From an uncultured archaeon (GTDB lineage: Archaea; Thermoproteota; Bathyarchaeia; Bathyarchaeales; Bathycorpusculaceae): a stretch of 44,136 bases of DNA. The stretch lies in NCBI GenBank assembly GCA_938023865.1, contig CALJDG010000003.1:1-44136 (forward strand). Reading direction: 5' to 3'. The position numbers and the translations under genes were made by a program. The notes beneath the pieces are model-generated. The model saw only the letters and a program-made list of their open reading frames with translations. It had not been told where the DNA came from and did not search any database. Numbering within the stretch: position 1 is the stretch's first letter; each line of letters opens with the position of its first letter. Below, piece by piece: positions 1 through 44,136 of this stretch.

Positions 1-45
1 ACTACGATTCTGATTTCGACGTTTATTAATGAGCATGAACTTTTT

Positions 46-738
46 CTAATTAAGTCTCTCAAGTTTTTGGTTTCGCTCATCTAAGAAGTAGAAAGCCACA
101 TCTTTTACTAGATGTCCGTATCTTTTAAGCCATTCTAATGGAACCCTGCGGTCGTTTCCAAAAACCAAGAATTTATGTTCAGCTGATGTTTTCTCTAACA
201 ACCAAACATGTTCAGCTATAACAGGAAACTTTGCAGGCGGGATGGAAACGCCTCGAACCATGGTAAAATATTTTGCGTCTCCAACAACTTTGCAATCATA
301 GGACACCATGTCAAATAGTTTAGGAATATTTAAAACCATTCGCTTTGAAAGCGGAACGCCAAAATATGCGCTCATAACTTTTCTTGCAACATCCTCAAAT
401 TTAGCACTCCCATCTTTCTTAATGGATTGTATAACATTTATCTTATTGGTGGAATCCAGAGGTAAACTCCCAGCCCTCTTATTTCGTGGCAAGAGGTAAC
501 GGATTGTTAGACTAGCCCCTACACCGCTAGGCGGTTCCCATAAAACTTCATCGCCACGTTGCATGTTCTTCCGCAGAACATGACAACAAATCGGCATACG
601 GTGATTTGAACCCGGATAACCCCCAACTTTGCGATGCAAGTCGCCAGCTCTAACAATTACGTATTTTTCGCCTTTTTGTTCAGCCTCATAAAACTTCCCA
701 TCTAAAACCCTTTGAAAAAGCTCAACCCAACTATTCAT
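46..738 (-). CDS. PD-(D/E)XK-like nuclease-type protein, uncharacterised
   Basis: Protein of about 230 aa. The C-terminal half has the run FDMVSYDCKVVGDAKYF: an acidic residue, then D-x-K (GDAK) on a predicted strand, the signature of PD-(D/E)XK nuclease folds. The N-terminal half has a conserved-looking block with GDLHRKVGGYPGSNHRMP, which I cannot tie to a named family. The frame is open upstream to a TTG at 801, but that adds 21 poorly conserved-looking residues; I prefer the ATG at 738 (MNSWVELFQ) because a TTTAAA box lies just upstream of the TTG, placing transcription start inside the extension. It sits at the edge of an accessory region with a second nuclease and integrases, which suggests a DNA-defence or mobile-element role. 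That role is inferred; the catalytic fold is moderately supported. Confidence 0.6.
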   Translation of the reverse strand: MNSWVELFQRVLDGKFYEAEQKGEKYVIVRAGDLHRKVGGYPGSNHRMPICCHVLRKNMQRGDEVLWEPPSGVGASLTIRYLLPRNKRAGSLPLDSTNKINVIQSIKKDGSAKFEDVARKVMSAYFGVPLSKRMVLNIPKLFDMVSYDCKVVGDAKYFTMVRGVSIPPAKFPVIAEHVWLLEKTSAEHKFLVFGNDRRVPLEWLKRYGHLVKDVAFYFLDERNQKLERLN

Positions 739-940
739 AATAACCGCACCGATAGAGAGCGATGAACCGAAATACAAAAACTTTCCCACTTTGGACGCCA
801 ACTCTTTAAATTTGCCAAAAAAGGTAAACTTTTGTTTGCATTAGAAAGCCGCACGCTTTTAAAAGGTGGGCAAGTCTTTCGAGGCTTGCTTTCTTATTTT
901 TTGAGGCTTATTTTTTTGAGGGGCATGTGGGTCGTTAAAG

Positions 941-1261
941 TTATACAAGAGCGGGGCCTAATTCGGCCCTAAACTCCTCCGATTCGACTTGTGTGTGTTT
1001 TAATTTTTTATGTGTTGACTGTTTTCTGGTTTGAATTTTGACGGTTACGAGTTTCCCTTTATTTTTGAGGTTTTCATCAACCTCCCATGGGCTGATTTTT
1101 AATATTACCCAATATGGCTCCTTCCTCCAACTAACATATAAAACTGAGCAGGTTACGGGTTCGGCGATTTTAAACAAGCTATCAATATCATCGGCTGTGA
1201 CGCCTGCAAAAGCCAAAGATTCCAACAAATTCTGCTTAACGGTTTGTAAAGCCTCAACCAT
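941..1261 (-). CDS. small hypothetical protein
   Basis: About 106 aa from the ATG at 1261, which has GGTGG six bases upstream; a GTG at 1297 would add 12 residues. I do not recognise the family. The middle is a likely beta-rich segment (VTCSVLYVSWRKEPYWVIL), and the tail is basic with an acidic end. No signal peptide, Cys cluster or catalytic motif is visible. It lies 139 bases upstream of the PD-(D/E)XK-like gene on the same strand, so they could share a transcript, but the gap contains AT-rich sequence that could hold a promoter. Confidence 0.45.
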   Translation of the reverse strand: MVEALQTVKQNLLESLAFAGVTADDIDSLFKIAEPVTCSVLYVSWRKEPYWVILKISPWEVDENLKNKGKLVTVKIQTRKQSTHKKLKHTQVESEEFRAELGPALV

Positions 1262-1297
1262 CAAACCACCCAGAGCCAAAAAAGGGATTGTCAACAC

Positions 1298-1792
1298 TTA
1301 AGAATTTTCCAAAAAACCAAATAAACACCAATAGATACAACCAACTCCAAAAACCAAAAATAAATAAAAAAGGGACAAGCCATAAAGCTTCGAGAAAAAT
1401 CGTTAAATTTTGAAGAGAAAACGAACCAAGGCGAATGGAATAAACATTTATAAGGTTAAGTCAAAGACAAGTCAAGCTCACGTGAGATATATATTACACG
1501 GCATTGAAGTATTCAACATTCACCCCACAGATGCTATCTTGCAATGCCAGTCAAGTAATAGAGGTTTTATTTTCTTTCTAGTGAATTAATTAAGAGTGTC
1601 TGAGGAGGGCGGTAGGAAAACTTTCTATACTTTTAATGTTATAGACTGAAATGGGCTGGTAAAATTGAGTCAAGCCGATTTTATCAGGGAGTTTGTGTTC
1701 AAAAATTATATTCAGCCGGCACGGGGTAGGAATTGATCTGTATCTTTAAATTTTAAATAGCCCTTTCCTTTTACTAAATTTGAGGGCTTCCC
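1298..1792. other. 495-bp intergenic region without a clear gene
   Basis: AT-rich spacer between divergent genes. A TATA-like TTTATAAGG at 1447-1455 lies about 27 bases before a short plus-strand frame opening at GTG 1482 and closing at 1589 (35 codons), which could be a leaderless small ORF but has no other support. An AGGAGGGCGG tract near 1603-1612 looks like a ribosome-binding site, but I see no credible frame after it. TTTAAATTTTAAA at 1745-1757 is a good TATA candidate for the gene starting at 1793. Confidence 0.4.
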
Positions 1793-2653
1793 TTGAGTAT
1801 AAAGGTGATTTCTGGGGAATCTGTTGAATTGACCGAAGATCAAATCCGAAGGGCATTTGAGGCAAATTTAGAGGTCTTAGAAGAAGGGTTAGAATATGTA
1901 GATTCTGAAGTCCAAATAGGCACGGGTCGAATAGATACGCTAGCAATAGATGAGAAAAATAGGCCAGTATTTATCGAGTATAAGAAGGCGGGCGAATTTG
2001 ATAAGGACGCTCTTGTGCAGCTTATGGATTATCTTAGCTGGTTTATAAAAGATGAGGCGCATCTATCATATCTTGAGAATCATATCAAGAAAAAGAAGCC
2101 CGATGTTGAAAAAATTAGCCCTGAAATTAGGCTAGTATGCGTAGTAAACGATGTTGAAGATAGAGTTAAAAACGCATGCTACGTGATCAGTAACCCAACT
2201 CAAATATGGACATATACCACAATCAAAAATGAAAGTGGAGATATCCTCATAATTCCAAGAATTGAACTGGATAACACTGAGAGAGAATTTGTTATTTCTG
2301 AAGAAGTTTCTGAGGACGAAATTTTAAAGGAATATAATACACTTTCTCCGCTCTATCAAGAAGTGAAAAATTATATATTATCTCTAGGCGATGTAGATTT
2401 TTACATGACTGGAAGAAACCCACGTTTCCGTCGGAGAACTGGAAGAGTCTTCGCAAACGTATGGTTTACAAGAAAATGGATTTCGCTTGAGCTATTTGTA
2501 GGAAAAGGAGCAATTGAAAACGAACGATTTACTTACTGGAAAAGCGGAGAATCCGACTGGGGTTATGTTCACTTAACCCCAAAAGAAGGACTAGACGAAG
2601 AAATTAAAACATGGATAAGAAAGGCATGGGAGAACGGTAGCGCTTCTTCATAA
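1793..2653 (+). CDS. EndoMS/NucS-like nuclease domain with C-terminal DUF5655
   Basis: 286 aa from a TTG start with GAGGG upstream. The N-terminal domain (about 20-140) has EVQIGTGRIDTLAIDEKNRP followed by VFIEYKK: the G-R-I-D and E-x-K arrangement of the RecB-like nuclease domain in NucS/EndoMS (DUF91) proteins. The C-terminal part (about 185-286), with LYQEVKNYILSLGDVDFYMT and later KWISLELFVGKG, matches DUF5655, which often caps such nucleases. NucS/EndoMS itself cuts mismatched or branched DNA; this is a relative, so the substrate is unknown. It ends four bases before the convergent end of the integrase gene at 2658. Neighbouring integrases suggest defence or mobile-element cargo (inference). 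Confidence 0.75.
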   Translation: MSIKVISGESVELTEDQIRRAFEANLEVLEEGLEYVDSEVQIGTGRIDTLAIDEKNRPVFIEYKKAGEFDKDALVQLMDYLSWFIKDEAHLSYLENHIKKKKPDVEKISPEIRLVCVVNDVEDRVKNACYVISNPTQIWTYTTIKNESGDILIIPRIELDNTEREFVISEEVSEDEILKEYNTLSPLYQEVKNYILSLGDVDFYMTGRNPRFRRRTGRVFANVWFTRKWISLELFVGKGAIENERFTYWKSGESDWGYVHLTPKEGLDEEIKTWIRKAWENGSASS

Positions 2654-2657
2654 GAAT

Positions 2658-3668
2658 TTAAGATCGCAAAAGTTTTGCTTTACGTCTTAGTTCTGTTATG
2701 TATTCTGCATATCTTGGGTAGAACTGGTCTGCTTTACGCTTTAGCTGCATATAATGTTTGGCTCCTATGCTTTTTGGAACCCTGCCCTGAATGAAGTCTG
2801 CAACGCTTTCCGGAATGTTTAGCCTGTCGCTTGTCATCGTGTCGTTGGCGAACTTTCTTAGGTATTTTGGCATTGTGTAGCCGCGTCTTCCAAACCATTT
2901 TTCTATTGATCCTTCGCTCACTTTCCCGTTTAGCCGGTTTATTAGCCTATATGTATGTTCCGTAATGTAGCAGTAATATGCTTGTTTTGTGCCTCTGAAG
3001 AATCCGACGGGGCAGCGGTGAAACTCTCCCAACTGCTCAGTTTTTGGAAAATCATTTAGAAGCCTCACAGCCTCCACAAGCCTTAAACCAGAATCTAACA
3101 GGAGGTTGTAAGCTGCCCGATATTTAAGGGGGTCAGATTCCAAACGTCTCGAGTCTGAAACTATTTGAGGTTCTTCCGGAACCCTTATGTCTATGCCAAC
3201 CTCATCCTTTGGAATTGCCCTCCGAAGACCGTCAAGAAAACCTCTAAACTGCGGGTCTGGATTGTTAATCTCCAAGCATTTAAACCAAGCCCTCATAGCC
3301 CTGTTTAAATGGTGCCTCTGACCAGCAGTTAAGGGCGAAAAAATTCGCATAACATCCATAGGCGTTCTTAAACACTCTTTGACATGCCTATCTAAATAGC
3401 CCAAAAGCGTCTTAGCATTCCTCTCCTCATAACGCTTAAACTCCAAATATTGAAGGAACATCTGCCTCGTTTCAGGCCAGCTTAAAGCAAAGCCTCCACC
3501 CAAAACCTCAACGCCGGCTAAAGAGCTTAAAGCTTCACAAGGCTTTTCAACACGTTTCATCAGCTCCCCAAGCCTATCACCGCCCTCAAGACTTGAAGCT
3601 AAAGAGTTTAAAGCCTTACACTGCTCATCCACACGCCTTTTCAACTCTTCTATTATATCTTTGTGCAT
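2658..3668 (-). CDS. archaeal tyrosine recombinase/integrase
   Basis: 336 aa. The catalytic domain is the archaeal integrase type (Phage_integr_3-like). LLLDSGLRLVEAVRLL carries the first active-site Arg (about 196), MPKYLRKFA supplies K/R (268-271), GRVPKSIGAKHYMQLK (about 296-310) holds the His region, and FYPRYAEYI (316-324) provides candidate nucleophile tyrosines. A core-binding domain precedes it (about 65-150), and a helical repeat-like N-terminus is present (KRRVDEQCKALNSLA, then KRVEKPCEALSSLA). It looks full length and intact, unlike the two other integrases in the window. Its start lies about 110 bp from the 3' end of tRNA-Glu with GGACGGTCCC repeats between them. I found no second attachment site for it on the left, so its own element boundary is unresolved. 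Confidence 0.85.
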   Translation of the reverse strand: MHKDIIEELKRRVDEQCKALNSLASSLEGGDRLGELMKRVEKPCEALSSLAGVEVLGGGFALSWPETRQMFLQYLEFKRYEERNAKTLLGYLDRHVKECLRTPMDVMRIFSPLTAGQRHHLNRAMRAWFKCLEINNPDPQFRGFLDGLRRAIPKDEVGIDIRVPEEPQIVSDSRRLESDPLKYRAAYNLLLDSGLRLVEAVRLLNDFPKTEQLGEFHRCPVGFFRGTKQAYYCYITEHTYRLINRLNGKVSEGSIEKWFGRRGYTMPKYLRKFANDTMTSDRLNIPESVADFIQGRVPKSIGAKHYMQLKRKADQFYPRYAEYITELRRKAKLLRS

Positions 3669-3669
3669 A

Positions 3670-3713
3670 GGACGGTCCCCGCCACGTATCTGGGACGGTC
3701 CCAGGACGGTCCC
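3670..3713. repeat. three GGACGGTCCC repeats upstream of the integrase
   Basis: The 10-mer GGACGGTCCC occurs exactly at 3670-3679, 3693-3702 and 3704-3713. The middle copy extends to GGGACGGTCCC (3692-3702), a perfect inverted repeat around one base. The copies lie directly before the integrase start codon (3668) and between it and tRNA-Glu. Such short iterated palindromes are typical of operators or of recombination-accessory protein sites; which one applies here is inferred from position only. Confidence 0.6.
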
Positions 3714-3771
3714 GTAAGCCGCTGAATAAAGCAGCCCGAAAAAGGCTGCTTTTTCCGAAAGCGGACAGCCT

Positions 3772-3851
<80 letters not shown>

Positions 3852-3852
3852 C

Positions 3853-3871
3853 CTGAACTATACTACTGGAG
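3853..3871. repeat. degenerate third copy of the tRNA-Glu 5' end
   Basis: CTGAACTATACTACTGGAG directly abuts the intact tRNA. It matches the same stretch of the tRNA 5' end with a few substitutions and a short gap (CTATACTAC shared, TGGAG for CGGAG). Read on the minus strand it is a tandem, diverged tRNA-Glu 5' end just before the real one. It may be the attachment half of an earlier insertion at the same site, or a copy derived from another Glu isoacceptor. Confidence 0.55.
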
Positions 3872-3875
3872 ACTT

Positions 3876-5497
3876 TTATTTCCGTTTTCTGTATATGGCA
3901 ACATTATCTTTTTCGCTGTATCTAACAAATTCAAATCCTGCTTCAATTAATTTCTTTTCCTCTAGGTTTTGGGCTATGGCTACGTGCCATTCGTCGCTTT
4001 CAAAGTTTATTAACTGCGTATAAAAATCTGTGTTTTCAAGTTTTTATGCCCAAGAAGCTGCTGCACCCATTTATTGTTTTTAGTTTTATGATATTCCATG
4101 GCAGCCTTCCAATGTCTAAAAGTGTGGAGGCGAATCTGCAGTAATCGTGGGTTCTGAAGTTTTCTTGCAATCTTTTTGCGTTGATCATAGAAATTTGCAC
4201 GTAAAGTATACTGGTTTGTGTTGAAAACGTATTCGCTTGTTTTGGTAATGCGTTAATCACGGCGATTGTTTTTGCTGATACTTTGATAGCTCTAGCCAAA
4301 CTTCCCTTAACTGGGTTATTAATTCTGATAACGCATGATTTTTCATCGATGTCGACCCACTTCAATTTTAGCGCTTCAGCAGTTCTAGCCCCTGTGTCTT
4401 TCAGCACTTGAAAAAGTTGCCATTTTCTTACCGCAACCAGCGATTAACTGATCCAGTTCTTCCTCTGTCGGGATGAAAGGCAGTTTCCTTTCAACTCTTG
4501 TTTTTGGTGGTTCAAACTGTCAACACACTGTCTGGATCTAAGAGGTTCGCACCATTTTGATCAACTGCTTAAATCTGCATACACGCTGCTTTATAGTTTG
4601 TTCAGCAAGACCGCGCTTTTCAGCATTCCAAGCGTAGTCTAAGATGGAAGACTCTTCCATTGCCTTGTAGAACCAGTATGGTTTGGATTTGAAAATCGGT
4701 ATCCACAGTTTCGGCAAAGCCAACGCTGAACACTAGTGCCATCGCTGAGGCATCGCTGAGGTATCGTTGCCCATCTCTATAGAGTTTCGTAGAACCATAT
4801 TCTGGGCAACTTATTGGCTGAGGAGATTTGGGAGACCTTGTCGAAGAGCCTGAAGCCCCAGAAGATACGTTTGGAAGAAAATTGCGTTCCTCAGCCCCAG
4901 TCACGTTTAAACCACCTTCCAGAAAACCGTTGCCCGCTGGAACAGCCTTGCCCTCACGCTGTAGATACTCAAGAATCGTCATGACGGTTTCGGATGGCAA
5001 TTCCGTAGCCGCTACCAATTCGCTTTCATGAGCTAAACTTTTCAAATGAGTTAACTCTGCAAGGGCATTGAAAATCCGCTCCGCATTTTCTTTAGTTAAA
5101 AATGGGTTATACGTGGAAAGTTTACTGGCGCATTTCTCGCATAAAAGCCCCATGATCCATCCGGATAATTTACTTGAAAGACAATAGGCTTTGCGCCACA
5201 TTGAAAGCATTTCTCGACAGGAAACATTTCAGGGTTTTTTAACCTATAAAGAGTCGGCGATTGCTTAGAGTTTAAAGGCTCACCATTATAAGAGAGTGAA
5301 GTTGGGGCAACTGGGGCAGAAGGAGCGAGTTCCTCTATACCATCAGAAATTACAACTTTGTTTTCCTCAATTAATTCACATTTTTTCGAAGAGAGAAAAA
5401 CTTGCCCCACTTGCCACACCTGCCCCGGTTCTTCTTTAACGCTAATCCCGATCCATACTCGCTGGTTTTCGCCGCCGATACGTTTCTTAGCTAACAT
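3876..5497 (-). pseudogene. tyrosine integrase pseudogene with N-terminal zinc/winged-helix extension
   Basis: Pieces of one integrase lie in order in shifting frames on the minus strand. From 5497: an N-terminal region with CFQCGAKP, a one-base frameshift at about 5140 (GSWGFY continues as CEKCASKL in another frame), a winged-helix-like stretch (ELPSETVMTILEYLQREGK), then a zinc ribbon CPEYGSTKLYRDG (second Cys replaced by Tyr) whose other half VQRWLCRNCGYRFS is out of frame near 4720. Next come core-binding helices (SILDYAWNAEKRGLAEQTIK), an apparent internal deletion, PFIPTEEELDQLIAG (about 4450), the catalytic LKDTGARTAEALKLKW with the active-site Arg, HTFRHWKAAMEYHKTK and QLLGHKN, a frameshift just before the nucleophile in FYTQLINFESDEWH, and a stop at 3876. 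At least four lesions: dead. It ends 25 bases from tRNA-Glu, as expected for the integrase of the element. It could be two adjacent remnants rather than one fused gene. Confidence 0.8.
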
Positions 5498-5817
5498 AAC
5501 CCGGGGCTTTTTCCTAACTTCTCGCGAGAACGCTTCTTCGCTTACCTAAAAACAGAAAATCTACCAATAAACGAACTAAAACAGCTGCTGAAAACCACGA
5601 TAAAAATGGAAGAGCAAGACATAAAACTAGGCCTAAAAATAAAACCCAAACGTGAAAGATAATGCCGTTCAAATGTGTAATCAGATGGCGTCGCGGTCAA
5701 CCCAAAAACTAAGCATGGAGACCTACCATAAATGCCCCCACACTGAACAAGAAAAAACGTAAACTAGCATTCGTAATAGGCAAAGCAAAAGGCGCAGGTA
5801 CCATAGCAATCCGACAT
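5498..5817. other. 320-bp region with coding remnants, no clear gene
   Basis: A-rich on the plus strand with the same look as the gene downstream. A plus frame from about 5495 to 5750 reads RERFFAYLKTENLPIN and then KLLKTTIKMEEQDIK-like helical sequence, without a usable start codon. Another frame from 5743 reads NKKKRKLAFVIGKAKGAG directly into the gene at 5818, again without ATG, GTG or TTG. It looks like decayed 5' coding sequence. Confidence 0.4.
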
Positions 5818-6321
5818 ATGCTAGAAAAAGCAGCTCAAAAATTCCCAACCAAAAAATACAACAAAACCATACACATAATCCTAAACGAAAACGACGACGA
5901 AGCCTACGAATCAGCATACCGTATAGGCCTCGCCGCCGCCCTCATAAACAAAGCCAAAACACCAGAAGAAATCCAAAAACACATACGTTACATACAAAGT
6001 GCCATGCCAGAAGAAATCTGGTTCTGGACAAGCAAACTGCTCGACGAAGAAATAGGAGAAAAAGCCCTAAATGCCCTGGCAATATTAAGCGGCGCCGCAA
6101 CAACACAAAGCAAGAGACACCCGCAGCCACAAAAAGGAACATTCTGGCCGATAGTGCGACAACGTATGCAACAAAAAGCCTTACAACTCTACCTGCAAGA
6201 TAACCCGAAAACGAAATCAAAACCGACGATAAGAGAACTACGTCAAAAAGGCTACTTACATAAAGCAAAACTTGCTACATTAAAAGAAATGAAAACCCAA
6301 TTTTCTGCAGTTTCAATTTAA
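5818..6321 (+). CDS. A-rich hypothetical protein of the integrated element
   Basis: 167 aa from the ATG at 5818, but the same frame is open back to 5713 and reads LNKKKRKLAFVIGKAKGAG just before it, so the true start may be a non-standard codon (CTG 5743) or the 5' end may be damaged. Largely helical and basic at the C-terminus (KSKPTIRELRQKGYLHKAKL, with the look of a DNA-binding tail). Codon use is strikingly A-rich (CTA, ATA, AAA), unlike the flanking core genes, which supports acquisition with the element. I do not recognise a family. It lies between the integrase remnant and the ATPase inside the tRNA-Glu repeats. Confidence 0.5.
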   Translation: MLEKAAQKFPTKKYNKTIHIILNENDDEAYESAYRIGLAAALINKAKTPEEIQKHIRYIQSAMPEEIWFWTSKLLDEEIGEKALNALAILSGAATTQSKRHPQPQKGTFWPIVRQRMQQKALQLYLQDNPKTKSKPTIRELRQKGYLHKAKLATLKEMKTQFSAVSI

Positions 6322-6328
6322 CTTATGT

Positions 6329-6399
6329 CCCCCCATAAATTCTGTTAGTTGCAGTTAACGGAAAAGTTATTTACTTATGGGGTGTAACTACTTACGGGG
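6329..6399. promoter_or_regulatory. putative operator repeats at the ATPase promoter
   Basis: CCCCATAA (6331-6338) is the inverted partner of TTATGGGG (6375-6382), and a near copy TTACGGGG follows at 6392-6399. The three boxes sit between the upstream gene and the probable TTG start at 6407, where a repressor or an autoregulator would bind. Function is inferred from arrangement only. Confidence 0.45.
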
Positions 6400-7486
6400 G
6401 TTAAGTTTGCTTTTCGACCTAAATCCAAAAACCTCTTCAAAAGAACTGTTTGGTCGGGAAAGGGAGCTTGAAGAACTTATCCGTCTTGTTCGTGCTAGGA
6501 GATGGGTTGCCGTTCTTGGGCCAAGAATGGTTGGGAAAACAAGCTTGGTCAAAGTGGCTGGAGCTGAATTGAGAAAGGCCAAAACAAAGGTTGTTTATAT
6601 GAACCTTTGGGGGGCAAAGGGAACGCACGGTCTATTAAAAGTCATGGCACGGGGTCTTAACGACGAAAAAAGTATTCTACAAGAAATAAAGGATGTGGCT
6701 CAAAGAGTTGAAGGCGTGTCCATTGGACCTAGCGGGATTTCAATATCAATCTCCAGAAAACCCATGACCACAGTGTGGGATTTGTTAATGGCGATAGGAA
6801 GCAAGGCGGGAAATTGCGTAATTGCACTTGATGAAGTTCAGGAACTTGCAGCAATATCCGGTCGCCTATTAAAACTGTTAGCCAACATTTTTAATACACA
6901 CCCAAACATAGTCTTCATATTTACTGGATCCATGTTTGGTCTTATGAAAACGTTGCTGGAGCCAACGTCGTCCTCACCCCTTTATGGACGCTCTCCTGCA
7001 AGGCTTTATCTTAATCCCTTCGAGAAAGAACTTGCCATTAGATTTTTAAGGAAAGGTTTTGAAGAGCAAAAGCTAACTCTAAGAGATGAGATAATAAATG
7101 AGGCTGTTGAAAGGCTTGACGGCATTCCCGGATGGTTAACTCTCTATGGAAACAACGTAGCAGTGCGCAAACTTCCGCATCAAAAGGCCCTTGAAGAAAC
7201 TATTTCCGAAGGCATAAAAATCGTGAAAGATGAACTTGAGCATTTTCTTGAAGGCAGAGACAAACAAGCCTATTTAGCAGCCCTTAAGGCAACAGCCATA
7301 TCAGCCCGTTGGACCGAGATAAAAGGAGCAGTAGAAATAGCAAAGGCGTCCCCTGCGAACGACGCAACAATTTACCGCATAATAGAAAACCTCAAAGCAG
7401 CTATGCTAATAGAAGAGAAAGAAAACGTTTACAGAATAAATGATCCCATGCTCCGGACACTTCTGCTAACCTCACAAATAACTTAA
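6377..7486 (+). CDS. archaeal AAA ATPase (ATPase_2 family)
   Basis: Residues 48-56 (GPRMVGKTS) form the Walker A loop, CVIALDEVQ (about 147-155) the Walker B with the DEVQ tail typical of archaeal ATPases of the Orc1/Cdc6-like STAND group, and FIFTGSMF a sensor-1-like strand. The C-terminal part (about 295-369) looks like a winged helix (NDATIYRIIENLKAAMLIEEK). Homologues usually begin (M)LFDLNPKTS, so the TTG at 6407, 30 bases inside, is the likelier start; the ATG at 6377 lies within the operator-like repeats. Such ATPases are common on archaeal plasmids and integrated elements, and this one lies just inside the right-hand attachment repeat. Its partner or target is unknown. Confidence 0.85.
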   Translation: MGCNYLRGLSLLFDLNPKTSSKELFGRERELEELIRLVRARRWVAVLGPRMVGKTSLVKVAGAELRKAKTKVVYMNLWGAKGTHGLLKVMARGLNDEKSILQEIKDVAQRVEGVSIGPSGISISISRKPMTTVWDLLMAIGSKAGNCVIALDEVQELAAISGRLLKLLANIFNTHPNIVFIFTGSMFGLMKTLLEPTSSSPLYGRSPARLYLNPFEKELAIRFLRKGFEEQKLTLRDEIINEAVERLDGIPGWLTLYGNNVAVRKLPHQKALEETISEGIKIVKDELEHFLEGRDKQAYLAALKATAISARWTEIKGAVEIAKASPANDATIYRIIENLKAAMLIEEKENVYRINDPMLRTLLLTSQIT

Positions 7487-7787
7487 GGGACGTAAGCACT
7501 TACAGGGTAAAACATGAACACACCCTTTAACAACAAAATAGAAAAAGGGGGAGGTGTGGGAGAAATCGACAACATCTAATGGATTTGACCGGACTATACT
7601 ACCGGAGCTTTCAGCCGAATAATATTCACTGTGGGCTGTATTAATTTGCTTTTCTTCTCGTCGCGTTTTAGGTTCTCAGTTTTCAAATTTCAAGTTGCTT
7701 CAACAGGTGATTGTGGCGGTTGAGGCTTAGAAAAGTCTATATTTGCAGTTTTATTTTAGTCGTTTGCATAATAGCTCAAGTGGTTTG
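7487..7787. other. element boundary and AT-rich spacer
   Basis: Holds the end of the integrated element (24-bp repeat at 7585-7608) and, beyond it, about 180 bp of T-rich sequence that would originally have been upstream of tRNA-Glu. GAATAATATT at 7617-7626 could be that tRNA's original TATA region. No coding frame is convincing. Confidence 0.4.
7585..7608. repeat. 24-bp attachment repeat, distal copy
   Basis: Exact direct copy of tRNA-Glu nucleotides 1-24 (see 3828-3851). The remaining tRNA sequence is absent here, so this is a fragment, not a second gene. It marks the far end of the 3.76-kb element. Confidence 0.85.
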
Positions 7788-8447
7788 ATGCCTTTCAAAG
7801 ATGAGTGTCGTCTTTGCGGAAGAATTCTCTCTTACAATTATCTTAGGCGATGTTGGAGATGCGGCAAGCTCTTCTGCGTTGACTGTATGGTTCCGGAAGT
7901 GGCGACAGGAGATGCTTCAAGATTGCTTTGCCTTAACTGTGCGCAGAAGGCGGTTTCTCCAAAGTCTAAAAACAAATATGCGCCACTCAGGGCCTATTTG
8001 AAGTTTAGGTCGGCTTTCACCGATTCTGTTAAGCTTTCTTTTCCGCAGATAGATGGGATTATTGGGGATAATCTTCCCATGGAGGCTTACCGCTCTGAAA
8101 AGTGGTGGGCAAATTCGACATACTCCGTGCATGCGCGGTGTTGGCTTGAGGCTGGATGGGAAACCATTGAAGTAAACTTGAAAGAGGGTTACGTAATCTT
8201 CCGCAAAACGCAGAAAATTCAAAGCGTGGCCCTTCCCAAGATGAGGAATGTTGAGAAGCTTAAAAAGTCGTTTACGCCGCCTCCCTCTAGGATCATTCAT
8301 CGCAAAAAGCCTTCGAAAACAAAGATTGCGAAGCTTTATGCTAGGCTTAAAAACTTGGAGAGGCAGAGGGTTAGCCCTCAAAAGCTTAAGGGTAGCTTTA
8401 CGCCGAAACCCCCACATGAAAAGCGAGTTTTTAAAAAGAAAGCGTGA
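7788..8447 (+). CDS. zinc-finger protein with DUF7662-like domain
   Basis: About 219 aa from the ATG at 7788 (MPFKDECRLC); a TTG at 7743 would add 15 residues. Residues about 7-50 hold four CxxC-type pairs (CRLC, CWRC, CVDC, CLNC), a treble-clef/RING-like zinc module. Residues about 65-145 follow the DUF7662 pattern: a small helix region, IDGIIGDNLPMEA, then EKWWANST, ARCWLEAGWETIEVNL and VIFRK. The tail is basic and repeats KLKxSFTPxP (KLKKSFTPPPS and KLKGSFTPKPP). Zinc binding and a nucleic-acid role are likely but inferred. It lies just upstream of tRNA-Gly on the same strand. Confidence 0.7.
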   Translation: MPFKDECRLCGRILSYNYLRRCWRCGKLFCVDCMVPEVATGDASRLLCLNCAQKAVSPKSKNKYAPLRAYLKFRSAFTDSVKLSFPQIDGIIGDNLPMEAYRSEKWWANSTYSVHARCWLEAGWETIEVNLKEGYVIFRKTQKIQSVALPKMRNVEKLKKSFTPPPSRIIHRKKPSKTKIAKLYARLKNLERQRVSPQKLKGSFTPKPPHEKRVFKKKA

Positions 8448-8487
8448 AGAATTTTTATTTATCCGTTTTAGATTTAGATGGTGTTGT

Positions 8488-8594
8488 GCGGCCGTCGTCT
8501 AGTCTGGTTAGGACACAGACGCCGTGAAAGATGCCTTAAAGCGTGTGGAGGCCTTCCAAGCCTGCGATCCCGGGTTCGAATCCCGGCGGCCGCA
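8488..8594 (+). tRNA. tRNA-Gly (anticodon TCC) with 32-nt intron
   Basis: Acceptor strands GCGGCCG (8488-8494) and CGGCCGC (8587-8593), discriminator A 8594, and CCA encoded at 8595-8597. The D arm is GTCT...GGAC (8497-8514), and the T arm contains GGGTTCGAATCCC. The anticodon arm closes as CAGGC-CTTCCAA-GCCTG only if 32 nt (8519-8550, or one base earlier) are removed between tRNA positions 29 and 30; the anticodon is TCC. This is a non-canonical intron site (the usual one is 37/38). The same position and length recur in tRNA-Arg at 20087. Splicing by archaeal endonuclease is expected from tRNA biology; I did not resolve the bulge-helix-bulge fold. Confidence 0.9.
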
Positions 8595-8602
8595 CCAAAA
8601 AG

Positions 8603-8945
8603 ATGATCAAACATGAACGGGTAAAGTTTAAGAAAATGTCTTCTTGCAATGTTGAGTTGCAATTTACACAGAAGATTCCCTTCAGAATTAAGGGAACGCC
8701 GGGCATGTGGAAACTTTTCTTTGGGGAATTGGCTAAGCTTGGGGAAGAACTTTTGTCCTTCGACCTTTATGTATGCCCAAAATGTGGGAAGTTAGGTTTT
8801 TGCAGATGAAAAATCGATGCAGTCCCTGTTGAAGATAACGCCTAAACAATTTTTGAAAAAATGCGTTAAATGTGGAAAGGATATTCCAATAGCCTCTGAA
8901 TATTGCCAATACTGCGGAACTGGGCAGCCGCAAAAGAGAGGTTAG
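8603..8945 (+). pseudogene. zinc-ribbon protein split by a +1 frameshift
   Basis: The first frame (8603-8809) reads MIKHERVKFKKMSSCNVE and so on to YVCPKCGKLGF and then stops. Skipping one T in the T5 run at 8798-8802 continues without a break as ADEKSMQSLLKITPKQFLKK followed by CVKCGKDIP and YCQYCG, ending at 8945. Together this gives about 113 aa with two CxxC pairs in the second part (CVKC, CYC-type YCQYC) and one in the first (CPKC), a double zinc-ribbon protein. A homopolymer indel in the assembly, a recent mutation or programmed frameshifting would all explain it. The function of the family is unknown to me. The gene begins six bases after the tRNA-Gly CCA. Confidence 0.65.
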
Positions 8946-9086
8946 TTGTAGATCTTTGGCGGGCCATGTTAGATCTAAATCCCCGTTTAAATTCCCCACA
9001 TCGAGAATGACCAGTTTACTATGTCGATGAAAGAAAAAGGGAGTTCAAATCTTTCCCGGGCCTATCATAAGATTTTCTGAAGATTT

Positions 9087-9278
9087 TCAGATATGCTCTT
9101 CAGAAATCACTATCTTAAGAGAACTCTCTTTTCGAAGAATGTATTTCCCTTCAGTCGTTTTAACAATCCAGTTATAATTGACCTCTCCTCCTTCAATCGC
9201 CTTATAGCTGGCAAGAGTTCCGATTTTGTAATTATCGAGAATACGGATAATTTCTTTCTTAGTGAAGTTCACATCCAC
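9087..9278 (-). pseudogene. N-terminal stump of an APH-type kinase
   Basis: 63 aa starting MDVNFTKKEIIRILDNYKIG and continuing GGEVNYNWIVKTTEGKYILR, which is the N-terminal strand region of aminoglycoside phosphotransferase/homoserine kinase II-like proteins (glycine-rich loop and the Lys strand). The frame stops at 9087 and I found no continuation with the HxD catalytic loop on either strand, so roughly four fifths of the gene is missing. Truncation next to the proposed island boundary (9497) suggests rearrangement, but this is inference. Confidence 0.6.
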
Positions 9279-9761
9279 TTAATAGACGATTGATTCATAT
9301 AAATTATAGATCATTTCTTGACTTTGTAACTAGTGAAAAGTATCCGATAGAAAACGCAATAAATTTCGGATGCATCAATCAGTTTTCCATGATCTAGGCT
9401 TCAAAATCAATTCTACACCCAATTTCTGGATAGAAAGAGTACGAAACAGCGTCTAAATCCCGATATTTTAAACCAATATTTGAACCTATTTACTTTTGGC
9501 GGGCCCGCGGGACTCATACCAAAATGGGTTCAAGTCATAATTTTCGAGGTCTCTACTCTGAGCATTTTTGTGGTTTATCCATTGCTGTTGTTTTAATTTT
9601 TGGGGAGAATGCTTTTCGGTGTTGTGGTTGTCGTGTTCGGATGACGCGGATTTGAATGGTTTCATTTAGGTTTTTGAAGGCTATCTCCTGTAATGTTTAT
9701 GGTCGAGGGCTGAAGCTTTTTGAGCAGTTTTATGATGGTCGAGGTTCTTTAGGATATTCGC
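9279..9761. other. 483-bp non-coding region before the CRISPR array
   Basis: AT-rich, no credible gene on either strand. It contains the tRNA-Arg 3'-end copy at 9497-9511. The 10-mer ATGGTCGAGG occurs twice, at 9699-9708 and 9735-9744, just before the first repeat, spaced 36 bp (the modal spacer length here). If the array is transcribed on the minus strand, as argued for the array, this is the trailer side. Confidence 0.5.
9497..9511. repeat. copy of the tRNA-Arg 3' end (candidate att site)
   Basis: TGGCGGGCCCGCGGG here is identical and in the same orientation to 20084-20098, which is the CCA end, discriminator, acceptor 3' strand and start of the T arm of tRNA-Arg. Such a GC-rich 15-mer stands out in an AT-rich spacer. 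The 10.6 kb between the copies contain the whole CRISPR-Cas locus and an integrase remnant that abuts the tRNA, the arrangement expected for an island integrated at a tRNA 3' end. Confidence 0.6.
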
Positions 9762-10786
9762 GTTTCAAACCCTTATAGGTATTCTCGCAACTCATCAGCG
9801 GTATAGACACCACTAGTGCTAAATGGGAGTTTCAAACCCTTATAGGTATTCTCGCAACTAAATTGATGTTTATCAAGTCGTGTTTCTAAAGTTTGTTTCA
9901 AACCCTTATAGGTATTCTCGCAACTAACCTTTAATTTCTCCCTTCTCATCCATCATTGCGGTTTCAAACCCTTATAGGTATTCTCGCAACTCATCGTAAC
10001 TGTCTAAAATGCTGTTTATGGTTTGGGTTTCAAACCCTTATAGGTATTCTCGCAACCAGTGGCGAAAAATGGGAAGATTGAGGAATGTACAGCGGTTTCA
10101 AACCCTTATAGGTATTCTCGCAACCTAAAAGCTTAGCTTTCGGCACGCAAAGCTAGTTTTGTTTCAAACCCTTATAGGTATTCTCGCAACCGTTTAACTT
10201 TTTGCTGGAATGGTGTGTTTGGTGGAAGTTTCAAACCCTTATAGGTATTCTCGCAACTTAATTTTTGCCGCCATTTTTTATTCCTCACTATTATGTTTCA
10301 AACCCTTATAGGTATTCTCGCAACTTTTAAAATGCGGAACATAACCCTCACTTTTTAAAAGTTTCAAACCCTTATAGGTATTCTCGCAACGAGACTGGAG
10401 CAATGGTGGTCAACATTGAACTTGGAGTTTCAAACCCTTATAGGTATTCTCGCAACTTCTTTTCGAAGGTGAAAGTTTGAGGTGTTTAGCTGGTTTCAAA
10501 CCCTTATAGGTATTCTCGCAACATGACAAGGGGGGAGGGGGGTAGCCCTTGAAAAGCTGTTTCAAACCCTTATAGGTATTCTCGCAACATGTGAAATATT
10601 TAGCTGTGCCCGCCAGCGTCTGGTGTTTCAAACCCTTATAGGTATTCTCGCAACCCAGCAACACCACAAAGAAGGCGGAATAGGAAGGGGGTTTCAAACC
10701 CTTATAGGTATTCTCGCAACCCTTTTCAGTTTCAAACAGCATTTCCCGTTTACCGGGTTTCAAACCCTTATAGGTATTCTCGCAAC
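9762..10786 (-). CRISPR. CRISPR array, 16 repeats and 15 spacers
   Basis: Sixteen 30-nt repeats, all identical by eye, start at 9762, 9829, 9895, 9961, 10027, 10095, 10161, 10228, 10295, 10361, 10427, 10493, 10559, 10625, 10691 and 10757. Spacers are 36-38 nt (eleven of 36, three of 37, one of 38). On the plus strand the repeat begins GTTTCAAACCC and ends TCTCGCAAC; on the minus strand it begins GTTGCGAG and ends TTTGAAAC. The GAAAC 3' end and the placement of cas2 beyond 10900 argue for minus-strand transcription, with the leader at the high-coordinate end; strand is therefore inferred. Absence of any degenerate repeat suggests a young or actively maintained array. Confidence 0.98.
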
Positions 10787-10899
10787 CCAAAAGGAAAATG
10801 GGTTATTTTCTGTTTTATAGCTTTTTTGTGGCTTTTTCCAATAATTGTTCCCGTCGATTTACGATGAGAACTTGGTTATGTTTGATCGACGGTTGTGGT
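10787..10899 (-). promoter_or_regulatory. putative CRISPR leader with an 8-bp inverted repeat
   Basis: 113 bp between the last repeat and the cas2 stop. A/T-rich, with runs such as CTTTTTTG. CCGTCGAT (10851-10858) and ATCGACGG (10885-10892) form a perfect inverted repeat with 26 bp between, a plausible protein-binding site guiding integration or transcription. Leader identity rests on orientation of the repeat and proximity to cas2. Confidence 0.5.
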
Positions 10900-11163
10900 C
10901 TATATTATTGTTGCACTTTCTCCTTTCACCACTCCAAGGTTTTCCTTTGTAAGGTATGCTGTTGTTCGAAGTATGTAAAAAGTTATGGCGTCGTATTTCT
11001 TGTCTATTACTTTCGATAGGTTATCTTTTAGTCGTATGAAATTGGCATCGCTTATTTCGCCCTCGAAAACCGAATTTTGGATCCATGTAAGATATCTTCT
11101 TCCTATGCTCAGAACTTTGAGGAGCCGTTCCTCGCCAACATCATATACCATTATCACGAACAT
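10900..11163 (-). CDS. cas2: CRISPR-associated endonuclease Cas2
   Basis: 87 aa, standard Cas2 length. Starts MFVIMVYDVGEER, the ferredoxin-like beta strand with the conserved Asp (D8), followed by RRYLTWIQNSVFEGEIS, the typical Cas2 second strand. Cas2 forms the Cas1-Cas2 integration complex that inserts new spacers at the leader end. It lies six bases downstream of cas1 and is the gene next to the array, so it is the last gene of the cas6-to-cas2 transcript. Confidence 0.97.
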   Translation of the reverse strand: MFVIMVYDVGEERLLKVLSIGRRYLTWIQNSVFEGEISDANFIRLKDNLSKVIDKKYDAITFYILRTTAYLTKENLGVVKGESATII

Positions 11164-11169
11164 GTTTAC

Positions 11170-12162
11170 TTACCATTGTAAGACAAATGGCTCATACTCC
11201 TTTTCTCCAATGAGGTGCTTTTCAAGCTTGTATAGCTCAAGCCTTATCATCCTCTGGTAAGATGCCCTCATTCTTTTTCCATAGCTTATGGTTTGCTTGA
11301 GCTTGTTTTCATATTGCTCTACAAAAATCTTTCTTCCGTTTTCGTTAAAGTATACACCGCCTAACTCCTCCATATAACATGAGGGGCTAAGCATTCTTTT
11401 ATTTGTTAATGTAAATATGATCCTGTCGACTATTATCGGCTTGAAGACTTCTGCAATATCTAAGTTTAACGAAAATTTTCTGTAATTGGTAGCGTGGAGG
11501 AAGCCTATTCTAGGATCTAGATGTGTTTTATAAATTTCGCCGAGCACGGTAACGTAAAGAAGACTGTTGCCGAAGCTCAACAAAGCGTCTAACCGGCTTT
11601 TAGGCGGCCTTCGCTCCCTTTTTTCATAATGGTATTCTGCATCGTCGATGATTGTATTAAAGGAGATATAATATTGCTCTTTGGCTTGACCTTCAACGGC
11701 CATTAACTCCTCTACAGAGCAAGCCTCTCTCAGTTTAAGCAAGGTCTCTTCAAGAAATTTTATTGTCGAGCTAAGTCCTCCTTTCCTGTTATGGTAGTAG
11801 GTCACGTTTTTCAGCATATTTTTTAAACTACCTTCAGCGAACTTGCTAGCCAGAATAAGCCTTTTTGTATGATCTAGATAATGTTCACACTGTTTCAGCG
11901 TCATAAAGCCTGAGTTGTAGTGGGTTCTAGGGTAAAAACTTCCCATATAAAAGCCGTAATGATTGAAAATGTGAAGGGTTATTTCGTTCAATGACAAAAA
12001 CTCCAGAAGCCTCTTATTAAATGTCGTTTCGCCGAAAATCATCAATGAAAAAACTTCAGACACGGGTACATATTTCTTCTCACCGTTCGCCTTGATAAGG
12101 CATAATGTGTTCCCTTTTCGCTTTATCTCGCATGGACTAAAAATATAAATTGTTTTCTTCAT
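11170..12162 (-). CDS. cas1: CRISPR-associated endonuclease Cas1 (type I-B)
   Basis: 330 aa from the ATG at 12162 (MKKTIYIFSP); an upstream start at 12192 would overlap cas4 by about 29 bases and adds ten atypical residues. The metal-binding catalytic set is present: Glu in MAVEGQAKEQYY (about E157), His in GFLHATNYRKFSLNLD (about H223) and the acidic DIAEVFKP (about D235/E238). The first part is the N-terminal beta domain (GETTFNKRLLEFL, SLNEITLHIFNHYGFYMGSF). Cas1 is the integrase that adds spacers, working with Cas2 and here with Cas4. One base separates it from the cas4 stop, so the pair is likely translationally coupled. Confidence 0.97.
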   Translation of the reverse strand: MKKTIYIFSPCEIKRKGNTLCLIKANGEKKYVPVSEVFSLMIFGETTFNKRLLEFLSLNEITLHIFNHYGFYMGSFYPRTHYNSGFMTLKQCEHYLDHTKRLILASKFAEGSLKNMLKNVTYYHNRKGGLSSTIKFLEETLLKLREACSVEELMAVEGQAKEQYYISFNTIIDDAEYHYEKRERRPPKSRLDALLSFGNSLLYVTVLGEIYKTHLDPRIGFLHATNYRKFSLNLDIAEVFKPIIVDRIIFTLTNKRMLSPSCYMEELGGVYFNENGRKIFVEQYENKLKQTISYGKRMRASYQRMIRLELYKLEKHLIGEKEYEPFVLQW

Positions 12163-12163
12163 C

Positions 12164-12685
12164 TTACGCCCAGCAAAATTCCTTATATGCACATCTTCTA
12201 CAGTAGGAAATCCTCATTGGTGGAGGGGGATGTTCCAGCTCAACTATCCCCTTAATTTCGTTAAGGACTTTTAAAAGCACCTGTTGGGCTTCTGCATCTA
12301 GCTTTACCCTTATCCTCCTCTTCTCAGTTGGAACGAGGATCCAGCCGACAGCATCAACACCATACTCCTTCAGTCTGAAAAGGTAGTAGAGGAGTTGAAA
12401 ACGTGCGGCTTCAACAAATTTTGAGGATGCTTTTACCTCACACACCGCTCTTTCGGCTCTTTTGAATAAATCGATCTTTATGCCTTCCAACGATACTTCC
12501 TTTAACATTCTACGGTAGAAAATCTCATGGATCGCCCTCCCAACATCTAAGGTTGATGCGTCTTCGTCGGGGGTTATTTCGCGGCTCATTAGCCAAACCT
12601 CACGCTTACAGATGAAATAATACCAAACAAGCGTGCCCGTAATCGGTTTGCCAGAGCAAAGGATGTAGGGAAGATCGATTTGCAA
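12164..12685 (-). CDS. cas4: CRISPR-associated exonuclease Cas4
   Basis: 173 aa, TTG start preceded by GTGAGG. It has the Cas4 iron-sulphur set: Cys26 in YYFICKREVWLMS and the C-terminal YCRRCAYKEFCWA with three cysteines. The RecB-type nuclease residues are also visible: GRAIHE (His53), KIDL (Asp about 72) and CEVKAS (Glu83-x-Lys85). Cas4 trims prespacers and selects those next to a correct PAM. The position between cas3 and cas1 is standard for type I-B. Confidence 0.95.
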   Translation of the reverse strand: MQIDLPYILCSGKPITGTLVWYYFICKREVWLMSREITPDEDASTLDVGRAIHEIFYRRMLKEVSLEGIKIDLFKRAERAVCEVKASSKFVEAARFQLLYYLFRLKEYGVDAVGWILVPTEKRRIRVKLDAEAQQVLLKVLNEIKGIVELEHPPPPMRISYCRRCAYKEFCWA

Positions 12686-12697
12686 TACTACCTCACG

Positions 12698-15115
12698 TTA
12701 GAACATTAAAAATTTTGATTCCATTGTGGTTTTAAATCCTGTCTCTGGGTCATAGTATGCATCGGTTTCCTCGCGAGGCACAAGCAATACGTTAGCTTGG
12801 GCCGTTATGGGCTTAAGGCTCTTCAAGCACGTCTCGTTCTCGTAAACCTCGACAATGTAGTTCTCCATTTCAGTCCTCAACTTTCTAAGCGCCGCTTTAA
12901 GCTCGAACACTTTCTCTAAAGCTTCTTCCCTTTCCAAGGCTTTTAGGGCTTCTTTAAACTCTTTTAGTAGCCGTTCAGCCTCACCATCATATTCCATGTA
13001 AACGGGCACTTTGGGCTCTTCTTCGATGAGCGAGAAATGAGTTAATTCTTGGAAATCCAACGCCTTTATTCTTTCCAGCAGCTTCATACAATCAGGATGT
13101 TTCTCGATGTTCATTCTGTAAGAGACATCTTCGTAATACAGCTTCATCAATTCTGCGAGCTCGTGCTCTTTTACGCTCTCCTTATGGGCTATAAGTTCCA
13201 TGGTTCTCTCTGGAAGTATGCTGCCGTATATTTTTCTAGAATCCTCCCGTCCGTTTTCATCGATGACCCTGAGGACGTACACTCGACCAGCTGGAAGCCT
13301 CCAGTTCCTGTTGCATCTTCCGGCAACCTGAACGATTGAGTCGAAGGGGCCAAGATCCCTAAAGGTGACGTCGAAATCCAGGTCTACGCCGGCTTCAACA
13401 ACCTGTGTGGAAACCAGAATCACGTTGCGCCGTTCTTCCAAAAGCCTCTTCAGTAGCTCTATTCTTCTTTTCCTTTCCATGGGAATTATGCTCGTCGACA
13501 GATATGTCAACACAACTTTGGTGGGGTTCGTCAATTCATCGTTTGATCCAACCCTGACAACTTTTTTTCCTAGTCTTTCAACTAACCTTCTGTAAACCTT
13601 CTTTGAAGCCCTCACAGTATTGACAACCAGAAGCGCAGAAGTGCCCTCCGTCCACTTCGATAGGAAGAAATCCGCAAACTCCTCAGCCGTCACGGCCTTT
13701 TCAAACTGTGGCATCAACTCAGTTCTGCTCATATATTTGAAGTATTTTTCCGGCTTAGGCACCAGCTCAACGCTTTCCCCCGTGAAGATTGCTGGCATAG
13801 TGGCAGTCATTAATATGATCCTCATGTCGAAGTTCTCGACTAGGTGTAGTAGGGCATCGCGTACAAGCCTCCAATACTCAAGCGGGATCGCCTGAACCTC
13901 GTCCAGGATGAGGATGGAGCCGGCCAAGTTATGAAATTTTTTAAGCAGCGAATTTTTGCACCCAATTATGGACCGCAGAAGCTGCTCAAAGGTTGTGACG
14001 ACGAAGCTGGATTCCCATGAGTCCGTTAAAAGCAGGAGCTTATCGAGCGGAACATCCCTTAACTCCTGTGATGGGAAAAACAGGTGATGGTGCTTCAGAA
14101 GCATGGAGATGTCGGGCTTCCTCCCATGGTAGGCCGACAGCACATCCTCCACGCGAGCATGTGTCTGCTCTATTATGTTGATGTATGGCAGGCAGTAGAC
14201 TATCCTCGCATACCCGAGGCTCTCGCCGATTTTGAGCGCGGCGTGTATTCCCAGCAGGGTTTTCCCCGCTCCTGTGGGCAAAGTGATTGTGATGATCCTC
14301 GGCACGCCCTTTAAAGCTGCAGTGAGTTGTTCGTCCGCCTCTGAGAAAACGGACCTTCTGAGCACGTTTATTCTGGATGAATCCGCTGAGGCAAACCTCT
14401 TTTCAATGTATTTTGAAACGAGGTCCGAGGGAAGCGTTCTTTGTCGGCTAATTGCCTTCGCCCCTCCAGCATCCTTTTTGTCCGCGTCGATAAGTGCTGA
14501 AAACATTAGAAGCGTGTTGTAGTAGCTACGCCACCTTTCATGCTCCCCCAGTTTAAACCGCGAAATTGCTGCTAGCCTTAGCATCCGGCTTATTTCGGGC
14601 AGGAAAGCTTCAAAATTGCCCATGAAATCGGGGAACTCCTGCAGGCCGATCTCGTCCAACTCGTTGGATGTTTTGCTTATGTTGCTTCTAATGGAACTCA
14701 CCTGCTCTATGACGACGGGTTCACCCAGCCATGCAGGGTCAGCGCGTTCAAGAAGGCTGAAGCTCTTAAGGCTGCCGTGATGGGAGTCAACACAGATGAA
14801 TCCCGCGGCGGCCAGGAAAGGATCACCCAATCTCTTGTTTATCAGCCAAGACGCGAAAATTGCTGACAGCTTGGAGTGTGTTGAAAGGTCGCCGCGCACC
14901 CTTTCGCCTAAAAGGTATTTTTGAAAGAAATGTGTGTATTTGGCTACATCGTGGCATTTGCCGATGATCTCGGCAGCTTCGCTGAGCTTTGAATCAGCAA
15001 CTGAGGCAACGTATTCCCTGCATAGCCTTCCAACTTCGCTGAGGTGCCTCTTCAGTTCGATGCCTAGGTGCGAGTAAAAACGTTCACATGAAAACGCCGA
15101 CAACTCTCTCGCCAT
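12698..15115 (-). CDS. cas3: Cas3 helicase-nuclease (HD plus DExD/H)
   Basis: 805 aa, fused HD and helicase form. HD nuclease: HD55-56 in IGKCHDVAKYTHFF, further His near 80 and 111-113 (VDSHHGS). Helicase: LPTGAGKT (about 279-286, motif I), ILDEVQ (about 403-408, motif II), LMTATMPA (about 435-442, motif III), VVEAGVDLDFDV and QVAGRCNRNW (motifs V and VI). All key residues look intact. Recruited by Cascade after target recognition, it unwinds and shreds the invading DNA. The ATG lies 32 bases inside cas5, so translation is coupled. Sampled stretches of this gene are near 60% GC, well above cas1 and cas6 (see findings). Confidence 0.97.
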   Translation of the reverse strand: MARELSAFSCERFYSHLGIELKRHLSEVGRLCREYVASVADSKLSEAAEIIGKCHDVAKYTHFFQKYLLGERVRGDLSTHSKLSAIFASWLINKRLGDPFLAAAGFICVDSHHGSLKSFSLLERADPAWLGEPVVIEQVSSIRSNISKTSNELDEIGLQEFPDFMGNFEAFLPEISRMLRLAAISRFKLGEHERWRSYYNTLLMFSALIDADKKDAGGAKAISRQRTLPSDLVSKYIEKRFASADSSRINVLRRSVFSEADEQLTAALKGVPRIITITLPTGAGKTLLGIHAALKIGESLGYARIVYCLPYINIIEQTHARVEDVLSAYHGRKPDISMLLKHHHLFFPSQELRDVPLDKLLLLTDSWESSFVVTTFEQLLRSIIGCKNSLLKKFHNLAGSILILDEVQAIPLEYWRLVRDALLHLVENFDMRIILMTATMPAIFTGESVELVPKPEKYFKYMSRTELMPQFEKAVTAEEFADFFLSKWTEGTSALLVVNTVRASKKVYRRLVERLGKKVVRVGSNDELTNPTKVVLTYLSTSIIPMERKRRIELLKRLLEERRNVILVSTQVVEAGVDLDFDVTFRDLGPFDSIVQVAGRCNRNWRLPAGRVYVLRVIDENGREDSRKIYGSILPERTMELIAHKESVKEHELAELMKLYYEDVSYRMNIEKHPDCMKLLERIKALDFQELTHFSLIEEEPKVPVYMEYDGEAERLLKEFKEALKALEREEALEKVFELKAALRKLRTEMENYIVEVYENETCLKSLKPITAQANVLLVPREETDAYYDPETGFKTTMESKFLMF

Positions 15116-15836
15116 TTAACGTACACTTGAAAACCTCACAATCGACCATAACCCTTAGCGCTCTGCCCCCTCCCTCGTAAATGTAGTTCTCTTGCCTCCT
15201 CAGCTTCCTGTCTTCAGCGAAGTCCGCTGGCACAAGCTCTTCCAAGCATATCCTCCGTTCGCGCTGTGGGTAAACCTTGCTGAGGGCGGAGACAGGCACC
15301 ATGGTGTGAACCTCAATTTCGTCGCTTGGCCTGTAAACCTCGGCGTCCACAAAATCGACGTACTCCACTTCGGCTATGTTGTTGGCGGTGCCCAAGTATG
15401 GAGGATAAGCAAATCTGCGGCTCCTTATTCGTTCCGCAACCTCATTTAACAGTTTTTCGTCTTCATGGTTCAAGAACGCCCTGAAGGACAGCATAGCCGG
15501 CTCGCGCTCGCCCGAAACGAGCATGTCCACGTGCACCTGCATCGACCCCCCAACCCCCCTCAGCTTCTTTAAAGTAAGAGGCTTATCGGTCATCAAGTAG
15601 TTCAAGGTGTTTGTAACGTGCCTCACGGACGACTTCACCTGCAACGCTATCCTGCATTTTTCCGAGGAGAAAACTTCGTAATAGGAATTCCTGTCGTAGC
15701 CCATTATCGCTGCAACCAGCCCGGAAACCGCGGTTCTGGGCGGGAAGGAGTAGCTGAGGGAGCTTGTAGTGGAGAAGTGTTTTCTGAAGAGCGCGAAGAA
15801 ACCCTTTATATCGAAAACAAGCAGCTTGATGTTCAA
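15084..15836 (-). CDS. cas5: Cas5 (Cas5b/Csh-type) Cascade subunit
   Basis: 250 aa, TTG start. The N-terminus IKLLVFDIKGFFALFRKHFS with SYSFPPRTAVSGLVAAIMG is the Cas5 RAMP signature: a first RRM strand followed by the P-P-R-T-A/G-L helix. The C-terminal GERVVGVF matches the family end. Cas5 caps the 5' handle of the crRNA in Cascade and contacts Cas8. It follows cas7 by six bases and overlaps cas3 by 32 bases. Confidence 0.95.
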   Translation of the reverse strand: MNIKLLVFDIKGFFALFRKHFSTTSSLSYSFPPRTAVSGLVAAIMGYDRNSYYEVFSSEKCRIALQVKSSVRHVTNTLNYLMTDKPLTLKKLRGVGGSMQVHVDMLVSGEREPAMLSFRAFLNHEDEKLLNEVAERIRSRRFAYPPYLGTANNIAEVEYVDFVDAEVYRPSDEIEVHTMVPVSALSKVYPQRERRICLEELVPADFAEDRKLRRQENYIYEGGGRALRVMVDCEVFKCTLNGERVVGVFM

Positions 15837-15842
15837 GTCCGC

Positions 15843-16805
15843 TCACGTTCTCTTTATAGCTGCCTCCACCTCTGCCGCAGTCATTTCGTGTGGAAGAGCC
15901 GAGAACCGCTCAGGACAGCAGTTCCTAACAAGATCTTCAAAGTAGCTTAATTCCTCGCTTGTCCTCAGGTAAACCTTGGATATGACGTCTATGTTCCGCT
16001 TTACATGGTCGATCAGCCTCTCAAAGTTTATTTCCAGATCTGTGAAGTCCCTTATTACCTCCCTGCGCGGCTTAAGGGCGACGAACTTACGCAGGTCTCC
16101 GAGGACAGTTTCAGCATCTTTATATTCTATGCGCAGGTAAAGGTGGGGCATCTCACCTATCTTGCTTCTCGTTGTCGGCTGAACCTGGAGGGCTTTCCAC
16201 ACGAAGTTGTCGAAGAGTTTCAAGTCGGTCATGGTCATCCCTGTTCCCTTAGCCCTTCTGCCGCTCACGACTCCATAAAAGCCAATTAGGGAATAGTAGA
16301 TGCGCCAGTCTCTGCCCATTGTGCCATACCTTTCAGCCGCCTCTCTGCCGGAGAAAACCGATGTTATCGCAGAGGAGTCCATCAGTTCAACCGCATGAAG
16401 CGAGAAGCCCCATGTGAACTGTACTGGACCTATGAACGATTTTGAGGCACCTTTTTCCCCCTCGCCCTTGCCGATGGGTACGGTCGCTCCGAAAAGCCGC
16501 GCATCTATACACTTATTGAGCACTTCGTGAACCCTCTTCTCGTCGAGGGTTCCAAGCAGCTTCTCAACTCTCGTATCGGCCCTAACGCTTTCGCCGGAGA
16601 TCTTAGTCACATAAACGTAGTCTTCGCCGAAATGCTCGACGATGTAGTCTCGGAAAAACCTTTTGAGCCTGACGTCCGAGACGAGGTTTATGTTTGTTTT
16701 CGGGTCGATCCTCGGCCTGTTCTCCGCATCGGGGTCACCGTTTGGATTGCACACTTTCGCTTCGTATATTAACAGGATCTCGCTGTTCGGAATTTCTTCT
16801 TTCAT
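15843..16805 (-). CDS. cas7: Cas7 (Csh2-type) Cascade backbone subunit
   Basis: 320 aa from the ATG at 16805, which has a strong GGAGGTGA site upstream; a GTG at 16817 overlapping the cas8 stop (GTGA) is the alternative. EILLIYEAKVCNPNGDPDAE is the diagnostic Csh2 N-terminus, followed by RLKRFFRDYI, GATVPIG and SFIGPVQFTWG. Cas7 polymerises along the spacer part of the crRNA. Position cas8-cas7-cas5 is the standard I-B order. Confidence 0.96.
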   Translation of the reverse strand: MKEEIPNSEILLIYEAKVCNPNGDPDAENRPRIDPKTNINLVSDVRLKRFFRDYIVEHFGEDYVYVTKISGESVRADTRVEKLLGTLDEKRVHEVLNKCIDARLFGATVPIGKGEGEKGASKSFIGPVQFTWGFSLHAVELMDSSAITSVFSGREAAERYGTMGRDWRIYYSLIGFYGVVSGRRAKGTGMTMTDLKLFDNFVWKALQVQPTTRSKIGEMPHLYLRIEYKDAETVLGDLRKFVALKPRREVIRDFTDLEINFERLIDHVKRNIDVISKVYLRTSEELSYFEDLVRNCCPERFSALPHEMTAAEVEAAIKRT

Positions 16806-16813
16806 TTCGCTTC

Positions 16814-18664
16814 TCACCTCCTGCTCGTTATAGCTTGAAGAGTCGCATATGCGTACCCGGAAAGTATGTAAAACACGTTGTCTATTGGATTCCGAAGCGC
16901 TTCCAAGTTTCTATCCAACATCATCTTCATACACGCGTAGATTGCCTCATTGCGGTCGTTCAACGCCCTGTAGTTCCTCAATCCCTCAAGCGTATGGTTG
17001 GCTAGAAGTTTCACCCTCTCAGCAGACATTCCCTCAAAGTTTATCTTATTAAGCACAGCTTTTTTCTCATCGCCCTTGTTGTACTGTTCTATCCCTATCT
17101 TTCCAACGAGGACTCCGAGCAAGAAAAGCGCCTTCTGCCACTCCGCATATCCCACCGCTGAGAAGAAAGCTTCAACGTCTTCGTCAGGGATTTTGACGGA
17201 ATCTGCCTTGCTCTCTAACCCCATTTTAGTAACCCCAACTTCTCCTAAAAGTTTTAGTAACAAGTTGTACTTTAAAAGACCTCTGCAAAGCCATGGCTCC
17301 CATCCGCCTTTTTTGGGCCGTTCTATATCGTATCCCTCATATGCCTCGTACCTATTAATCCTGGCAAAAAGAACCGCCCTGGAAATTATGTTTTCAAAGG
17401 GATAGGCTGTGTTGGTCATCATCGAATCGAACAGCATCACCAAAGGTTCCCATTCAACCCTATCCCGCGTCTTCTTTAAAGGAAATATTTTTTTAATATT
17501 TTCGAACCCGATGGACCATTGTTCAATTGCCTCATGGAATATCGCTGCGGCTACTTCCGAAATTTTATAGGATAATCGGGCCAATTCTGGCAGCCTCATC
17601 AATGGCACGTCTTGAATTAGATATTGGAAAGAAAAGTGCGATGATCTCCTGTATCCAAATAACAAGTTCAAGAAGATGCGCGCAGAACCATACTGGCTCT
17701 CCATGAGGCCATCCATGAGCGTTTCGACCTCCTCCAGGCTTCTGTAAGCCTTTACCACATTGAAAGCTGATCGCACTTTCTGGGCAATGCTTTCCAAATC
17801 CGCGTATGACAATTTCATCCCCATGAACTTGGGTATGATGGAGGTCTTCAATTTCACAGGAGATTCGTCTCCGATCGTTGCGACCAAATTTTGCTCTACA
17901 AATCTCAAGCCCAGCACGAGCTTTTCCTTGCAGTCCGGACATATAGCGTGTGTTTTCAACATGTTTTCAGGTTTTCTACTTAATCCGGAAATGAAGCCCG
18001 TTTTGTCAACATTATAGATGCATAGCAACGTCCCCTCAGGGTAGGATGGGTTAGTCAACACCTCCTTTTTCTCACCGCAAATATGGCATCTTCCAGGCAG
18101 AATTGGGTACTCTTTACTTCCAGCCGCATACTGCATAAATCGCAGGAACTTCCGGTAGCCAGGCTCCTTGACCAACTCTATGACTTTTCCATCCTTTCTC
18201 ACACAAGCCGTAAATAGGGCAATTTCTCTCAGACAATGTCCCTTTTGGGTAAGCACGGCTTCAATATCATAAGCATGCTTCTTGTCCGGAAAGAACTTCT
18301 CCACAACCTCGCTGAAAATGCGCTGCAACCTCCTTATGTCTTCATCAGTAAACGCCCTTTCGTTGATTTCGCTGATTATGCGGCCAATAGCCCACTTCTC
18401 AGGCTTGCGTGGATCAAGCAGGTACTTTGGGTTATTGGTGGTCAGTACAACCTGCGGTTTCTGGCCTACTGCATTACCGATCCAAAAAAACTCCTTCGCC
18501 CTTTCCACATCACATTTAATGCCACAGTCACAATCCAATTTACCGTTATCCAGGTCAAAAATAATTCTAGCGAGCAAGGTTCCTCTGCCTTTAATCCTTT
18601 CTGGGAGGAACTCAAACCCGTTTGAGAACAGCACCTCGCCAATCTCCCTCAATGCATCAAACAT
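16814..18664 (-). CDS. cas8b: Cas8b (Csh1-type) Cascade large subunit
   Basis: 616 aa, usual length for Csh1. Two Cys pairs form a zinc site: CHICGEKKEVL (about residue 193) and CPDCKEKL (about 238), as in Csh1. A further CDCGIKC lies near 38-46. The Cas8 subunit recognises the PAM and helps load Cas3. The ATG shares a base with the cas6 TAA (TAATG), with GAGGTGG upstream. Family assignment relies on position, length and the zinc site, because Cas8 proteins diverge quickly. Confidence 0.9.
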   Translation of the reverse strand: MFDALREIGEVLFSNGFEFLPERIKGRGTLLARIIFDLDNGKLDCDCGIKCDVERAKEFFWIGNAVGQKPQVVLTTNNPKYLLDPRKPEKWAIGRIISEINERAFTDEDIRRLQRIFSEVVEKFFPDKKHAYDIEAVLTQKGHCLREIALFTACVRKDGKVIELVKEPGYRKFLRFMQYAAGSKEYPILPGRCHICGEKKEVLTNPSYPEGTLLCIYNVDKTGFISGLSRKPENMLKTHAICPDCKEKLVLGLRFVEQNLVATIGDESPVKLKTSIIPKFMGMKLSYADLESIAQKVRSAFNVVKAYRSLEEVETLMDGLMESQYGSARIFLNLLFGYRRSSHFSFQYLIQDVPLMRLPELARLSYKISEVAAAIFHEAIEQWSIGFENIKKIFPLKKTRDRVEWEPLVMLFDSMMTNTAYPFENIISRAVLFARINRYEAYEGYDIERPKKGGWEPWLCRGLLKYNLLLKLLGEVGVTKMGLESKADSVKIPDEDVEAFFSAVGYAEWQKALFLLGVLVGKIGIEQYNKGDEKKAVLNKINFEGMSAERVKLLANHTLEGLRNYRALNDRNEAIYACMKMMLDRNLEALRNPIDNVFYILSGYAYATLQAITSRR

Positions 18665-19398
18665 TAAACCACCTCAAACATTCCAAGGCCCTGGGAGTTT
18701 TTAGCGCCGAGGCCCGCTTCATACGCCGTCGTAATGAGTGCCCTAGGACCAGCCAATGAAAAACGCCCCATCCAACCCTTCACCAGGGTGCCTTTGTACA
18801 TTACCACCACTTCCTTAACCCTTAGAGGCTTAACCACGATGTCCGATTTTATATTTTTGCTAGAAAGCAAAAAATGCTTCTTCTTTATATTGGAGTTTAT
18901 AAGAACTGAAAACTCTTTCTCGTAGGGTGAGAAATAATACGTCTTTTTCTTGCCGTCAGGGGTCATAAGGGTGCTGTACACGGTTAGGGGGGAAAGCATG
19001 TGGATCTTTATTTTGCCGTTTTTCATAGCGGGTTTTGCAGGGAAAGCCAATTCAGCGACCTTAAGGGTTCGCCGACCCAAAACAATGAAGCCCTTCGTTA
19101 CAATTGTATTTGTAAGATCTTCAACAAATTTTTCAATGGGAGAAGAAACATGCAACGTTATGTCGCCCTTGTAGATAAACCGTTTGTTATCTTTATCTAA
19201 CTTGCAATGCCCCTCGAGCCTTGAAAACGTGAACATTTTGAACTGCCTTTTGCCAAAAAGGAAACCCTTATCATGGAGAAAATCAGCCAATTCTCGAGAG
19301 ATATTGCGATAAATAGCGGCTTGAACGAGGCGATTATAATCTACAGGTAAAACAACACACCCGCTTTCCGGATCTTTAAGCGTCAATCGCATTCTCAC
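18664..19398 (-). CDS. cas6: Cas6 pre-crRNA endoribonuclease
   Basis: 244 aa, GTG start (an ATG two codons later is possible). The C-terminal GLGAKNSQGLGMFEVV is the glycine-rich loop that defines Cas6, and the two RAMP/ferredoxin halves are visible. A His in the N-terminal part (FLHDKGFLFGKR) is a candidate catalytic residue. Cas6 cuts within the repeats to give crRNAs with an 8-nt 5' handle. As first gene of the operon it lies nearest the promoter region at 19409-19449. Confidence 0.95.
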   Translation of the reverse strand: MRMRLTLKDPESGCVVLPVDYNRLVQAAIYRNISRELADFLHDKGFLFGKRQFKMFTFSRLEGHCKLDKDNKRFIYKGDITLHVSSPIEKFVEDLTNTIVTKGFIVLGRRTLKVAELAFPAKPAMKNGKIKIHMLSPLTVYSTLMTPDGKKKTYYFSPYEKEFSVLINSNIKKKHFLLSSKNIKSDIVVKPLRVKEVVVMYKGTLVKGWMGRFSLAGPRALITTAYEAGLGAKNSQGLGMFEVV

Positions 19399-19408
19399 GG
19401 ATCAAAAG

Positions 19409-19449
19409 CCACCTTGAACACTAAATTTATTGCAATTACCTTTAAAAAT
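19409..19449 (-). promoter_or_regulatory. putative promoter and ribosome-binding site of the cas operon
   Basis: On the minus strand a TATA-like ATTTTTAAAGG (19439-19449) lies about 42 bases before the cas6 GTG, and AAGGTGG (19409-19415) lies ten bases before it, as a ribosome-binding site. Transcription start is expected about 25 bases from the TATA box, leaving a short leader. Not otherwise tested. Confidence 0.45.
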
Positions 19450-19546
19450 GATGCGCATAATTAAGTATCTAACTATAAGATTCGTTTTATGTTAGCAGCG
19501 ATTGATGGAACATGTTTATATGGTGTTCCAGCCCATTCCTCTTCTG

Positions 19547-20026
19547 TTAACGTTGGGGATTCCAGTTTTTCCATGTGTTGGCCTCTCCTGCTTCGGTTTT
19601 AGGCACGATCAGCCATATGTCGTAGAAAAGCGTTGGCCTAAACATTCTCGGTATCTCTGCGAGGAACTCTAGGATTATGCTATCTTCGGTTTCAGCTCCA
19701 GACCTGTAAAAAACCTTTTTCAGGCAGGGTTCCGAACATGCCCAACACATAGCTTTGTTTCCTAACGGATTTTCGTCGCATTCAATCACTCCACAATCAC
19801 ACCCATCCCCCTCAAGATATGAAACACGGTCTAAAAGCAGGTTATACAGCTCCCCCTCACTTATCGCGACAAGCTGCCTAGGCGAAGTCTTAAAATGCTC
19901 ACAAAAGCCCCAAGCCTGCGGAGGTAAACATCAGCCGTAACCCTTGAGCCCGCGGGCAACATTTTCATACCAGCGCCTAACATCATTATCAGCAAGCAAA
20001 TAACCATACTTAGATTTACCGGCCAC
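19547..20026 (-). pseudogene. truncated, frameshifted integrase N-terminus fused to unrelated tail
   Basis: From GTG 20026 the frame reads KYGYLLADNDVRRWYENVAR, the usual beginning of archaeal tyrosine integrases. One frame over it continues SRVTADVYLRRLGAF, then back in the first frame CEHFKTSPRQLVAISEGE and LYNLLLDRVSYLEG. Two compensating one-base indels about 40 bases apart therefore break the core-binding domain. After that the frame passes without a stop into GCDCGVIECDENPLGNKAM and CWACSEPCLKKVF (80 aa to 19547), which is not integrase-like; it is Cys-rich and unknown to me. The catalytic domain is missing. A TATA-like TTTATATAG lies at 20055-20063. It starts 58 bases from the tRNA-Arg CCA end. 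Confidence 0.7.
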
Positions 20027-20083
20027 AGCCTGTCCCCAAGGGAATAATTTACTGACTATATAAAGGACTCGAACCCCAAAAAG

Positions 20084-20098
20084 TGGCGGGCCCGCGGG
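20084..20098. repeat. tRNA-Arg 3' end, candidate att site of the CRISPR island
   Basis: TGGCGGGCCCGCGGG covers the encoded CCA (20084-20086), the discriminator and acceptor 3' strand, and the first T-arm bases of tRNA-Arg. It is identical to 9497-9511. An integrase remnant lies immediately on the island side. Confidence 0.6.
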
Positions 20099-20194
20099 GA
20101 TTTGAACCCCGGTTCTCCGGCTCCGGAGGCTTGCGCACATGCATGCACAAAAAATGCATGTTCGGCGCCTTAATCCATACTGGGCTACGGGCCC
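20087..20194 (-). tRNA. tRNA-Arg (anticodon CCG) with 32-nt intron
   Basis: Minus strand. Acceptor strands GGGCCCG (20194-20188) and CGGGCCC (20094-20088) pair perfectly; discriminator G, CCA encoded at 20086-20084. The T arm contains GGGGTTCAAATCCCC. The anticodon arm CCGGC-CTCCGGA-GCCGG, anticodon CCG, forms only after removing 32 nt (20131-20162) between positions 29 and 30. The intron contains self-complementary CATGCA/TGCATG. Intron length and site are the same as in the tRNA-Gly at 8488. The 3' end appears to serve as an integration site (see 9497-9511). Confidence 0.9.
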
Positions 20195-20242
20195 TCCGAG
20201 GGATAAATCTGCACTTGGCAGAATTAATTGTTGTCGTGTTGG

Positions 20243-20743
20243 CTAAATCTCTATTAGTTCTTCGTTTATCCACCATGCCTTTTTCTTTCCGCCCTTTTCT
20301 CCCGGATAATATTCTATTATTGGTTTGCCCAGCTGCTTTTTTGAGGCTTTTTCCATTCTTCTTAGGCGGTTTAGGATTAGCCATCTGTTTGTTTTTGTGT
20401 ATTCGGCTAGTTCTGGCGTGGTTGCACCTTTGTAGTGCATTAGGTAGTCGACTATTTTGTGGTCTAACTCATCTATACAGAAGGTGTGTGGATTCGTTCT
20501 GCCTCTCTCGTAGGTGAGCAGTTCTAAGTCTGCTAGATACTTTCTTATTTGGGAGAAATCAGCCTCAATTTTTTCAAGCCGCCTTTCTAACTCGAAAATC
20601 TTGTCTGGTTTGGGCGTTTTCTGAAGCTTTTCTATTATGGCATCTCTTATGAAGTTGCTTCTTTCGCCTTCTGGAACGCGTAAAAGCAGCTCCTTATAAA
20701 CATCGTCAGGTATTTTTACCGAGATTACTCTTAATTCGCTCAT
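20243..20743 (-). CDS. ribbon-helix-helix plus winged-helix regulator
   Basis: 166 aa. Residues 3-41 (LRVISVKIPDDVYKELLLRV then ERSNFIRDAIIEKL) are a ribbon-helix-helix DNA-binding domain. About 48-75 form a coiled coil (KIFELERRLEKIEADFSQIR), probably a dimer or tetramer contact. From about 92 (DELDHKIVDYLMHYKGATTP) to the end is a winged-helix domain with a C-terminal wing (KKKAWWINEELIEI). It is thus a regulator with two DNA-binding modules. It lies between tRNA-Arg and the divergent FBP aldolase/phosphatase gene and might act on the palindromes there, but that is inference. Confidence 0.75.
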   Translation of the reverse strand: MSELRVISVKIPDDVYKELLLRVPEGERSNFIRDAIIEKLQKTPKPDKIFELERRLEKIEADFSQIRKYLADLELLTYERGRTNPHTFCIDELDHKIVDYLMHYKGATTPELAEYTKTNRWLILNRLRRMEKASKKQLGKPIIEYYPGEKGGKKKAWWINEELIEI

Positions 20744-20790
20744 GCGCTTATCCGCTCTTTTATACTGTTGTTTTTATTTCCTTCGGAAAT

Positions 20791-20819
20791 CTTTTAAAAG
20801 CTAGAGGGTAAAACTCTAG
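20791..20819 (+). promoter_or_regulatory. promoter and palindromic operator of the FBP aldolase/phosphatase gene
   Basis: CTTTTAAAAG (20791-20800) is a TATA-like sequence and a perfect palindrome. It is followed directly by CTAGAG (20801-20806) and its inverted partner CTCTAG (20814-20819). The arrangement TATA box then inverted repeat, ending 28 bases before the ATG, is where an archaeal repressor would block transcription start. Confidence 0.5.
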
Positions 20820-20847
20820 ACCGAGTTCCGATTCAAAGTGGTATGTC

Positions 20848-21969
20848 ATGCCTAGAAAAACCACAATTTCCCTTATAAAATGTGATGTTGGCTCCTTAGC
20901 GGGGCATCATGTTGTCCCAAAACCCATTCTAAACATTGGGGATAAAAATTTAAAAAAAGCCAAGGAAGAGGGCTTGATAAACAGTTACTATGTTTTTAAT
21001 GTTGGCGACGATCTAGAGCTTTTAATGGTTCATGAAAAGGGCGAGTCAAACCCTGAAATCCACAAGCTTGCGTGGAACACTTTTCAGGAGGCTGCCAACA
21101 AGGCCTTAGAGCTGAAGCTTTACGGTGCTGGACAAGATTTGATAAAAAACGCCTTCAGCGGGACAGTCCGGGGGCTCGGCCCAGGAGTGGCTGAAATGGA
21201 GATTGAAGAGAGAAAATCTGAACCTATAGTTATATTTGCGGCTGATAAGACTTCGGCTGGAAGTTTTAATATGCCCTTATTTCGGATGTTTGCTGACCCG
21301 ATGAATACTGCTGGGCTTGTTATAGACCCAAACATGGCAGGCGGTTTCAAGTTTGAAGTTGTCGATGCACAGGAGGGAAGGAAAGTTGTGCTTGAGTGCC
21401 CAAATGAAATGTACGAGCTTATTGCTTTAATTGGGACTGTTGAGCGTTACATAGTTTCGCGGGTTTGGCGCCGCAGAGACGATTTAATATGTGCTTCTGG
21501 TAGTGTAACGAAGCTATCGCTGATTGCTGGAAAATATGTTGGGAAAGATGACCCGGTAATGATTGTGAGGACACAGTATGGCCTGCCAGCGGTCGGCGAG
21601 GTTCTTGCGCCTTTCATGCATAGCTATTTGGTGGCTGGTTGGATGAGAGGCAGCCACTGGGGGCCGTTGATGCCTGTTGGTTTGAAGGATGCCCGATGCA
21701 CGCTTTTTGATGGTCCTCCGCGGATGGTGGCTTTAGGCTTTCAAGTTGCAGAGGGTGCGATAGCAAGCGATGACGATGGAAAGCCTATGGTAACAGACCT
21801 TTTCGATGATCCAGCCTTTGCCCTTGCGAGAAAGGAGGCGTTGAAGTATGCCACGATGCTCAGACGTATGGGTGAGTTTGAGCCGGCCCGCCTAAGTGCT
21901 GAATCCATGGAATATACGACGCTGCCACAGATCATTGAGAAGTTGAGGGAGAGGTTTACGCCGATATAA
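20848..21969 (+). CDS. fbp: fructose 1,6-bisphosphate aldolase/phosphatase
   Basis: 373 aa, usual for the archaeal bifunctional enzyme (class V FBPase). TTISLIKCDVGSLAGHHVVP is the characteristic N-terminus, with the metal-binding Asp and His. FAADKTSAGSFNMPLFRMFADP is the central metal-binding and active-site motif. MIVRTQYGLPAVGEVLAPF and the C-terminal MEYTTLPQI hold tyrosines that align with the aldolase/phosphatase active-site region. It joins dihydroxyacetone phosphate and glyceraldehyde 3-phosphate and then removes the 1-phosphate, giving fructose 6-phosphate: a one-way gluconeogenic step in the cytoplasm. Transcribed alone, with the operator-like palindrome upstream. Confidence 0.96.
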   Translation: MPRKTTISLIKCDVGSLAGHHVVPKPILNIGDKNLKKAKEEGLINSYYVFNVGDDLELLMVHEKGESNPEIHKLAWNTFQEAANKALELKLYGAGQDLIKNAFSGTVRGLGPGVAEMEIEERKSEPIVIFAADKTSAGSFNMPLFRMFADPMNTAGLVIDPNMAGGFKFEVVDAQEGRKVVLECPNEMYELIALIGTVERYIVSRVWRRRDDLICASGSVTKLSLIAGKYVGKDDPVMIVRTQYGLPAVGEVLAPFMHSYLVAGWMRGSHWGPLMPVGLKDARCTLFDGPPRMVALGFQVAEGAIASDDDGKPMVTDLFDDPAFALARKEALKYATMLRRMGEFEPARLSAESMEYTTLPQIIEKLRERFTPI

Positions 21970-21985
21970 GGTGTTGCTAAGGTTT

Positions 21986-22534
21986 TCACTGCCGTCTGAT
22001 TTGCGCCAACTCCTCACATCGGCTCCTAACGACTTGGTAGAGTTTACTCCGCAGCTCCTCACCAGACAATTTTCGCTCTCTTATAAGTGCTGTTTTTTTG
22101 GCAAGTTCTGCATCGCCTAATCCTACAAACCATGCTTCAAAATCCCCACGATTCAGGTGGAACTCTATTGAGCCGATGTCAATTTTCTGAACCTTCTCGC
22201 AGAAGTCTCCGAGGCTTACGGCGTAAACACCTAATGGCTTGCCTATATCCACATAGAAATAGAAGGCTTTTTCCGCTGGTACGTAATCCAAAATTTGCCG
22301 AGCCTTTTCGATATTTATTATTGGCAAGCCTAAAGCTTCACGTCCTTTTTCAGTTATGGCGTAGTATCCTTTCTCCACAGCACTAACATAACCCATTTTT
22401 GCGAGACCCACGACATGCATCATAACTGTTGGAAAGCTCAGCCCCACTTCCTTTGCCACCTCCATCGGTTTAACGGGCCTGTTTAGCATCCATATTGTTT
22501 CCAGAACAAGCTTTTTCACGGGCGATAAACTCAC
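21986..22534 (-). CDS. winged-helix regulator with DUF5752 domain
   Basis: 182 aa. Residues 1-75 are a winged helix (VKKLVLETIWMLNRPVKPME, then SFPTVMMHVVGLAKMGYVSA, wing KGYYAITEKGREAL). Residues about 90-180 fit DUF5752: AFYFYVDIGKPLGVYAVSLG, IGSIEFHLNRGDFEAWF, LGDAELAKK and a closing helical RSKLYQVVRSRCEEL. It is convergent with fbp and divergent from the KaiC-like gene, 130 bp apart, so it may control the KaiC/primase-like pair (inference). Confidence 0.8.
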   Translation of the reverse strand: MSLSPVKKLVLETIWMLNRPVKPMEVAKEVGLSFPTVMMHVVGLAKMGYVSAVEKGYYAITEKGREALGLPIINIEKARQILDYVPAEKAFYFYVDIGKPLGVYAVSLGDFCEKVQKIDIGSIEFHLNRGDFEAWFVGLGDAELAKKTALIRERKLSGEELRSKLYQVVRSRCEELAQIRRQ

Positions 22535-22664
22535 GCCTATTACCTCAGTTCATTTTATACTGAAGTTTCGGCTTTTCAGACTTTCGCTTAATCCGTGTTC
22601 ATTTAAGCTATATGGAACATATAATTTATAGTATACTCACAGATATAAAATAATAGGGTCCAGT

Positions 22665-23468
22665 TTGAATGTTGAGAGACTTTCCACTGGAGTGCCAACT
22701 CTTGATAAAATGCTTGCTGGTGGGGTTCCCAGAGGTTTTTCTGTGGCTGTTACTGGCGAGCCTGGCACAGGCAAGACTATTCTCTGCATCCATTTTATAG
22801 CTCAAGGTGTCGCCGTCGGCGACAGATGCATTTACGTGACTACAGAGGAAAGCCGCGAGTCTATAATAACCCAAGCAAGCCAGTTTGGCTTCGATTTTTC
22901 CGCTGCTATAAAGGACGGCAGATTGATATTGATAGATGCGTTGATGGGGACTGAAGATCAGTGGACTATTAAAGCGTTAAGCGTTGAGGAGCTTGTAAAC
23001 AAAGTTATTGAGGCGAAGAAGGCTTTAGGCTATGGGAGAGCCCGCCTAGTTATTGATTCGCTTTCGGCTTTTTGGCTTGACAAGCCAGCCATGGCCAGGC
23101 GTCACTCATACTTTGTTAAAAAGGTTCTTTCAAAATGGGATTTCACAATATTGGCGACATCACAGTATGCTATAACCACTTCAGAGGCTTTCGGTTGGGG
23201 AGTTGAGCACATAGCAGATGGCATAATAAGGTTTAGGCGCTTTGTCAGAAACGGTGTTTTGAGACGTTATGTGCTTGTTGAAAAGATGAGGCAGACGCCC
23301 CACAGTCTGCAAATGCATGAAATCACTATTGAGCATGGAAAGGGGTTGGTAATCCTTGGACCGGTCGAAGAGCGGAGGGAAGACATAGCCCTCCCTAGAA
23401 AAGTGATGGAGCGAATACAAAAAGTGGTGGAGAGACGGGATGTCGAACCTCCAAAGCCTAGCGGTTGA
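22665..23468 (+). CDS. KaiC/RadA-like ATPase
   Basis: 267 aa, TTG start. It begins RLSTGVPTLDKMLAGGVPRG, the standard KaiC opening, then GEPGTGKT (31-38, Walker A), VTTEES (catalytic Glu pair 61-62) and ARLVIDSLSAFW (about 126-137, Walker B). ILATSQYAITTSEAFGWGVE and HIADGIIRF are the later core segments. Single KaiC domain, no partner domain. Such archaeal proteins are signalling or DNA-linked ATPases; the specific role is unknown. The last 29 bases overlap the start of the primase-like gene, so the two products are probably made in a fixed ratio and may interact. Confidence 0.9.
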   Translation: MNVERLSTGVPTLDKMLAGGVPRGFSVAVTGEPGTGKTILCIHFIAQGVAVGDRCIYVTTEESRESIITQASQFGFDFSAAIKDGRLILIDALMGTEDQWTIKALSVEELVNKVIEAKKALGYGRARLVIDSLSAFWLDKPAMARRHSYFVKKVLSKWDFTILATSQYAITTSEAFGWGVEHIADGIIRFRRFVRNGVLRRYVLVEKMRQTPHSLQMHEITIEHGKGLVILGPVEERREDIALPRKVMERIQKVVERRDVEPPKPSG

Positions 23469-24318
23469 ACACTTTTCAAGGGCTGATGTTCAAAAAGAAA
23501 TAGCTGAATTCTGCGAGGGAAGGTGGATGGCAGCCCACTGTGTAGGAGAATCTGGAAGACTAGTTTTCAGGCGTTATTTAGGCGGTGAACCAATGGCTAT
23601 TAAGAATGAGGAAGAATTCGCAGCACTTTTAAAAAAGCTTGGAAACACTGCTAGAGCTTTTTATGCTACCGCGAATAAGTACCCTAAAGTAGAGAGCCTT
23701 GAAGATGTTGACCTTTCCAGAGCCTATCGTTGCACTCCAACATGGGACATCGATGGAACGCTGCAAAAGTGGCAAGAAACCATTTCGTTTGTGAGGGAAA
23801 TTCTAGCGGTCTTGGAAAAAGAGGGCGTGGTCAAGTCCGTTTACGTGAAATGGTCTGGAAACGGTTGCCATATCCACATACATGAAGAAGCCATATCAGA
23901 AACTGTAATTAGTAAGGCGCACCCGCTAGACTTCGCCTACGCTATGGTGGAATATATAAATGCCAAAGCTCTACCGAAAATAATTGAAAGCCTAAGAAGC
24001 GAAAACGTAAAAGTCGAGAATAGAATGGATGCTGGAAGGGTCTTCACGTGCCCATTAAGTCTCCACCGCCAACTTAACGTGGTTTGCGTCTGTCTAAAAC
24101 CAAACGAAGTTGACGGTTTCTCTCCAGAATGGATTCAGCCGGCAAGCTTCAAGCATAACATTGCATGGCGTAGCTTTAAGAAAGGGGAAGCCGACGCTCT
24201 AGCCTTAAAGGCCATCGAAACCGTGGGCGGTTACCCGATGTTGAGGGGTGTTAAAAGGCGAAGGGCGAAAAGAAAAAAACTTGACCAGCAGATAAACGAG
24301 TGGATACGAAGGTTTTAG
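23440..24318 (+). CDS. archaeo-eukaryotic primase-like (PriS-fold) protein
   Basis: 292 aa. It shows the landmarks of the AEP catalytic core: ARAFYATANKYP (about 71-82, like the primase F-Y-x-S strand), PTWDIDG (acidic pair D103, D105), KWSGNGCHIHIHEE (about 137-150, the S-G-x-G-x-H motif) and RVFTCPLSLHRQL (about 200-212, resembling the R-x-P-x-S-L-H motif of PriS). No zinc knuckle is visible. The C-terminus is strongly basic (KRRRAKRKKLDQQ). The replicative PriS has more canonical motifs, so this is likely a paralogue with a repair, primase or nucleotidyl-transfer role; that is inference. It overlaps the KaiC-like gene by 29 bases. Confidence 0.75.
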   Translation: MSNLQSLAVEHFSRADVQKEIAEFCEGRWMAAHCVGESGRLVFRRYLGGEPMAIKNEEEFAALLKKLGNTARAFYATANKYPKVESLEDVDLSRAYRCTPTWDIDGTLQKWQETISFVREILAVLEKEGVVKSVYVKWSGNGCHIHIHEEAISETVISKAHPLDFAYAMVEYINAKALPKIIESLRSENVKVENRMDAGRVFTCPLSLHRQLNVVCVCLKPNEVDGFSPEWIQPASFKHNIAWRSFKKGEADALALKAIETVGGYPMLRGVKRRRAKRKKLDQQINEWIRRF

Positions 24319-24355
24319 CCGTTTTCATTTTAGATAAGACCATAATAAAGTCTGT

Positions 24356-25438
24356 TTAGCCTAATCTTCCTATAGCTTCGCCTCTAACGGTTTTGCGGAA
24401 AGCTGTACTTTTTTTTGCCAGCCTCTCCATATTTGCTTTTGTGACAGCTTCAACGTGTGGAAGTTTTTCTTTGTAAGCCTCAAGAAACCTGATTTTCAAT
24501 TCCTCTTCAATGTTAAGCTCTTTTATCCTTTGTAAGCTCCAGTTCTTTACAAGTTCTATTACGCCCTTTTTGTCGAATTTGCAGAAAACAGTTGTTATAA
24601 GAGCTGTTACGAGTGCCTTTTCAGACATTATGGCAATTTCAGCTTCTCTAATGGCGTATTCGTTGCCATTAAAGGATATTGTTAAGCCGCCACCGTCTCG
24701 CACTGTTTTGAAGGCTTCTACATCTGTTATGCTGTCGCCGACATAAACCACATTTGATAGGTTCACGTTTAATTTTTTGGATATTTGTTTGACTGCCTCG
24801 GCTTTTTCGCGTCCTCCAACTGGGTTAACCTCTTTGAAGATTTTTCCAATTTTCATTTTGCCAACTTCTTTCCAGAAAATTTCGTCAAGTCTTTTTATGA
24901 CTTGCTGATGCATTATTGGAAAGTCTCCGATGGAACATGCACCTTTGGGAATCTCGATTATTGGCATTTTAGCTATTTCAGCTGCCAACCCACGGATTTT
25001 ATTCTGCTCCTTTTGGCTGATCAAATACTTATCGATCTTAACTTTTGTACAGTAAACATTCCTGAACGGGAAGTTTAGGGCTTGGCATAATGCTTTAATG
25101 TAATGCTCATAGCTAGTACTGACAACAAATGCATAAGCAGCTTTTTGAATTAGCTTTAAACTCTCTTTTATGTTGGAGATTAAAAGAAGAGTTTTAGCTG
25201 AAAAACTTCGCATTTTGCGGTCTGTGACGCCAAAAGCCTTAAGAAAGGGCAGTATAAGCTTAAGCGTGTCTCCAGCCTTGTAGCCCGCCTTTTTTACGAT
25301 GTCGGCAAGCACATCATCATATCTGCTTATAACAGTAAAGATATGCTCGCCGTTAGGTACATAATGAGTTGTCAACTCGAAGGCATTATCATTTTTTGAT
25401 ATGGGGCCTTCACAGTCTGTTATGAAGACTTTCTTCAG
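24356..25438 (-). CDS. HAD-superfamily phosphatase, COG4030/EhaR type, CTG start
   Basis: 360 aa if started at the CTG at 25438. That start gives KKVFITDCEGPISKNDNAFE, which is exactly HAD motif I (D8, E10) of this family, followed by YVPNGEHIFTVISRYDD. The next usable start, TTG at 25375, would remove motif I altogether. No ATG, GTG or TTG exists between the in-frame upstream stop and motif I. The CTG overlaps the purD TGA as CTGA. Later landmarks: FVVSTSYEHYIKAL (motif II region), GGREKAEAV (Lys region) and VVYVGDSITDVEAF (motif III/IV). A phosphatase or phosphotransfer role is expected from the fold, with substrate unknown; the purine operon setting hints at nucleotide metabolism. Confidence 0.8.
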   Translation of the reverse strand: MKKVFITDCEGPISKNDNAFELTTHYVPNGEHIFTVISRYDDVLADIVKKAGYKAGDTLKLILPFLKAFGVTDRKMRSFSAKTLLLISNIKESLKLIQKAAYAFVVSTSYEHYIKALCQALNFPFRNVYCTKVKIDKYLISQKEQNKIRGLAAEIAKMPIIEIPKGACSIGDFPIMHQQVIKRLDEIFWKEVGKMKIGKIFKEVNPVGGREKAEAVKQISKKLNVNLSNVVYVGDSITDVEAFKTVRDGGGLTISFNGNEYAIREAEIAIMSEKALVTALITTVFCKFDKKGVIELVKNWSLQRIKELNIEEELKIRFLEAYKEKLPHVEAVTKANMERLAKKSTAFRKTVRGEAIGRLG

Positions 25439-26847
25439 CCTCGTTTTCTAAGTACCTCCATGTGGCATATACTTTTTTCTATGTGCCATTTCGAGGCTAT
25501 GTCGGTTCTATGCCACAGGGCTCCACCTTTAATGGCTTTGATGCCTTCAAGCGAGATGTTTCTTGCATCCTCTATTGCTTCGCTCACGCCCACAACACAA
25601 ACAGCCCTTGATTTCAGGGCGTAGGTATCGCTGCCTCGAAGTTCCATGGATGCCGGATAAATGCGAATCCTTTCACCGTATTTTTTTCTTAATTCGTAGG
25701 CTTTCGTTAGGTCTACCGGTTTGTCTATTTCCGCCTTTTCGATATGCTCAGGATAAGTCTCAGCATATCCGCCATAGCTTGGCGGAACCTTATACGTTAC
25801 TACCGTTGCAGCTTTTTCAACCTTCACGCTAGTTAAGTTTCCTTCAAGAATTTTGAAGCATAAATCCACAAAATCATCCTTTAAAATGGGCAGAATGTTA
25901 ATTATTTCTGGGTCGCCGGGGCGGCTGTTGTTCTCAAGGATTTTAGGCTCTTTACCAGTGTGCATAAAAGCCACATAAAAAGGGGTGCCCCTTAAGACAT
26001 TGTTGTCAGAAGTTCGCCACTTGCGGAAAATCTTGTTTACAATTTCTAGCTCTTTTTCTCTGTCTGTAGCGGTCATGAAAGGTAATGTTTCGTCCGCGGC
26101 TTTGTAGGAGCCCATGCCGCCTGTGTTTGGACCCTTATCATCGTCGAAGGCTCGTTTGTAATCCCTTGTTTCTGGAAGCGGAACCAAATGTTTTCCGTCA
26201 CAAAAGGCTTGGAAGCTTGATTCTTCGCCTTCAATCTTCTCCTCAACAATAACTGCGCCGTGCTGTAGGTTTTCCCAAAAATGTTCGAAGAGTTGTTCGC
26301 GGGTGGTAAAGTGGTCTCCCCAAACGCCCACACCTTTGCCAGCCGCCGGCTTATCCGGTTTAACAACAGCCATGTTTCCAAGCACATCAAGCCATTTGTA
26401 AAGAGCTTTACGCGCGTCCTCTGCTGTTTTGAATTCTTCTAGACGGAAAATTTTGAATTTAGGATTCACTTCTGGGACAGCTTCTTGAAATAGCAGACGC
26501 TGTTGGACCTTGCTGGCTTCTATGGCATACTCTTTTGTCGGACAAATCATCGGTATGCCAGTGCGCGTTTCAACAAGGTCACGGACACCCTCAATTATAG
26601 GCTTCTCTGGCCCAACAATGCCGAAGTCTATGCGATCCTTGTGAGCCTCTGCGAATTTGCATATAGCCTCCACATTTAAGTCTGGAACGACAACGTGGGC
26701 CGTAGCGCTTTTCACGTTAAATGGGTTTCGTTGCTTATCAGCAACATAAACTTCAACGTTATATTTTGTGCTTCGTAAGAAAGCATCAACCATTGCTACC
26801 TCGCGGGCGCCGTAAGAAACAACGAGTACGCCTACTTTTTCAACCAA
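25435..26847 (-). CDS. purD: phosphoribosylamine-glycine ligase (PurD)
   Basis: 470 aa, TTG start with AAAGGTGG upstream. ATP-grasp enzyme making glycinamide ribonucleotide, the second step of purine synthesis. Visible: GVLVVSYGAREVAMVDAF (N-terminal domain), GIVGPEKPIIEGVRDLV, CPTKEYAIEASK, VVKPDKPAAGKGVGVW (ATP-grasp lysines and glycine loop), VEEKIEGEESSFQAFCDG, YKRAFDDDKGPNTGGMGSY and ENNSRPGDPEIINILP (metal ligands). It is 62 bp downstream of purF, and its stop overlaps the HAD gene start, so purF-purD-HAD looks like one operon. Confidence 0.95.
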   Translation of the reverse strand: MVEKVGVLVVSYGAREVAMVDAFLRSTKYNVEVYVADKQRNPFNVKSATAHVVVPDLNVEAICKFAEAHKDRIDFGIVGPEKPIIEGVRDLVETRTGIPMICPTKEYAIEASKVQQRLLFQEAVPEVNPKFKIFRLEEFKTAEDARKALYKWLDVLGNMAVVKPDKPAAGKGVGVWGDHFTTREQLFEHFWENLQHGAVIVEEKIEGEESSFQAFCDGKHLVPLPETRDYKRAFDDDKGPNTGGMGSYKAADETLPFMTATDREKELEIVNKIFRKWRTSDNNVLRGTPFYVAFMHTGKEPKILENNSRPGDPEIINILPILKDDFVDLCFKILEGNLTSVKVEKAATVVTYKVPPSYGGYAETYPEHIEKAEIDKPVDLTKAYELRKKYGERIRIYPASMELRGSDTYALKSRAVCVVGVSEAIEDARNISLEGIKAIKGGALWHRTDIASKWHIEKSICHMEVLRKRG

Positions 26848-26909
26848 GGCGTTCCACCTTTCTGGCGTTTAAAATGTTAATTGTTGGATGAAGCTAATCT
26901 ATTTTACCA

Positions 26910-28415
26910 CTAACTTCCTTCAACTGGCTCTGGAATCTCATAAAGCCTTCCGGTTTCCTCAATCCCTTCCAAAAACCTCATTTTCATCTTTTCTGCGATC
27001 TTTTGAGCAAGAGGTGTTGGATATTTTCCTGTCAAGCACCCTAAACATAATTCCTCCCTTCGAAAACCAGTAGCTCTGACAAGTCCTTCTATCGACTGGT
27101 AGCAAACAGCATCAGCGCCTATAATTTTGGCTATTTCTTCTGGCGTGTGCTTTGCGCCTATTAGCTGTCCATAGGTTGCCATGTCTATCCCATAAAAGCA
27201 TGGACCAATTATGCGTGGAAAAGTCACAAACAAGTAAACTTTCTTGGCGCCCATTCTGCGAAGCTTTTCAACAGTAATACGTGTCGTGTCGCCCCGAACA
27301 ATGCTGTCGTCCACTACTATAACTCTTTTCCCCTTCACCTTTGATGCTAGAATGTTGATTTTCTTGTCTATTGTGGCGTAGCGCTCTTTATCAAGTAGGA
27401 TGAACGCGCGCTCAGTCACATAGCGGTGTCTTCTGGTCGCTCTCTCCCACCTCAAACCAGACTCTTCATGAACGCCCAGCGCCGCGTCATCACCAGTCTC
27501 CGGCATAGAAATAACAACGTCAGCATCCCTAATAATATCCATATTCTCTTTCACGAGGTTTCTGCCAAACTCCTCACGGATCTCATAAACATACTTTTTA
27601 TCAAAAATGGAGTCTGGTCTAGCAAAATAAGCAAACTCAAAGGCACAGAAGGCTTTCCGTTTAGAGCGCATGAGCATTTCACGCTTAAACCCGTCCTCGG
27701 AGACTGTTATGAACTCGCCGGGCTTAACCTCGAAATCTCTGCGTAAACCGTTTATGTCTAAACCGACCGTTTCTGAAGAAAAAGCGTATGTCTTTTTTTC
27801 ATCGCTGTAACCAGCACAGAGGGGTCTTATGCCATAGGGATCTTTGAAAGCGAAAAACTTTCCATCTCCGGTTATTCCGGCAATTGAAAAGGCGCCTTCA
27901 ATTTCCTGCATGCACTTTTTCACAGCGGTGGGGAGGTCCTTGTTTCTGGATAATTCTATTAGAAGTTTGTGGCATATGAGGTCGGCGTCGCACTCATAAG
28001 AAAAGCTTGGAAATTCCTTAGAAATTTCTTTTCTAAGTTGAAAAGTGTTTACGACATTGCCGTTAAAGGAGATAGCCACCCTAAAACCGTTTTTAGAGGC
28101 AGTGACGGGTTGGGTACCCCTTATTAAAGACTTATCATCCGTCTTCCCAGAAGTCGTGTATCTAACATTTCCTATCCCGATATGTCCCGGCAAGCGTCCA
28201 AACCACTCTTGAATGGCGCTTGTCTTTATTTTCGGCACGAGGTCTAAACTTCTGTGAACATAGAATTCTCCGTAAGCATAGGTGAGGAAGCCGTGGGACT
28301 GGTGCCCTCTATGGTTTTGCGCCCTCAAACCCCAGTATACATACGGAAATATGGGCTGTTCGTCAAAGTTTATTGCCCCGAAGACTCCACACGCTATTTT
28401 TAGGTTTTCTTCCAT
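26910..28415 (-). CDS. purF: amidophosphoribosyltransferase (PurF)
   Basis: 501 aa. The N-terminal eight residues (MEENLKIA) are a short propeptide before the nucleophile in CGVFGA (Cys9), which must be exposed by cleavage. The glutaminase half includes HRGHQSHGFLT, GIGNVRYTTSG and FNGNVVN; the phosphoribosyltransferase half includes VIVVDDSIVRGDT, the PRPP loop. Cysteines in KAFCAFEF, PCFYGIDM and LCLGCLTGKYP match the [4Fe-4S] ligands of the Bacillus-type enzyme. It catalyses the first committed step of purine synthesis from PRPP and glutamine. First gene of the purF-purD-HAD run. Confidence 0.96.
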   Translation of the reverse strand: MEENLKIACGVFGAINFDEQPIFPYVYWGLRAQNHRGHQSHGFLTYAYGEFYVHRSLDLVPKIKTSAIQEWFGRLPGHIGIGNVRYTTSGKTDDKSLIRGTQPVTASKNGFRVAISFNGNVVNTFQLRKEISKEFPSFSYECDADLICHKLLIELSRNKDLPTAVKKCMQEIEGAFSIAGITGDGKFFAFKDPYGIRPLCAGYSDEKKTYAFSSETVGLDINGLRRDFEVKPGEFITVSEDGFKREMLMRSKRKAFCAFEFAYFARPDSIFDKKYVYEIREEFGRNLVKENMDIIRDADVVISMPETGDDAALGVHEESGLRWERATRRHRYVTERAFILLDKERYATIDKKINILASKVKGKRVIVVDDSIVRGDTTRITVEKLRRMGAKKVYLFVTFPRIIGPCFYGIDMATYGQLIGAKHTPEEIAKIIGADAVCYQSIEGLVRATGFRREELCLGCLTGKYPTPLAQKIAEKMKMRFLEGIEETGRLYEIPEPVEGS

Positions 28416-28559
28416 GTTCGGGGATAGGGAAAAGCCTCTTTATCAATTTTTAGAACAAGTTTAAATCAAATCCTGAATATCAAACCATACATTTAAATCC
28501 ATAAAAAGGCGAGAACCTAGAGGGAAAATGAAAACGGACTAAAAAGGCAGTTAAAATTG

Positions 28560-29879
28560 TTATGGCGTAAGCCTAAACTTATCTCTGGGATAGAGCGTGA
28601 CTTCGCGAATGTTCTTTTTACCTGTCAACATCATTGTAAGCCTCTCCAAACCAATAGCCCAACCGGCATGGGGAGGCATGCCATAATCAAAAGCCTGCAA
28701 ATGATATTTGAAAGATTCTGGATTTAGTCCCTTCTCCCTTAGCCGGTCTATTAAAAGCTCTTTTGAGGCTATTCTTGTGCCGCCAGACGATAGCTCAATC
28801 CAGCGCCACATAAGGTCAAAGCCCTCGCAGATTTCCGGATTATCCTCCTTAGGCTTTATGTAGAAAGCCTTAGACCTTGTTGGCCAATCCGTGATAAAGT
28901 AGAAGTATGGGTGGATTTTGCTCAACGTTCTGAAAGCTGGTGTTGGTATGTCCTCACCCCAGGGAATTTCTATTCTCTCCCTCTTCAACTCTTCGAGCAC
29001 TTGATCGTAGGTGAAGCGTTTGAATGGGATTTCAGGCACATCTACTTGATGATTTAACGTTGCCAGCTCCCTCCAACACTTTTCACGGACAATTTTACAC
29101 GTGTGCTGCATAAGTTGCTCTAGCAACTGCATGACATCCTCAGCTGAAGCAAAAGCTTGCTCAATGTCTACTGAGACAAACTCGCTTAAATGCCGACGCG
29201 TATGAGACTCTTCAGCCCTAAAAAAGGGACCTATTTCAAAGACTTTTTCAAGGCTCATAACCAACTGTTCCTTATAGAGTTGGGGGCTCTGCGCAAGAAA
29301 GGCTTTCCTTTCGAAATAGTCTACCGGGAAAAGCGCCGCACCGCCTTCTGTGGCTGAGGCAATTATGCGAGGGGTATGGACCTCCACGAATCCTCGTTCA
29401 AAGAGGAAGCTGCGTATTGCCTCAACAGCTGTGTGTTGAATCTTGAAGACGGCTATATTTTCTTCACGGCAAAGGTCTAAGGCGCGAGCGTCAAGCCGAA
29501 CCTCTAACTGCGCTGGCACTTTTCCAGCAATGTCTATTGGCAACTGCGAAGCGGCTGTACTGAAAATTTTAATTTCCTTCGGAATGACTTCGACTCCTCT
29601 TGGCGTAATTTCGGTTTTCTTTACAATACCTTTTACGCCTATACCATATCTTCTTTGCAAAGCGTCAGACTTCGATAAAACTTCGCTGCTTACTTTCTTT
29701 CGTGGAATAGTTATTTGCACCGTTCCCTCGCGGTCCTGAAGTATTATGAAGCGTATCCCGCCTAAATCGCGAATTTCCTGAACCCATCCGAAAAGGGTTA
29801 TTTCTTGCCCATCAAGTTCTGGTCGAACCTCAACAGTATAGTGGGTTCTCCGCCAGTTCCCGATAGGGTCAAGTTTCAT
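28560..29879 (-). CDS. aspS: aspartyl-tRNA synthetase (archaeal type)
   Basis: 439 aa, archaeal/eukaryotic-length AspRS without the bacterial insertion. OB-fold anticodon domain at 1-110 (ITLFGWVQEIRDLGGIRFII). Class II core: FVEVHTPRIIASATEGGAAL (motif 1), AQSPQLYKEQL, FFRAEESHTRRHLSEF (motif 2) and GWAIGLERLTMMLTGKKNIR (motif 3). It charges tRNA-Asp and may also charge tRNA-Asn in archaea that use the transamidation route; the anticodon-domain Q in GWVQEIRD does not settle that. It follows the KH gene by 14 bp in the alba-KH-aspS run. Confidence 0.96.
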   Translation of the reverse strand: MKLDPIGNWRRTHYTVEVRPELDGQEITLFGWVQEIRDLGGIRFIILQDREGTVQITIPRKKVSSEVLSKSDALQRRYGIGVKGIVKKTEITPRGVEVIPKEIKIFSTAASQLPIDIAGKVPAQLEVRLDARALDLCREENIAVFKIQHTAVEAIRSFLFERGFVEVHTPRIIASATEGGAALFPVDYFERKAFLAQSPQLYKEQLVMSLEKVFEIGPFFRAEESHTRRHLSEFVSVDIEQAFASAEDVMQLLEQLMQHTCKIVREKCWRELATLNHQVDVPEIPFKRFTYDQVLEELKRERIEIPWGEDIPTPAFRTLSKIHPYFYFITDWPTRSKAFYIKPKEDNPEICEGFDLMWRWIELSSGGTRIASKELLIDRLREKGLNPESFKYHLQAFDYGMPPHAGWAIGLERLTMMLTGKKNIREVTLYPRDKFRLTP

Positions 29880-29893
29880 TGTTTCACGCTCTG

Positions 29894-30403
29894 CTAGTCT
29901 GTAAACTCAATGCGCAACGTCATGTTGCGAACTTTACGGGCGATCTCCTTTAAAGCCTTTACATCGAATGGCGGTTGCCTCCTGCCTCTCTTTTTTAAAA
30001 TAACCCGAGTTTCGGTTGTCCCATCTGGGAGCCAAATAGTGTTTATGGTGACTATGCTTAAGGGGGCAAACAAATCCTCCAAAAACTTTCTATCGTCAAC
30101 ACCATACTCTAAAACACGTACAGGCTTGCCAGTTTTCTCTCCCAACGCCTTAATTATTTTCCCACCGTACCCAAGAAGGCGGGGAACATCCCCTTTCCCG
30201 ACGAGGATGGCTAAAGTTTTTCCGGCATCCACAGCCTTATAAAAGTAAACATTTTGAAGGGACGGATAGGTTTCTTCCAATGAGAGGAGTAAACGGGCAA
30301 TTTTCAAATCCAGCTCTGAAACTTCTCCGGACTTAACTTTTTCTGAACATTTTTGGCATAATATCCCGCTTTTTAGACAGAAACTGCACAATACTGTCTT
30401 CAC
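29894..30403 (-). CDS. zinc-finger KH-domain protein (NusA-like)
   Basis: 169 aa from the GTG at 30403, which has GGAGGGC at a good distance; a GTG at 30421 would add six residues. The N-terminus CSFCLKSGILCQKC is a four-Cys zinc finger. It is followed by SGEVSELDLKIARLLLSL, then a KH fold with GKGDVPRLLGYGGKIIKALG (the G-x-x-G loop is GYGG) and a second alpha/beta module. This is the archaeal KH family annotated as NusA-like; it probably binds RNA, but its function is not established. Between alba and aspS, in the same direction. Confidence 0.8.
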   Translation of the reverse strand: MKTVLCSFCLKSGILCQKCSEKVKSGEVSELDLKIARLLLSLEETYPSLQNVYFYKAVDAGKTLAILVGKGDVPRLLGYGGKIIKALGEKTGKPVRVLEYGVDDRKFLEDLFAPLSIVTINTIWLPDGTTETRVILKKRGRRQPPFDVKALKEIARKVRNMTLRIEFTD

Positions 30404-30468
30404 TAAGTGGATGCCCTCCACAAATAAAGGAGGGGCGGCGGAGCTTTAGAAAGTTTAACCGTAGCTTT

Positions 30469-30747
30469 TCAGCGTTCCAAAGTTATTTCGATGGTGCTGA
30501 CGTTTGTAGGCGTGCCACCCTCTTCTCTGGGTGCCACCTGCTCGGTTCCGATGCCTACTTTCTTCACTTTAACGTCTGGTAGGAATCGGCGTCTAACGAC
30601 CTCAACAACGTCGACAGCTCGGCTTATGGATCTTCCTCTTGCTTTAATATTTACCTCTTTTGCTCCGCCGTGGAAGAGGGTTATGCAAGCCAGTACATAG
30701 TTCATTACTGGCTTTTTCCCGATCAACACTGAGTTGCTTTCAGACAT
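30469..30747 (-). CDS. albA: DNA/RNA-binding protein Alba
   Basis: 92 aa from ATG 30747 ([10 protein letters not shown]), preceded by GAGTGAGGCGG; an upstream GTG at 30762 is less likely. [20 protein letters not shown] is the Alba signature with the adjacent lysines that contact DNA, and [20 protein letters not shown] is the second conserved strand-helix. Small abundant chromatin and RNA-binding protein of archaea. First gene of the alba-KH-aspS run. Confidence 0.95.
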
Positions 30748-30962
30748 TTTGGACCGCCTCACTCCTTGTTTCCACTTTTCCTATGGCTTCATAACCATTT
30801 TTATCCGTAAATAAATACATTACGGTTTAATCCTCTTACAGGGCAATTAAAACGCCTACAGCAATAGGTTCGTATAAATTAAAACTTGCTAAATGCTTAA
30901 ATATTCCATACTAATGTAAAACACTTTCTAACATTTAATAAAGTATAAAGAAGCGTTAAAAC

Positions 30963-31421
30963 TTGGAAGCACTGACAAGACGCTCAATTCAGCTGCTGAA
31001 AATGTTGTATGAGAAGGGGAAATCGGCAAGCACATACACATTACACACGAGACAAAGCGACCTAGCAAGAGAGCTGGGCATCAGTAGGCAAGCATTAAAC
31101 CTCCATCTTAAAAGGCTTCGAGACCTCAGCTTCATAAGAACTGGAAGAGGATTCATAGATGTAACTGAAAAAGGGCTAAATGCTTTAGGTGTATCTTCGA
31201 CACCAGCCTTCATATTCATAAAGGTTTACCCGCCCAAAAGAAGCGAAGTCTACGAAAAAATCAGAGAAACAATCGTCCAAAAGGCTTTCAGAGTTGCTGG
31301 CGACGTTGACGCCGTACTCATAGTCGAAAGAGATAAACTTAATGAAGTTTTGAGGAGGTTGTCAGCAATCGAAGGAATAAAAGATACAAAATCTTATGTC
31401 ACAATAGAATCAATAAAATAA
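30963..31421 (+). CDS. winged-helix regulator, Lrp/AsnC-like
   Basis: 152 aa, TTG start. The helix-turn-helix covers about 25-60 (RQSDLARELGISRQALNLHL), with a wing RTGRGFIDVTEKGLNALG. The C-terminal domain (about 75-150: AFIFIKVYPPKRSEVYEKIR, DVDAVLIVE, IKDTKSYVTIESI) has the alternating pattern of an Lrp-type ACT/RAM ligand domain. It ends 16 bp before sucC in the same direction, suggesting autoregulation and control of succinyl-CoA synthetase. The ligand is unknown. Confidence 0.75.
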   Translation: MEALTRRSIQLLKMLYEKGKSASTYTLHTRQSDLARELGISRQALNLHLKRLRDLSFIRTGRGFIDVTEKGLNALGVSSTPAFIFIKVYPPKRSEVYEKIRETIVQKAFRVAGDVDAVLIVERDKLNEVLRRLSAIEGIKDTKSYVTIESIK

Positions 31422-31437
31422 ACGTGCGGGGGTTTAA

Positions 31438-32577
31438 ATGAAACTTCTTGAGTATGAGGCAAAGAGGATACTTGCAAAGTATGGTGTTCCAGTGCCAAAA
31501 GGAGAATTAGCCACAACCCCAACTCAAGCTCAAGAGATAGCCTCAAGGCTTAACCCTCCCTTTGTTATAAAGGCCCAGGTGCCGGTCGCTGGAAGGGGAA
31601 AAGCCGGAGGAATACTCTTTGCGGACTCGATAATAGAAGTAAAAAAAGCTGCGGAAAAACTGATGGGTATGCAAATTAGAGGCATTCATGTCCACAGCGT
31701 CTGGATCGAAGAGCGTATCCAAACCAAAAAAGAGCTATATTTCGGCATTACCGTTGACAGGCATTCTAAAAGCTACGTGGCCATTGCATCATCGGAAGGC
31801 GGAATGGAAATAGAAGAGGTTGCCGCAAAAACTCCGGAAAAAGTCATCAGGTTCACCATAAATCCACAGTGCGGTTTCAGACCATATCACGGTAGACAAA
31901 TGGCGAAGCGCATTGAATATGCTGGAACCCAATCGTCATTGCTTGGAGATATTTTCCACAGCTTATACGAGGTTGCCGTGAACTATGATGCCGAGCTTAT
32001 TGAAATGAATCCCCTCGTCGAAACGTATGATGGAAATTTTGTTGCCGTCGACGCCCGAATAATAATTGATGATAATTCCCTTTTCCGGCACCCAGAATTT
32101 AAGGACAGAATTTTAGAAGGTGAACTTTCTCCACAGGAAATCGAGGCTGCAAAAAATGGTCTAGCGTATGTAAAATTGGATGGAGATATTGGCGTAATAG
32201 GCAATGGCGCTGGCTTGGTGATGGCAACACTGGACGTTATACAACTTTATGGTGGGAAACCGGCAAACTTTTTAGATGTTGGTGGAGGTGCGCCGTCAGA
32301 AAAAATTGCGGCGGCGCTAAAGATCGTTCTTTCAGATTCGAATGTTAAAGCCGTGTTTATGAATATTTTAGGCGGAATAACCCGTTGTGATGAGGTTGCG
32401 AGAGGAGTCTTGGCTGCCAAAAAAAAGCTGGGCATAGAAAAGCCCTTAGTTATAAGGCTTGTTGGAACGAATGAAGAGGAGGGAAAGCGGATACTGACTG
32501 AAGCTGGTATACATGTGCTGGAAAGTATGGAAGAGGCAGCTAGACGCGCGGTAGAAATCGTTAAAAATAGAGAGTGA
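31438..32577 (+). CDS. sucC: succinyl-CoA synthetase beta subunit
   Basis: 379 aa with GGGGGT before the ATG. N-terminal ATP-grasp: MKLLEYEAKRILAKYGVPVP, FVIKAQVPVAGRGKAGGILF and LIEMNPLVETYDGNFVAVDA (metal ligands). The C-terminal flavodoxin-like domain includes GNGAGLVMATLDVIQLYGGK and FLDVGGGAP. With SucD it interconverts succinyl-CoA and succinate with nucleotide phosphorylation; the ligase could be ADP- or GDP-linked, and the sequence was not resolved for that. Confidence 0.96.
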   Translation: MKLLEYEAKRILAKYGVPVPKGELATTPTQAQEIASRLNPPFVIKAQVPVAGRGKAGGILFADSIIEVKKAAEKLMGMQIRGIHVHSVWIEERIQTKKELYFGITVDRHSKSYVAIASSEGGMEIEEVAAKTPEKVIRFTINPQCGFRPYHGRQMAKRIEYAGTQSSLLGDIFHSLYEVAVNYDAELIEMNPLVETYDGNFVAVDARIIIDDNSLFRHPEFKDRILEGELSPQEIEAAKNGLAYVKLDGDIGVIGNGAGLVMATLDVIQLYGGKPANFLDVGGGAPSEKIAAALKIVLSDSNVKAVFMNILGGITRCDEVARGVLAAKKKLGIEKPLVIRLVGTNEEEGKRILTEAGIHVLESMEEAARRAVEIVKNRE

Positions 32578-32581
32578 AAAA

Positions 32582-33457
32582 ATGGGGGTAATAGTAGGCA
32601 AGAATACCAGGGCTATTGTTCAAGGCATAACAGGGGGCCAGGGAAGCTTTCACGCAAGACTTATGCTAGAATATGGAACACGAATAGTTGCTGGTGTTAC
32701 TCCGGGCAAGGGCGGGACGAAAGTCCACAGCGTCCCGGTATATGATACTGTTGAAGAAGCCTTAGAACATCACCAGGCTGACGCTTCAATAATATTTGTC
32801 CCTGCCCCCTTCGCAGCTGACGCCGCTTTAGAAGCTCTAGAGAGTGGAATAAAAACAGTTGTCATAATTACTGAACATATTCCAGTAAAGGACGCCGTCA
32901 ATGTAATGGCATATGCTAAACAAGTTAATGCTACAATAATAGGGCCAAACACGCCGGGAATAATAACGCCTGGTGAATGCAAGCTGGGAATTATGCCAGC
33001 GCACATCTTCAAGCCGGGGGGTATAGGCATGATTTCAAGAAGTGGAACATTAACATATGAAATAGCTGCTGGTTTAACCAAAAAGCAAATGGGACAATCC
33101 ACATGTGTAGGTTTGGGCGGAGACCCTATTGTTGGCTTAAACTTTATAGACGTCTTAAAACTTTTCGAAAAAGATCCTCATACAGAGGGCATAGCCCTAA
33201 TAGGGGAGATTGGGGGAAACCTTGAAGAGCTCACAGCAGAATATATAGCAAAAGAAAGATATCCAAAACCGGTCGTTGCTTTCATAGCAGGACGCTCAGC
33301 CCCACCAGGAAAACGTATGGGGCACGCCGGCGCAATAATAATGGGTAAAGCTGGAACAGCCGAAAGCAAAATAGAGGCTTTTAGAAAAGCTGGCGTTGAG
33401 GTAGCTGAAAAACCCGGCGACGTGGCCATATTACTTGAAAAGCTGATTAAGCGTTAG
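32582..33457 (+). CDS. sucD: succinyl-CoA synthetase alpha subunit
   Basis: 291 aa, starts four bases after sucC. It contains the CoA-binding Rossmann domain ([20 protein letters not shown]), [31 protein letters not shown], and GHAGAIIMG with the phosphorylated active-site His. Together with sucC this is a complete synthetase, usable in the TCA cycle or in acyl-CoA-linked energy conservation. Confidence 0.96.
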
Positions 33458-33524
33458 CTTCTCGGCATAAAGTATATTTGGATGCATATTGTGTTTCTTG
33501 TAGCTGCTGATGGGTTGAAACAAA

Positions 33525-33686
33525 ATGCCAATAATGGATCCATTTAAAAAAACTTTGGCTCAGCAGCGTAGGCTTTATGTTAAGATCTGTAGGGAATGTG
33601 GTGCGCGGAATGCTACAACAGCTGTTAAATGTCGAAAATGTCGTAGCAAAAACCTCAGATGGAAAAAGCGAGAGATAGTCAAATAG
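33525..33686 (+). CDS. rpl40e: 50S ribosomal protein L40e
   Basis: 53 aa: starts MPIMDPFKKTLAQQRRLYVK and has two Cys pairs, ICRECGARN and VKCRKCRSKN, the four-Cys zinc finger of L40e, ending in a basic KKREIVK. Length and layout match archaeal L40e (about 50 aa). The second ATG (MDP) is an alternative start. It follows sucD by 67 bp; the small size made it easy to miss. Confidence 0.92.
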   Translation: MPIMDPFKKTLAQQRRLYVKICRECGARNATTAVKCRKCRSKNLRWKKREIVK

Positions 33687-33832
33687 CATTTGTTTTCACT
33701 TAGTTTATAATGTATAATGACAATTGTTTCCTCTGTTAATTATACCGTGTTTGTGGTGTAAATTGTTGTTGTTTTGTAATGAAGAAGGTTGAGGAGCAAA
33801 AAGTAAAATTCGCCACTCTAAATTTTTCTATC

Positions 33833-34447
33833 TTAGAGAACTTGCTCTAGAGTTTTAATGCTAAAAAATGTGTTGGAGCAACCATTTTTAAGCAATGGTA
33901 CAGCTTGCCCGGCAATGTTCGCTCTCGATAATGCTTCTCCGGCTAACTTAACTTCTTCACCGCAAGCAACGCCAACGACGCCATCATAATTTTTAGTCTT
34001 CAGAATATTGTAGATGCATGAACCGCCGGGTATAACGTACACGTCGTATCCTCTTTTTTCGGCTATAGAAGCAGCTTGGTTAATTAGGCAGTCAGAAGAG
34101 CAGTGGGCACAAATGTAAGAGGGAATGCTTGGCTCGAACTTTGCTTTGCATTTATTATCCATGTGCTTCCTGGAACAGTGGGGAAGAAACAACGCCCTTT
34201 TCTTCGATTTTCTAAATTTTTCCCTCTCTAGAAGGTTTCTGACCTCCATATCAACAAAGTCTTCAAAAAGTTGAACAGCGTCGGACAAGCTTAAGCCTGT
34301 TGCCTCATGAATCTTAAACTTCCTAATAACATCTTTCAGAGCACTACCAACTTTTTTGTGCACCCTTTTCTCGTAAACAATTCTGGCCATTTCTGTAAAA
34401 AAGTAACGCGGAACTCTTGAAAGATCAAACGTGAATTTGTATGGCAT
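33833..34447 (-). CDS. DUF116 family protein
   Basis: 204 aa from ATG 34447 (MPYKFTFDLS); a TTG at 34456 would add three residues. ALFLPHCSRKHMDNKCKAKF, then CAHCSSDCLINQAA, VYVIPGGSCIYNIL, and VVGVACGEEVKLAGEAL are the DUF116 pattern, with several conserved Cys that suggest a metal or iron-sulphur site. The family often accompanies lipoate or formyltransferase-type enzymes, but its function is not established. No such partner is adjacent here. Confidence 0.85.
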   Translation of the reverse strand: MPYKFTFDLSRVPRYFFTEMARIVYEKRVHKKVGSALKDVIRKFKIHEATGLSLSDAVQLFEDFVDMEVRNLLEREKFRKSKKRALFLPHCSRKHMDNKCKAKFEPSIPSYICAHCSSDCLINQAASIAEKRGYDVYVIPGGSCIYNILKTKNYDGVVGVACGEEVKLAGEALSRANIAGQAVPLLKNGCSNTFFSIKTLEQVL

Positions 34448-34544
34448 AAGGCACAATTACACAGACAAACCTTTAAAGTTAATCATTGCATAAATGATAC
34501 TTAGCTGATAACCTTAAAAGCGGATGGCTAAAAGGAGGAAAATT

Positions 34545-34949
34545 ATGGGTTTGCTAGACATCTTTAAGAGAAAAAAGAAGGAAGAAGCCACAACAACAGT
34601 TGAAGCTAAGCAGATTACGGAACTTGAACAAATTTGCGGGGACGATAAGGAAACCTATGAGGCGTTGGCTAACGTGATGTTTCTCGACCCTAGAAAAATT
34701 GGCGTCTCCATGGAAGAGGCAGCGGAGAATGCCAAGAAATTCGAAAAGGAAAAGGATTTGGCTAGGGCTAGGCTTTGGTATCAGATTGCTGGCGGATTGG
34801 CGATCTACGAGGGAAACGTCAAAAAAGTCGTCGAATATTTTAGCAAATGCGAAAAACTTTCATCTGGGACAAGTTATCCCATTCTGAAAAACCCGGAGAA
34901 GGCCGTGGCTAAGGCCCAAGAATATTACAAAAAGTTTTTACAGCCTTAA
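34545..34949 (+). CDS. hypothetical helical protein
   Basis: 134 aa from ATG 34545 (MGLLDIFKRKKK), with AAGGAGG nine bases upstream; an earlier ATG at 34524 would put that site inside the gene. After a basic start the protein is a set of helices (EEAAENAKKFEKEKDLARAR then LWYQIAGGLAIYEGN and VEYFSKCEKL), resembling one or two TPR-like hairpins. I do not recognise a family. Confidence 0.7.
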   Translation: MGLLDIFKRKKKEEATTTVEAKQITELEQICGDDKETYEALANVMFLDPRKIGVSMEEAAENAKKFEKEKDLARARLWYQIAGGLAIYEGNVKKVVEYFSKCEKLSSGTSYPILKNPEKAVAKAQEYYKKFLQP

Positions 34950-34981
34950 ACTGAACGCGTAAAGCTGTTTCCAATTCACTT

Positions 34982-35398
34982 TTATTTTTCTTCTGTGTAG
35001 CCGAGTAGCTCCCTTAGGGATTTTACTTCCTCTCTGAGCATGTTAACTTCGCTTTCAAGCGCGCTTACTCTTGACTCCGCCGCTTTCTTCAATTTTTCAA
35101 TTTCAATCATTAGGTTTGCGCGTTCAGTTTCTAATGTTTTTATTTTCTCCCGCAAATTCTTTAAGGTTTGCATGAATTCCCCCTTAATGACTTTAATTCT
35201 CTCAACCATGTTTTTAATGCTTACTATTTCTTCAACTTTCGCTTCAGTTTCGACAGCTGCCCTAAATCTAGCCTTGCAGCTTGGGCATTCAAAAATTCCT
35301 ATGATTTTTTGTGTGCCTTCTTCTGGTTTTCGTGGAGAAATCGTCCATGTCTTTACGGGGGTAGCTACTTCCCCTCCACATTTAGGACATTTTACCAA
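34982..35398 (-). CDS. zinc-ribbon plus coiled-coil protein
   Basis: 138 aa. MVKCPKCGGEV and FECPSCKARF form a zinc ribbon (residues 4-43), followed from about 50 to 135 by a long coiled coil with heptads (MVERIKVIKGEFMQTLKNLR, EKIKTLETERANLMIEIEKL, ALESEVNMLREEVKSLREL). A common small archaeal architecture of unknown function, possibly chromosome- or transcription-related. Confidence 0.8.
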   Translation of the reverse strand: MVKCPKCGGEVATPVKTWTISPRKPEEGTQKIIGIFECPSCKARFRAAVETEAKVEEIVSIKNMVERIKVIKGEFMQTLKNLREKIKTLETERANLMIEIEKLKKAAESRVSALESEVNMLREEVKSLRELLGYTEEK

Positions 35399-35500
35399 AC
35401 CACAACCCTATTATAATATTTCTTTAGGAGACTAAAATGTGTTTTGTAGCAAAAATATTGATTCGCTGAAACGTTAGGGCATTAGACTGGCGATATAAAA

Positions 35501-35611
35501 GTGAATTTTAACGTCGAGGTAAAATTTGAGGAGAAGATTATACCGCTAAAGAATTATGAGAGACGTACACTTTTAGAGAGAAGGAAAAAGGAGGAAAGTG
35601 GAAGTTGTTAG
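35501..35611 (+). CDS. possible 36-aa small protein
   Basis: GTG start at 35501, stop at 35609-35611; charged and basic ([17 protein letters not shown]). It overlaps the end of the convergent TFB gene by four bases. A TATA-like GATATAAAAG lies immediately before the start, too close for a conventional promoter. No family recognised; included only as a candidate. Confidence 0.2.
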
Positions 35612-36567
35612 AGGCTTGTTTGGAACATTAGCCGTTCTATAAGCTCTTTGTAACGGTTCCTAATCGTAACTTCTGTTACTTGTGCTATCTCTGCAATTTC
35701 TCTCTGGGTTTTCCTTTCTCCGGTAAGCACTGAGGCTACATAACTTGCGGCTGCCGCAATTCCCGTTGGGCCTCGCCCGGATGTCAGTTTTAACTCTTTT
35801 GCGGCTGCCAGAATTTTGTGGGCTATTTCTTCAACCTTGCCCTGCATTGTTAGCTGATTTGAGAATTTGGTTATGTATTGGCTTGGTTTTAGAGGTGGGA
35901 TAAAATAGTTTAATTCTTTTATTAAGAAGCGGTAACTGCGTCCTACCTCTTTTTTGTTTACATTTGACGCTTGGGCTATCTCCTCGAGAGTTCTCGGTAA
36001 CCCACACTGTCTGCAAGCTAGATAGATCGCCGCGGATGTTACTCCCTGAATTGACCTACCCCTTATGAGCCTTTCTTTAACTGCCTTTCTATAAATTAAG
36101 GATGCTGTTTCCAAAATGTTCTTTGGAAGGTTCAAATTGTTTGCAATTTTTGTTATTTCAGACAGCGCAAAGGCGAGGTTGCGTTCAGTAGCGTCTGAAA
36201 CCCTTATCCGTCTCTGCCACTTTCTGAGTCGATATACTTGGGCTTTTTGTCCAGGCGACAAGCCTTTTCCATAGATGTCTCTGTCGTGCCAGTCAATCAT
36301 TGTTGATAAGCCTTTATCGTGAATGGTGTATGTGAGGGGAGCGCCAACCCTTGTTCTTTTGGCTCTTTGTTCGTCGTCGAAGGCCCGCCATTCAGGACCT
36401 CTATCCGCTATCTTTGCAGCAATGACATAGCCGCAGTCCATGCAAACCAGTTCTGCGCATTCATAATCGCGCATCAATCTTGTGCTTCCACACTCGGGGC
36501 ATGACTGCACTTTAGCCTGCTGAGCCGTCGATGTTGGGTTTACATCCCCAACATCCGCATTATCCAT
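35608..36567 (-). CDS. tfb: transcription initiation factor IIB (TFB)
   Basis: 319 aa. Zinc ribbon [17 protein letters not shown] and CMDCGYVI (about 23-45), B-finger region [20 protein letters not shown] and then [10 protein letters not shown]. Two cyclin repeats follow: [20 protein letters not shown] and later [20 protein letters not shown] with [20 protein letters not shown]. It recruits RNA polymerase to the TBP/TATA complex. Its start directly follows the gar1 stop, a common archaeal pair. Confidence 0.97.
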
Positions 36568-36861
36568 TTATTTTCTCTCCTTTCCCTTTTTCGAGGGGAG
36601 AAGGTACAACACTTTACCGACTAAAGCTTCTGGCCTGGTAATTTTTGGCTTAACAGCCGCGTAAGGAGAAGAAACCGGACCGAAGATGTCGAAAACTTCG
36701 CCAACATGCTTAAAATTTTCATCGATCACCGCTTCGCCTATTTTTGGGGTGTTTTCGACCTTAACTATAACATTCTTACTTGGACTTATGTGGAGTGCAC
36801 GACCTAGCCTAATCAACCTTTTACTTTCCCCTCGAAAAACAGAAGGGTTCAAACGTGGCAT
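36568..36861 (-). CDS. gar1: H/ACA RNP subunit Gar1
   Basis: 97 aa. SKNVIVKVENTPKIGEAVID, FKHVGEVFDIFGPVSSPYAA and VKPKITRPEALVGKVLYLLP form the Gar1 beta-barrel. It is part of the pseudouridylation complex with Cbf5, Nop10 and L7Ae, whose gene lies divergently at 36976. Immediately upstream of tfb with no gap. Confidence 0.92.
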   Translation of the reverse strand: MPRLNPSVFRGESKRLIRLGRALHISPSKNVIVKVENTPKIGEAVIDENFKHVGEVFDIFGPVSSPYAAVKPKITRPEALVGKVLYLLPSKKGKERK

Positions 36862-36975
36862 GTTATTTAAACCTTTCTACGTTACGCCGCGTATGGGAGA
36901 GTTTTCGCCGGGTTCAGTCGAAACATTCATAAATGGGTATTGTTGATTAAACTGTGCATTTGAAGGGTGAGGCTT

Positions 36976-37359
36976 ATGTCAAAACCGTTCTACGTTAAAT
37001 TTGAAGTTTCGAAAGAAGTTGCAGATGCGGCCTATGAAGCCCTACAAATAGCCTCGAAAACTGGAACTGTGAGGAAGGGAACAAACGAAACGACTAAGGC
37101 TGTTGAAAGGGGACAGGCAAAACTTGTTGTTATAGCTGAGGATGTTGACCCGCCGGAGGTTGTTGCCCATTTGCCGCTTCTTTGCGAAGAGAGGAAAATT
37201 CCCTACGTTTTTGTCCCAAGCAAGGAAAAGCTGGGAGACGCTGTTGGAATAGATGTTTCTGCTGCTTCAGCATGCATAGTCAACGAGGGAGATGCTGGAG
37301 GGCTTATTAAAGAGATAGTCAAGAGAGTTGAGCTGTTTAGAAAAGGAGCTAGGCAATGA
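36976..37359 (+). CDS. rpl7ae: 50S ribosomal protein L7Ae
   Basis: 127 aa from ATG 36976 ([11 protein letters not shown]), because GGGTGAGG lies just upstream; a GTG at 36967 is the alternative. [20 protein letters not shown] is the K-turn RNA-binding motif. [20 protein letters not shown] and [18 protein letters not shown] complete the family pattern. Binds kink-turns in rRNA and in C/D and H/ACA guide RNAs. It overlaps S28e by four bases (ATGA). Confidence 0.97.
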
Positions 37360-37577
37360 GCAAGGAAACAGCTGAAGAGGAACTCACACCAGCCGAAGTC
37401 ATACAAATAATCGGAAGAACAGGCGTAACTGGTGAAATCACACAGGTGAGAGTTCGAATTTTAGAGGGAAAGGATAAGGGGCGAATAATAACGCGAAACG
37501 TGAAAGGACCTGTGCGAGTACAAGATATACTTATGCTTAGGGAAACGGAGAGGGAAGCAAAGAAGATAACAAGATAG
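37356..37577 (+). CDS. rps28e: 30S ribosomal protein S28e
   Basis: 73 aa. [39 protein letters not shown] and [10 protein letters not shown] match S28e, ending at the usual Arg-rich tail. ATGA overlap with L7Ae indicates coupled translation; L24e follows 29 bp later. Confidence 0.97.
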
Positions 37578-37606
37578 GCGAGCTCAAAGTTTGGAGGCTG
37601 CGTCCT

Positions 37607-37804
37607 TTGCCAAAACTTAGGAAATGCTCATTTTGCGGTAACGAATTTCCGCTTGGTACTGGAATGATGTACGTGAAAAACGACGGGACAATTTTCTGGT
37701 TCTGCTCAAGCAAGTGTAGAAAAAGTTCTCTAAAGCTTAAGAGGGACGCCCGTAAACTTAAGTGGACGGCATATTTTGGCAAAGAAGAAAAAGGCAAAGC
37801 CTAA
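37607..37804 (+). CDS. rpl24e: 50S ribosomal protein L24e
   Basis: 65 aa, TTG start. RKCSFCGNEFPLGTGMMYV and FWFCSSKCRKSSLKLKRDAR give the four-Cys zinc finger of L24e, and KLKWTAYFGKEEKGKA is a normal end. Third gene of the L7Ae-S28e-L24e operon, a widespread archaeal arrangement. Confidence 0.96.
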   Translation: MPKLRKCSFCGNEFPLGTGMMYVKNDGTIFWFCSSKCRKSSLKLKRDARKLKWTAYFGKEEKGKA

Positions 37805-37901
37805 CTTTACAATGGTTTTATGAAGCATTATTAAAAGTCATCTACATTCTTGGCTGCCTTCTGTGGTTAAAACAGAAAAATGAGGGGTGTTGCTGCAACT
37901 T

Positions 37902-40079
37902 TTAAAGGTAGAGGTATTGAAATTTTGGTTTTATTTTAACTGTGCTGAATTCAAATGTGCCTATTAGCATTCCTCCGGCTTCTTTCCTGTAAATTTCCAC
38001 GACGTAGGTTGTGGGCGTGGGCAACGTTTTGAAGTTTGTTATATATATTTCATTCTCGACGTCAATGCGGTAGTCTTTAGTGTTAACTCCAAACGTTGAT
38101 GTTTGTAGAATGTTTGTCGGATCTTCTTTTGAATAGATTTTGATTGTTAGTTGCTCGTTATAGACGAATGGTTGTTCTGGGTTTATTGAGGCGGAAACTC
38201 TTAGCGAGAATTTGATGGGTACGACTCTTCCGGCTTGGTTGTTTGTTGATGGTGGCATTTTTTCTATGACAACCCAGTTTTTGACGACTGGAAGCGTTAT
38301 GAAAGATGGATTACTGGCATCATGGTATATTGTGTTGTTAGCTACAAAAATTTCTGTTTCCTTGTATAATTCTCCCCCTGTGTTGAGGTTTCTGTCGTAT
38401 TTGGGGAAGTTGCTGCTTGATATATCTACCCTTATTCTATGTCCAGCTTTAAACACGTGGCTTATGTCGCCTAAATCTATTGTGAAAGTGTAAATGGTTC
38501 CAGGGGTCATTAGTTCAGGATTTGCCATGGAGTTGCGGAATCTTGCTCTTATTAGACCGTCTGCAACGAGCATTAGTTCTCCGGTTGGGTGGACATCTAT
38601 TATTTTGGCGGTGAAGTCTGTATCCGTACAGTTTGAAGAAGCCCTAAGGTAAACGGTTAAAGGGCCTGCGATTTCAACGTCTTCTGTTAGTGGTGGAGTT
38701 GTATAGCTTAAGATGTCGTCTCGTCCTGTTACGACTGGCGTCTGGTCGAAGGATCCTGGCGCTAAAACAAGATTTGTTCCGCCCATTGTTAGCGCAGGGT
38801 TGTTTGGGTCATAAATGTAGCTTTCTGGCTCTTCATCTTCTGTCGGTGGATCCGTGCTGAGCACTTCGCCTTTGCGAAGATAGTAGTTAACGTATTCAAC
38901 GTCTTTTGGCGGCCACTGGTCGGCCCATCGCCATTCATTTGCTTCTAAGCAATAGTAGAGGATGGGCGGTTCATCCATTATTCCATTGGCTATTCCTTTC
39001 AGCCAATAATCAAACCATTCGATTAGCGGTATTGGCGGTGGGGTTCCATGGGTGCCAGGGCCTATTATAAGTTTTACTGGTATTCCTCGGCTTTGTAATG
39101 CGATGAATGCGTCAACTTGGCATTTGACGAAAAAGTCATACCATCCAGTTACTAATAACGTGGGAACGTTTACTTTATCGTAGACTTTGAAGTGGTTTCT
39201 CCACTCATCTTCGTTGGGATGATTGAGAATTTCATTGCCATATGGCTGTAATGTGGCATAGCTGGGGTGAAAATTGTAAAGTGGAAGATGCATCCACCAT
39301 GGTGATTCTGTGGCTTTTTTGTAGGTTCCTGGCCATCCTGGAAGGGTGGGATTATGCCACTGGATGTAGGTGGTCAAATGGTATGCGAGAAGGCCGACTT
39401 GGTACTGATGGTAAGCGAACTCTGCAGGTGTTAGACCGAGTAAATCTCTGTGGCCGCCTTGAACCGTGGAAAGGCCTCTTGCGGTTTGTCCGAGGCCCCA
39501 TATTAGTGCGTCTCCGTGGAAGGCTCCTCCTTCAAAGGTAAGATCGTTTTGAAGGTTTCCGCTTGAAGAAAGGGGCGCAATAGCTTTTAGGTATGGATGG
39601 GGTTCAGCAGCTGCCATGAATGCTGTTATGCCAGGAGCTGAGTAGCCATAAACTCCGATGTTTCCGTTGCACCATGTTTGGTTTCCGATCCAGTTAAGCG
39701 TGTCATGTCCATCTGAAATATCGTCGTAAAAGAGTCGATCTAAGCCTTGGGAGTAATATCTTCCACGCGTGTCTTGATATACGCAAGCGTATCCAAGGTA
39801 TACCGGTTCGGGAAATGTTGTTGGAGGCTGGCCTGGCGTACCAATACCGTAAGGGGTTCGTGTGAGGAGTACAGGGTAGGGGCCAGGGCCCCATACTTCA
39901 GGGTCGGGTAAATAGACTCTAGTGTATAATTGAGTGCCATCTCTCATTGGGACCCATGCTTCTGAAAATATTGGTCCACTTTCAGCTGAAACCATTGATG
40001 TATGGCCAACTGCAAGGCATACGAGAATTGCGGCAATTAAATAGGCTATTGGTTTCCTTACATTATGTATTTGACGCAT
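37902..40079 (-). CDS. secreted CocE/NonD-type alpha/beta hydrolase (S15-like)
   Basis: 725 aa. A signal peptide covers about 1-32 (IAYLIAAILVCLAVGHTSMV). Then the catalytic domain: PMRDGTQLYTRVYLPD, LLTRTPYG, YQDTRGRYYSQGLD, GNIGVYGYSAPG with candidate nucleophile Ser147, VTGWYDFFVKCQVDAF (Asp) and GPGTHGT (His). The jelly-roll C domain follows (about 460-615: DILSYTTPPLTEDVEIAGPL, FKAGHRIRVDISSSNFPKYD). An additional beta-rich region of about 110 aa closes the protein. The GYSAPG elbow differs from the common G-x-S-Y-G. Likely an extracellular X-Pro-type peptidase or esterase; substrate unknown. Confidence 0.85.
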   Translation of the reverse strand: MRQIHNVRKPIAYLIAAILVCLAVGHTSMVSAESGPIFSEAWVPMRDGTQLYTRVYLPDPEVWGPGPYPVLLTRTPYGIGTPGQPPTTFPEPVYLGYACVYQDTRGRYYSQGLDRLFYDDISDGHDTLNWIGNQTWCNGNIGVYGYSAPGITAFMAAAEPHPYLKAIAPLSSSGNLQNDLTFEGGAFHGDALIWGLGQTARGLSTVQGGHRDLLGLTPAEFAYHQYQVGLLAYHLTTYIQWHNPTLPGWPGTYKKATESPWWMHLPLYNFHPSYATLQPYGNEILNHPNEDEWRNHFKVYDKVNVPTLLVTGWYDFFVKCQVDAFIALQSRGIPVKLIIGPGTHGTPPPIPLIEWFDYWLKGIANGIMDEPPILYYCLEANEWRWADQWPPKDVEYVNYYLRKGEVLSTDPPTEDEEPESYIYDPNNPALTMGGTNLVLAPGSFDQTPVVTGRDDILSYTTPPLTEDVEIAGPLTVYLRASSNCTDTDFTAKIIDVHPTGELMLVADGLIRARFRNSMANPELMTPGTIYTFTIDLGDISHVFKAGHRIRVDISSSNFPKYDRNLNTGGELYKETEIFVANNTIYHDASNPSFITLPVVKNWVVIEKMPPSTNNQAGRVVPIKFSLRVSASINPEQPFVYNEQLTIKIYSKEDPTNILQTSTFGVNTKDYRIDVENEIYITNFKTLPTPTTYVVEIYRKEAGGMLIGTFEFSTVKIKPKFQYLYL

Positions 40080-40237
40080 TTTCCTTTCTCCCTCTCAGCA
40101 TCCCTAAAGGATGCCTAAAAATGTCAATAAACTAAACTGCATATAAAATTTTGCACTACGAATGTTCTTTAAAATCTGAGACGGTTGTCCGTAAAGCTTA
40201 TGTGGGATATTTTTGCGTGGAGAAATGTCGGACGAGT

Positions 40238-41791
40238 TTATTGTTTTGTGCTGATTATTTTTTCCCATAAGGCTTTGTTATGGATGCATCCAATGTCCGG
40301 GGCCTTAATGTTTCCGTTGAAATAACTGTATGCTCTTGCTCTGCATCCTCCGCAAATATATTTGTCTGGGCATGTGCCGCAGCCCACTTCTTTTCCGTCT
40401 GTGACGTAGGTTTCAAGGTTTTCTCTTGTTCTAAGCTGCCATAGTAGTGGGTCGTTGTCCCATACTTCTTCAAAATTGTTTTTTAGTATGTTGCCTAAGA
40501 CGGTGTTTTTGTTTGTCGGGAAAAACACGCATGGCTTTATGTCTCCGTTTGGCTCGATGGCGCAGTATAGGCGTCCAGCTCCGCATCCGCCTAGGAAGTT
40601 GGCGACGTTTTCCACGCCTTTTTTGGCGGCGTAGTGGGCTTCAACCATGAATTTGTGTCCCATCTGTTGGGATAGCTCTTTAGTAATGCTTGCGTATTGG
40701 GGGCATGTGCTGAAAAATCTGTCAACTTTAATTTTTGTTTTTCCTGTTTTCATCTCTTCTTCTTTGGCTTGTAGGTATAGGGTGATTATTTCCTTGCCTA
40801 TGGCATGTAAGACGTGCAGCCGCTGGTCTGGTGTTAGGTCTAGTTCAACATGTTCCTTTGCTCTTCCTGTTGGAATGTAGTTAAAATGCATGAAGCGGAC
40901 GCCCAGTTCTTTGGCTAATTGTAAGATTTTCTCAGTCTCGGCTAGGTTATCTCTGTGAAGGACTGTGGCGATGCATGTGTCTATGCCCTCTTCTATGCAG
41001 TTTTTTACGCCTTGGATTGCTTTTTCGAATGCTCCTGGTATTCCTCTAAACTCGTCGTGTACCGTGGGCGATGCGCCGTCTATGCTTATTTCCACATAGT
41101 CCACTCCGGCATCTTTCACTTTTTTGGCGTTATCTTTGGTTAACAATGTTCCGTTTGAGGCGATGCTGATGTAGGGTATACGCTTTTTAGCGTATGCTGC
41201 CAGTTCCAAGAAATCTTTTCTTGCGAGGGGTTCTCCTCCGCTGAAGGATAGAGCTGGCAAGCCAACTCCAGCGATTTTTGAGAGCATGTCTATGGCGTGT
41301 TTTGCTTCGTCCGTTGATAGTTCTGGTAGTTTTCCGATGCCTGCATTTTCGTAGCAGTGTTTACATCGCAAATTGCATTTGTATGTGAAGTTCCAGACGA
41401 TTTCGAAGGGGCCGGCCGGCACAAAGGGTACACGTACGCCGTATTTTCTGATACCTCTCATCATTAGGCCAAAGCCTTTGAACCAGGCGCCTCCATACTT
41501 GTCTTGGACGAACTGCCTTTTCATGAAGTTTTTGTCAGCTTTTAGGAGGCGGCTTCCGATTTCGTAGACGGGTTTGGCGATGTGGCGACTAATATGTTGG
41601 CATGTGGGGCAGAGGGAGACTGGTTCTCCAAGATAATCTTTTAGCGAGTTTAAAAGGAGGTTTCCATCCTTTTGGCATGTTTGGTCAAAGAGGCTGATGA
41701 GCCCTTTTAATAGGGGGTTCACGGTCACCGTGAATAAGGCGTTTTCAATAGCGTCTATCTGCATATCTTTCACTTTAAAACTATTATTCAA
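40238..41791 (-). CDS. radical SAM protein with SPASM domain
   Basis: 517 aa. CNLRCKHCYENAG (about 144-156) carries the CxxxCxxC iron-sulphur motif, and FSGGEPLARKDFLEL, IASNGTLL and EISIDGASPTVHDEFRG the rest of the radical SAM barrel. From about 400: CGAGRLYCAIEPNGDIKPCV, then CGTCPDKYICGGCRARAYSY and GC, the Cys-rich SPASM domain for one or two auxiliary clusters. The first 120 residues are an extra region with CPTCQHISRHI. Such enzymes modify peptides or proteins or act in haem and cofactor pathways; no precursor peptide was seen nearby, so the substrate is open. Confidence 0.88.
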   Translation of the reverse strand: MNNSFKVKDMQIDAIENALFTVTVNPLLKGLISLFDQTCQKDGNLLLNSLKDYLGEPVSLCPTCQHISRHIAKPVYEIGSRLLKADKNFMKRQFVQDKYGGAWFKGFGLMMRGIRKYGVRVPFVPAGPFEIVWNFTYKCNLRCKHCYENAGIGKLPELSTDEAKHAIDMLSKIAGVGLPALSFSGGEPLARKDFLELAAYAKKRIPYISIASNGTLLTKDNAKKVKDAGVDYVEISIDGASPTVHDEFRGIPGAFEKAIQGVKNCIEEGIDTCIATVLHRDNLAETEKILQLAKELGVRFMHFNYIPTGRAKEHVELDLTPDQRLHVLHAIGKEIITLYLQAKEEEMKTGKTKIKVDRFFSTCPQYASITKELSQQMGHKFMVEAHYAAKKGVENVANFLGGCGAGRLYCAIEPNGDIKPCVFFPTNKNTVLGNILKNNFEEVWDNDPLLWQLRTRENLETYVTDGKEVGCGTCPDKYICGGCRARAYSYFNGNIKAPDIGCIHNKALWEKIISTKQ

Positions 41792-41934
41792 GTTTTATAA
41801 CGCTTATAATTTTTCCCGGTTATACAAGGCTTTATGTCTCTTTTAGTGGCGTTTTTAGAATAATTTTGTGGAAGATTTTTGGTTTGACTAGGCGCAGTAA
41901 AGCTTATAGATCTTTAATACAATTCTTTATGTAT

Positions 41935-42537
41935 ATGAAATTGAAGGTCAATTTCTACATTGTGCTACTTATCCTAGCCTTGTTGTCAGTTTTTTCTATA
42001 TTTGGTTTGGTTAACGTTTGTTTTGCTTCAGAGCAAGAAATTGAATTTAAAATATTTGACAAGGGAGATGTTAGTGGTTACTGTGAAGAAGCTTATTTTG
42101 TTGTGAAAAACGAAGCTGATTGGGTTAGGGTGTGGGAAAAGCATACTTTTATTCGTGAGCCCAAAGAGCTTCCTCTCGCAGTTGATTTTTCGGTAAACTT
42201 TGTTGTTTGTGCCTTTATGGGGCAGCGTCCTACAACCGGTTACTCGATAGATGTTGAGAGGGTTTGGACGGATGGTAAACATGTTTTTGTGGAAGTGTTA
42301 AAGCGTAGACCGCCTAAAGGTTTCGCCGTTGACGAGATGATAACGTGTCCTTATGTTATGGTTTTGATACAGAAAACTGATATGCCCTTTGTTTTTCACG
42401 TGGTTGATGAAAATGGGGATGGAGTTGAAACTATATTTTCCGAGTTTCCTTCTACAGGCCTTGCAATTATGGTTCTTTCGCTCCTTTGTTTAATGGTTTT
42501 TATGTTAAAAATTAAGAAAGGTAAGGGAAAGGAATAA
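41935..42537 (+). CDS. membrane-anchored PrcB-domain protein
   Basis: 200 aa from ATG 41935 (MKLKVNFYIVLL), which lies 26 bases after a TATA-like CTTATAG, fitting a leaderless message; TTG 41866 would add 23 residues. Signal or anchor segment at about 6-30. The body has FVVKNEADWVRVWEKHTFIR, FVVCAFMGQRPTTGYSIDVE, RVWTDGKHVFVEVLKRRPPK and CPYVMVLIQKT, the PrcB C-terminal-domain pattern. The end is FSEFPSTGLAIMVLSLL, then a hydrophobic helix and a KIKKGKGKE basic tail: an E-F-P-S motif, membrane span and positive tail like archaeal sorting/anchor signals (PEF-type). Found next to surface and secreted enzymes; role unknown. Confidence 0.75.
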   Translation: MKLKVNFYIVLLILALLSVFSIFGLVNVCFASEQEIEFKIFDKGDVSGYCEEAYFVVKNEADWVRVWEKHTFIREPKELPLAVDFSVNFVVCAFMGQRPTTGYSIDVERVWTDGKHVFVEVLKRRPPKGFAVDEMITCPYVMVLIQKTDMPFVFHVVDENGDGVETIFSEFPSTGLAIMVLSLLCLMVFMLKIKKGKGKE

Positions 42538-42609
42538 CTTTTTACATTCTGTTAGGCATTAAAATACAATAAAAAGGAGGGTGTGATGTTTTAATTGTTT
42601 TTGGTTTGT

Positions 42610-44025
42610 TTAGACGGGGATGGCGTAGGCTTTTACTTTTAGTTTTCCCCTCGTGTAGACGAATGCTGCGAAGAATGCGTTGTCTGCTTGTAGCCATCCA
42701 CTGCCATAGTCGTGGTCATTCCATTTGTAGTCCCAGAAGCCCCATGGGTCAAGTATGTAGGCGCCGTCGGAGGCTAGTGGTATCATGGCTGCTGCTTTTT
42801 TCAAGACCCATTCCATATCGAACTGGTTGAAGTATGGGTATTTTTCTGCTACTAGGGCTGCTATTGCTGATACGTGGGGTGTGGCCATGCTTGTGCCCCA
42901 AAGATAATAGTAACCAACTGCTGTGCTAAAGTAGGGCTTGTATGGCCCAACAATTGATGCGCCTGGTGTGCAAACGTCAAGGTCTTTCCAGAACTGCCCT
43001 AAAGTGGCGTTGGGTCTTGAGCTGAACTCTTCAAGATATATTTGCCAATTGTTACCCCAATAATCCTTCGTGTTTAGCTTTTCCGGGACGTCAAGAACAT
43101 CACTCAGCCACCAGAATGGAGTTCTGGGGTCTCTAACACCATAACGTGGGTGGTTTAGCCACTGCTCTGTCCAACCGCCAGCAGCAGCAGAAATCACTTG
43201 CGGGTAGGCGCCTGGCCAAACCATGCCAGCTTCCCCATCGTTGCCCGCAGCCGCGACCACAATTACTCCTTTGCTTATTGCATAGTTTATTGCTTCTTCA
43301 ATCATTGGACTTGGTGCTCTGCCACCAAGGCTCATGTTAATAATTATTTTTACGCCGTAGGTTTCAGCAAGCCAAGCGACATAGTAAATCCCCGCAGAGA
43401 CCATTTCCCAAGTGCCGCCAGTAAATCGCATAGTTCCCCCTGGGTATGGAACTATCCAAGCGTCCAATACCAGTACCGGTATTATCCATGCTTTCGGCGC
43501 AACTCCCCTTATCCACATGTCAGCAACTGCAGTGCTGAAGCGATATCCAATTATCGTGCTTGTTACATGTGTTCCGTGACCTGAACCTTCAAACGCTTTT
43601 GTTATGAAGCCTCTGTCATCACGCAGCGGTCCAATTACAAAGTCTTGTAACTCTTCGTCCCACCAAATGTCATGTGTAAAGCCTTTACCCCACTCTTCCT
43701 TAATACGGCACTCCCCAGTGAGCGGATTTGTAAAGAAGAATCGCCACTCTCTTAACAATCCAGTATCCAGCACCGCTACGTATATTCCCTCGCCACCATC
43801 ATAGCCCTCTGCATCTACTATGTCAACCCAGAAAGGCGTTGGATCCAAAACTTCTCCAGCAGCAGCCTCCAAATCAACATCCTCAGCAAACTCTTCCTTA
43901 ACGGGCAATACATCAAAGGCCAACGACTGTACAACTGGCGAGGCCTCAGTCCTAGCAGGAAGTGGAACCATAGCCACCAGCATCAAAGCCAAGACAACAC
44001 CCGACACTAGAACAATTTTCCTCAT
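42610..44025 (-). CDS. secreted subtilisin-like serine protease (S8)
   Basis: 471 aa from ATG 44025 (MRKIVLVSGV), which has GGAGGAGAAAGGG just upstream; the frame is open to 44067. Signal peptide about 1-28, then a short pro-region (VQSLAFDVLPVKEEFAEDVD). Catalytic triad: YVAVLDTGL (Asp87), GSGHGTHVTS (His150) and GTSMATPHVSAIAALVAEKY (Ser). The oxyanion Asn is in VVAAAGNDGEAG. Insertions between Asp and His (about 90-145, Trp-rich) and before the Ser are larger than in minimal subtilisins. No C-terminal anchor is visible, so it is probably released. Confidence 0.95.
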   Translation of the reverse strand: MRKIVLVSGVVLALMLVAMVPLPARTEASPVVQSLAFDVLPVKEEFAEDVDLEAAAGEVLDPTPFWVDIVDAEGYDGGEGIYVAVLDTGLLREWRFFFTNPLTGECRIKEEWGKGFTHDIWWDEELQDFVIGPLRDDRGFITKAFEGSGHGTHVTSTIIGYRFSTAVADMWIRGVAPKAWIIPVLVLDAWIVPYPGGTMRFTGGTWEMVSAGIYYVAWLAETYGVKIIINMSLGGRAPSPMIEEAINYAISKGVIVVAAAGNDGEAGMVWPGAYPQVISAAAGGWTEQWLNHPRYGVRDPRTPFWWLSDVLDVPEKLNTKDYWGNNWQIYLEEFSSRPNATLGQFWKDLDVCTPGASIVGPYKPYFSTAVGYYYLWGTSMATPHVSAIAALVAEKYPYFNQFDMEWVLKKAAAMIPLASDGAYILDPWGFWDYKWNDHDYGSGWLQADNAFFAAFVYTRGKLKVKAYAIPV

Positions 44026-44089
44026 TTCCCTTTCTCCTCCAGCAAACACACCATATAGCCAAACCAAAATAAGAATTTTGTGGAACTTT

Positions 44090-44129
44090 CATCTAGTCTA
44101 CGTCTCGTTTAGTCTAGTCATCTAGTCTA
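44090..44129 (-). promoter_or_regulatory. iterated CATCTAGTCTA repeats upstream of the subtilase
   Basis: CATCTAGTCTA occurs exactly at 44090-44100 and 44119-44129 (29 bases apart), with a related TTAGTCTAG at 44109-44117 between them. They lie 65-105 bases before the protease start, in the promoter region, and look like binding sites for a regulator. Whether they extend past the window end is not visible. Confidence 0.45.
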
Positions 44130-44136
44130 TGTTAAA

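Follow-up and report, generated by a model that had tools for sequence, protein, structure and literature searches.

The analyzed window is a 44,136-nucleotide stretch of contig DNA from an uncultured archaeon (Bathyarchaeota), and searches covered this window, its 1,651,322-base assembly, and genomes of the same order; counts of tRNA and attachment (att) sites refer to the loci examined, except where they come from pattern searches. A CRISPR array on the forward strand (9762-10786) comprises 16 repeats of GTTTCAAACCCTTATAGGTATTCTCGCAAC (30 bp) and 15 spacers of 36-38 bp. It is followed on the reverse strand by eight cas genes identified with NCBIfam, namely cas2 (10900-11163; TIGR01573, 8.3e-09), cas1b (11170-12192; TIGR03641, 2.6e-122), cas4 (12164-12685; TIGR00372, 1.2e-23), cas3 with HD nuclease and helicase (12698-15115; TIGR01587, 5.5e-39 and TIGR01596, 1.5e-19), cas5b (15084-15836; TIGR02592, 1.3e-31), cas7 (Csh2, 15843-16817; TIGR02590, 6.8e-61), cas8b (Csh1/TM1802, 16814-18664; TIGR02591, 1.4e-35 and TIGR02556, 5e-38), and cas6 (18664-19398; TIGR01877, 4.6e-36), all of which are intact, full-length ORFs. 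The repeat count and the NCBIfam matches bear out the initial annotation, which had placed a 16-repeat array and eight cas genes between two copies of a 15-mer. Based on its gene content (cas1b, cas3, cas5b, cas7 (Csh2), cas8b, cas6, and the array), the locus is classified as type I-B CRISPR-Cas, which is predicted to carry out adaptation and interference. An 80-aa ORF (19547-19789, reverse strand) between cas6 and an integrase relic has no Pfam match and is absent from the loci of relatives. Apart from CRISPR-Cas, this short ORF, and the integrase relic, nothing else lies between the att sites; there is no long ORF besides the cas genes in 9512-20083, and thus no replication module of the sort described in cryptic integrated elements of Thaumarchaeota. 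The spacers matched none of the loci compared at up to 6 mismatches, and three of them had no exact 22-mer match in IMG/VR.

The right end of this region is a tRNA-Arg(CCG) gene (20084-20194, reverse strand), which ARAGORN overlooked owing to its ~32-nt intron; in silico removal of the intron yields tRNA-Arg(CCG). It adjoins an FBP aldolase/phosphatase gene, an arrangement kept in most relatives. The 3'-terminal 15 nt of the tRNA (20084-20098), including an encoded CCA, form the att core on the attL side, and the same 15-mer, TGGCGGGCCCGCGGG, is present in identical orientation at 9497-9511 (CCCGCGGGCCCGCCA, reverse strand), where it represents the attR core of the CRISPR island. Both copies had been recognized in the initial annotation, and the genome-wide search proposed there gave exactly 2 copies in the 1,651,322-base genome, with no repeats elsewhere; in the window, no third copy was found at up to 2 mismatches (0.05 expected). 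Taken together with its flanking arms in other genomes, the 15-mer can be assigned, on sequence grounds, to an attachment site that recurs and of which it forms the core.

These arms are conserved on both sides of the island, and each is found joined to tRNA ends in other genomes. Next to the 9497 copy lies a 25-bp P arm (GACTTGAACCCATTTTGGTATGAGT, 9512-9536, reverse strand), which recurs at 15 further places in 13 other genomes of the order (0 for a reversed-pattern control) and leads straight into a tRNA 3' end at 9 of the 15, compared with 0.6% of random positions. The inverted arm site of the integrase family is located within this P arm. On the opposite side, the P' arm (CTTTTTGGGGTTCGAGTCC, 20065-20083, reverse strand) directly follows the tRNA CCA; the form CCA-NN-TTTTGGGTTCRAGTCC adjoins intact integrases in G001, G046, G039, G056, and L215, and variants of it occur in G008, G027, and G038.

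Adjoining this att site is an integrase of the appropriate family, present as an N-terminal relic only (19802-20026, reverse strand). Of the ~425 residues of a tyrosine integrase of the pNOB8 type, it retains the first ~72 and is frame-shifted and truncated; its GTG start lies 58 bp from the CCA, homology spans 20017-19802, and over 72 aa the read-through N-terminus shares ~78% identity with the intact integrase of G001. Homology and the GTG start thus corroborate the earlier description of a broken integrase beginning 58 bp from the tRNA end. Intact members of the family are located just downstream of tRNA 3' ends behind the conserved arm, and in those inspected the P' arm separates the tRNA end from the integrase start, so that the gene is not split by integration. 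They carry the R..YxxR..Y signature (R148, Y264xxR267, and Y302 are invariant in A1), a region missing from the window copy, and no C-terminal part of the integrase was found anywhere in the window. Because the integrase is truncated, with a broken frame and the rest absent from the window, these sequence features identify the island as a remnant rather than an active element. For the intact-integrase elements of G008, G014, G001, G010, G034, and G056, no distal att sites were detected within 7-50 kb.

A search for an empty site, suggested in the initial annotation, was successful in both same-genus genomes (G001 and G002), in which both flanks are on one contig. The far host landmark is an intron-containing tRNA-Gly(TCC) gene (8488-8597, forward strand) convergent with tRNA-Arg(CCG); the two genes are 41 bp apart in G001, 355 bp in G002, and 11.5 kb in the window. 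About 20 relatives have the tRNA-Arg flank without the CRISPR-Cas locus. Given the empty site in two sister genomes, the immune locus may therefore be read as movable cargo whose own integrase has since been lost. The doubt initially raised over the shortness of the 15-bp repeat is removed by the genome-unique core, the empty site, and the recurring P arm.

DNA to the left of 9497 had been taken as plain host flank, which needs correction: it contains a second, older att-bounded relic (8957-9496). Its P' arm (AAAGTAAATAGGTTCAAATATTGGTTTAAAATATCGGG, 9459-9496, reverse strand) has a near-identical counterpart in G024:C22 (L139), which is joined there to the P arm and core of the same type (type 2), and a sequence with a similar start follows the tRNA-Arg of G018. 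Its distal att (8957-9000, reverse strand) consists of the P arm GGGGAATTTAAACGGGGATTTAGATCTA and then the partial core GGCCCGCCA. The type-2 P arm was found at 14 places in 10 genomes (control, 0), and a tRNA-end 10-mer adjoins it at 10 of the 14 places. G018 has a type-2 P arm, then a core, and then a type-1 P' arm (type 1 being the arm type of the CRISPR island), and for this reason the two types are regarded as separate units; the type-2 element of that genome contains a 414-aa gene. Judging from these arms, two elements, the CRISPR island and the older type-2 relic, are accreted in tandem at tRNA-Arg. The remaining DNA between tRNA-Gly and the outermost att (8598-8956) contains a broken zinc-ribbon-like gene; it shows no similarity above shuffles to the corresponding spacers of G001 and G002, with which it is not alignable, and has a 70% match to G016:C44.

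Very probably, an element carrying the CRISPR-Cas locus (9512-20083) as cargo integrated site-specifically at the 3' end of tRNA-Arg(CCG), with later truncation of the integrase and an older relic in tandem. The cargo reading put forward initially is hence supported by the empty site, the genome-unique core, and the P arm joined to tRNA ends elsewhere. A circular element would have carried an attP composed of the tRNA-like 15-bp core between a P and a P' arm, which bear inverted TGGGTTCRAGTC sites. Its recombination with the tRNA 3' end (attB) would have been catalyzed by a tyrosine integrase of the pNOB8 type whose gene lay beside the junction; the tRNA would have stayed intact at 20084, with its 3' end duplicated at 9497. 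An older, smaller element of the other type (now 8957-9496) would already have occupied the target, resulting in the tandem. Later loss of the last ~350 codons of the integrase could have fixed the island, with the cas genes and array staying intact. We infer that these arm sites were the ones used by the integrase and that integration itself brought in the cas genes.

Distribution and divergence of the cas genes bear on the latter point. Cas8b was detected in 5 of 163 genomes of the order (one hit being a weak fragment) and in neither congener, and no named Cas8b relatives were confirmed among genome contigs. Cas proteins share 76-80% identity with those of G025, host proteins being only slightly higher (82-84%), and the ranking of relatives by cas divergence follows host kinship. 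Since the cas genes diverge in step with their hosts, the sequences do not point to a distant donor, and considering both the near-host identities and the kinship ranking, the lineage may have had its cas genes for a long time. Composition and phylogeny, proposed initially as a check, are thus neutral (GC content is 45.2% in the island and 42.0-43.8% in the flanks). Acquisition of the locus from elsewhere, as suggested initially, therefore draws its support from position and patchy presence and not from a foreign signature.

The cas locus could also have reached an island already in place by some other means, because, within the reach of their contigs, the cas loci of G025, G129, and G044 lack a neighboring tRNA, integrase, or P arm and no cas genes were found within 10 kb at 80 named loci of this integrase family. 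Under such a scenario, which we regard as rather unlikely, the tRNA-Arg island is real and CRISPR-Cas entered secondarily, when recombination (homologous or illegitimate) with a locus that was resident or came from a donor put it in place of the former cargo and of much the larger part of the integrase. It would fit the end of the integrase at about residue 72, the remainder being missing rather than displaced, the other cargo of family elements with visible ends (an ATPase in G047 and an AbrB/PIN pair in G083), and the lack of any other integrase of the family near cas genes. However, the island shows no trace of other cargo or of a replication module, and the array starts 225 bp from the P arm. 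The parallel between cas and host distances would also be compatible with a I-B locus that was ancestral in the family and lost by most members, tRNA-Arg being its old location and the empty sites of G001 and G002 being deletions. This is very improbable, as neither an att core and family P arm at the far end with an integrase at the near end nor the locus-free tRNA-Arg flank of ~20 relatives would be expected, and the cas loci of G025 and G129 have no tRNA-Arg nearby.

A single 11.1-kb element with its true distal end at 8957, the 9497 copy being an internal duplication, would agree with the 8957 site being a genuine att relic built along the same general lines and with the length of 8598-8956 (359 bp), which is close to that of the G002 spacer (355 bp). 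Nevertheless, the P arm at 9512 matches the arm site of the integrase family, the arm at 9459 pairs with that at 8970, the two being joined in G024, and the arrangement in G018 shows the two types to be separate units; because the arm types pair differently, 8957 as the sole distal end was rejected in favor of two tandem elements and retains hardly any probability. That the repeat is a chance match without integration, as its short and partly palindromic core (GCGGGCCCGC) might suggest, is scarcely credible and was rejected in view of the copy numbers in the window and genome (only 2 in 1.65 Mb), the empty site, and the recurring P arm.

The island has counterparts in known systems. NitVie-E4 and NitEve-E4, two cryptic integrated elements of Thaumarchaeota (Krupovic et al. 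2019, PMC6563490), resemble the window in being integrated archaeal elements with a complete type I-B cas set, an adjacent CRISPR array, and direct-repeat attachment sites. However, NitVie-E4 (20.2 kb) is about twice as long as the window island, which contains almost only CRISPR-Cas in 10.6 kb; the window also differs in its bathyarchaeotal host, the tandem with a second relic, and, compared with the replication modules described for Thaumarchaeota elements (PMC6563490), in having no such module and a broken integrase. Integrases of the pNOB8 type (type II) and tRNA-integrated elements of archaea have been reviewed (PMC8371274). The window family shares with them an integrase gene outside the tRNA, the R..YxxR..Y signature (in intact relatives), integration at tRNA 3' ends, and regeneration of the tRNA, but its P/P' arms are bipartite and conserved and include an inverted arm site, and the catalytic part is lost in the window; its core is 15 bp, whereas those described for Sulfolobales pNOB8 integrases are 40-50 bp, and in Thaumarchaeota cores can be as short as 8 bp. 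In bacteria, Vibrio genomic islands (PMC6360697) and a Campylobacter ICE with CRISPR-Cas9 (PMC8743540) likewise place CRISPR-Cas on an integrated mobile island, a likeness drawn here from the CRISPR-Cas cargo of these elements. Type I-B systems on integrated elements are thus already known in Thaumarchaeota, and the window represents a compact, immobilised variant.

CRISPR-Cas systems have a patchy distribution, and horizontal movement is presumed, yet the vehicle and its exact scar are seldom seen. The present locus offers a base-level readout for an entire adaptive immune locus, including the target, core, both arms, integrase family, and empty site, with the integrase then lost. In addition, the conserved P and P' arms provide a simple search pattern for tRNA-anchored islands in uncultured archaea, including those devoid of an integrase. 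A tentative and rather doubtful extension is that tRNA 3' ends of Bathyarchaeota serve as docking sites for small att-bounded cassettes, the short integrase-less ones being moved in trans by resident integrases via P/P' arms and accreting in tandem, which would amount to an integron-like or satellite-like collecting of defence genes.

Related elements were observed in several other genomes. In G038, which belongs to another family of the order, an integrase of the relic's family is located at tRNA-Arg with the same neighboring gene. At tRNA-Arg(CCG) of G047, a 2.0-kb ATPase gene lies between the same two att sites, making up a short element whose ends are still visible, and in G083 a toxin-antitoxin-like AbrB/PIN pair is the cargo of a family element with visible ends. 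In the docking-site reading, cassette cargo would include CRISPR-Cas (window), the ATPase (G047), the AbrB/PIN pair (G083), and the 414-aa gene (G018).

The 15-mer TGGCGGGCCCGCGGG has one copy at 9497-9511 and one at 20084-20098. The window contains no third copy even when two mismatches are allowed, and the 1.65-Mb assembly has no other exact one. The 20084-20098 copy forms the 3' end of a minus-strand tRNA-Arg, which ARAGORN did not call because an intron of ~32 nt interrupts the anticodon stem on its 5' side; in silico removal of this intron yielded tRNA-Arg(CCG). The placement of both copies in the initial annotation was borne out. Introns lie at non-standard places in both this gene (20084-20194) and tRNA-Gly (8488-8597), and therefore ARAGORN misses or mistypes tRNA-Arg in many relatives. 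The 15-bp core is not unusually short, considering that att cores as short as 8 bp have been noted in Thaumarchaeota (PMC8371274).

Most relatives share the tRNA-Arg together with its neighbors (a 166-aa protein and FBP aldolase/phosphatase), and in nearly all of them similarity ends at the tRNA-Arg 3' end or a few bases off. The empty site suggested previously was found in both same-genus genomes (G001 and G002), where the tRNA-Arg end is followed by tRNA-Gly and the gene of window 7743-8447; the spacing between the two tRNAs is 41 bp in G001, 355 bp in G002, and 11.5 kb in the window. The window genome is a MAG (80% complete, 5% contamination); since the insert and both flanks are on a single contig, a chimera would require accidental rejoining of syntenic neighbors.

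Next to the tRNA end, the reading at 20017-19802 corresponds to the N-terminal ~72 residues of a tyrosine integrase whose family has intact members of ~425 residues. Frame shifts and truncation have disrupted the window copy, and its C-terminal part is missing from the window altogether, in agreement with the broken integrase reported initially. Intact relatives carry the R..YxxR..Y residues, as in pNOB8-type integrases (types as classified in PMC8371274). In genomes of the order they immediately follow tRNA 3' ends (Ile, Ser, Arg, Lys, Gly, Val, and others), with a conserved arm, CCA-NN-TTTTGGGTTCRAGTCC, and then an AT-rich stretch in between; the same arm is found at 20065-20083 (P' arm). 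In named genomes the family extends to Hadesarchaea, Methanomethylicota, Thermoplasmata, and Thaumarchaeota, and ARAGORN detected a tRNA immediately before the integrase at 46 of the 74 loci with enough upstream sequence, with additional ones recognized by eye. A second subgroup (L101, L102, L036, L093, and L100) follows tRNAs without encoded CCA and has the arm CACTTAAATTTTTAAGTGAATCCTTAAATAT, which gives a different core boundary.

Read on the minus strand, from the island outward, the 9497 end is GACTTGAACCCATTTTGGTATGAGT and then CCCGCGGGCCCGCCA. The 25-mer of this P arm (9512-9536) was found at 16 places in 14 of 163 genomes of the order, including the window (up to three mismatches), and its reversed pattern had no matches in the same search. 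In an automatic 10-mer test, nine of the other 15 places lead straight into the 3' end of a tRNA (0.6% for random positions), and by eye another two finish with tRNA-like ...CCACCA. Moreover, GACTTGAACCCA inside the P arm is the exact reverse complement of TGGGTTCAAGTC, the arm site adjoining the intact G046 and G039 integrases. This recurrence and inversion settle 9497 as a genuine att site of the window integrase's family, which removes the concern about the short repeat.

Between the att sites there is nothing of substance besides the CRISPR-Cas locus, which comprises an array of 16 repeats and 15 spacers starting 225 bp from the P arm and eight genes (cas2-cas1-cas4-cas3-cas5b-cas7-cas8b-cas6) that make up a type I-B set. 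Cas8b was detected in five of the 163 genomes (one a weak fragment) and was not found in G001 or G002. The simplest reading of this content and patchiness is that the cas locus would have entered as the element's cargo, as first proposed. Other comparisons are neutral or count against it: island GC (45.2% vs. 42.0-43.8%) is not deviant, cas proteins are 76-80% identical to their G025 counterparts, near the 82-84% of host proteins, and relatives rank by cas identity in the order of their kinship. No foreign signature was observed, and these comparisons do not point to a distant donor. The cas locus may instead have entered an existing island secondarily, since no cas genes were found within 10 kb of other integrase-family members and no tRNA, integrase, or P arm was found near the cas loci of G025, G129, and G044 on their short contigs. 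Elements of this kind are already known, as NitVie-E4 and NitEve-E4 of Thaumarchaeota are integrated and likewise carry complete type I-B systems (PMC6563490). The window island differs in its Bathyarchaeota host, compactness, tandem position, lack of a replication module, and lost integrase. In a survey covering viruses and defence in Bathyarchaeia (PMC10848311), the relevant passages describe no such islands.

Beyond the 9497 core, AAAGTAAATAGGTTCAAATATTGGTTTAAAATATCGGG has a near-identical stretch in G024 (contig C22), directly after GGAGAATTTAAACGGGGATTTGAACCTA-CTCGGGCCCGCCA. The motif preceding it there also occurs at window 8970-8997, followed by GGCCCGCCA at 8957, and was found 14 times across 10 genomes, with none in the control. 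This joint and motif mark 8957-9496 as the relic of an element of a second type, also targeting tRNA-Arg; its greater distance from the tRNA makes it probably older than the CRISPR island. G018 shows the opposite arrangement, with the second-type element beside the tRNA, followed by a core and then a P' arm of the CRISPR island's type. At 9034-9110, a tRNA 3' end in degraded form leads into TAAGATTTTCTGAAGATTTTCAGATATG, which contributes to the impression of an integration site used repeatedly. Similar joints (..GGGCTACCATAAGATTTTCTTAAGAA), with a third att-like arm type, were observed in G026, G002 (C15), G035, and another contig (C84) of the window's own genome. Just downstream of tRNA-Gly, a frame-shifted zinc-ribbon-like gene (8612-8918), with 70% similar DNA in G016 (C44), is perhaps itself an inserted relic.

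A second insertion (3852-7584) is integrated at the 5' part of tRNA-Glu(CTC) (3775-3851), whose 5' ~24 bp are duplicated at 7585-7608; these 3.7 kb are absent in G001 and G002 and contain a broken Phage_integrase gene near 4036-4407. An intact 336-aa "Archaeal phage integrase" (PF16795; 2658-3668), with a 67% identical homolog adjoining tRNA-Arg(TCG) in G001 (C3), lies immediately past the 3' end of tRNA-Glu, so elements appear to flank this tRNA on both sides. Short att-bounded units without integrase also occur elsewhere. One in G047 (L167; C116, 3850-5944) spans 2.0 kb at tRNA-Arg(CCG), with both ends visible, a degenerate P' arm, and one archaeal ATPase-like gene (by eye) with a single frame break. 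Another, of 1.07 kb, at tRNA-Pro in G083 (L164; C49, 2967-4135) has as its only cargo an AbrB-like/PIN-domain-like pair, toxin-antitoxin-like by eye.
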